Positions 1 through 36,830 of a stretch of DNA of 36,830 bases are shown here, piece after piece. The stretch is taken from assembly GCA_903908065.1 (NCBI GenBank), contig CAIVQO010000067.1, forward strand, positions 1-36,830. Direction: 5' to 3'. The position numbers and the translations under genes were made by a program. Numbering within the stretch: the first letter of the stretch is position 1; each line of letters begins with the position of its first letter. Under the pieces are notes generated by a model that worked only from the letters and a program-made list of their open reading frames with translations, ran no database searches and had not been told where the DNA came from. This stretch comes from an uncultured beta proteobacterium. GTDB lineage: Bacteria > Pseudomonadota > Gammaproteobacteria > Burkholderiales > Rhodocyclaceae.

Positions 1-180
1 AGCAGGTTTCCCCTTTCCAGGTTCCACCGAGCACAGTCTTCCGACTCCACCCACAGCAATGCCTTCGATTCCTCAGCATCACCACTCACCACTACCCCAG
101 CACGCAAACACCTACACCTATCGGCTGTTTGGTTTTTAAAGATCTTCGCCGCTTTCGGCGCCTCCGCAATCAGCAGAGAA
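1..180 (-). promoter_or_regulatory. Probable rRNA operon leader (16S gene lies beyond the left edge)
   Basis: Read on the minus strand, the segment downstream of the 186-214 promoter contains GATCTTTAAAAA (about 132-144). This resembles the boxA antitermination element and is followed by AACAGCCGATAGGTGT, a sequence typical of what precedes 16S rRNA in betaproteobacteria. A GC-rich inverted repeat (CGCCGAAAGCGGCG) lies just before it. No open frame with coding character is present. I infer a transcribed rrn leader; the rRNA gene itself is not in the window. A leader of another stable-RNA operon is the alternative. Confidence 0.6.
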
Positions 181-185
181 GCGCG

Positions 186-214
186 ATTATAGGAGGCTAT
201 TTTCCGGCTGTAAA
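186..214 (-). promoter_or_regulatory. Strong sigma-70 promoter, probably rrn P1
   Basis: On the minus strand TTTACA (214-209) and a perfect TATAAT (191-186) are separated by 17 nt. Upstream (215-255) lies an A/T-rich tract with runs of T and A that resembles an UP element. The pairing with the boxA-like leader fits a stable-RNA promoter. It points away from pyrD. Confidence 0.75.
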
Positions 215-286
215 CCCCTTTCACAATTTTTCTTCAGCTCGCAAGCAAAAAAACGGCGAGGAACAGGCATCGTAGAATTCCTGCCC

Positions 287-1312
287 ATGCTCCCCTACAC
301 ATTGATTCGTCCGCTGTTATTTGCGCTCGACGCCGAGTGCGCCCATGAACTGACCCTAAAGGCGCTGTCCGCCACATCATCATTGGGGATGGGCAATGCC
401 CCTGCCAACACCGCCAATACGGTCAGCGTCATGGGCCTGAAATTTCCCAACCGGGTGGGCCTGGCTGCCGGGCTGGACAAGAATGGGATTGCGATCGATG
501 GCTTGGCCGGACTCGGTTTCGGTTTCATCGAGGTCGGCACGGTAACGCCCCGTCCACAGCCGGGGAATCCGAAGCCGCGGCTGTTCCGATTGCCGGAGCA
601 GGAAGCCATCATCAATCGTATGGGCTTCAATAACGAGGGCATCGACGCCTTGCTGAGTCGCCTGCCCATGCGTCGTTACCAGGGCATCCTTGGCGTCAAT
701 ATCGGCAAGAACTTCGATACGCCGATAGAGCGGGCCGCTGACGACTACCTGATCGGCCTAGAAAAGGCCTATGCGGCAGCGGCGTACATCACCGTAAACA
801 TTTCCTCGCCGAACACCAAGAACTTGCGCCAATTGCAGGGTAGTTCCGAACTCGACGCCCTGCTCGGGGCGTTGAAGGAGCGCCAGACCGTGCTCGCCGA
901 ACGCCATGGAAAATATGTGCCGCTGGCCTTGAAAATTGCGCCGGATCTCGACACGGACCAGATCACCAACATTGCCGATGCGCTGCGTCGTCATCGCATC
1001 GACGGCGTAATCGCCACCAATACCACGCTCGGCCGCGAGGGGGTGGAAAGCTCACCCCTGGCAAAGGAAGCCGGCGGCCTGTCGGGAGCGCCCCTGTTCG
1101 AGAAATCGACCGCCGTGATTCGCCTGTTGTCAAAGGCCCTGGCTGGCGAACTGCCGATCATCGCCGCCGGCGGCATCACCAGTGGAGAGCGGGCCCGGGA
1201 CAAGATCGACGCCGGCGCCGCCCTGGTACAGCTTTACAGCGGCCTGATCTACAGAGGCCCAGGCCTGGTAGGGGAATGCATCAAAGCGACTGATATCGGT
1301 CGCGCCGGCTAA
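287..1312 (+). CDS. pyrD: Dihydroorotate dehydrogenase (quinone), class 2
   Basis: Fourth step of pyrimidine synthesis: oxidises dihydroorotate to orotate and passes electrons to the quinone pool at the inner membrane. The 341-aa product is close to the usual 336 aa. It shows the FMN-barrel signatures [50 protein letters not shown] (with the catalytic Ser of class 2 enzymes), [19 protein letters not shown] and AAGGI. The hydrophobic N-terminus ([19 protein letters not shown]) matches the class 2 membrane-associating helices. The ATG at 287 is kept because the N-terminus aligns with the family, although no good Shine-Dalgarno sequence is visible. It is a single gene, divergent from the putative rrn promoter. 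Confidence 0.96.
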
Positions 1313-1330
1313 AATTAGGCGTTTCCCTGA

Positions 1331-1360
1331 TTGCCGACGCATAGGCAAAGGCGGGATAAT
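1331..1360 (+). promoter_or_regulatory. Possible sigma-70 promoter of the rnf operon
   Basis: TTGCCG (1331-1336), an 18-nt spacer and GATAAT (1355-1360) lie in the 95-nt gap between pyrD and rnfA. It is the best-looking promoter in the gap and sits about 48 nt before the rnfA ATG. It was judged by eye only. Confidence 0.45.
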
Positions 1361-1407
1361 TTCACTTCCGGCAAACCAAGCGGACGCGCAACGGCGCTCC
1401 GCGCATC

Positions 1408-1992
1408 ATGACCAGCTATCTCTTCATCATTCTCGGCGCGGTTCTCGTCAACAACGTCGTCTTCGTCCGCATACTCGGCCTCTGCCCATTCATGGGCGTC
1501 TCGAAAAAGCTCGAGACCGCGCTGGGCATGGGCGCAGCCACGACCTTCGTGCTGACCATGGCCTGCGGCGCCAGCTTCATCATCGACCGCTGGCTGCTGA
1601 TCCCCAACCAGCTAGAATATCTGCGCACGCTATCCTTCATCGTCACGATCGCCGCCATCGTCCAGCTCACGGAACTGGTGATCCAGAAGACCAGCCCGGT
1701 ACTGCATCAGGTCCTCGGCATCTATTTGCCGTTGATCACCACCAACTGCGCGGTACTGGGCGTGCCTCTGCTCAACGTCAGCCTGCGCCACAACTTCCTT
1801 GAGTCGCTGCTGTTCGGCTTTGGTAGCGCCCTCGGCTTCACGCTGGCGTTGATTCTGTTTGCCGGCATTCGCGAGCGCCTCGAAGGCGCCGACGTTCCGG
1901 TGCATTTCCGCGGCACCGCCATCGGGATGGTCACCGCCGGCGTGATGAGTCTTGCCTTCATGGGCTTTGCCGGCCTCGACAAGTTCAAGTAG
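1408..1992 (+). CDS. rnfA: Rnf/Rsx electron transport complex subunit A
   Basis: Integral membrane subunit of the Rnf complex, which couples ferredoxin:NAD electron transfer to ion movement, or in E. coli (as Rsx) keeps SoxR reduced. The 194 aa form about six hydrophobic helices, and the length matches RnfA/NqrE (about 193 aa). Family features seen are [18 protein letters not shown] near the N-terminus, with the membrane Cys implicated in the intramembrane Fe-S site, and [11 protein letters not shown] with the second such Cys. It is the first gene of the order A-B-C-D-G-E-nth; rnfB starts 2 nt after the stop. Confidence 0.97.
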
Positions 1993-1994
1993 GC

Positions 1995-2558
1995 ATGTTC
2001 GAGGCACTCATCGTCATGGCGCTTGGCGCCGTCGTACTTGGCGGTGCGCTTGGCTATGCCGCCGTGCGCTTCCGCGTCGAGGGCGATCCGCTGGTGGAGA
2101 AGATCGATGCGATCCTGCCCCAGACCCAGTGCGGCCAGTGCGGCTACCCCGGCTGCAAGCCCTATGCGCAGGCAATTGCCAAGGGCGAAGCTGAAATAAA
2201 CCAATGTCCGCCGGGTGGCGAAGAAGGCATCCACAAGCTTGCCGATCTGCTGGGCCGCGAATTCAAGCCGCTTTCCGCCGAGCACGGCATTGAAAAGCCC
2301 AAGGCTATAGCCCTGATCGACGAACAGACCTGCATCGGCTGTACCTTGTGCATCCAGGCCTGCCCGGTAGACGCCATCGTCGGCGCCGCCAAGCAGATGC
2401 ATACGGTGATCGCCGATCAATGCACCGGTTGCGAACTCTGCCTGCCGCCCTGTCCGGTCAACTGCATCAGCATGGAACCGATTGCGGAAAGCGTCGAAAA
2501 CTGGAAGTGGAAATATCCGGTGTTCAAGCTGACGCCGAGCCGGAAGGAAGCGGCATGA
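1995..2558 (+). CDS. rnfB: Rnf complex iron-sulfur subunit B
   Basis: Ferredoxin-type subunit that takes electrons into the complex. The 187-aa product has an N-terminal membrane anchor (about residues 4-25). Next comes the four-Cys cluster motif [16 protein letters not shown] with a later CPPGG Cys. Two classical 4Fe-4S motifs follow, [12 protein letters not shown] and [12 protein letters not shown]. The length matches the short RnfB form of beta/gammaproteobacteria. The stop overlaps the rnfC start by 4 nt (ATGA). Confidence 0.97.
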
Positions 2559-4234
2559 GCGCGTTGCGCAAGCTGTTCCGATTCCATGGCGGGGTCAAGC
2601 CGGACTATCACAAGGATGCATCTACGCGCCAGCCGATCGCAATCGCTCCGATTCCGGCCGAGCTGGTGATTCCGCTGCACCAGAGCATCGGCGGGCCGCC
2701 GCGTCCCCTGGTTCAGGCCGGTGAACGGGTGCTCAAGGGCCAGCGCATCGGCGATGCCGACGGCAATGTCTCGTCCGCGGTCCACGCCTCGACCTCGGGC
2801 ACCGTACGGGCGGTGGAAATGCGCCGCATGCCTCACACCTCGGGGCTTTCCGCGCTCTGCGTGGTGATCGAGCCGGACGGCCGCGACGAATGGATCGCCC
2901 GGCAGCCCTTCGACTTTCGCGGCGCCTCGCCGACCGAGACGCGCGACTACCTGCGCGATGCAGGTGTCGTCGGCCTCGGCGGCGCGGTATTCCCCAGCCA
3001 TCTGAAGCTCAATGCCGGCAAGCAGGGCCGGCTCGACACCCTGGTGCTCAACGGTGCCGAATGCGAGCCCTTCATCACCTGCGACGATTTACTCATGCGA
3101 GAACGCGGCGAAGCCATCCTCAAGGGCGCCGCCATCATGCGCGAGATGCTGGCGGCGGGACGGGTGCTGATCGGCATCGAGGACAACAAGCCCGAGGCGA
3201 TTGCCGCCATGACGGAGGCTGCGCGGACCGCAGGTGACGACGCCATCCAGGTGGTTGCGGTGCCCACGCGCTACCCAGCTGGCGGCGCCAAGCAGCTGAT
3301 CCGTGTCCTCACCGGAATCGAGGTGCCGCACGGCGAACGTTCGACCGACTATGGCGTTCAGTGTTTCAACGTCGGCACGGCCTATGCCATCCACGAAGCC
3401 ATCACGCTCGGCCAGCCGCTGATTTCGCGCATCGTCACGGTAGCTGGCAATGTCGGCCAGGCGCGCAACTATGAGGTCCTGTTCGGCACCCCGATGCGCG
3501 ACCTGACGGCCTTGTGCAAGCCGCTGCCTGACAGCGACCGCGTCATCATGGGCGGCCCGATGATGGGATTTCGCATGCCCGGGGATGAAGTTCCGGTGGT
3601 CAAGGCGACCAACTGCGTGCTGGTCGGCTCCGGCGCCCTGTTCCCGCCGCCGCCGCCCGAAATGTCCTGCATCCGCTGCGGCGAATGCGCCAAGGTCTGT
3701 CCGTCCGACTTGCAGCCCTTCGAAATGTACTGGTTCGCACGGGCGCGGCTGTTCGGTAAGGCCCAGGAATACCACCTGTTCGACTGCATCGAATGCGGTT
3801 GCTGCGCCTATGTCTGCCCCTCGCGCATTCCCCTAGTCGATTACTACCGCTTCGCCAAGAGCGAGATCTGGGCGCGCGAGGTCGAAAAGGAAGCCGCCGA
3901 CCTGGCGCGTGACCGCTACGAGTTCCGCCTGCTGCGCGAGGAACGGGAGAAGCAGGAAAAGGCCGCCAAGCTTGCGGCCAAGACTGCGGCAGGCCGCGAA
4001 AAGGCCGCCGCTGCCCTGGCCGAGGCTGAAAAACCGGCACGCACTCCGGAGGAGGAAGCCAAGCACGCCCTGATCGCTGCCGCGCTGGAACGCGCCAAGG
4101 CGCAAAAAGAACAGGCACAACCGGAAAACACCAGCAACCTCAGCCCCGAACAGCAGGCCGAGATCGCGGCCATCGAGGCCCGCCGTGCTGAAATCCGCGA
4201 GCAGGCCAAGCCCCACCTGCGCGCCGACGACTGA
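2555..4234 (+). CDS. rnfC: Rnf complex NADH/flavin/Fe-S subunit C
   Basis: Peripheral subunit that binds FMN and NADH and carries two 4Fe-4S clusters. The ATG at 2555 overlaps rnfB by 4 nt. The open frame runs further upstream, but that part lies inside rnfB and is not used. The 559-aa product shows [37 protein letters not shown] and GGPMMGF, then the cluster motifs [12 protein letters not shown] and [12 protein letters not shown]. After about residue 430 comes an Ala/Lys/Glu-rich, probably coiled-coil tail; this extension varies widely among RnfC proteins. Confidence 0.97.
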
Positions 4235-4242
4235 ACCCTATC

Positions 4243-5262
4243 GTGCAAAACTCACCCTATTTCCTCAAGCCCGCCAGCGTCCAGTCCGTGATGCTGCGCG
4301 TGTTGCTCGCGCTGCTGCCGGGCATTGCTGCCTACGTCTGGTTCTTCGGCGCGGCAGTGCTGGTGCAGATCGCCCTCGCCTCCGTCACTGCCCTGCTGGC
4401 CGAAGCGGCCATGTTGAAGCTGCGCGAAAAGCCGCTGATGCTGTACCTCGGCGATGGATCGGCACTGGTCACGGCCTGGCTGATCGCGCTGACTTTCCCG
4501 CCGATCGCCCCCTGGTGGCTGACCGTGGTCGGCGTGCTGGCGGCGATCGTGGTGGCGAAACATCTATATGGCGGCCTCGGCCAGAATCCTTTCAATCCGG
4601 CAATGGTTGCCTTTGCCCTGATGATCGTCGCCTATCCGTCCCTGATGTCGCAGTGGCCGGCGGTCGGTTTTACCGATTTCGCGCCGCAGCTGAATGCGAT
4701 CTTCGGCCCGCGCCAGCTCGACGCCATCACCATGGCAACGCCGCTGGATGCGTTGCGCACCGCGCTCCATACCGAAGACGCGCGTGCCACGGTGGCCGGC
4801 GTGCTGGGCAGCTCGGCAAGTTTCGGCAACATCGGCGGCAAAGGTTGGGAATGGGTCGCCGCCGGGTACTTCCTTGGCGGCCTCTACCTGCTGCAGCAGC
4901 GCATCATCACCTGGCACATGCCGACCGCCTTCCTGCTCACCCTGCTGGTGATATCAGGGGCGTTTGCCGCCTTCGATCCAACCCGGTTTGCCGGCCCGAG
5001 CTTCCACCTATTCACCGGCGGCGCCATGCTGGGCGCCTTCTTCATCGTCACCGACCCGGTTTCGGGCTGCACCACGCCGCGCGGCAAGCTGATATTCGCC
5101 GCCGGCATCGCGCTGCTGACCTGGATCATCCGTACCTTCGGCGCCTACCCTGATGGCATCGCTTTCGCGGTATTGCTGATGAACATTGCGGCGCCGCTGA
5201 TCGACATGAACACCCAGCCGCCCGTGTTCGGCCACAAGGACAAGCGAGGCAGCGCGAAATGA
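4243..5262 (+). CDS. rnfD: Rnf complex membrane flavoprotein subunit D
   Basis: Integral membrane subunit related to NqrB, with a covalently bound FMN. The 339 aa hold many hydrophobic helices. ITMATPLDALR contains the Thr expected to carry FMN (ATPL context), and VTDPVSGCTTPRGK is a family signature near the C-terminus. The start is GTG at 4243, 8 nt after the rnfC stop. The first residues (QNSPYFLKPASVQSVMLRVLLALLPG) align well with the usual RnfD N-terminus, so GTG is preferred over a later ATG. Confidence 0.95.
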   Translation: MQNSPYFLKPASVQSVMLRVLLALLPGIAAYVWFFGAAVLVQIALASVTALLAEAAMLKLREKPLMLYLGDGSALVTAWLIALTFPPIAPWWLTVVGVLAAIVVAKHLYGGLGQNPFNPAMVAFALMIVAYPSLMSQWPAVGFTDFAPQLNAIFGPRQLDAITMATPLDALRTALHTEDARATVAGVLGSSASFGNIGGKGWEWVAAGYFLGGLYLLQQRIITWHMPTAFLLTLLVISGAFAAFDPTRFAGPSFHLFTGGAMLGAFFIVTDPVSGCTTPRGKLIFAAGIALLTWIIRTFGAYPDGIAFAVLLMNIAAPLIDMNTQPPVFGHKDKRGSAK

Positions 5263-5963
5263 GCGATCCCCTCGAAATCGCCCGCCGCGAATCCAGCGTG
5301 CTGCGCATCTCGGTGCGTACCGCGGCGATCATGCTCGGCTTCACCCTGGTGTTTACCGCCCTGATGGCCGGCACCTACAAGCTCACCGAACCGCTGGTCG
5401 CCGCCAGCGCTGCCGCCGAGAAGCTGCGCCTGATTGGTGAAGTGCTGCCGCCAGCGCTGCACGACAACGACGTGATGGCCGATGCCATTATCCTGCCGCC
5501 GCAGAAAGTATTGGGTACCGACGACGACAGCCGCGTCTGGCGCGCGCGCAAGGCCGGCCAGCCGGTCGCCCTGGTTTTCGAGGCGGCGGCCCGCGACGGC
5601 TATTCCGGACGCATCGGCCTGATCCTGGCCGTGGCCGCCGACGGCCGCCTGCTGGCGCTGCGCGTTACCTCGCACAAGGAAACGCCGGGCCTCGGCGACT
5701 ATATCGACCCGAAGAAAGACCGCAACAAGACGCGGCCCTGGATCACGCAATTCAATGGCCTCGGCCTGACCCAGGTGCCGCGCGACAAATGGCGCGTCAA
5801 GAAGGACGGCGGCCGCTTCGACCAGATGAGCGGCGCCACCATCTCCGCCCGTGCGGTAACCAATGCCAGCGGTCGTGCTCTGGCCTGGGCCGTTGAAAAT
5901 CGCGACCAGCTGTTCGCCCTCCCGGCCAACAGCCGCCATGCAGACGAAGGAGCCAAGCAATGA
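5259..5963 (+). CDS. rnfG: Rnf complex flavoprotein subunit G
   Basis: Periplasm-facing subunit with one N-terminal membrane helix (about residues 24-44) and a covalent FMN. The FMN-attachment motif is SGATISARAV, with the Thr of SGAT as expected acceptor. ETPGLGDYIDPKKD is the second family signature. The 234-aa length is normal. It overlaps rnfD and rnfE by 4 nt on each side, which suggests translational coupling. Confidence 0.96.
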   Translation: MSDPLEIARRESSVLRISVRTAAIMLGFTLVFTALMAGTYKLTEPLVAASAAAEKLRLIGEVLPPALHDNDVMADAIILPPQKVLGTDDDSRVWRARKAGQPVALVFEAAARDGYSGRIGLILAVAADGRLLALRVTSHKETPGLGDYIDPKKDRNKTRPWITQFNGLGLTQVPRDKWRVKKDGGRFDQMSGATISARAVTNASGRALAWAVENRDQLFALPANSRHADEGAKQ

Positions 5964-6646
5964 GCGCCTACAAGGAAATCGCCTGGAACGGCCTGTGGAA
6001 GCAGAACTCCATCCTCGCCCAACTGCTTGGCCTGTGTCCGCTGCTGGCTGTCAGCACCACCCTGGTCAATGCCGTCAGCCTCGGCCTCGCCACCATCCTG
6101 GTGATGATGCTGGCGAACTTCGCCATCTCGGCCTTGCGCGCCCTGATCCCCTACGAAATCCGCATCCCCGTGTTCATCCTGATCATCGCCGCCTTGGTCA
6201 CCGTGGTGGATCTGGCCTTCAATGCCTTCCTGCACGACCTGTATCTGGTGCTGGGCATCTTCATTCCGCTGATTGTCACCAACTGCATCGTGCTGGCGCG
6301 CGTCGAGGCCTTTGCCGCCAAGAACGGCCTGCGCGCATCGACCTTCGACGGGCTGATGATGGGGGTCGGCTTTGTCTGGGTGATCGGCCTGCTTGGCGCC
6401 GTACGCGAATTCATTGGCCAAGGCACGATCTTTTCCGGCATCGAGATGATTTTTCCGACGTTATCGGGGATCCAGGTACTGCCGGAAGACTACCCCGGCT
6501 TCCTCATCGCCATCCTGCCGCCGGGCGCATTTTTCGTCCTCGCCTTGCTGATCGCTGGGCGCAACTGGCTCGAAGCCCGCGCCAACCGGCGCCTGCTTGA
6601 AAAGCGTCTGCACGAGCACCCACCTGTGGCACCGGCCACGGCATGA
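5960..6646 (+). CDS. rnfE: Rnf complex subunit E
   Basis: Integral membrane subunit paralogous to RnfA (NqrD type). The 228 aa form about six helices. Signatures are NSILAQLLGLCPLLAVS with the conserved membrane Cys, and VTNCIVLARVEAFA with the second. The start overlaps rnfG by 4 nt and the stop overlaps nth by 4 nt, so nth is almost certainly co-transcribed. Confidence 0.97.
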   Translation: MSAYKEIAWNGLWKQNSILAQLLGLCPLLAVSTTLVNAVSLGLATILVMMLANFAISALRALIPYEIRIPVFILIIAALVTVVDLAFNAFLHDLYLVLGIFIPLIVTNCIVLARVEAFAAKNGLRASTFDGLMMGVGFVWVIGLLGAVREFIGQGTIFSGIEMIFPTLSGIQVLPEDYPGFLIAILPPGAFFVLALLIAGRNWLEARANRRLLEKRLHEHPPVAPATA

Positions 6647-7278
6647 GCCCGAAAAAAGTCCGCGAGTTCTTTTCCCGACTCGCGGCGGCGAACCCGGAAC
6701 CGAAAGGCGAACTGGAATACGCCACCCCTTACCAGTTGCTGGTGGCCGTGGTGCTCTCCGCCCAGGCCACCGACAAAGGCGTGAATCGCGCCACGCGTCC
6801 GCTGTTCCGCGCCCACCCGACGCCGCAGGCGATGGTGGCCCTGGGCGAGGAAGGCATCGCCGACTACATCCAGACCATCGGCCTCTATCGCACCAAGGCG
6901 AAAAACGTCGCCCGGCTTTCGCAATTGCTGCTGGAACGCCATGGCGGCGAGGTACCGGACCAGCGCGAAGCGCTCGAAGCACTGCCCGGCGTTGGCCGCA
7001 AGACCGCCAACGTGGTGCTCAACATCGCTTTCGGCCAGCCGACCATTGCGGTCGACACCCACATCTTCCGCGTCGGTAACCGCACCGGTCTGGCGCCCGG
7101 CAAGGACGTCGACGCCGTGGAGCAAAAGCTGCTGAAGGTCGTCCCCGCCGAGTTCCGCCTGCACGCCCACCATTGGCTGATCCTGCATGGCCGCTATCTG
7201 TGCAAGGCCCGCACGCCGGACTGCCCGCATTGTCCGGTGATCGGCCTGTGCGCGTTCAAGGAGAAGACCCGTGTTTAA
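6643..7278 (+). CDS. nth: Endonuclease III
   Basis: DNA glycosylase/AP lyase that removes oxidised pyrimidines. The 211-aa product has the helix-hairpin-helix LPGVGRKTANVV with the catalytic Lys, the catalytic Asp in VDTHIFRVGNR, and a C-terminal 4Fe-4S loop of spacing C-x6-C-x2-C-x5-C. Its place directly after rnfE is a common arrangement in proteobacteria. Confidence 0.98.
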   Translation: MSPKKVREFFSRLAAANPEPKGELEYATPYQLLVAVVLSAQATDKGVNRATRPLFRAHPTPQAMVALGEEGIADYIQTIGLYRTKAKNVARLSQLLLERHGGEVPDQREALEALPGVGRKTANVVLNIAFGQPTIAVDTHIFRVGNRTGLAPGKDVDAVEQKLLKVVPAEFRLHAHHWLILHGRYLCKARTPDCPHCPVIGLCAFKEKTRV

Positions 7279-7696
7279 CCCAACCCGCGACCAGGCGCGG
7301 CAGTTCCTCATCGATGCCTGGGCCAAGCGCCGCCAACGTCTGCCGGCAACACCAATGGAAACGCTTGCCGCCGACCTGATCGACCTGCATCCCGAATACC
7401 ACGAACTGCTTGAGGCCACCGACGCGCTGACGCGTGAATGGACCCCGGAACAGGGCGAGACTAATCCCTTTCTTCACCTGTCCTTGCACCTGGCGATCGA
7501 GGAGCAGCTGTCGATCGACCAGCCGCCGGGCATCCGCGCCGCCTTCGACAAGTTGCTGGCGCGCCGCGATGATCGCCACCAGGCGCTGCACGTGGTGCTG
7601 GAATGCCTGGGCGAAATGGTCTGGCGCAGCCAGCGCGAACGCCAACCGCCCGACGGCGAAGCCTATCTCGACTGCCTGCGGCGGGCGGCCGGTTAA
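7271..7696 (+). CDS. DUF1841 family protein
   Basis: A 141-aa soluble protein of unknown function. It matches by eye the DUF1841 family, found after nth in many betaproteobacteria. Family features are FNPTRDQARQFLIDAW at the N-terminus and a centre with HPEYH and NPFLHLSLHLAIEEQ. The start is GTG at 7271, inside the end of nth (8-nt overlap), with AAGGAG just upstream as ribosome binding site. No catalytic motif can be named; the conserved His/Glu residues hint at metal binding, which is inference. Confidence 0.85.
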   Translation: MFNPTRDQARQFLIDAWAKRRQRLPATPMETLAADLIDLHPEYHELLEATDALTREWTPEQGETNPFLHLSLHLAIEEQLSIDQPPGIRAAFDKLLARRDDRHQALHVVLECLGEMVWRSQRERQPPDGEAYLDCLRRAAG

Positions 7697-7808
7697 AGAG
7701 TCGGTGCCGACGTCGCTTTGCGTACCTGGAATTCCGCTTCGCGGGCAGGAAACGCCGAAACACCCAGCACTGCGATATTCTGTTGCTTCAAACCTGAAAG
7801 AGAACACC

Positions 7809-8651
7809 ATGCGCTTCCAAGGAACCGATACCTACGTCGCCACCCCCGACCTGATGCTGGCGGTCAACGCCGCGATCACCCTGCAACGTCCGCTCCTGAT
7901 CAAAGGCGAGCCCGGTACCGGCAAGACCATGCTGGCCGAAGAGATCGCCAGCGCGCTGGGCGTGCCGCTGCTGCAATGGCACATCAAGTCCACCACCAAG
8001 GCGCAGCAGGGCCTCTATGAATACGATGCGGTATCGCGCCTGCGCGATTCGCAGCTCGGCGACGAGAAGGTCAAGGACATTTCCAACTACATCGTAAAGG
8101 GCGTGCTGTGGCAGGCCTTCGAACGCGAAACACCCTGCGTGATCCTGATCGACGAGGTGGACAAGGCCGACATCGAGTTCCCCAATGACCTGCTGCGCGA
8201 ACTCGACCGCATGGAATTCCACGTCTATGAGACGCGGCAGACGGTGAAAGCCGCGCAGCGCCCGATCGTCATCATTACCTCCAACAATGAAAAGGAACTC
8301 CCCGACGCCTTCCTGCGCCGCTGCTTCTTCCACTACATCAAGTTTCCCGACAAGGAGACCATGGGGCGCATCGTCGACGTGCATTTCCCGCGCCTCAAGC
8401 AGGACCTGCTGAAGGAAGCGCTGGAAGTTTTCTTCGAACTACGCGACGTGCCCGGCCTGAAGAAAAAGCCTTCGACCTCCGAACTCATCGACTGGCTCAA
8501 GCTGCTGGTGGCGGAAGACATCCCGCCGGAAGTGCTGCATTCCAAGGACAAGAAGACCGTGGTCCCGCCGCTGGCCGGCGCGCTGCTGAAGAACGAGCAG
8601 GACGTGCACCTATTCGAGCGCCTGGTGTTCATGGCGCGGCACAACCGCTGA
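7809..8651 (+). CDS. MoxR-family AAA+ ATPase
   Basis: AAA+ ATPase of the MoxR group, which works with VWA proteins as a chaperone-like pair for maturing enzyme complexes. The 280-aa product has Walker A GEPGTGKT (about residues 36-43), Walker B ILIDEVDKAD, sensor-1 ITSNNEKELPDAFLRRC with the arginine finger region, and a C-terminal helical lid. The ATG at 7809 is chosen because the protein aligns from MRFQGTDTYVATP; the frame is open far upstream but there overlaps the DUF1841 gene. The VWA gene follows 43 nt later, the usual partnership. The client is not evident. Confidence 0.93.
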   Translation: MRFQGTDTYVATPDLMLAVNAAITLQRPLLIKGEPGTGKTMLAEEIASALGVPLLQWHIKSTTKAQQGLYEYDAVSRLRDSQLGDEKVKDISNYIVKGVLWQAFERETPCVILIDEVDKADIEFPNDLLRELDRMEFHVYETRQTVKAAQRPIVIITSNNEKELPDAFLRRCFFHYIKFPDKETMGRIVDVHFPRLKQDLLKEALEVFFELRDVPGLKKKPSTSELIDWLKLLVAEDIPPEVLHSKDKKTVVPPLAGALLKNEQDVHLFERLVFMARHNR

Positions 8652-8661
8652 GCATGAAACT

Positions 8662-8688
8662 GTAAGGAAGCCGCGCACTGCCCGACCA
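8662..8688 (+). promoter_or_regulatory. Bipartite promoter-like motif, copy C
   Basis: GTAAGG (8662-8667), 15 nt, CGACCA (8683-8688), then 6 nt to the ATG of the VWA gene. Identical hexamers, spacing and ATG distance occur at 10614 and 19544. GTAA/CGA hexamers at such spacing resemble some ECF sigma promoters. The motif sits in the 43-nt gap between the MoxR and VWA genes, so a transcript from here would be leaderless or nearly so. Confidence 0.55.
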
Positions 8689-8694
8689 AACACC

Positions 8695-9867
8695 ATGCTG
8701 ATCGACTTTTTCCTCCACCTCAAGGCGAAGAAGCTTCCCGTCTCCACGCGCGAGTTCCTCACGCTACTCGAGGCAATCCGGGAACGCGTCGCCGGCCACT
8801 CGATCGACGATTTCTATTTCCTCTCGCGCACCTGCCTGGTCAAGGACGAGGTGAACTACGACAAGTTCGACCAGGCCTTCGGCGAATACTTCAAGGGCAT
8901 CACCCACATTCCCGGGCTCGAAGCCGAGATCCCCGAGGAATGGCTCAAACTGATGATGAAGAAACATCTGACGCCCGAGGAAAAGGCCAAGCTGGAAAAG
9001 TTGGGGTGGGACAAGCTGATGGAGGAATTCAAGAAGCGTCTCGCCGAGCAGAAGGAACGCCATTCCGGCGGCAGCAAGTGGATCGGCACCGGCGGCTCCT
9101 CCCCCTTCGGCCACGGCGGCTTCCACCCCGAGGGCATCCGCGTCGGCGGCCCCTCGGCGGGCAACCGCACGGCGGTCAAAGTCTGGGAGAACCGCGAATA
9201 CCGCAACCTCGACGATACCGTTGAACTCGGCACGCGCAACATCAAGGTGGCGCTGCGCCGCCTGCGCCGCTTCGCCCGCGAAGGCGCCGAGGAGGAGCTG
9301 GACATGGACGGCACCATCGCCGGCACCGCGCGCAATGCCGGCTGGCTCGATATCCGGATGCGCCCCGAGCGCCACAACAAGGTCAAGGTGCTGCTCTTCC
9401 TCGACATCGGCGGCTCGATGGACGACCACATCAAGGTCTGCGAAGAACTCTTCTCGGCGGCGAAGAGCGAATTCAAGCACCTCGAGTACTTCTATTTCCA
9501 CAACTGCATCTACGACCACGTCTGGAAGGACAACCGGCGCCGCCATGCCGAGCGCTTTCCGCTGTGGGACGTGATGCACAAGTACGGCGAGGACTACAAG
9601 GTGGTGATCGTCGGCGACGCGACGATGAGCCCTTACGAGATCATGCAGCCGGGCGGCTCGGTCGAATACGCCAACGAGGAAGCCGGCGCGGTCTGGCTGC
9701 AGCGCATGCTCGACACCTGGCCGCGCGCCGTCTGGCTCAACCCCGAGCCGGAGCGGCTGTGGGATTACCGTCATTCGATCGACATCATCCGCACCATTTT
9801 CGGGACCCGGATGTACCCGCTGACGCTGGCCGGTCTCGAGCGCGCCATGCGCGAACTGAACAAGTGA
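8695..9867 (+). CDS. CoxE-like VWA domain protein
   Basis: A 390-aa cytoplasmic protein with a von Willebrand A domain in its C-terminal half, including the MIDAS motif DIGGSMDDH (about residues 239-247). Its partner is probably the preceding MoxR ATPase. The N-terminal 100 residues are helical. A Gly-rich linker (around residues 125-150, GGSKWIGTGGSSPFGHGGF) is typical of this VWA/CoxE-like group. MoxR-VWA pairs insert metals or remodel complexes (known for the family); the target here is unknown. Transcription may also start from motif copy C. Confidence 0.9.
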   Translation: MLIDFFLHLKAKKLPVSTREFLTLLEAIRERVAGHSIDDFYFLSRTCLVKDEVNYDKFDQAFGEYFKGITHIPGLEAEIPEEWLKLMMKKHLTPEEKAKLEKLGWDKLMEEFKKRLAEQKERHSGGSKWIGTGGSSPFGHGGFHPEGIRVGGPSAGNRTAVKVWENREYRNLDDTVELGTRNIKVALRRLRRFAREGAEEELDMDGTIAGTARNAGWLDIRMRPERHNKVKVLLFLDIGGSMDDHIKVCEELFSAAKSEFKHLEYFYFHNCIYDHVWKDNRRRHAERFPLWDVMHKYGEDYKVVIVGDATMSPYEIMQPGGSVEYANEEAGAVWLQRMLDTWPRAVWLNPEPERLWDYRHSIDIIRTIFGTRMYPLTLAGLERAMRELNK

Positions 9868-9877
9868 GGAGCACGCC

Positions 9878-10561
9878 ATGGAAAATGATCGCCGCCGCAC
9901 CCTGAAGGCTCTTGCCGCCGCCGGCCTGCTTGGCCCCGCCGGCATCTCCGGCCTGATCCGTGACGCCTTGGCCAAGGGCGAGGTGCCGCTCAAGACCGGC
10001 CTGCAGAAGCTGCGCGGCGAAGTCCTGGTCAATCATCGCGTCGCCAGCGAAGGCCAGCTGATCAAGCCCGGCGACACCATCGTCACCGGCCGCAACAGCG
10101 AAGCGATCTACGTCATCGGCCAGGATGCCTACATGCAGCGCGAACTCACCACCGTCAGCTTCGGCGCCGATGCGCTGCAAAACCTGATGCGCGTGGTATC
10201 GGGCAAGATCCTTTCGGTGTTCGGCAAGAATTCCGGCAGAAGCATCCAGACCTCCACCGCCACCATCGGCATTCGCGGCACCGGCTGCTACATCGAGGAC
10301 GAAGGCACGGGCGCCAAGGCGCGCACCTATTTCTGCCTTTGCTACGGTACTGCGGAACTCACGCCGAAGGCTGCGCCGCATGAGGTGGAGACCTACACCA
10401 CGCGGCAGCACGACCGGCCGATGTACGTGCACAACGACATGGCCATGGCGAAAATGATGGTACCGGCGGAAGTCATCAACCATACCGACGAGGAACTCAC
10501 CCTGCTCGAAGGGCTGGTCGGCCGGGTAACGCCGTTCTACGGCACGGGCAGAAAGTACTGA
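9878..10561 (+). CDS. Secreted FecR-domain protein with Tat-like leader
   Basis: A 227-aa protein. The N-terminus DRRRTLKALAAAGLLGPAG has a twin-arginine-like motif and a hydrophobic stretch, suggesting export. The body resembles the FecR domain: VASEGQLIKPGDTIVTGRNSE, then a beta-rich segment and SIQTSTATIGIRGTGC. It lacks the N-terminal cytoplasmic anti-sigma part of true FecR, so it is not obviously a sigma regulator. The ATG at 9878 follows GTGAGGAG with good spacing, 10 nt after the VWA stop, so it belongs with the MoxR-VWA genes. The binding partner is unknown. Confidence 0.75.
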   Translation: MENDRRRTLKALAAAGLLGPAGISGLIRDALAKGEVPLKTGLQKLRGEVLVNHRVASEGQLIKPGDTIVTGRNSEAIYVIGQDAYMQRELTTVSFGADALQNLMRVVSGKILSVFGKNSGRSIQTSTATIGIRGTGCYIEDEGTGAKARTYFCLCYGTAELTPKAAPHEVETYTTRQHDRPMYVHNDMAMAKMMVPAEVINHTDEELTLLEGLVGRVTPFYGTGRKY

Positions 10562-10594
10562 GCCTGAGCTTGGCCCCCATCGCCGTGCCGCCAG

Positions 10595-10614
10595 CGCCGA
10601 CTTTCGAGTCGGCG
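10595..10614 (+). terminator. Hairpin after the FecR-domain gene
   Basis: CGCCGAC-TTTCGA-GTCGGCG is a perfect 7-bp stem with a 6-nt loop, 33 nt after the stop at 10561. There is no T-run, so it would be a weak or factor-dependent terminator or an mRNA-stabilising end. Its 3' arm abuts the GTAAGG element of motif copy A. Confidence 0.45.
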
Positions 10615-10640
10615 TAAGGTTCCGGCCGCGCAAGCGACCA
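10614..10640 (+). promoter_or_regulatory. Bipartite promoter-like motif, copy A (egtD operon)
   Basis: GTAAGG (10614-10619), 15 nt, CGACCA (10635-10640), then AGTTGC and the ATG at 10647. Copies B (19544) and C (8662) have the same hexamers, the same N15 and the same 6-nt distance to an ATG. Copy B also shares flanking bases (GCGTAAGG, GCGACCAAG, TGCATG). It is likely the promoter of the five-gene operon ending in egtD. Confidence 0.65.
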
Positions 10641-10646
10641 AGTTGC

Positions 10647-11381
10647 ATGGCGCTGACTGAAGCCACCGACACAAAGGATCCGGCTCCGGGGCGGAGTTGC
10701 CCGCTGCGCTATCGCCATGGCGCGACCGCGCTGGCCTCGGCCCCGGAACACGCCGCCGACACGCTGTATGTCGTCGGCGGCTTCTACGGCAACCTGCCCG
10801 CGCTGGAGGCCCTGCGCCAACTCGCGGCACGAGAAGCCGCGCCCGCCACGCTCTGCTTCAACGGCGACTTCAACTGGTTCAATGTCGACGCTGCCGGTTT
10901 CGTTGCGATCAATCGCGCCGTCCTCGCCCACGACGCCTGCCTCGGCAATATGGAGGCGGAGTTGCTGTCGCCGGATGACGAAGCCGGATGCGGCTGCGCC
11001 TATCCCGAGAGCGTCGATGCCGGCACCGTCGACCGCTCGAACCGGATTCATGCCCGGCTGAAGCAGACCGCACAGGCGCATCCCGACTTGCGGCGGCAAC
11101 TGGGCACGCTGCCCATGGTGCGTCGCTACCGTGTCGGCGACGCGGCGATCGGCGTGGTCCATGGCGATGCCGAGTCGCCGGCGCCGACTCCTGCACTCTA
11201 TGGCTGCCGCCTCGGTTCGCTGCACATCGATGCCCTCCCCCTGGACTACGACTGCGTCGCCTGGGAAGCGGCCTTCCTCGCCAACTGGCCGCCGGGATCG
11301 CCGGCACACGTGTCATACTACCGGCGCATCGTCGACGGCCCGGACCATGCGCTGGCCCGGGCCGCAGCACCCACAAGATGA
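10647..11381 (+). CDS. Degenerate calcineurin-like metallophosphoesterase
   Basis: A 244-aa protein whose layout follows the metallophosphoesterase fold: YVVGGFYGNLPALEAL, CFNGDFNWFN, CLGNMEAELL, GVVHGDAES. Several metal ligands are replaced. The usual D-x-H of SDIHGN is G-x-Y, and the His of GNHD/E is Met; the final GHTH motif is not seen. It may therefore be inactive, bind another metal or act as a scaffold (inference). The ATG at 10647 lies only 6 nt after the -10-like CGACCA, so the mRNA may be leaderless; no Shine-Dalgarno sequence is visible. It is the first of five genes joined by 4-nt overlaps. Confidence 0.7.
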   Translation: MALTEATDTKDPAPGRSCPLRYRHGATALASAPEHAADTLYVVGGFYGNLPALEALRQLAAREAAPATLCFNGDFNWFNVDAAGFVAINRAVLAHDACLGNMEAELLSPDDEAGCGCAYPESVDAGTVDRSNRIHARLKQTAQAHPDLRRQLGTLPMVRRYRVGDAAIGVVHGDAESPAPTPALYGCRLGSLHIDALPLDYDCVAWEAAFLANWPPGSPAHVSYYRRIVDGPDHALARAAAPTR

Positions 11382-12106
11382 ACCAAGCGAATCCGACGCC
11401 TGCCCGCCCCCGCCCCCTTGCCGCCACATTGCGCTGGTGGGCAGGGTTTTCGCTCGTGGTGCTGGTCCTTGCCTGGCTCTCGCCGGGCAGCCAGCACCTC
11501 AATCCCGATTTCGCCGCCTGGCGGGAATGGCAAAACGGGTTTCGGCACCTGGTCGACAACCACTGGCTGCTCGCGGTGGCACTCACCTTCGTCCTACACA
11601 CGCTGCTTGCCGCGCTGGGTCTGCCCGGCGCTTCTCTGCTGATGCTGGCCGCCGGGTCGGGATTTGGCCCCGCCGTGGGCACCTTGCTCTGCCTCGCCGG
11701 CTGCACCAGCGGCGCCACGCTCGCCATGCTCGGCTCGCGCCGCTGGCTGCAGCCCTGGGTGCGGCGTCGCCACGGCGCACGACTCGCCGATATCGAAGCC
11801 CGCATCGACGCCGACGGCGCCTCCTGGCTGTTCAGCCTGCGCCTGCTGCCGGTAGTGCCTTTCACCGTTGTAAACCTGGCCGCCGGACTGACCACGATGC
11901 GTGCCTGGACCTTCACCTGGGTCAGTTTCGTCGGTATGGCGGCGGGTACCTTCGTCTATGTCAATGCCGGCAGCGAACTGGGCCACGTGCGCCAGCTTGC
12001 CGACCTGCATTCACCCTCGCTGCTGGTTTCTCTGGCAGCCCTGGCCCTGTTGCCCTGGCTCCTGAAACCTCTGTTGCGCCGGCGGCGCCCGGCGACGCAA
12101 CGATGA
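11378..12106 (+). CDS. VTT-domain (TVP38/TMEM64, DedA-like) membrane protein
   Basis: A 242-aa inner-membrane protein. It has an N-terminal helix (about residues 18-36) and then the VTT core with LGLPGASLLMLAAGSGFGPAVGTLLC, SLRLLPVVPFTVVNLAAGLT and a TFVYVNAGSELG segment, which are family signatures including the re-entrant helices. Family members are proposed lipid or small-molecule transporters. The N-terminal part of the fusion protein at 19613 is a paralogue with the same landmarks (RLIPQVPFWAVNLLMG, TAVYVNAGTQL). It overlaps both neighbours by 4 nt. Confidence 0.88.
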   Translation: MNQANPTPARPRPLAATLRWWAGFSLVVLVLAWLSPGSQHLNPDFAAWREWQNGFRHLVDNHWLLAVALTFVLHTLLAALGLPGASLLMLAAGSGFGPAVGTLLCLAGCTSGATLAMLGSRRWLQPWVRRRHGARLADIEARIDADGASWLFSLRLLPVVPFTVVNLAAGLTTMRAWTFTWVSFVGMAAGTFVYVNAGSELGHVRQLADLHSPSLLVSLAALALLPWLLKPLLRRRRPATQR

Positions 12107-13446
12107 GCGGCCAGCGTAGCCTCGTCCTCTTCAACTACGACTGGGACCGCATCGGCTTTGGCCGCTGGGCTGCCGAGTTTCCGCACGACCACGCCGGCTT
12201 CGACCTGTTCAGCTTTCCCAGCAATGCGCGCCTGCCCGGCTTCGACCTGACACGCTTCGTTGATCGACTCGCGCGCAAGGCCCCGCACACCGGGTGGACC
12301 GCGGTGACCTCCAACCACGAGCAGTTCGGTGCGCTGGCGGCCGCCATGCTGGCCGAGCGCATGGGCTGGCCGGGCACGCCGGTGGATGCGGTGCTCGCCT
12401 GCCAGCACAAGCTGCATGCGCGACGGGTGTTGCAGAAGGTCGCACCCGAGGCCAACACCGGCTTCGGCCTAATGCCTGCGCGCTACGGCGAACCCATCCC
12501 CGAGGGCATCGACTACCCGAGTTTCGTCAAGCCGGTGAAGGCCGCCTTTTCGGTGCTGGCGCGCACCGTACGCAGTCAAGCTGAATTACAGGCCATGACG
12601 CGCTTCGGCGCCTGGGAATTGTGGGTGATCCGCCACCTGGTCGAGCCCTTCGAACGCATTGCTCAGCAGCGCCTGCCCGAGGCCGGCAGCGCCCATCGCC
12701 TGCTGCTGGAACAGCCGGCGCAAGGTCTCCAGTACAACCTCGACGGCTATGTCATCAATAGCGAATTGCGCCCGCTGGGCGTGGTGCATTCCGAGATGTA
12801 CCCCGGCACGCAATGCTTCCGCCGCTTCGTTTATCCCTGCGGCCTGCCCGAGGCTGCGCGACAACTGGCAATAGACGTGGCGCGGCGCTTCCTTGCCGCG
12901 ATCGGCTTCGACCACGGCCTGTTCAACATGGAATTCTTTTTCGATGCGGCGAGCGGCAAACTCACCGTGATCGAATTCAATCCGCGCATGGCCTCCCAGT
13001 TTTCCGACCTCTACCTGCGCGTCGATGGCATCGACCTGCATCGTCTGGCGCTGGAACTTGCCCACGGGCGCGACCCGGCGCTGGTGCCGCGCGCCACCCC
13101 TAGCGCCGGCATCGCCGCCAGCTTCGTCTATCGCAGCTTCGACCCGGCGGCCCGTCCGCCGATGCCGTCGGCGGCGCGCATCGCCGACCTGGCGCGGCAG
13201 TATCCCGATGCCATGCTGTTCCGCTTTCCCAAGACCGCCGGCCAGATCGCACGCGATTTCAAATGGCTGGCAAGCTATCGCTACGGCATCCTGCACCTGG
13301 GGGGCGCCGACGCCGCCGACCTTGCCGCGCGCTGCGCGGCTGCCAGCGCCCTGCTCGGCTGGCCCTCGCCCTGCGCGACCCTGGAATCCGCCGCCGACGA
13401 CAAGGCGGCCCTGACCCATGAACTTTCCCTGGAGACTCCGACATGA
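12103..13446 (+). CDS. ATP-grasp domain protein of unknown substrate
   Basis: A 447-aa soluble protein. The ATP-grasp character is seen in PSFVKPVKAAFSVLA (nucleotide-binding Lys region), LLLEQPAQGLQYNLDGYV, and the metal-binding end GLFNMEFFFD...LTVIEFNPRMASQFSDLY, where Glu and Asn are the expected Mg ligands. Enzymes of this fold join a carboxylate to an amine or thiol through an acyl-phosphate. The last 120 residues form a separate C-terminal part. It is placed between a VTT protein and a YHS lipoprotein, two genes before egtD with 4-nt overlaps. A role in modifying an ergothioneine/selenoneine-type product or its precursor is possible but is pure inference. Confidence 0.8.
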   Translation: MSGQRSLVLFNYDWDRIGFGRWAAEFPHDHAGFDLFSFPSNARLPGFDLTRFVDRLARKAPHTGWTAVTSNHEQFGALAAAMLAERMGWPGTPVDAVLACQHKLHARRVLQKVAPEANTGFGLMPARYGEPIPEGIDYPSFVKPVKAAFSVLARTVRSQAELQAMTRFGAWELWVIRHLVEPFERIAQQRLPEAGSAHRLLLEQPAQGLQYNLDGYVINSELRPLGVVHSEMYPGTQCFRRFVYPCGLPEAARQLAIDVARRFLAAIGFDHGLFNMEFFFDAASGKLTVIEFNPRMASQFSDLYLRVDGIDLHRLALELAHGRDPALVPRATPSAGIAASFVYRSFDPAARPPMPSAARIADLARQYPDAMLFRFPKTAGQIARDFKWLASYRYGILHLGGADAADLAARCAAASALLGWPSPCATLESAADDKAALTHELSLETPT

Positions 13447-14036
13447 AACGTTTCTTACTGATTGCCGGCGCCGCCTTGCTGCTATCCGGCTGCGGTGCCA
13501 TGACCGCGCAAAATCCGTCCGGCAGCTACACGCCGGTGAACGCCGTGGCCGATGGCGCCGACGCGCGCGTGATGCTCAAGGGTGCCGACGTGGTGGCCTA
13601 TTTCAGCGAAGGAAAATTCCGCCAGGGCACGGCACAGTACAGCAGCCGTTACGAAGACATCAGCTTCCGCTTCGCCAGCGCGGAAAACAAGGCGCTGTTC
13701 GACAAGCAGCCGACCAAGTACCTGCCGGAATTCGGCGGCTACTGCGCCAACGGCATCGCCTATGGCATACCCTGGGGCGGCGACGCCGACATGTGGAAGA
13801 TGATCAACGGCAAGCTCTACATCTTCGGCGGCCAGGCCTCGAAAGACGCCTTCGAACTCGACGAGAAGAAGAACCTGGCGTTGGCCGAGTCCTACTGGAA
13901 GGACGAAGTCGCCGGTCACAACAGTTTTTTCCAGCGCTGGAAGCGCCTGATCTTCCGCGTTCCGCACTACCAGAGCGGCGACGACCTGGCCAAGGCCATC
14001 GCTGCCGCCAAGGCCAAGGGCGGCACGGCGAAGTGA
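13443..14036 (+). CDS. YHS-domain lipoprotein
   Basis: A 197-aa protein with a lipoprotein signal (KRFLLIAGAALLLSGC, acylated Cys17). The body contains a YHS-like segment: GADVVAYFSEGKFRQGTAQYSSRYEDISFRFAS (split here: GADVVAYFSEG, then YEDISFRFAS), PTKYLPEFGGYCANGIAYG. YHS domains are associated with metal handling and occur in secreted proteins of similar design. It is probably anchored in the periplasm. It starts 4 nt inside the ATP-grasp gene and its TGA overlaps the GTG start of egtD. Confidence 0.85.
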   Translation: MKRFLLIAGAALLLSGCGAMTAQNPSGSYTPVNAVADGADARVMLKGADVVAYFSEGKFRQGTAQYSSRYEDISFRFASAENKALFDKQPTKYLPEFGGYCANGIAYGIPWGGDADMWKMINGKLYIFGGQASKDAFELDEKKNLALAESYWKDEVAGHNSFFQRWKRLIFRVPHYQSGDDLAKAIAAAKAKGGTAK

Positions 14037-14983
14037 ACTCCCCACGCCTGATCCAGATCGCGCACGACGACCCGCAGGCGGTGCGCGCCGAACTGCTCGC
14101 CGGCCTGCAGGCACCGGTTGCGCACATCGCACCCAAGTATCTTTACGACGCGCTCGGCTCGCGCCTGTTCGCCGCCATCACGGAACTGCCAGAGTACTAC
14201 CCGACGCGCACCGAAGCCGCCATCTTCAGCCGCGAAATGAGAGACATGGCAGCTGCGCTGGGGCCAGTCGACTGCCTGGTCGACCTCGGTGCCGGCAACT
14301 GCGAAAAAGCCGCGCGCCTGTTCGAGACCTTCCGCGTCAAGCGCTACGTGGCCGTCGACATCTCGGTGAATTTCCTGCGCGATTCGCTGGCTTGTTTGCA
14401 GCGCGAACATCCGGAGATGGACGTGCTCGGCATTGGGCTGGATTTTTCGCAAAGCCTGGCGCTGCCGGCCGAGGTCGGCAGCGGGCCGCGCACTCTGTTC
14501 TATCCCGGCTCCAGCATCGGCAACTTCACACCCGACGCGGCGCTGGCCTTCCTGCGCCAGGCGCATGCCGCCAGCGCCGGTGGCGCGCTGCTGATCGGCG
14601 TGGACCTGGTCAAGCCGACGGCCGTGCTGGAACCGGCCTATGACGACCCGCTGGGCGTCACCGCCGCCTTCAACCGCAACATGCTGCTGCACCTCAACCG
14701 CCTGACCGGCACCGACTTCGACATCGCCGACTGGCGCCATGTGGCCTTCTTCAACAGCGTCGATTCACGCATCGAGATGCATCTCGAAGCGCTGCGCGGC
14801 GCGACGGTTCGCTGGTCCGGCGGCGAACGGAACTTTGCCGCCGGCGAGCGCATGCATACCGAGAACTCCTGCAAGTGGCAGCTCGACAACTTTGCCGCGC
14901 TGTTGCAACAGGCCGGCTTTTCACGCCTGCGCCACTGGACTGACGAGCGCGGCTGGTTCGCCGTCTTCCTCGGCTTTGCCTGA
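14033..14983 (+). CDS. egtD: L-histidine N-alpha-methyltransferase EgtD
   Basis: Trimethylates histidine with SAM to hercynine, the shared precursor of ergothioneine and selenoneine. The 316-aa length is near the family's 321. Signatures are PKYLYDALGSRLFAAITELPEYYPTR (in two parts, PKYLYDALGS and LPEYYPTR), LVDLGAGNCEKA (SAM loop), PGSSIGNF with Asn164, DDPLGVTAAFNRN, and MHTENSCKW with Glu277 and the Ser two residues on. These correspond to histidine-binding residues of mycobacterial EgtD (family knowledge). The start is taken as GTG at 14033 (GTGA overlap with the lipoprotein gene), because the aligned protein begins with NSPRLIQIAHDD and no later ATG keeps the N-terminus. Convergent with senA. 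Confidence 0.95.
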   Translation: MNSPRLIQIAHDDPQAVRAELLAGLQAPVAHIAPKYLYDALGSRLFAAITELPEYYPTRTEAAIFSREMRDMAAALGPVDCLVDLGAGNCEKAARLFETFRVKRYVAVDISVNFLRDSLACLQREHPEMDVLGIGLDFSQSLALPAEVGSGPRTLFYPGSSIGNFTPDAALAFLRQAHAASAGGALLIGVDLVKPTAVLEPAYDDPLGVTAAFNRNMLLHLNRLTGTDFDIADWRHVAFFNSVDSRIEMHLEALRGATVRWSGGERNFAAGERMHTENSCKWQLDNFAALLQQAGFSRLRHWTDERGWFAVFLGFA

Positions 14984-15003
14984 ACATGGATCGCCGCATC
15001 TCC

Positions 15004-15035
15004 AGCGCCGACTTTCGACCAGACCAGCCGGCGCT
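15004..15035. terminator. Hairpin between convergent egtD and senA
   Basis: AGCGCCG (15004-15010) pairs with CGGCGCT (15029-15035) across an 18-nt loop, in the 50-nt gap where egtD and senA converge; it reaches the senA stop codon. There is no T-run on either side. It shares a 17-nt identity (15002-15018) with the hairpin region at 10591-10607. Confidence 0.35.
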
Positions 15036-16194
15036 AGATCGCGCAGCTGCGAAATCCCGCGTGGATGTCGTTACGCTCGGGCGTGAAGTAGTTGCGGTAG
15101 CGCGGATGCGCCATGCGCGGCGCGGTGGCGCGACTGGCGCCGCGCAGCACGTAGCGCTCGCCAAACCAGGGCGCCGAGTAATCACGGTAGGGATGGGCGA
15201 CAAATCCGGGATAGGGCAGGAAGCGGCTGGCCGTCCATTCCCAGACCTGGCCCCAGCCGAATTCCGGCCGGGTGCAGGCAGCAAACTCCCATTCGGCTTC
15301 CGTCGGCAGGCGCCGTCCGGCCCAGCGGCACCAGGCCTCTGCCTCATGCCAGCTCAGGTGGGTGGCCGGCGCATCGAGGTCGAGCGCCCGCCAGTTACCG
15401 AATTCCCGGCATTGCCAGCCACCGTCCTGGCGCCGCAGGTAGCGCGGCGGCGCGGCGCCGCTGGCTTCGAGGCAGGGCAGGTAACGCGCCCAGCTGATCA
15501 CCTCGCTGTCGATCTCGAAGGCGTCGAGGTCCACCGTGTGGGCGCCGAGTTCGTTGTCGAAGGCAAATCCCGGGCCGGCACTACCCAGGCTCCAGGACTG
15601 GGCGGCGACGCTCAGCGGCTTGGGGTCGGCACAGGGGCGGGCGGCACGCAGCAGCGTTTCCGGCAGCGCGATGTCGAGCGCCTGTGCCATGTAGATCGCC
15701 GCCTCGGCGTGCATGTCCTCGTGAAACAGCGCGAGGCGATAGAAATACAGGCCGTCGTCGCTTTCCTCGGCAGTGGCCAGCAGCGCCAAGGTTTCGGCCA
15801 GGCTGGCGGCGAGGTAGTCGCGCGTCATCGCCAGCGGCGGCAAGGGCAAGGCCCAGCGCGTGACGTGGGCGACGAGGCTGGAGTTGTAAAGCGCATCGGC
15901 ATTCGCCATGCGCCCGTCGGGGCGGGGGTGGTCCGGGTCGCAGGCGACGCCGCGCTCGCGCTGTCGGCTGCGCGCAAGCCACCAGTCCTGGAACCAGGCC
16001 ACGTGGCCGGCTTCCCAAATCGGCGGATTGAGCTGCACCGAGTAGGGCACCACCAGGCTTTCGCCCAAGGCGGCCACATAGGCGTCCAGCAGCGCCAGCG
16101 TCGTGGCGCGGCTGTCGCTCAAGAACTTTGCCAGCGTCGCGCGGCCGCCGCTGCGGGCCTCGTTCGCTGCATCGATGTTGTGGATGGCTGCCAT
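15034..16194 (-). CDS. senA: Selenoneine synthase SenA (EgtB-like)
   Basis: Non-haem iron enzyme that couples hercynine with the selenosugar made by SenB, giving a selenoxide precursor of selenoneine (known for SenA). The 386-aa product has a DinB-like N-terminal half with likely iron ligands His64 (GHVAWFQDWW) and His158/His162 (FHEDMHAEA), spaced like H51/H134/H138 of EgtB. A C-terminal FGE-sulfatase domain follows (SWHEAEAWCRWAGRRLPTEAEWEFA, GQVWEWTASRF, VLRGAS, NYFTPERNDIHAGFR). The ATG at 16194 is preferred to 16257, because the domain begins with NEARSGGRATLAKFL and the longer form would run further into senB. EgtB is the alternative, but the senB-senC neighbours favour SenA. Confidence 0.88.
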   Translation of the reverse strand: MAAIHNIDAANEARSGGRATLAKFLSDSRATTLALLDAYVAALGESLVVPYSVQLNPPIWEAGHVAWFQDWWLARSRQRERGVACDPDHPRPDGRMANADALYNSSLVAHVTRWALPLPPLAMTRDYLAASLAETLALLATAEESDDGLYFYRLALFHEDMHAEAAIYMAQALDIALPETLLRAARPCADPKPLSVAAQSWSLGSAGPGFAFDNELGAHTVDLDAFEIDSEVISWARYLPCLEASGAAPPRYLRRQDGGWQCREFGNWRALDLDAPATHLSWHEAEAWCRWAGRRLPTEAEWEFAACTRPEFGWGQVWEWTASRFLPYPGFVAHPYRDYSAPWFGERYVLRGASRATAPRMAHPRYRNYFTPERNDIHAGFRSCAI

Positions 16195-17239
16195 GGCTGA
16201 AGCGCGCAGTATGCCGCAACTGGTGATCGTCACGCCGGCGCTGCGCGATGCCAACAACGGTAACTGGCAGACCGCGCGGCGCTGGCAGCACCTGCTGCAG
16301 GACCGCTACTACGTGCGCCTGGTCAAGCAATGGCCGACCTCCCTGGCCTGCGCCGACTCGGCAATGATCGCCTTGCACGCACGCCGCTCGGCGGAGTCGA
16401 TCGCGGCCTGGGCGCGTGCCTACCCGGATCGCGGCCTCGCCGTGGTGCTGACCGGCACCGACCTTTACCGTGACATCGCCGTCGATGCCGCCGCCCAGGC
16501 ATCGCTGGAGCACGCCCGGCACATCGTCGTATTGCAGGAACTCGGCCCACAGGCTCTGCCTGAACGCCTGCGCTCGAAGTGCCGCGTCATCTACCAATCG
16601 ACCACGGCGCGCAAGGCACTGGACAAGCCTGTCCGCACCCTGCGTGCGGTGATGGTCGGCCACCTGCGCGACGAGAAATCCCCCGACACCCTGTTCGCCG
16701 CCGCGCGCCTGCTGGCTGACCAGCCACACATCCGCATCGACCATATCGGCGAGGCGCTCGACCCGGCGCTGGGCCTGGCCGCGCAGGCCACCATGGCCGC
16801 CGCGCCAAACTACCGCTGGCTCGGCGGCCTGCCGCACGAGGAAGTACGGCGCCGCATCCAGCGCGCCCACGTGCTGGTGCATTGCAGCCGCATGGAAGGC
16901 GGTGCCCACGTCATCATGGAAGCCGTGGCCAGCGGCACGCCGGTGATCGCGTCACGCATCGACGGCAATGTAGGCATGCTCGGCGCGGACTATGGCGGTT
17001 ACTTTCCGCCTGGCGATGCCGCGGCGCTGGCCGCACTATTGAGGCGCTGCGTGGAAAGTTCGCGCCGGGATGCGGAAAGTTACCGAAGGGATGCAGAGCG
17101 CTGGCGCCGGCAACACGGCGACGACCTACTGGCGACGCTGGCCCGGCAATGCGCCGCGCGTGCGCCCCTGTTCACCGCCGACGCCGAGCGTGCCGCCCTG
17201 CGGCGCCTCGCCGGCGACCTGCTGGCCGGCCGCAAATGA
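16193..17239 (+). CDS. senB: Selenosugar synthase SenB (glycosyltransferase)
   Basis: Makes a selenosugar from a UDP-sugar and selenophosphate, forming the C-Se bond (known for SenB). The 348-aa product is a GT-B type enzyme: N-terminal IVTPALRDANNGNWQTARRW, LTGTDLYRDI, then the nucleotide-sugar domain with VMVGHLRDEKSPDTLF, LGGLPHEEV, VHCSRMEGGAHVIMEA and GTPVIASRIDGNVGML, all as in the TIGR04348-type family. The ATG at 16193 lies in the same CCATGG as the senA start; a second ATG at 16211 (MPQLVIVTP) is equally good by alignment. The stop overlaps senC by 4 nt. Confidence 0.9.
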   Translation: MAEARSMPQLVIVTPALRDANNGNWQTARRWQHLLQDRYYVRLVKQWPTSLACADSAMIALHARRSAESIAAWARAYPDRGLAVVLTGTDLYRDIAVDAAAQASLEHARHIVVLQELGPQALPERLRSKCRVIYQSTTARKALDKPVRTLRAVMVGHLRDEKSPDTLFAAARLLADQPHIRIDHIGEALDPALGLAAQATMAAAPNYRWLGGLPHEEVRRRIQRAHVLVHCSRMEGGAHVIMEAVASGTPVIASRIDGNVGMLGADYGGYFPPGDAAALAALLRRCVESSRRDAESYRRDAERWRRQHGDDLLATLARQCAARAPLFTADAERAALRRLAGDLLAGRK

Positions 17240-19509
17240 AGGCAAACGCGCCCGTCCTGCGTGACATCGTCCTGGTTGGCGGCGGCCACAGCCATGTCGT
17301 GGTGCTGCACAGCTTCGCCATGCGCCCACTGCCGGGGGTGCGCCTGACGCTGATCTGCACCGACACCGACACGCCCTATTCCGGCATGCTGCCGGGCTAC
17401 ATCGCCGGCCATTACGGCTTTGACGACGTGCATATCGACCTGCGCCGGCTCGCCGAATTTGCCGGCGCGCGCTACCTGCGCGACGAGGTGATCGGCATCG
17501 ACCGCGCCGAACGCAAGGTACTCTGCCGCGAGCGCCCGCCGGTCAGCTACGACGCGCTGTCGATCAACATCGGCTCGACACCGCAGCTCGCCGGCGTGCC
17601 GGGCGCCACCGAACACGCCATCCCGGTGAAGCCGATCCGCCGCTTCAACCAGCGCTGGCTGGCACTGTTCGAACGCATGCGCGTCCACGCCGGGCCGGCC
17701 ACCATCGCCGTGGTCGGCGCCGGCGCTGCCGGCGTTGAATTGACGCTGGCCATGCAGTACCGCCTGCGCAATGAACTTTCCGCACTGGGGCGCGACCCCG
17801 ACCAGTTGCACTTCCACCTGTTCTCGGCCGAGGCGGAAATCCTGCCAACGCACAACGCCGCCGTGCGCCGCGCCTTCGAGTCGGTGCTGACCGCGCGCGG
17901 CGTCAGCGTGCATCGCGGCGCCGAGGTCAGCCAGGTCGGCGCCGGGCGCCTGCAAGTACGTGGCGGCACCACGCTGGAGGCCGACGAAATCGTCTGGGTC
18001 ACCCAGGCCGGCGGTGCCGCCTGGCTCAAGGACACCGGCCTCGCGCTGGACGAATCCGGCTTCATTCGCATCGGCGAGACCCTGCAAAGCGAAACCGACC
18101 CGCTGATCTTCGCCGCCGGCGACTGCGCCGCGATGAACGGCTACCGGCTGGAAAAGGCCGGCGTCTTCGCCGTGCGCATGGGCATGCCGCTAGCCGAAAA
18201 CCTGCGCCGCAGCGTGACCCGCGAAGAGCTGACGCACTACCGCCCGCAGTCGCGCTGGCTGGCATTGATCAGCACCGGCGATCGCCACGCGGTAGCCTCG
18301 CGCGGCTGGCTGTTTGCCTGCGGCGACTGGATCTGGCGCTGGAAGGACTGGATCGACCGCCGCTTCATGCGCAAGTTCTGCGAGCTGGCGCCGATGGCGG
18401 ATGCCAGGCCGGCCGCCAACGACGAGGTCGCCCTGGCACCGGTGGAACAGGAACAGGCCATCTCGGCCATCGCCATGCGCTGCGGCGGCTGCGGCGCCAA
18501 GGTCGGCGCCAGCGTGCTGTCGCGCGCACTGGCCGAACTGCAGCCGGTTGCCCGCGACGACGTGCTGATCGGACTGCACGCGCCGGACGATGCGGCGGTG
18601 CTGCGCGTGCCGCCGGGCAAGGCGCTGGTGCATAGCGTCGATTTCTTCCGCGCCTTCATCGACGACCCCTGGGTCTTCGGCCGCATCGCCGCCAACCATG
18701 CGCTGGGCGACATCTTCGCCATGGGCGCCGAGCCGCAGTCGGCCACCGCCATCGCCACCGTGCCGCCGGGGCTGGAAGCCAAGGTCGAGGACACGCTGCG
18801 CCACATGATGGGCGGCGCCATCTCGGTGCTCAACGAAGCCGGCTGTGCGCTGGTCGGCGGCCACACTGGCGAAGGCGGCGAACTCGCCTTGGGCTTCGCC
18901 GTCAACGGCCTGATCGACGAGCAGCTTGCCAGCGTGCTGACCAAGGGCGGCATGCGCCCCGGCGAGGTGCTGATCCTGACCAAGCCGATCGGCACCGGCA
19001 CGCTGTTCGCCGCCCACGCACGCCTGAAGGCGCGCGGCCGGTGGATCGACGCGGCGCTGGAATCGATGCAGATTTCCAACCGCGCCGCCATGCCCTGCCT
19101 GATCGCTCATGGTGCCAGCGCCTGCACCGACCTTACCGGCTTCGGCCTGCTCGGCCACCTGGTCGAGATGACGCGGCCATCGGGCGTCGATGCCGAGATC
19201 GAACTCAATGCCCTGCCGCTACTCGACGGCGCGACAGAGTGTGTCGCCGCCGGCATCCTCAGCTCGCTGCAACCGGCCAATGTGCGTCTGCGGCGGGCCC
19301 TGCGCAACCAGGAAGAGGCGCTGTCACACCCCGCCTACCCGCTGATCTTCGACCCGCAAACTGCCGGCGGCCTGCTCGCCAGCGTCCCGGCCGAGCACGC
19401 CGAGGCCTGCCTCGCAGACTTGCGCGAACTGGGGTACCCACGCGCCGCGCGCATCGGCCGGGTTCTGGCGCAGGGTGAAGCGATCGAACCGATCAGTTTG
19501 CGATGTTGA
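17236..19509 (+). CDS. senC: Oxidoreductase-selenide,water dikinase fusion (SenC/SelD)
   Basis: A 757-aa two-domain protein. Residues 1 to about 390 form an FAD/NAD pyridine-nucleotide oxidoreductase of the type found fused to SelD: VGGGHSHVVVLHSF, TPYSGMLPGYIAGHY, VVGAGAAGVELTLAMQYRL, IFAAGDCAAM. Residues about 410-757 form selenophosphate synthetase: CGGCGAKVG with Cys416 and Cys419 (Cys419 aligns with the essential Cys17 of E. coli SelD by eye; not Sec here), HAPDDAAVLR, HSVDFFRAFIDDPWVFG, GGHTGEGGELALGFAVNG, TDLTGFGLLGH, DPQTAGGLLASV. It supplies selenophosphate to SenB, 4 nt overlapping. The job of the oxidoreductase half is not known. Confidence 0.93.
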   Translation: MKANAPVLRDIVLVGGGHSHVVVLHSFAMRPLPGVRLTLICTDTDTPYSGMLPGYIAGHYGFDDVHIDLRRLAEFAGARYLRDEVIGIDRAERKVLCRERPPVSYDALSINIGSTPQLAGVPGATEHAIPVKPIRRFNQRWLALFERMRVHAGPATIAVVGAGAAGVELTLAMQYRLRNELSALGRDPDQLHFHLFSAEAEILPTHNAAVRRAFESVLTARGVSVHRGAEVSQVGAGRLQVRGGTTLEADEIVWVTQAGGAAWLKDTGLALDESGFIRIGETLQSETDPLIFAAGDCAAMNGYRLEKAGVFAVRMGMPLAENLRRSVTREELTHYRPQSRWLALISTGDRHAVASRGWLFACGDWIWRWKDWIDRRFMRKFCELAPMADARPAANDEVALAPVEQEQAISAIAMRCGGCGAKVGASVLSRALAELQPVARDDVLIGLHAPDDAAVLRVPPGKALVHSVDFFRAFIDDPWVFGRIAANHALGDIFAMGAEPQSATAIATVPPGLEAKVEDTLRHMMGGAISVLNEAGCALVGGHTGEGGELALGFAVNGLIDEQLASVLTKGGMRPGEVLILTKPIGTGTLFAAHARLKARGRWIDAALESMQISNRAAMPCLIAHGASACTDLTGFGLLGHLVEMTRPSGVDAEIELNALPLLDGATECVAAGILSSLQPANVRLRRALRNQEEALSHPAYPLIFDPQTAGGLLASVPAEHAEACLADLRELGYPRAARIGRVLAQGEAIEPISLRC

Positions 19510-19543
19510 GTGTTGTTCAAGTGCACCGCTTACCGTGTGTAGC

Positions 19544-19570
19544 GTAAGGATTCGCCGCCAGTGGCGACCA
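19544..19570 (+). promoter_or_regulatory. Bipartite promoter-like motif, copy B (VTT-reductase operon)
   Basis: GTAAGG (19544-19549), 15 nt, CGACCA (19565-19570), followed by AGCTGC and an ATG at 19577. Same architecture as copies A (10614) and C (8662). It lies in the 103-nt gap between senC and the VTT-reductase gene. Confidence 0.65.
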
Positions 19571-19576
19571 AGCTGC

Positions 19577-19600
19577 ATGTCGTGCCTGCGGCATGCATGA
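19577..19600 (+). other. Possible 7-codon leader peptide (uORF)
   Basis: The ATG placed 6 nt after copy B opens MSCLRHA followed by TGA, ending 12 nt before the ATG of the VTT-reductase gene. In copies A and C the equivalent ATG is the start of the real gene. It may be a leaderless leader peptide or only a remnant of an ancestral start. Confidence 0.25.
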
Positions 19601-19612
19601 TCGGGAGTGAGC

Positions 19613-21763
19613 ATGTCATCTCGCAAGCTGCTGTTCGTCGTCGCCATCACCGTTGTGGTCGGCGCCTTCTTCGCCTTCGACCTGGGACGATGGTTCAGCC
19701 TCGACGCGCTCAAGGCGCAGCAGGCGAACATCGAAGCCTACCGGGCTGCCAACCCCTGGCTCGCGGCCGTGGTCTATTTCGCGATCTATGTCGCCGTCAC
19801 CGCGCTGTCGCTGCCTGGAGCGGCGATCATGACGCTCGCCGGTGGCGCGGTGTTCGGCCTGCTGTGGGGCACGGTGCTGGTGAGCTTCGCCTCCAGCCTC
19901 GGCGCCACGCTGGCCTTCCTTGCCTCCCGCTTCGTGCTGCGCGACTGGGTCAAGCAGCGCTTCGGCCCGCGCCTGGCGGCGATCGACCGCGGCGTCGAGA
20001 AGGACGGCGGCTTTTATTTGCTTACGCTTCGCCTAATACCACAAGTTCCCTTTTGGGCCGTCAACCTTCTGATGGGGGTTACGCCGATGCGCACTTGGAC
20101 CTTCTATTGGGTTAGTCAGATGGGCATGCTGGCCGGCACGGCAGTCTATGTGAATGCAGGAACTCAACTGGCGAGCGTAGGCAGCATTAAGGACATCTTC
20201 TCACTGGAATTGATTGGTTCGTTCCTCTTGCTGAGTATCTTCCCCCTGATCGCCAAGAAGTTGGTCGACGGCGTCAAGGCAAAGCAGGTCTATGCGCGCT
20301 GGACCAAGCCGGCGAAGTTCGACCGTAACCTGATCGTCATCGGCGCCGGCAGCGCCGGCCTGGTCACCGCCTACATCGCCGCCGCCGTGAAGGCAAAAGT
20401 GACGCTGATCGAAAAGCACCGGATGGGCGGCGACTGCCTGAATACCGGCTGCGTACCGTCGAAGGCGCTGATCCGCTCGGCGAAGTTCTTATCCCACATT
20501 GCGCGCGCCGAGGAGTTCGGGTTTCGCCGTGGCGCCAGCGCCGACTTTAACTTCGCCGACGTCATGGAGCGGGTGCAGCGAGTGGTGCAGACCGTCGAGC
20601 CGCACGATTCCGTCGAGCGCTACACCGGGCTGGGTGTCGAAGTCATCGAAGGCACGGCGACGCTGGTCTCGCCCTGGGCAGTCGAAGTCAGGTGCCACAA
20701 CGGCGCGACGGAGAAACTCTCGGCGCGCAGCATCGTCATCGCCGCCGGGGCGCGGCCCTTCGTGCCGCCCATCCCGGGCATCGAGGAGGTCGGCTACCTC
20801 ACCTCCGATACGGTGTGGGACCTGCGCGAACTGCCCAGGCGGCTGGTGGTGCTGGGCGGCGGGCCGGTCGGCTGCGAGCTGACGCAGGCCTTCGCCCGCT
20901 TCGGCGCCAAGGTCAGCCAGGTGGAGATGCTGCCGCGCCTGATGATTCGTGAAGACCCGGAAGTCTCCGAACTGGTGGCCGCACGTTTCCGCCGGGAAGG
21001 CATCGACGTGCTGCTGAACCACAAGGCGATGCGCTTCGTCGTCGAGAATGGCGAAAAGGCGCTGATCGCGGACCACGAGGGCAGGGAAGTGCGCATCCCC
21101 TTCGATGCCGTGCTAGTCGCCGTCGGCCGCGTCGCCAACCTCAAGGGCTACGGCCTGGAGGAGCTCGGCGTCGCCACTTCGCGCACCATCGAGACCAACG
21201 AGTTCCTGCAGACCAGCTACCCCAACATCTACGCCTGCGGCGACGTCGCCGGGCCCTACCAGTTCACCCACACCGCCGCGCACCAGGCCTGGTATGCCGC
21301 CGTCAATGCGCTGTTCGACCCGTTCAAGAAGTTCAAGGCGGACTACTCGGTGATCCCCTGGGCCACCTTCGTCGAGCCCGAGGTGGCGCGCGTCGGCCTC
21401 AATGAAGCCGAGGCGAAGGAAAGGGGCATCGCCTGCGAGGTGGCGCGCTACGACATCGACGACCTCGACCGCGCGATTGCCGACAGCGAGGCGCATGGTT
21501 TCATCAAGGTGCTGACCGTGCCGGGCAGCGACCGCATCCTCGGCGTGACCATCGTCGGCGAGCACGCCGGCGACCTGATCGCCGAATACGTGCTGGCGAT
21601 GAAGCACAGCATCGGCCTCAACAAGATCCTCGGCACTATCCATATCTATCCGACGCTGGCCGAGGCCAACAAGTACGTCGCCGGGGTATGGAAGAAGGCG
21701 CATGCGCCGGAACGCCTGCTGCGCTGGGTGGCGCGCTTTCATGCCTGGCGGCGGGGAGGATGA
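19613..21763 (+). CDS. VTT membrane domain fused to a pyridine nucleotide-disulfide oxidoreductase
   Basis: A 716-aa fusion. Residues 1 to about 225 are a VTT/TVP38 membrane domain (VALTALSLPGAAIMTLAGGAVFG core, RLIPQVPFWAVNLLMG). Residues about 238-716 are a class I flavoprotein disulfide reductase: LIVIGAGSAGLVTAYIAA, redox-active GGDCLNTGCVPSK, LGGGPVGCELTQAFARFG, YACGDVAGPYQFTH, and C-terminal GTIHIYPTLAEANK with the His-Glu pair. It lacks the N-terminal HMA domain and C-terminal Cys pair of mercuric reductase, so the substrate is open. The ATG at 19613 has GGGAG 5 nt upstream; GTG at 19607 is the alternative. About 20020-20280 is AT-richer than the rest. It is the first gene of a three-gene overlapping operon. 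Confidence 0.9.
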   Translation: MSSRKLLFVVAITVVVGAFFAFDLGRWFSLDALKAQQANIEAYRAANPWLAAVVYFAIYVAVTALSLPGAAIMTLAGGAVFGLLWGTVLVSFASSLGATLAFLASRFVLRDWVKQRFGPRLAAIDRGVEKDGGFYLLTLRLIPQVPFWAVNLLMGVTPMRTWTFYWVSQMGMLAGTAVYVNAGTQLASVGSIKDIFSLELIGSFLLLSIFPLIAKKLVDGVKAKQVYARWTKPAKFDRNLIVIGAGSAGLVTAYIAAAVKAKVTLIEKHRMGGDCLNTGCVPSKALIRSAKFLSHIARAEEFGFRRGASADFNFADVMERVQRVVQTVEPHDSVERYTGLGVEVIEGTATLVSPWAVEVRCHNGATEKLSARSIVIAAGARPFVPPIPGIEEVGYLTSDTVWDLRELPRRLVVLGGGPVGCELTQAFARFGAKVSQVEMLPRLMIREDPEVSELVAARFRREGIDVLLNHKAMRFVVENGEKALIADHEGREVRIPFDAVLVAVGRVANLKGYGLEELGVATSRTIETNEFLQTSYPNIYACGDVAGPYQFTHTAAHQAWYAAVNALFDPFKKFKADYSVIPWATFVEPEVARVGLNEAEAKERGIACEVARYDIDDLDRAIADSEAHGFIKVLTVPGSDRILGVTIVGEHAGDLIAEYVLAMKHSIGLNKILGTIHIYPTLAEANKYVAGVWKKAHAPERLLRWVARFHAWRRGG

Positions 21764-22590
21764 GCGTGAGACACATCGAACTGGTGCGCCTGCTGTTCGC
21801 CGTTGCCCTCCTCTCCTGCGCCACACTGGTTCGCGCCCAGGCCTTCGACCACTCGCATGCGGCATGGAACGCGCTGCTGGCCAGGCACGTCAAGACCTTC
21901 GCCAACGGCAATGCCAGCGCCGTCGATTACGCTGCGCTCAAGTCCGAGCATGCAGCGCTGAAAACCTACCTTGGCACGCTCACGGCGGTCAGCGAATCCG
22001 ACTACGGCAAATGGAGCAAGGCTCAGCGCCTGGCCTTCCTGATCAACGCCTATAACGCCTTCACCATCGAGCTAATCCTCACGAAATATCCCGAGCTCGA
22101 ATCGATCAAGGACCTCGGCTCGGTGTTCTCCTCGCCCTGGAAGAGGAAGTTCTTCACGCTGCTCGGCCAGGAGCGGCACCTCGACGAGATCGAGCACGGA
22201 TTGATCCGTACGCCCGGTGCCTTCGACGACCCGCGCATTCACGCCGGCGTGGTCTGCGCCTCGATCGGCTGTCCAATGCTCAGGCCCGAGGCCTTCACCG
22301 CGGAGAAGCTCGACGCCCAGCTTGACGACGGCATGAACCGATTCCTCTCCGACCGCACGCGCAACCGCTTCGACGCCAGCAGCGGAAAGCTCCAGGTGTC
22401 CAGGATCTTCGACTGGTACGGCAAGGACTTCGAGAAGGGACATAAGGGCTATGACTCGCTGAAAGCCGCCTTCGCCCGCCATGCGGCGCAACTCGCTGCC
22501 ACGCCCGAGGCACAGGCGAGGCTGCGCAAGGGCGACTACACGCTCGACTTCCTCGACTACGACTGGAAGCTCAACGACAGCCGGCGATGA
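21760..22590 (+). CDS. DUF547 secreted protein
   Basis: A 276-aa protein with a signal peptide (RLLFAVALLSCATLVRA, cleavage likely near residue 24) and a DUF547 domain: KAQRLAFLINAYNAFTIELIL, SPWKRKFFTLLG, LDEIEHGLIR, DPRIHAGVVCASIGCPML, SRIFDWYGKDF. The function of DUF547 is not established. The conserved His and Cys of HAGVVCASIGCP suggest a catalytic or metal site, perhaps papain-like (inference). The start overlaps the reductase stop by 4 nt and the stop overlaps the glycosyltransferase by 4 nt. Confidence 0.9.
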   Translation: MSVRHIELVRLLFAVALLSCATLVRAQAFDHSHAAWNALLARHVKTFANGNASAVDYAALKSEHAALKTYLGTLTAVSESDYGKWSKAQRLAFLINAYNAFTIELILTKYPELESIKDLGSVFSSPWKRKFFTLLGQERHLDEIEHGLIRTPGAFDDPRIHAGVVCASIGCPMLRPEAFTAEKLDAQLDDGMNRFLSDRTRNRFDASSGKLQVSRIFDWYGKDFEKGHKGYDSLKAAFARHAAQLAATPEAQARLRKGDYTLDFLDYDWKLNDSRR

Positions 22591-23207
22591 AACCCGGCGT
22601 TGCCATCCTTGCCCGCGCCCCGGTGGCCGGGGAAACCAAGACGCGGCTGATCCCGGTGCTTGGAGCCGCGGGCGCCGCCAAGCTGGCGGCCTGGATGCTG
22701 CGACGGGCGGTAGCGACCGCGCAGGCAGCGGAGCTGGGGCCGGTTCGGCTCTTCTGTGCCGGCGATCCGGACCATCCGGAATTCATCGCCTGCGGCGGCA
22801 AGGGCCTGGACCGATTCCGACAGCCCGGCGGCGATCTCGGCGCACGCATGGCACAGGCCGCCGAGCAGGCGGCGACGCCGGACGGAGTGATCGTGATCGG
22901 AACCGATTGCCCGGCGCTGACACCAGACCACTTGCACCAGGTCGCTCAAGCGTTACGGCAAAACGATGTCGTCGTCCTGCCCGCCGAGGATGGCGGCTAT
23001 GTGCTGATGGCCATGCGCCAGCCATCGGCCGCGCCATTCTCGGGCATTCGCTGGGGCGAGTCGACGGTCATGGCGCATACGCGGCGGCGATTGGCGGAAC
23101 TCGGCTGTCGCTGGACCGAGCCGGCCACGCTGTGGGACGTAGACCGGGCGGAGGACCTCGAACGCCTGTCGATCGCCTGGCCGGAAGTGCGGGCTGTCAT
23201 TTCCTGA
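22587..23207 (+). CDS. CofC-like glycosyltransferase (DUF2064/TIGR04282 type)
   Basis: A 206-aa GT-A-fold nucleotidyl/glycosyltransferase: VAILARAPVAGETKTRLIP at the N-terminus, GGDLGARMAQA, VIVIGTDCPALTPDHL and VVVLPAEDGGYVLMAM with the metal-site Asp residues, and a C-terminal WDVDRAEDLERL. The family is associated with radical-SAM (seleno)protein loci and is named for arsenosugar biosynthesis. No ArsS or ArsM homologue is in this window, so the product here is unknown. Last gene of the operon. Confidence 0.88.
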   Translation: MKPGVAILARAPVAGETKTRLIPVLGAAGAAKLAAWMLRRAVATAQAAELGPVRLFCAGDPDHPEFIACGGKGLDRFRQPGGDLGARMAQAAEQAATPDGVIVIGTDCPALTPDHLHQVAQALRQNDVVVLPAEDGGYVLMAMRQPSAAPFSGIRWGESTVMAHTRRRLAELGCRWTEPATLWDVDRAEDLERLSIAWPEVRAVIS

Positions 23208-23328
23208 GGGACGGGCCGGCATTCGCCATCACGGCGTGCCAAGAAATTTGCGGATACCCCGGGGGCACTCGCCAGCCCGGCAGCCCGAATCCGCCATGGG
23301 CTTCGGCGCTGCTGTTACGGGTCGCCGG
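23208..23328. other. Gap between convergent genes, no recognisable element
   Basis: 121 nt between the plus-strand glycosyltransferase and the minus-strand LuxR-type gene. It is GC-rich, with no convincing T-run terminator and no coding signal. Confidence 0.5.
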
Positions 23329-24108
23329 TCAGGCCTTCAAGCCGGCTACGACGGTGCTGCGCGCCGAGACGGTGGCATCGTGCTGCGGGCCGGCGACACG
23401 CTTGACCGCTTTGCGCCCCGTTCCGCCTTTGCCACCGCCTCCGGCGGCACCCTGGGACGACACGGCTGCCGGGTCGCGCCCGTTCATGATCAAGGCCAGA
23501 TGCAAGCGGTCGCGAGCCCCCAGCTTTTCGAAGATGGCTCCGGCGTGGGCCTTGACGGTACGCTCGGCGATGTCGAGAGCGCGGGCGACTTCCTTGTTGC
23601 TGGCGCCGGCGGCAATCTTGTGGGCGACTTCGAGTTCGCGTTGGGTCAGGGCAGACAGGCGCGGATCGGGTGGGATAGCCGGTGCGGTAGCGGCCAGGGC
23701 ACGGCTGGTGGCTGCCACCAGGCGCGCCATCAGGCTGGGGCCCAGCCACAGGCCGCCGGCGACCACCGCCTGTGCTACCTGCTTCAGGTTGGCCGCCGTT
23801 GCGTGGGCATTGATATAGCCTCGGATTCCTGCCGAGAACAGCGTCAGGGCTTGCTCGTCGTCGGGCTGATCGGCCAGCACGATGAGCTGGATTCCGGGCC
23901 GTTCAGCCAGCAAGCGTTCGACCTGGGCCAGCGCCGCGTCGGCCGGGTCAAGCCGCAGCCAGACCAGGCTGGACACTTCCAGCACCCCCAATGGCGCGCC
24001 GGCCTTGAGGCAGCGCAAGCGGGGAAAGGCTTCTTCCCAGCGCGGAAGCGCTCGGCCCGAAGGGGAAACAAAGAGATGGGGCGGCGACTTGGTCGCTCGA
24101 CTTGCCAT
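23329..24108 (-). CDS. LuxR-type regulator with degenerate receiver
   Basis: A 259-aa NarL/LuxR-like transcription factor. The C-terminal helix-turn-helix is clear: LTQRELEVAHKIAAGASNKE, then VARALDIAERTVKAHAGAIF and EKLGARDRLHLAL. The N-terminal half follows the receiver layout (IQLIVLADQP, LFSAGIRGYINAHA) but lacks the usual acidic pair at its start, and the conserved Lys after GY is absent, so phosphorylation is doubtful. An Ala/Gly/Lys-rich tail of about 40 residues follows the HTH. The ATG at 24108 is chosen because the fold starts at PHLFVSP; an ATG at 24225 would add 39 low-complexity residues. It lies 200 nt downstream of the gspE-like gene in the same direction. No cognate kinase is adjacent. 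Confidence 0.8.
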   Translation of the reverse strand: MASRATKSPPHLFVSPSGRALPRWEEAFPRLRCLKAGAPLGVLEVSSLVWLRLDPADAALAQVERLLAERPGIQLIVLADQPDDEQALTLFSAGIRGYINAHATAANLKQVAQAVVAGGLWLGPSLMARLVAATSRALAATAPAIPPDPRLSALTQRELEVAHKIAAGASNKEVARALDIAERTVKAHAGAIFEKLGARDRLHLALIMNGRDPAAVSSQGAAGGGGKGGTGRKAVKRVAGPQHDATVSARSTVVAGLKA

Positions 24109-24308
24109 GGTACTCAGTCCGCCAGGGCCTCCAAAAAAACTGCGGGACCCAAGCCGGTCCGAGTCCAAACGCGCCGGAGGGATGTGCGCGTCGGGAGGGA
24201 AGCCAGACCGGCCTGAACCCCGCATGAATCCATTGTGACCAAGTCCGCGCCTCCTCGTTATCCGTGTTTTTACGCAAGAAACTGCGGTTTATACGTAGTC
24301 GAACCCAG

Positions 24309-26096
24309 TCAGTTCGTATCGAACATCGGCGGTGCGACCTTGATGATTTCCGAAATCGTGGTCAAACCGGCCGCAACCTTCTTGGCGCCGGCAATGCGCA
24401 AGGGCTTCATGCCCTCGCGCATCGCCAGATCCCTGATTTTGGCCAGATCGCTGCCTGCGGCGACTACTTTCTTCAGCTCCTGCGACATGGGCATGATCTC
24501 ATAAATGCCAACCCGGCCTTTGTAGCCGGTCATGCGGCAATCCAGGCAGCCGGCGGGGTGGTAGAGCTGGGTCGGCTTGGTCGACTTCCAGGGCGCCACC
24601 AGCGCCGTCCAGGCATCGTCATCCTCGGCGCGCAGGCCGCCGGGTTGTTTGCATTGCGGGCAAAGCGTACGTACCAGGCGCTGGGCCATGACCCCCAGCA
24701 CAGTGGCCGAAAGCAGGTAGGGTGGCACGCCCAGGTCGATCAGGCGCGTGATCGCCGAGGGCGCATCGTTGGTGTGCAGCGTGGACACCACCAGGTGCCC
24801 GGTCAGCGCCGCCTGGATCGCCATGTCGGCGGTCTCCAGGTCGCGGATCTCGCCGACCATGATGATGTCCGGGTCCTGGCGCATCAGGGCACGGATGCCC
24901 TCGGCGAAACCGACGCCGATGTCGGCGACGATCTGCACCTGGTTGAAGGCCGGCTCGACCATTTCGATCGGGTCTTCCAGGGTGCAAACGTTGACTTCCG
25001 GCGTCGCCAGGTTCTTCAGCGTGGAATACAGGGTGACCGTCTTGCCGCTGCCGGTCGGCCCGGTGACCAGGATGATGCCGTTCGGCTGGGACGCCATGTG
25101 CTGCCACTGCACCGCTTCTTCCGGGGCAAAGCCAAGCTCGGAAAAGTCGCGCACCAGCACTTCGGGGTCGAAGATGCGCATCACCAGCTTTTCGCCGTAG
25201 GCGGTGGGCAGGGTGGCCAGGCGCAGCTCGACCTCCTGGCCGTCGGGCATGCGGGTCTTGATGCGGCCATCCTGCGGGCGGCGCTTTTCCATGATGTCCA
25301 TGCGACCCAGGACCTTGATGCGGCTGGTCATGGCGTTGAGCACGGTCATCGGGATCTGGTACACCTGATGCAGGACGCCGTCGATGCGAAAGCGCACGAT
25401 GCCCAACTCGCGCCGCGGCTCGACGTGAATGTCCGAGGCACGTTGCTCGAAGGCATACTGCCAGAGCCAATCGACGATGCGCACGATGTGCTGGTCGTTG
25501 GCGTCGAACTGCTTGTTGGTCTTGCCGAGTTCGACCAGCTGTTCGAAATTGGACGCGCCGGTGGAAATTTCACCCTTGTTCAGCGCGCCCTTGACTGATT
25601 TCGCCAGGTTGTAGAACTCCACCTGGTAACGCGTGATGTCCTCGGGATTGGCGACCACGCGGCGGATGTCCTTGCGCAGGATCGGCTTCATCTCCGCCTC
25701 CCAGCCGCGCTGGAAGGGCTCCGCCGTGGCGATCACCACCTCGTTCAGCTTGACCTCGACGGGCAGGATGCGAAAGCGGGTGGCGTAGGTATTGCTCATC
25801 ACGTCGGTGACCGCGGAAAAATTGATTTTCAGCGGATCGATGTGCAGGTACTCGATGCCCGACCATTGCGCCATCCATTGCGTCAGCCCTTCGAGGTCGA
25901 GCATGCGATGCGGCGCTTGCAAGGATTTCCATTTCTGCTCGGCAACCACCACCAGCGGGTGGGCATCGCCCTTGAAATAACGCCGCTCCTGCTTGAAGCG
26001 TTCGGCCTCGGCGGCCGCGAGCAGACCATCGGCCACCAGGGCGTCGACCACTTCCGGCAGGGTGAGGCGATGGTCCTTGATGGCGGTCGTATTCAT
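24309..26096 (-). CDS. GspE/PilB-family type II secretion or type IV pilus ATPase
   Basis: A 595-aa hexameric secretion-type ATPase that powers pilus or pseudopilus assembly. It has an N-terminal MshEN/T2SSE_N-like region (to about residue 180). The ATPase core holds DIHVEPRRELGIVRFRIDGVL, Walker A GPTGSGKT (about residue 345), the Asp box TLEDPIE, Walker B IIMVGEIRDLETA and the His box TLHTNDA. The zinc-binding motif CPQCKQ...CLDCRMTGYKGRVGIYE is complete. No other pilus or T2SS gene lies in the window, so it is an orphan. The ATG at 26096 gives a family-like N-terminus. Confidence 0.93.
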   Translation of the reverse strand: MNTTAIKDHRLTLPEVVDALVADGLLAAAEAERFKQERRYFKGDAHPLVVVAEQKWKSLQAPHRMLDLEGLTQWMAQWSGIEYLHIDPLKINFSAVTDVMSNTYATRFRILPVEVKLNEVVIATAEPFQRGWEAEMKPILRKDIRRVVANPEDITRYQVEFYNLAKSVKGALNKGEISTGASNFEQLVELGKTNKQFDANDQHIVRIVDWLWQYAFEQRASDIHVEPRRELGIVRFRIDGVLHQVYQIPMTVLNAMTSRIKVLGRMDIMEKRRPQDGRIKTRMPDGQEVELRLATLPTAYGEKLVMRIFDPEVLVRDFSELGFAPEEAVQWQHMASQPNGIILVTGPTGSGKTVTLYSTLKNLATPEVNVCTLEDPIEMVEPAFNQVQIVADIGVGFAEGIRALMRQDPDIIMVGEIRDLETADMAIQAALTGHLVVSTLHTNDAPSAITRLIDLGVPPYLLSATVLGVMAQRLVRTLCPQCKQPGGLRAEDDDAWTALVAPWKSTKPTQLYHPAGCLDCRMTGYKGRVGIYEIMPMSQELKKVVAAGSDLAKIRDLAMREGMKPLRIAGAKKVAAGLTTISEIIKVAPPMFDTN

Positions 26097-26183
26097 TAGT
26101 TTCGCGACGGGTTGGTTGGCGTTCGTTGGGCGCTGGATTGGCTAGTTGGCGAGTGCTCGGGAGTGACGGACAGGTAACGCTGA

Positions 26184-26213
26184 ACTATAGCCGACAACCC
26201 GGCCGGGCCTCAA
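26184..26213 (-). promoter_or_regulatory. Possible promoter of the gspE-like gene
   Basis: On the minus strand TTGAGG (26213-26208), an 18-nt spacer and TATAGT (26189-26184) lie 88 nt before the ATG at 26096. The leader between them (about 26108-26155) is rich in CCAA units. Confidence 0.35.
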
Positions 26214-26252
26214 TGCGGGAGTATTATTCCCGAATCGTCAAGGAGACGTCGC

Positions 26253-26606
26253 ATGAAACTGCGCTTGATGCTGAACCTCGCCATCCTGCTGCCTTGGGCA
26301 GCGAGCGCCCAGTCCGCCACCGAAAACTGCGCCAACGCGCGCGACCCCGGGCGCTGCGAGGCCCAGCGCGCCGCCCTCAAGGCCTGCGCCGACAAGCACG
26401 GCGCCGAGAAGCGTGCCTGCCTGGATGCCTCCCTGCCGCCTGTGGACTGCGCCAAGGCGGCCAATCCGCAACGCTGCGAAGCCACGCAAAAGGCGCGCGA
26501 AGTGTGCAAGGGCAAGAGCGGAAAGGCGCTCAAGGCCTGCCTGCGCGGCGACGCGCCGAAAAAGCCGCGGCACAAGCGCAAGTCGACCATCCAGAAACAG
26601 CCTTGA
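26253..26606 (+). CDS. Small secreted protein with two four-Cys repeats
   Basis: A 117-aa protein not recognised as a named family. It has a signal peptide (KLRLMLNLAILLPWAASA). Two repeats follow with identical Cys spacing C-x8-C-x9-C-x10-C: one begins CANARDPGRCEAQ, the other CAKAANPQRCEAT. The tail is basic (KKPRHKRK). Such paired Cys in two helices suggest small disulfide-linked helical hairpins in the periplasm, or metal binding (inference). A strong AAGGAG precedes the ATG at 26253. It is divergent from the gspE-like gene and 40 nt before the ABC ATPase. Confidence 0.7.
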   Translation: MKLRLMLNLAILLPWAASAQSATENCANARDPGRCEAQRAALKACADKHGAEKRACLDASLPPVDCAKAANPQRCEATQKAREVCKGKSGKALKACLRGDAPKKPRHKRKSTIQKQP

Positions 26607-26646
26607 GCCGGCGCCGCCTCCCGATCGCGGGCCGCGCCGGTCCCTG

Positions 26647-27309
26647 ATGCTGAGCGTGACTGGCCTTGGCAAGCGCCACCCCGGCGCGGCCCGGCCCTTG
26701 TTCAGCGAACTCCGCTTCGCCGTCGGCGCCGGCGAGGTCGTTGCGCTGGTCGGTGAATCTGGAGTCGGCAAGAGCACGCTGCTGAATTGCATCGCGGGCC
26801 TTGAGCCGGCGGACACCGGCACCGTCCTGGTCGGCCCGGACGCGGCCGACATGGCGCGCCTTGACGAAGCGGCTGCGGCGGCCTTGCGCGCCAGGCGCAT
26901 TGGCTTTGTGTTCCAGGCCTTCCACGTGCTGCCGACCCTTAACGTGGCCCAGAACATCGCAGTGCCGCTGCTGTTGAACGGTATCGACGCGGCCGAGCAT
27001 CCAGCGCGCATCGAGGAACTGCTGGCCCGCGTCGGCCTCGCCGGCTTCGGTTCGCGCTGGCCGGCGTCGCTATCGGGCGGCGAGTTGCAACGGGTGGCCA
27101 TCGCGCGGGCGCTGGTGCATCGGCCATCCCTGATCCTTGCCGACGAGCCCACCGGGAACCTCGATCCACGCACCGCCGACGAGGTGCTTTCCCTGTTGCT
27201 GGAACGGGTGCGAGCGTCGCATGCCGGCGCCCTGATCGTGACCCACTCGCAGCATGTGGCGCAGGCCTGCGACCGCATCCTGGCGCTCACTCCGGAGGGG
27301 CTGCGATGA
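26647..27309 (+). CDS. ABC transporter ATP-binding protein (LolD/AttE-like)
   Basis: A 220-aa ATPase of the MacB/LolD/YbbA group: Walker A GESGVGKST, Q-loop FVFQAFHVLPTLNV, signature LSGGELQRVAIARAL, Walker B LILADEPTGNLD, H-loop THS. The ATG at 26647 is chosen because the domain begins there; the frame is open into the upstream Cys-repeat gene in another frame. It overlaps the permease by 4 nt. With the FtsX-type permease and the AttH-like protein it resembles the attEFGH arrangement. Confidence 0.93.
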   Translation: MLSVTGLGKRHPGAARPLFSELRFAVGAGEVVALVGESGVGKSTLLNCIAGLEPADTGTVLVGPDAADMARLDEAAAAALRARRIGFVFQAFHVLPTLNVAQNIAVPLLLNGIDAAEHPARIEELLARVGLAGFGSRWPASLSGGELQRVAIARALVHRPSLILADEPTGNLDPRTADEVLSLLLERVRASHAGALIVTHSQHVAQACDRILALTPEGLR

Positions 27310-29807
27310 TGCGCCTGGGCTGGTGGCTGATTCGCGCCCAGTTCCTTGCCCGGCGCGGTGCCACGGCCTTGTCGATGCTGGCCATCGCGCTCGGCGTCGC
27401 CTTGGGCTATGCCATCCACCTGATTAACGATGCAGCACTGGCCGACTTTTCGCGCGCCATGAAAGCCGTGCAGGGCGAGCCGGATGTGGTGATCGCCGCA
27501 CGCGACGGCGCCGGCCACGTTCCCCTGGCACTGATCGACCTGCTCAGCCGCGATGAAGCGGTGGCCGTGCTGGCCCCGGTGATCGAAACCCGGGTGCGGA
27601 TCGGCGACACCCCAATGCTCGTGCGCCTGATCGGCCTCGACCCGTTCAGCGCCGCGCAACTAATGCCGATGCTGCTGCCGGATCAAGCCAACGACGCCAT
27701 GGGCCGCCTGCTCGACGGTGCGGTTTTCGCATCGCCGGCCCTGGCGGCAAAAGTCGGCGCTGACACCACGGTGATTCGCGGCGCGGCCCGCTGGCAAACG
27801 CATATCGGCGGCGAATTGCCGGCAGCACCGGCCGGGGAGAGATTACTGGTGGCCGACATCGCCTGGGTCCAGGCCCATTTCGGCCCGCGCGAGGGCGTCG
27901 GCGAAATCCGCATCCGCCTGCACCCGGAAACGCCGCTTGCCGCCTGGCGTGCATCATGGGCCCCGAAGCTGCCGGCCGGCATCGAGCTGCGCGCCGCCGC
28001 GGACAACCAGGCCCGCGTATCCAATATCTCGCGCGCTTATCGCGTCAACCTCAACGTGCTGGCGATGGTCGCGCTGCTGACCGGGGCCTTCCTGGTCTTC
28101 GCCACCCAACTCACCGCAGTGGCGCAACGCTCGACACAGTTTGCGCTGCTTGGCGTCTTGGGGCTGCCGCCGCGCCAGCGCCTGTTGCAGGTACTGGTCG
28201 AAGGCCTGGCGATCGGCGTGCCGGGCTCGGCAGGCGGACTGCTCCTCGGCTTTGGTCTCGCCACCGGCTTCACCCGTGTGCTGGGCGGCGACCTGGGTGG
28301 CGGCTTCTTTTCAGCGGCGTCGCCGGAGATCGACGCGCAAACCCTGCCGGCCGCCGGATTCTTTGCCCTCGGTTGCCTCGCCAGCCTGCTCGGCGCGCTG
28401 TACCCGGCCTGGCTCAACCGCATCCAGCCCTTGGCCCAGGCCCTGAAAACGGGCTTTGCGCAGCGCCAGAGGCCGGGCGCCGGGCATGCCCTGGGCCGCG
28501 ACTTGCTCCTGATCCTGGTGCTGACCGTCGGTGCGCTGGCGCTCACCCGCGTGCCGGCCATCGCCGACCTCCCCCTCGGCGGCTATGCCGCCATCACGCT
28601 GCTGCTGATCCTCGGTATCGTCAGCGCCCCCCTGGCCACCCGCGCACTGTTTGGCGCGCTGGCTCGCGCTTGGCTTCCTGCGCCGCAGAAGATCGCGGTA
28701 CAGAACATCCTTCAGGCACCGCTGATGGCCCAAGTAGCCGCCAGCGGCCTGATCGTCAGCTTCGCCCTGACGGTGAGCATGGTGACCATGGTTTCCAGCT
28801 TTCGCACCGCGCTCGACCAATGGCTGGACGCGGTCCTGCCGGCACCGTTCTACATGCGCAGCAAGGCCGTGCCGCTGCCCGCCGAATTGTTGGCCGACCT
28901 GGCGCGCCCCGATAGTCCCTTCCTGCGCGTCGAGCGCATGGCGGCAAGCAGTTTCAGCCTCGACCCGCAACGGCCCGCGGTGGCCCTGCTGGTGAGGGAG
29001 ATCGACCGCCGCCAGCCGGGCGCGCGGCTGCCGTTTTCCGGTGCCGTGATCGACGTCGCGCCGACAGAGATTCCGGTCTGGGTCAGCGAGGCCATGCAGG
29101 AAGTCCATGGCATCGCGGTGGGCCAGCAACTGCGCCTGCCGCTGCTGGGACGCGACGTCGAGGTCACGGTGGGCGGCATCTGGCGCGACTACGCCCGCCA
29201 GTTCGGCGCGGTGGTCATGTCGGCAGATGACTATCTGGCGCTGGGAGGGCATTTCGAGGCCACTGACCTCGCGCTCTGGCCACGCCCCGGCCAGGAAGCC
29301 GTCGCGCAATCATGGCTGCGCGGCGAAGCGCAGCGCCTTGGCGTCGAAGCGGCGGCCAGCGGCGAGATTCGCGAACTGAGCCTGTCCATCTTCGACAAGA
29401 GCTTTGCCATCACCCATGCGCTGGAAGCCGCCGCGATGCTGATCGGCCTGTTCGGCCTCGCCGTCACGCTCGCCGCCAGCATCTGGTTGCGCGCACGCGA
29501 ACTCGCGACGCTGGCGGCGCTGGGTTTCGATCGCGCCATGCTGGGCCGCGCCGTGGTGCTGGAGGGCGCCATGATCGCCGGTATCGGGCTGCTGCTGGGC
29601 CTGGCCTGCGGCATCGGCGTCGGCGCCATCCTGACCGAGGTGGTCAATCCGCAGGCCTTCCACTGGCGCATGCCGCTGCGGGTACCCTGGACGCAGGTCC
29701 TGCCGGTAGCCGGCCTTACCCTGCTCGCCGCCATGCTCGCCAGCGGCATTGCCGCACGCCAGGCCACGCGCATGCCGGCGGCCCGCATCCTGGCCGGTGC
29801 GCAGTAG
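27306..29807 (+). CDS. FtsX-type ABC transporter permease
   Basis: An 833-aa inner-membrane protein with two FtsX-like units in one chain. There is a first helix (about residues 15-40), a large periplasmic domain, three helices around residues 250-370, further helices around 395-460, a second first-helix (about 475-500), a second periplasmic domain, and a final three-helix unit around 700-830 ending RQATRMPAARILAG. This layout fits YbbP/AttF-G-like permeases that act on substrates at the membrane rather than transporting across it. The substrate is unknown; the AttH-like neighbour hints at a lipid or other hydrophobic compound (inference). Confidence 0.9.
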   Translation: MMRLGWWLIRAQFLARRGATALSMLAIALGVALGYAIHLINDAALADFSRAMKAVQGEPDVVIAARDGAGHVPLALIDLLSRDEAVAVLAPVIETRVRIGDTPMLVRLIGLDPFSAAQLMPMLLPDQANDAMGRLLDGAVFASPALAAKVGADTTVIRGAARWQTHIGGELPAAPAGERLLVADIAWVQAHFGPREGVGEIRIRLHPETPLAAWRASWAPKLPAGIELRAAADNQARVSNISRAYRVNLNVLAMVALLTGAFLVFATQLTAVAQRSTQFALLGVLGLPPRQRLLQVLVEGLAIGVPGSAGGLLLGFGLATGFTRVLGGDLGGGFFSAASPEIDAQTLPAAGFFALGCLASLLGALYPAWLNRIQPLAQALKTGFAQRQRPGAGHALGRDLLLILVLTVGALALTRVPAIADLPLGGYAAITLLLILGIVSAPLATRALFGALARAWLPAPQKIAVQNILQAPLMAQVAASGLIVSFALTVSMVTMVSSFRTALDQWLDAVLPAPFYMRSKAVPLPAELLADLARPDSPFLRVERMAASSFSLDPQRPAVALLVREIDRRQPGARLPFSGAVIDVAPTEIPVWVSEAMQEVHGIAVGQQLRLPLLGRDVEVTVGGIWRDYARQFGAVVMSADDYLALGGHFEATDLALWPRPGQEAVAQSWLRGEAQRLGVEAAASGEIRELSLSIFDKSFAITHALEAAAMLIGLFGLAVTLAASIWLRARELATLAALGFDRAMLGRAVVLEGAMIAGIGLLLGLACGIGVGAILTEVVNPQAFHWRMPLRVPWTQVLPVAGLTLLAAMLASGIAARQATRMPAARILAGAQ

Positions 29808-29815
29808 GCCGGGAC

Positions 29816-30889
29816 GTGGATCGTCGCCAATTCCTGCTGACGCCGCTGCTGCTGCCCGCGCTGGCCACAGCCCGGCCGCCTGCGGTAGCAGCCTACGCCA
29901 CGCCGAAGCGCGGCCACGTCCTGCGCTTTCCGGCGGACCATGGCGCACACCCCAAATTCCGCACCGAGTGGTGGTATGTCACCGGCGTGCTCGATGCGCC
30001 GCGCGCCGAGCTTGGCTTCCAGCTCACCTTCTTTCGCACCCGCAGCGGTCGCGCAGAACAGCTCGACTCGCCGCTCGCAGCGCGGCAGATCCTGTTTGCC
30101 CATGCGGCCATCAGCCGCGCCGGCGACCGCCTGCGCCACGCCGAACGCGCTGCGCGCACCGGTCTCGGCGCCAGCTATTCCACCAGCGACTGCGCGGTGC
30201 AGGTCGGCTCCTGGCACATGCGGCGCGAAGGCCAAGGCGACGGGGAGCGCCTCCGATTACGAGCGGAGGACCGCGTGCTCGGGCTCGACCTGACGCTGAC
30301 CCCGACCCAGCCCCTGCTGCTGCAGGGCGATGGCGGCTGGTCGCAAAAGGGAACGCGCCCAGAACTGGCCAGCCATTACGTGAGCTGGCCCCAGTTGCAG
30401 GTCGAGGGTCGCTGGCGAGTCGAGGAGCATAGCCATGCGGCCAAGGGCCATGCCTGGTTCGACCATGAGTGGTCGTCGGAAGTGCTCGACCGCGGCAGCG
30501 TGGGCTGGGACTGGATCGGCATCAACCTCGACGATGGTGGAGTGCTGATGGCCTTTCGCATCCGCGACGCCACGGGGGCGACGGTACATGCCCACGCCTG
30601 CCTGCGGGAGGCATCCGGCCGAATCCAGCGCTATGCATCCGCTGAACTGAGTTTCGTTCCGCTAAGTCACTGGCAGTCGCCACGCAATGGTGCGCGCTAC
30701 CCGGTGCAGCTGGAGATCCGGTTCGGTCAGCATGCCGTGCGCACCCGGCCTGTCCTCGACGACCAGGAAATCGCCAGCCGGCGGCCGCTGCCGATCAGCT
30801 ACTGGGAAGGCCTGGTCGAACTCGAGGGCAGCCTGCACGGCCACGGCTACCTCGAAATGACCGGATATGCCGCGTCCATGGCGCTGTAG
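29816..30889 (+). CDS. AttH/carotenoid 1,2-hydratase-like secreted lipocalin-type protein
   Basis: A 357-aa protein starting at GTG 29816, 8 nt after the permease stop, with the N-terminus DRRQFLLTPLLLPALATA that looks like a Tat signal. The body has AttH/CrtC-like features: GAHPKFRTEWWYVTGVL, LGFQLTFFRTR, FAHAAIS, KGHAWFDHEWSSEVL, GWDWIGINLDDGGVLMAFRI, YWEGLVELEG. Related proteins have two lipocalin-like barrels. It is probably periplasmic, working with the ABC permease; the ligand is unknown. Convergent with the CBS-DUF294 gene. Confidence 0.9.
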   Translation: MDRRQFLLTPLLLPALATARPPAVAAYATPKRGHVLRFPADHGAHPKFRTEWWYVTGVLDAPRAELGFQLTFFRTRSGRAEQLDSPLAARQILFAHAAISRAGDRLRHAERAARTGLGASYSTSDCAVQVGSWHMRREGQGDGERLRLRAEDRVLGLDLTLTPTQPLLLQGDGGWSQKGTRPELASHYVSWPQLQVEGRWRVEEHSHAAKGHAWFDHEWSSEVLDRGSVGWDWIGINLDDGGVLMAFRIRDATGATVHAHACLREASGRIQRYASAELSFVPLSHWQSPRNGARYPVQLEIRFGQHAVRTRPVLDDQEIASRRPLPISYWEGLVELEGSLHGHGYLEMTGYAASMAL

Positions 30890-30918
30890 GCGGACGCCAC
30901 GCGCAACCCCTGGCGCCT

Positions 30919-32340
30919 TCAGTCGATGTAGTCCATGCGCAAGCGTTGTTGCAGCTGCCGCGCTTGCAGTAGCGCCTCCTTGAGAATCTGGCGATCCAGG
31001 CGGTGCAGGCGATCGGGATCGAGTCGGTTGCCGGCTTGGGGAAATCCGCCGCCCATTTGGTTTTGCAGGCGCAGGCGCTGCAGTTGGAAAAACGCCGCAA
31101 TGATCGCCGCCGCTTCCGCGAGCGGCATGCCAAGCGACTGGCGTGCGCCGCGCAGGCGCTCGACCGTATTGGTATGCTCGATTCCCGCCGCCAGCGCATG
31201 AATCCGCATGGCATCGACGAAAATGCGGATACCCTGGTTCTTCAGGTCCAGGGTATGCGGATGATCCGGCCCGCCGCCAAGGCGGAAGTCGCGCCACCAG
31301 CCGAGCGGCGTCTGCTGGCTCAGCGCATTGACGGCGAGGGCACGCAGGAAAGCCTTGTTGCCGCGAACATGCTGCAGCAGCCAGCCCTGGAGTTCGCTCA
31401 CCAGTTCCTCGCGCCCGTAGAGCGGGCGGAAGTCAAAGAAGATGCTGGCATTGAGCAGGGCCTCCGGCTGCGGCACCGAAACCCAGGCACCGAAGCGCTG
31501 CTTCCATTCGTCCAGCGACAGGCACCACTCGGGATTGCCGGCCATGATGTTGCCCTTGCAGCGCGGAAAGCCGCAGGCATCGAGCGCGCCGTTGACCGCC
31601 ACGGCAAAGGGCTGGAAGCGGACTCGCAACTCGGCTACGTCAGCCATGCCGGCATCGAACACGATGCCGTTGTCCTGATCGGTAAGCAGGGTCTGTTCCA
31701 GCCTTCCCTCGGAACCGAAGACGATCCAGCACCAGGGCACATAGGGCAGATCGAACTCGCCCTCGACCAGGTCGATGGCTTGCAGGGCAATCAGGTCGTT
31801 CAAGGCCGAAAGCCATTCGCACAGGGCTTCCGGCCCGCTGCCCTCGGCCAGCCGGCGCGCCGCGAAACGCCTCACGGCGCCGCTCTGGGTCGCCAGTTCG
31901 GCAATGCTGCGAGTGGCCAGGATGGCATTGGCCAGGCTGGCCGAATCGGCCGCCTGCATGCCATAGAGATCGCCCTGCGAAACGACATTGAACAGGCGGC
32001 CATCGTTCTCGACCAGGATCAGGTGGCGCATGCCGCGACGGAACATCAACACCGTGGCCTGATGCACGGTCGCATCCGCGCCCAGGCTGGCGAGGCCACC
32101 GGTCATCATCACCGCCACCGGAACGTCGAGGTCGCTGTTTTCCTCGGCGATCGCGCGCACGGCATCGCGCAAGGTGACGATGCCCAGCGGCACCTGGGTC
32201 GCCGGATCGACGATCACCGCCGCCTCGGCTGCCCGCTCGTCGATCGCGCGCAGGGTCTCGCGCAGGGTGTTCTCCGGCGCTACGATGACCGGCAATGCCA
32301 GCGGCAGTTGGCGCAGCGCCGTGTTGAGGTTCACCGCCAT
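30919..32340 (-). CDS. CBS-pair protein with DUF294 nucleotidyltransferase domain
   Basis: A 473-aa cytoplasmic protein. Residues about 15-130 are two CBS domains, likely adenine-nucleotide sensors. Next is a DUF294 putative nucleotidyltransferase with WIVFGSEGRLEQTLLTDQDNG (GS and D-x-D metal site), and a C-terminal DUF294_C domain (IFFDFRPLYG). It resembles GlnD-type signalling transferases. The ATG at 32340 is chosen for the AAGGA 8 nt upstream and because upstream starts (32379, 32490) run into the preceding gene. It lies 19 nt after the sensor-exonuclease gene; DUF294-exonuclease pairs recur in bacteria (family knowledge). The modified target is unknown. Confidence 0.9.
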   Translation of the reverse strand: MAVNLNTALRQLPLALPVIVAPENTLRETLRAIDERAAEAAVIVDPATQVPLGIVTLRDAVRAIAEENSDLDVPVAVMMTGGLASLGADATVHQATVLMFRRGMRHLILVENDGRLFNVVSQGDLYGMQAADSASLANAILATRSIAELATQSGAVRRFAARRLAEGSGPEALCEWLSALNDLIALQAIDLVEGEFDLPYVPWCWIVFGSEGRLEQTLLTDQDNGIVFDAGMADVAELRVRFQPFAVAVNGALDACGFPRCKGNIMAGNPEWCLSLDEWKQRFGAWVSVPQPEALLNASIFFDFRPLYGREELVSELQGWLLQHVRGNKAFLRALAVNALSQQTPLGWWRDFRLGGGPDHPHTLDLKNQGIRIFVDAMRIHALAAGIEHTNTVERLRGARQSLGMPLAEAAAIIAAFFQLQRLRLQNQMGGGFPQAGNRLDPDRLHRLDRQILKEALLQARQLQQRLRMDYID

Positions 32341-32359
32341 CGACTCGTCCTTGCGCGGA

Positions 32360-34510
32360 TCAGTACTTGATGCGGGCATGAAGTGTCTTTTCGCTGGCGG
32401 CACGCGCCTCGCCAAGGGTGCGGATACCCTTCTCGGCGAGCAGGGGCAGCATCTTGAGAAACACTTCGGCGGTGACGATGGCATCGCCAACTGCGGTGTG
32501 GCGTCCCATCACCGAGACCCCGAGCCGCTCGGCGATGGCTTCCAGGCGATGCGTTTCCTGATTGGGGAACAAGGCAGCCGAGAGGAGGAAGGTATCGAGC
32601 ACCGGACGGTCGAAGCGCACACCGGTGGCGGACTCCTTCAACTCCAGAAAGCGCATGTCGAAGGCCGCGTTATGTGCGACCAGCACGGTATCGGCGACGA
32701 ACGCCCGGAAGATCGGCAACACGCGGCCGATCGGCGGCTGGCCGGCCAGCATGTCGGCGCTGATGCCGTGGATCCTGACCGACTGCGCAGGCAGGCTGCG
32801 CTGCGGGTCGATCAATTGTTCATAGGCCTCATGGCGCAGCAGGCGTCGATTGACGATGCGCACGGCACCGATCTGGATGATTTCGTCGCCTTCCGAAGGA
32901 TTGAGTCCGGTGGTTTCGGTATCGAACACGGTATAGGAAAGCTGTGCCAGCAGGCGGTCCTCGAGCGCAAGGTCGGTTTCCTCGTCGCGAAACAAATCGA
33001 AGTCGTAGAACTCCGGTCGGCTATCCGCCGTGGCGAGCAGCGGCGCCGTACCGCCCTGGCCGCTGACCGCCGGGAGCAGGAAGCGGAAATAGGCCCGATA
33101 GGCGGCATGGTCGCGCTGGAACCAGACCTCACCTCCATTGCGCTCGACGATGTCGCGCACCGTCAATGGCGACGATTCGCCGCTCAGGTTCATGGGGTCG
33201 AGTTCCCAGTTCATCACCGTCTCGGTACTCATGAACACGCCGGACCAGATCAGGTCCAGGCAGGCCATTTCGCCGTCGCGGACGAGGCGCAGGCGCAGTT
33301 CGCGGATCCGGTACTCGTCGCGCAGGCGCAGCGCAAAGTAGCTCATGGCCTGCAACAGGGAGAAGCCATCGACCTTGATCCACACGTCGGGGTCGACTTC
33401 ATCGAGGCTGACAGGGATCTCGCAGCGTTCGGCAATACGGCGCCGCGCCGCCGTGAGCAGGTCCGCACCCAGCATTTCTTCCAGCGGCCACCGCGATTTG
33501 AGGACGGCGGCAAAGCTGCGCGCAGCGGCCTCGACGCGCAAGGCGATGCCCTCCGCTTCATCCCTCACCACGGCGAGGAAGCGCTGCCGTTCCTCGGCGC
33601 TCATATCCCCGTAATCGTGCAAGGTCTCCGCCGCCGCGCGCAGGCTGCCGACAGGGCCCCGGCTGGATTCGGTGAGGTCCTGCAGCAACTGGTCGCGCGC
33701 GGATTCGCTGTCGAAGGCTTCGGTCATGTCCTCGATCATGGTCATGTAGCCGGAAAATCCCGGCTTGCCGGCATCCGCTGACCCGGCGGCATCGCGGTCG
33801 GCATCGGGAATCGGCGCCACCAGGACGCGCAGCAGGCGCCCGGCTTCGGTGACCGAGACGAAGTGCCGATGGCCGCCGCCGCGCGCTTCGATGTGCTCCA
33901 GCGCATAGCCGATCAGGTGCCGATCGAACAGGCCGTATATCGAGCGGCCGAGGCCGAGCGCCGCAATTCCCTGTGCCGACGTCCCCGCGAACAACGCCCG
34001 CGCGCGGCGGTTGTACAGCAGCACGCGGCCGTCCATGTTGCATACGATCACACCTTGCGCGAGTTCCGACATGAGCACGGCAAAGCGGTTGCGGTCGGCG
34101 TCGGCGGCGGCATTTGCCGCACGCACCCGGATTTCGATTTCGGCATCGTGCCGCTGCCGCTGGTCGGCAAGTCGATTGACCGCCACGGCGAGTGAATGCA
34201 GTTCGCTGCTGCCCTGCAGGCTGAGGCGGGTGGCCGGCTGCTCGACCATGGCAATCGCTTCTTCGGCGGCGCGTGCGAGCGGCTGCACCAGGAAACCATG
34301 CACCGCGCGCAGAATCAGGAACAGGAATACGCAGGCAAAGCAGAACACCATCACCAGCGCGCCCAGGCGCCTGTCGACCAAGGCGGTGACCACATCCCGC
34401 TCCTGGCCCTCCAACCCGGCGCCGGCGACATAGGCCAGCGCCAGTGCCACCGCCGCCAGGTAAGCGCTGGCAACGACCACGGCGGCAACCAGCTTGGCTC
34501 GGGTACACAT
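32360..34510 (-). CDS. Membrane PAS pseudo-kinase fused to DnaQ-like 3'-5' exonuclease
   Basis: A 716-aa fusion. There are two membrane helices (about residues 8-30 and 51-70), a HAMP-like linker and a PAS domain (about 140-250; GVIVCNMDGRVLLYNRRARALF). A dimerisation region follows in which the expected phospho-acceptor His is missing: LLQDLTESSRGPVGSL stands where SHELRTPL is usual. The ATPase-like domain lacks clear DxGxG. From about residue 525 there is a complete DEDDh exonuclease: VFDTETTGLNP, VAHNAAFDMRF, and GRHTAVGDAIVTAEVF. The nuclease should therefore be active and the kinase not. It sits between a response regulator (29 nt away) and the DUF294 gene. Confidence 0.88.
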   Translation of the reverse strand: MCTRAKLVAAVVVASAYLAAVALALAYVAGAGLEGQERDVVTALVDRRLGALVMVFCFACVFLFLILRAVHGFLVQPLARAAEEAIAMVEQPATRLSLQGSSELHSLAVAVNRLADQRQRHDAEIEIRVRAANAAADADRNRFAVLMSELAQGVIVCNMDGRVLLYNRRARALFAGTSAQGIAALGLGRSIYGLFDRHLIGYALEHIEARGGGHRHFVSVTEAGRLLRVLVAPIPDADRDAAGSADAGKPGFSGYMTMIEDMTEAFDSESARDQLLQDLTESSRGPVGSLRAAAETLHDYGDMSAEERQRFLAVVRDEAEGIALRVEAAARSFAAVLKSRWPLEEMLGADLLTAARRRIAERCEIPVSLDEVDPDVWIKVDGFSLLQAMSYFALRLRDEYRIRELRLRLVRDGEMACLDLIWSGVFMSTETVMNWELDPMNLSGESSPLTVRDIVERNGGEVWFQRDHAAYRAYFRFLLPAVSGQGGTAPLLATADSRPEFYDFDLFRDEETDLALEDRLLAQLSYTVFDTETTGLNPSEGDEIIQIGAVRIVNRRLLRHEAYEQLIDPQRSLPAQSVRIHGISADMLAGQPPIGRVLPIFRAFVADTVLVAHNAAFDMRFLELKESATGVRFDRPVLDTFLLSAALFPNQETHRLEAIAERLGVSVMGRHTAVGDAIVTAEVFLKMLPLLAEKGIRTLGEARAASEKTLHARIKY

Positions 34511-34539
34511 GCTGGGGCTCCGGTTCGCCGGGGCAGGCC

Positions 34540-34911
34540 TCAGGCCCGTTCGAGCAGGGCCTTGACCTTGGCCAGCAGGTCCCGCGTGGCAAAGGGCTTG
34601 GTCATATACACGTCGGCACCGAGCGCAAGCCCCTTGGACACCTCAGTATCCCGCCCCTTGGCAGTCAGCATCATGATCCGCAGGGTCTTGAATTCCGGGT
34701 CCTGGCGCAGGTCCTGGCAGACTTCAAAGCCGTTGCGGTTGGGCATCATGACGTCGAGGATCGCCAGATCGGGTCGCTCGGCGCGCACCTGCGCCAGCGC
34801 CTGCACGCCATCATGGGCCACGACGACCTCGTAGCCCTCGCGCTTGAGCAGGAATTCGAGCGAAATGACGATGTTCGGCTCATCGTCGGCGATCAGAATC
34901 TTGGTGGCCAT
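34540..34911 (-). CDS. Single-domain response regulator
   Basis: A 123-aa CheY-like receiver without output domain: KILIADDEPN (acidic pair), phospho-acceptor Asp in LAILDVMMPNRNGFEV, MMLTAKG (Thr), MTKPF (Lys). The ATG at 34911 follows GGAGGGGGAGC, a strong ribosome binding site; the frame stays open upstream through the intron end but without such a site. It is the first gene of the minus-strand operon with the pseudo-kinase/exonuclease and DUF294 genes. The kinase that phosphorylates it is not in the window. Confidence 0.92.
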   Translation of the reverse strand: MATKILIADDEPNIVISLEFLLKREGYEVVVAHDGVQALAQVRAERPDLAILDVMMPNRNGFEVCQDLRQDPEFKTLRIMMLTAKGRDTEVSKGLALGADVYMTKPFATRDLLAKVKALLERA

Positions 34912-34989
34912 GCTCCCCCTCCATGCGGTCGTCGTTATCGTTCTTTTGGCGCAAGAATACACCCCGTCGCGCCGGTCGAGACGATCGGC

Positions 34990-35060
34990 ATAGGGGCGGC
35001 CAGCATTCGCTGGCCGTTCCCCTGCCACACCACCGGGCATGCGGGTCCGCACCGGGCGGT
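34990..35060 (-). ncRNA. Intron domains V and VI
   Basis: Minus strand: GAACCGCCCGGTGCGG, then ACCCGCATGCCCGGTGGTG, forms the domain V stem-loop. GGCCAGC-GAAT-GCTGGCC (35015-34998) forms the domain VI-like hairpin, followed by the presumed 3' splice end CCCCTAT. The response regulator leader begins after it. Confidence 0.6.
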
Positions 35061-35074
35061 TCGAGAAGTTGAGG

Positions 35075-36442
35075 TTATGTGAGACGAGGCATGCCAAGGC
35101 GGTCGAAGTAGGCAATCGTCAACACGTTATGCAGCGCGGTCAGACTGTTGCGCCACCAGCGACGGCTTAGGGCCGCCACGGATTGCGCAACGTGGGGTTG
35201 GGCCCCGAGACGGAGCAGTTCCCGGTACATCGTCTTGCCACGTCGCCAGTGCTTGAGATGGAGGACGCGCATTCGCCGGCGCATCCACGCGTCCAATTGT
35301 CGCCAGACGCGTGGGGTTTGCGCCAAGTAGAAATACGCTTTCCAACCCAAGACGTAACGACGGAGGCCGTCGATCACGTCGTTAATGCTGCGCCCGCCAG
35401 ATCGGCGAGTAAGCTGCCGGACCTTTTGCTTGAACGTCTCCAGCGCCGTTCCCGACACGGCGCATTTGACCCCGCCTTTCCGGTCCTCCCAGAGGGCGTA
35501 TCCCAGAAATTTGCGGCCAAAGGCGTTGGCAACAGCACTCTTCGCTTCGTTAATCTGCAAGTGCAGTTGGTCGTAGCGGCGCTTTAGCATGGCCATCACT
35601 CGTTCCCCCGCCTTCCGGCTGCGCACATACACATTGCAGTCGTCGGCATAGCGAGCGAAGCGGTGGCCCCGTCGTTCCAGCTCACGATCCACTTCGTCGA
35701 GGAGCACGTTGGCCAAGAGCGGAGAGAGCGGCCCGCCTTGCGGCGTGCCCTCGACGCGCTCGACCACCACGCCACCATTCATAATCCCCGCGTTCAGGTA
35801 GGCACGCACCAGCCGGATCACGCCAGGATCGGGCACGCGCTTTCCAAGACGGTCAATCAGGATGTCGTGGTTGACCCGGTCGAAGAACTTGGACAGGTCA
35901 ACATCGACCACGACCCGGTAGCCGTCCTGCACATACTGCTGTGCAGCGACCACCGCATTGTGCGCCCGGCGGCCAGGCCGAAACCCGTGGCTGTGTTCAC
36001 TGAAAGTTGGATCGATCAGCGGTTGCAGCACTTGCAACAGTGCCTGCTGAATCAGACGGTCGGTCACGGTGGGTATCCCCAGCTCACGCTCACTCCCGTC
36101 CGGCTTCGGAATCGCCACGCGCCGCACCGGCAGGGGCCGGTACGTACCTTCCATCAGTTGCTGCCGGATGGTCGGCCACGCGTGCTTGAGGTGCTGTCCG
36201 GTCTGGCCAATGTCCAGCCCATCGACACCTGCCGCTCCCTTGTTCGCCTTTACGCGTTTCCACGCGCGTTGCATGTTTCCCTTCGCGAGCGCTTGCGCAA
36301 GCAAGTCTCGTCCCGCGCCTTCCGGTTCGTAACGCGGGGACCGAGCTTCATCACTGATCGCTTCAGACGAGGCTTCACCCCGTCCTGCCACGATCCGTCC
36401 CGCTGGCACAGGCATCTGATGCAGTGCACGATCCATCGTCAC
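35075..36442 (-). CDS. ltrA: Group II intron reverse transcriptase/maturase
   Basis: A 455-aa intron-encoded protein. The RT motifs are in order: NKGAAGVDGLDI, YRPLPVRRVAIPKPDGSERELGIPTV (in parts YRPLPVRRVAIPKPDG and LGIPTVTDRL), HGFRPGRRAHNAV, VVDVDLSKFFDRVNHDIL, GTPQGGPLSPLLANVLLDEVD, and the catalytic FARYADDCNVYV. A maturase X domain follows (RRYVLGWKAYFYLAQTPRVW). No HNH endonuclease domain follows, as in class C introns. The frame is intact, so the element may be active. The start is GTG 36442, or ATG 36436 two codons on; GAAGGAG lies upstream. Confidence 0.96.
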   Translation of the reverse strand: MTMDRALHQMPVPAGRIVAGRGEASSEAISDEARSPRYEPEGAGRDLLAQALAKGNMQRAWKRVKANKGAAGVDGLDIGQTGQHLKHAWPTIRQQLMEGTYRPLPVRRVAIPKPDGSERELGIPTVTDRLIQQALLQVLQPLIDPTFSEHSHGFRPGRRAHNAVVAAQQYVQDGYRVVVDVDLSKFFDRVNHDILIDRLGKRVPDPGVIRLVRAYLNAGIMNGGVVVERVEGTPQGGPLSPLLANVLLDEVDRELERRGHRFARYADDCNVYVRSRKAGERVMAMLKRRYDQLHLQINEAKSAVANAFGRKFLGYALWEDRKGGVKCAVSGTALETFKQKVRQLTRRSGGRSINDVIDGLRRYVLGWKAYFYLAQTPRVWRQLDAWMRRRMRVLHLKHWRRGKTMYRELLRLGAQPHVAQSVAALSRRWWRNSLTALHNVLTIAYFDRLGMPRLT

Positions 36443-36819
36443 GTCGTTTGACGCTCCTTCTCGTTCGGCCCTTCGCCCGCGCTGCGGCTACTACGGCCTC
36501 GGCTGACTTCTCGCTCCGGTTCGCACCGTCGCCCTTTCAGGCACGAGGCGAGATCTCCCCAGGTAAGAACGCACTCCTTCATTGCACAACCGCCGGATCT
36601 ACGCCGCTCCACCTTTGGCCACAAGAGCTTCACGGTTTCTTGCCCGCTCGCCCTGCTCGGCAGCGCCTTCTATCCAGTTCGTGTTCCTCGGCTCGCAATT
36701 TCGCTCCACGCTTCCTCCCCACGGCCGGTCACCCTTCCGCAGTTGCGCTTCGCTTCGCTCGCTGTGGCCAGCTTGCAGCAGGACTTCCACCCGCAAGAGT
36801 GCGCCCATGCTGGGCGCAC
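36443..36819 (-). ncRNA. Intron 5' RNA domains (I to IV)
   Basis: A 377-nt stretch without a credible gene, upstream of the maturase start. It begins with the GTGCG hairpin and continues with repeated complementary GC-rich segments (such as GCGAGCGAAGCGAAGCGC), as expected for domain I. Short open frames here have no family resemblance. Confidence 0.7.
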
Positions 36820-36830
36820 AAAAAAAGCCC
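36820..36830 (-). terminator. 3' end of an intrinsic terminator forming the 5' exon of the intron
   Basis: Minus strand GGGCTTTTTTT: the end of a likely stem plus a 7-T run, directly before the intron. The rest of the hairpin and its gene lie beyond the right edge. Confidence 0.55.

Follow-up and report, generated by a model that had tools for sequence, protein, structure and literature searches.

The window (the whole stretch of DNA analysed, 36,830 nucleotides from an uncultured beta proteobacterium) carries three copies of a bipartite, promoter-like motif and the genes that stand behind them. By pattern search the core described in the initial annotation, GTAAGG-N15-CGACCA, was confirmed as an exact match at 8662-8688, 10614-10640 and 19544-19570, all on the plus strand. 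The relevant features are the following.

8662..8689, plus strand: site 1, promoter-like GTAAGG-N15-CGACCAA, exact match; motif start 33 nt before ATG 8695
8695..9867, plus strand: VWA_CoxE-type protein behind site 1 (PF05762 above cut-off; in 38 of 61 family genomes)
9878..10561, plus strand: second gene behind site 1, named FecR-like in the initial annotation; twin-arginine-like N-terminus (by eye)
10614..10641, plus strand: site 2, promoter-like GTAAGG-N15-CGACCAA, exact match; motif start 33 nt before ATG 10647
10647..11381, plus strand: first gene of the site 2 operon, no family match
11378..12106, plus strand: VTT-domain membrane protein (PF09335)
12103..13446, plus strand: ATP-grasp enzyme (PF13535 barely over cut-off, 28.7 against 27 bits)
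13443..14036, plus strand: YHS-domain lipoprotein-like protein (NF041384 above cut-off; PF04945, PF08139)
14033..14983, plus strand: EgtD, L-histidine N(alpha)-methyltransferase of hercynine synthesis (TIGR03438, 373 bits, cut-off 291); profile scan from 14039, GTG start at 14033 set by eye
19544..19571, plus strand: site 3, promoter-like GTAAGG-N15-CGACCAA, exact match; motif start 69 nt before 19613
19613..21763, plus strand: VTT domain fused to FAD/pyridine-nucleotide disulfide oxidoreductase (PF09335, PF07992, PF02852)
21688..22590, plus strand: DUF547 protein (PF04784); start set at the frame's first ATG, though the gene may begin further downstream
22587..23207, plus strand: TIGR04282 glycosyltransferase-like protein, annotated as arsenosugar biosynthesis (192 bits, cut-off 134)

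The name metallophosphoesterase, given earlier to the product of 10647-11381, could not be confirmed by Pfam and NCBIfam, and the 9878..10561 protein had no match in either collection. The VTT-FAD-oxidoreductase was matched in 20 of the 61 family genomes, three matches being partial (G049, G016, G035). An ATG does follow all three copies after six nucleotides, as had been noticed; at site 3, however, this ATG (19577) is not the gene start, since its frame ends after seven codons, and the start at 19613, behind GGGAGTG, is more likely. ATG 8695 falls at the predicted transcription start of site 1, thus its mRNA is possibly leaderless, and the same may hold for the site 2 transcript. RNA folding at the three sites was no better than that of shuffled sequences (z 0.18-0.29), and no sigma-70 promoters were found in 8500-19800.

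Distribution of the motif in the genome and in relatives

Exact GTAAGG-N15-CGACCA occurs three times in the whole genome (3.84 Mb), namely at the window sites; under a first-order Markov model one would expect 0.14 copies genome-wide and 0.0013 within the window. The backwards pattern occurs four times. When one mismatch was allowed the motif gave 30 matches against 56 of the backwards control, that is, no raw enrichment. The initial claim that the repetition is beyond chance is therefore upheld by the rarity of exact copies under the Markov model and by their unusual placement, but counts alone are not decisive. The pattern GTAAS-N15..17-CGACYAA had five matches genome-wide (nine in the backwards control, hence not above it), with one spacing throughout and all just before genes: the three window sites, one site before arsS and one before msrB-msrA, in the gap to the divergent sigma gene. 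These sites start 33-79 nt upstream of the gene starts and read GTAAG, with 21 nt from the start of the -35 to the start of the -10 element, which is CGACCAA in four and CGACTAA in one of them. With this wider pattern, a genome scan of the kind proposed in the initial annotation thus places 5/5 matches before genes, one of them beside an ECF sigma/anti-sigma pair, and it is the position of the matches, not their number, which is the unusual property of the motif.

Conservation before orthologous genes differed from site to site. With orthologue gene starts placed by alignment in the VTT-reductase and VWA comparisons, a similar site was found before the VTT-reductase orthologue in 6 of the 16 relatives where the gene start was visible. 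Site 2 had no counterpart directly upstream of the orthologue in 6/6 relatives, and site 1 had none before the VWA orthologue in 29/29 relatives examined (out of the 37 with a VWA gene), a genome of the same genus included. Relatives lend support to site 3; the support for site 2 comes from its sequence only, and site 1 is the weakest of the three. The suggestion that the three operons form one regulon is thus supported unevenly, and a common regulon of all three sites is not established, because site 1 is absent from all 29 relatives.

It is quite conceivable, though slightly less probable than not, that sites 2 and 3 are true promoters while site 1 arose by chance or is a functionless private gain. 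Besides its absence from relatives, the sequence at its place in the same-genus genome is unrelated, and a single chance match of the core is not rare in such a genome (backwards controls gave 4 and 0 in two scans). On the other hand, all 13 letters of GTAAGG and CGACCAA are exact at site 1, its spacing to the ATG is that of site 2, it is on the coding strand, and the intergenic gap that holds it is short.

The sigma/anti-sigma pair and the putative promoter copy inside the sigma gene

The earlier statement that the window holds no sigma factor gene was correct: the genome has eight Sigma70_r2 matches and none of them is on the contig of the window. The pair beside the msr genes is encoded on another contig, C65.

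C65:30696-31271, minus strand: ECF sigma gene (TIGR02943, 265 bits, cut-off 162)
starting 1 nt past the sigma stop codon: small zinc-type anti-sigma (NF052368, 73 bits, cut-off 50)

The anti-sigma begins with MLSC (M-L-S-Cys4) and contains HVMICSAC (His-x3-Cys-x2-Cys). The msrB-msrA genes are divergent from the sigma gene, and GTAAGG-N15-CGACTAA stands in the sigma-msrB gap, 79 nt before msrB-msrA. This same site at a TIGR02943 sigma/zinc-type anti-sigma pair, a near-identical site inside the sigma gene and the co-occurrence of motif and sigma across genomes lend good support to the original reading of the motif as an ECF-type promoter. Autoregulation from upstream of the sigma gene was also considered and was rejected: our genome has no same-strand site in the 600 nt before it, and a same-strand motif was found within this distance before 1 of the 59 sigma genes that carry the intragenic copy and 2 of the 50 that lack it.

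Of 109 sigma genes, 59 have the intragenic copy, where 2.1 would be expected. It overlaps the codons of the recognition helix (region 4.2) about 85 nt before the anti-sigma, and in our genome it reads CGTCCAA at the -10 position. An anti-sigma-like ORF follows 58 of the 59 copies, at a median of 84 nt from the -10 end. This excess and this location suggest a built-in promoter for the inhibitor within the sigma gene. An unlikely but not negligible alternative is that the copy is owed just to the conserved recognition helix and does not act as a promoter; the helix C-K/Q-x-x-x-I-S/T-x-S/T-N is indeed fairly conserved, the sigma genes are not independent since they are related, and tests of codon against residue on independent pairs were without power, the pairs being too few. 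Nevertheless, at helix position 8 the 59 genes have A (23 genes), S (15), P (12) or T (9), and the CG was kept through 25 or more residue changes on the tree. The codon TGT is used for Cys 1 by 51 of the 56 genes in which Lys comes next and by 15 of the 18 in which Gln does, but by none of the 18 with Glu, Arg, Asp, Leu or Thr. It was thus demonstrated that there is a constraint on nucleotides within the sigma gene. The codon profile of the genes with the site was left out of the evidence as circular, because these rows had been chosen for having the site.

Co-occurrence of the motif and the sigma factor

In the family survey, with our own genome excluded, the motif was found in 15 of 28 sigma-bearing and 4 of 32 other genomes (p=0.0007); the matches numbered 27 against 4, or 25 against 4 minus the two inside sigma genes, whereas the backwards control gave 22 and 37. 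The order survey had the motif in 63 of 85 sigma-bearing and 34 of 114 other genomes (p=5e-10), with 1.66 against 0.36 matches per genome, counted genome-wide irrespective of gene position; the control was also commoner in sigma-bearing genomes (2.8 against 1.8). Known matches inside sigma genes were removed here for the retrieved sigma genes, which were all but six of those above the cut-off in the order. The exact motif is absent from 13 of the 29 sigma-bearing family genomes. The relaxed pattern GTMAGN{15,17}CGWCNAA was not above its control in 14 sigma-bearing genomes (235 against 282 matches). Matches in relatives precede genes for MsrB, MsrA, ArsS-type radical SAM, Oxidored_molyb (MsrP-like), DUF2282 and MbnB/TglH/ChrH-family proteins.

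It seems very unlikely that another ECF or sigma-70 factor of the genome reads the motif instead of the C65 sigma. There are eight Sigma70_r2 matches to choose from, the recognition by the C65 sigma is deduced from sequence, and G001, a genome of the same genus, keeps a C65-type sigma (75% identical) with no exact CGACYAA-form copy anywhere and no site in the sigma-msrB gap, retaining just the intragenic copy with CGTCCAA; against this, a site lies at the C65 sigma's own locus, and the presence of the C65-type sigma predicts the motif in two surveys, which covered this sigma. Least probable of all is a transcription-factor operator or a short repeat left by leader duplication: sites 2 and 3 do agree in further letters flanking the core (GCGTAAGG; GCGACCAAGYTGCATG), but the spacers differ, the halves are not inverted copies of each other and are spaced as in an ECF promoter already described, and in relatives the motif is carried by many unrelated genes.

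Proposed regulon and comparison with known systems

The motif is probably the promoter of a methionine-oxidation regulon of the sigmaE-MseR type, here with the VTT-FAD-oxidoreductase and EgtD operons in it, because the five sites precede genes, sigma and motif co-occur, and the -35 element and spacing equal those of Neisseria. That GTAAGG-N15-CGACYAA is recognised by the C65 TIGR02943 sigma, a presumably stress-responsive factor, with the regulon and the anti-sigma control proposed here, we infer with a probability of roughly 0.85. The sigma would be kept inactive by the zinc-type anti-sigma encoded directly downstream, until the latter loses its activity, probably through an oxidant that oxidises methionine as well. 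The freed sigma would then bring RNA polymerase to about five promoters, namely those of msrB-msrA-TIGR04283 and arsS, of the operons behind site 3 (VTT-FAD-oxidoreductase) and site 2 (EgtD) and possibly of the VWA gene behind site 1. Transcription would start 6-7 nt past CGACYAA, which would leave the site 1 and site 2 messages with no leader or next to none. From the intragenic copy the sigma would drive additional transcription of just the anti-sigma gene, a negative feedback.

We consider it rather probable that this applies to a large group of the Burkholderiales TIGR02943 sigmas, in which the DNA of the -35-reading helix would hold the sigma's own promoter, with its two elements correctly spaced, and this promoter would transcribe the anti-sigma alone, and that the EgtD and VTT-FAD-oxidoreductase operons, beside selenoneine genes, were recruited to a methionine-oxidation regulon. 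Recognition helix and target would share the same bases, therefore the evolution of promoter specificity would be tied to the built-in negative feedback. The proposal names a likely regulator for genes of unclear role (VTT-FAD oxidoreductase, ATP-grasp, YHS protein, arsS, DUF547), connects a methionine-repair sigma factor with hercynine synthesis, and presents a case in which coding DNA seems to double as promoter for the inhibitor of the protein it encodes. A literature search for selenoneine together with sigma factor gave a single match which, by its title, concerns clostridial purine use.

According to the portions of the articles available, the closest system is sigmaE-MseR of Neisseria meningitidis, likewise an ECF sigma with a small zinc-type anti-sigma directly downstream (Cys4, His-x3-Cys-x2-Cys) and with control of msrA/msrB, which here goes through a predicted promoter (PMC2893595, PMC3240639). 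The Neisseria promoter has -35 GTMAGBWTT, a spacer of 12-13 and -10 CGTCTAAH (PMC2893595); the -35 GTAAGG is alike and 21 nt from -35 start to -10 start compare with 21-22 nt there, while the -10 differs, being CGACYAA here (CGTCCAA in the intragenic copy) and CGTCTAA(H) there (PMC2893595). Our targets differ in including the arsS, VTT-FAD-oxidoreductase and EgtD operons. The Neisseria sigmaE operon is autoregulated with positive feedback (PMC2893595, PMC3240639), while before our sigma gene no site on its strand was found within 600 nt. RpoE2-HrsE of Haemophilus influenzae, which lies near msrAB, takes part in the response to hypochlorite and has very limited control of its own gene, is similar as a sigma/anti-sigma pair near msr genes and different in gene order; no promoter consensus for it was found in the available part of that article (PMC7907618). 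For an intragenic anti-sigma promoter, the sole precedent recognised among the matches listed in our literature search was PrshA of the Corynebacterium glutamicum SigH-RshA system, which lies within the sigma gene, depends on the sigma and serves the anti-sigma only (PMC3489674). In both cases a promoter consensus is found within the sigma gene ahead of the anti-sigma gene, that of PrshA found experimentally and ours known from the nucleotide sequence; PrshA is a different promoter, of the GGAAT/GTT type (PMC3489674). The candidate promoter described here is conserved in many genera and overlaps the recognition-helix codons.

Motif copies and a candidate sigma factor

The three exact copies of GTAAGG-N15-CGACCA reported in the initial annotation, each followed by N6-ATG, were all recovered by window search on the + strand (8662, 10614 and 19544). 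No further exact copy exists in the genome (3.84 Mb in 103 contigs, 99.6% complete), for which 0.14 copies are expected under a first-order Markov model; since the motif had first been spotted by eye, probabilities at the level of the window are after the fact, a restriction that does not apply to the surveys of other genomes. The pattern read backwards, used as control, gave 4 exact matches, and with one mismatch allowed the motif had 30 matches versus 56 of the control. Frequency alone is therefore little proof, and location is the evidence. The extended form GTAAS-N15..17-CGACYAA has exactly five matches (control: 9), all before genes and with identical spacing; the -10 half is CGACCAA in four of them and CGACTAA in one.

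Matches to the extended motif and the genes behind them (C65 is another contig of the same genome)
8662, +, site 1: VWA_CoxE, then a protein without family match
10614, +, site 2: protein without family assignment, VTT, ATP-grasp, YHS (NF041384), EgtD (TIGR03438)
19544, +, site 3: VTT-FAD oxidoreductase, DUF547, TIGR04282
C65:26537: 53 nt 5' of arsS (TIGR04167, 457 bits)
C65:31346: 79 nt 5' of msrB-msrA and a TIGR04283 glycosyltransferase

The C65:31346 site lies in the gap between msrB and a divergently oriented gene for an ECF sigma, assigned to TIGR02943 (265 bits, cut-off 162). Directly 3' of the sigma gene stands that of a small anti-sigma (NF052368), whose sequence shows Cys4 and His-x3-Cys-x2-Cys. 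The suggested genome scan for a sigma/anti-sigma pair with the same site has therefore yielded one, and the sequence supports the earlier reading of the motif as an ECF-type promoter, with this TIGR02943 protein as the likely sigma. Elsewhere in the window, genes resembling an rnf electron-transport operon were seen at 1408-6646 (RnfB by family match, the rest by eye), and a group II intron reverse transcriptase/maturase (TIGR04416) at 35075-36442 (-), near the contig end.

Distribution of motif and sigma among relatives

In a sample of 61 family genomes drawn by the survey tool, the sigma (E <= 1e-30) was present in 29 and GTAAG-N16-CGACYAA in 20. With the own genome excluded, the motif occurred in 15/28 sigma-bearing versus 4/32 other genomes (Fisher p 0.0007); the matches numbered 27 versus 4 (25 versus 4 without the two inside sigma genes, in G007 and G050), and those of the control 22 versus 37. 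At the level of the order, TIGR02943 exceeded its cut-off in 86 of 200 genomes. Here GTAAG-N16-CGWCYAA, with the own genome excluded and known intragenic matches removed except any in six unfetched sigma genes, was found in 63/85 sigma-bearing versus 34/114 other genomes (p 5e-10). Sigma-bearing genomes were also somewhat richer in control matches (2.8 versus 1.8 per genome), the excess of the motif being larger (1.66 versus 0.36).

Ten proteins downstream of the motif in relatives, whole or as N-terminal parts, were scanned for families. They included a radical SAM protein with DUF3641 (ArsS-like), SelR (MsrB), PMSR (MsrA), two Oxidored_molyb proteins, which we read as MsrP-like, two DUF2282 proteins and one MbnB/TglH/ChrH-family enzyme; two small proteins gave no family match. 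By eye, no such gene stood behind the matches in the four genomes that lack the sigma (L048, L049, L051, L054). Three of these matches overlap open frames that are 278 to 509 codons long; at the fourth, no overlapping frame exceeds 74 codons. Several matches in sigma-bearing genomes lie inside long open frames as well (e.g. L058, L070) and may be due to chance. Motif-like sites with a spacer one base longer (L060 in G034, L046 and L112 in G044, L106 in G019) suggest that a 17-nt spacing after GTAAG could also be used.

Conservation before orthologous operons was searched with a matrix built from 16 sites (score >=15, within 400 nt 5' of the gene), and counterparts were found for one operon of the three. 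The VTT-FAD-oxidoreductase of site 3 was matched in 19 relatives, of which three partial ones (G049, G016, G035) were dropped, and 6/16 carried a counterpart (G041, G008, G019, G018, G044, G037); in G037 no sigma match reached the threshold applied. In G033 the motif stands about 1 kb before the VTT-reductase, preceding an arsS-like gene. Counterparts were found in 0/6 relatives for the gene that opens the site 2 operon and in 0/29 for the VWA gene of site 1 (present in 37 relatives, with a locus given for 29), the best score before either being 10.2. Support for site 2 comes from its own sequence and from the link of its operon gene with the rest of the system, since this first gene adjoins the VTT-reductase in G005, G014 and G028 and lies near the sigma in G034 and G060. 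The claim of a single regulon for the three operons has, on sequence grounds, a good case for site 3 and is plausible for site 2, with site 1 a possible member.

EgtD and its neighbours SenA (NF041186, encoded on the minus strand), SenB (TIGR04348) and a fusion of pyridine-nucleotide oxidoreductase and SelD form a selenoneine gene set at 14033-19509, in which the motif precedes EgtD only.

The same-genus genome G001 has kept the sigma (75%) and msrB; it has unrelated sequence in the gap at the position of site 1, and no exact GTAAG-N16-CGACYAA anywhere. Its sigma-msrB gap (L074) is shorter and without the site, only the copy within the sigma gene being present. In named Sulfuritalea-like loci, 23 in all with sigma identities of 72-91%, a regular expression found the motif at the divergent msrB position in six (L307, L308, L316, L325, L326, L328).

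A putative promoter within the sigma gene

Repeated matches inside the sigma gene prompted an analysis of 109 sigma genes, taken by protein or family match and not by motif: 29 from the family and 80 from the order (of the 86 further matches above cut-off). GTMAG-N16-CGWCYAA was present in 59/109, always at the same position within the codons for the region 4.2 helix, versus 2.1 expected when synonymous codons were resampled from usage in three GC3 classes, these being counts over related, non-independent genes; it occurred nowhere else on the same strand in the aligned codons. The own-genome copy, one of the 59, is:

C65:30778-30805 (locus L039:10778-10805), -, intragenic copy

The GTAAG-only form was found in 44/109 genes, all within the 52 whose residues permit it. 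A second, named set had the copy in 26/80 sigma genes, including 21/23 Sulfuritalea-like ones.

Conservation of the amino acids alone does not account for the codon pattern. Helix residue 8 in the 59 genes is A (23), S (15), P (12) or T (9); on a tree from which the helix was left out, this residue changed at least 25 times with CG retained.

NCG codons at residue 8 (109 genes) and elsewhere
Ala: 31/36; 686/2087
Ser: 17/21; 225/934
Pro: 16/17; 295/570
Thr: 11/22; 187/821

Likewise, the helix Cys is TGT in 51/56 cases before Lys, 15/18 before Gln, 5/6 before Asn and 1/1 before His, versus 0/18 before Glu, Arg, Asp, Leu or Thr and 1/4 before Ala; elsewhere TGT is used in 89/329.

An anti-sigma-like ORF follows the sigma in 58/59 genes with the copy and 47/50 without it, starting a median of 84 nt (42-214, by heuristic start choice) after the intragenic -10 end. 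A same-strand motif within 600 nt 5' of the sigma was absent in 58/59 copy-bearing genes. The simplest reading is that the intragenic copy would act as a promoter from which the sigma drives expression of the anti-sigma only, and we consider it the most interesting lead of this work.

Comparison with known systems

In C. glutamicum an anti-sigma-only promoter inside sigH was demonstrated by Northern blot and reporter (PMC3489674), so the principle is already known; for the placement in helix codons and the spread across TIGR02943, a limited literature search found no published account. The comparison with the Neisseria and Haemophilus systems was made afterwards. The Neisseria sigmaE promoter (PMC2893595) has the elements GTMAGBWTT and CGTCTAAH, separated by 12-13 nt, and transcription begins at an A six nt further downstream. 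It agrees with the present motif in the -35 and in the spacing of the elements, whereas its -10 differs from CGACYAA. The sixth letter after CGACYAA is A in 4/5 own sites, being the A of ATG at sites 1 and 2, and a purine in 25/30 listed sites of relatives (two intragenic ones included). The Haemophilus RpoE2-HrsE pair lies near msrAB and takes part in the hypochlorite response (PMC7907618), and the inducing signal of the sigma studied here would, by analogy with these Neisseria and Haemophilus reports, be of a similar kind.
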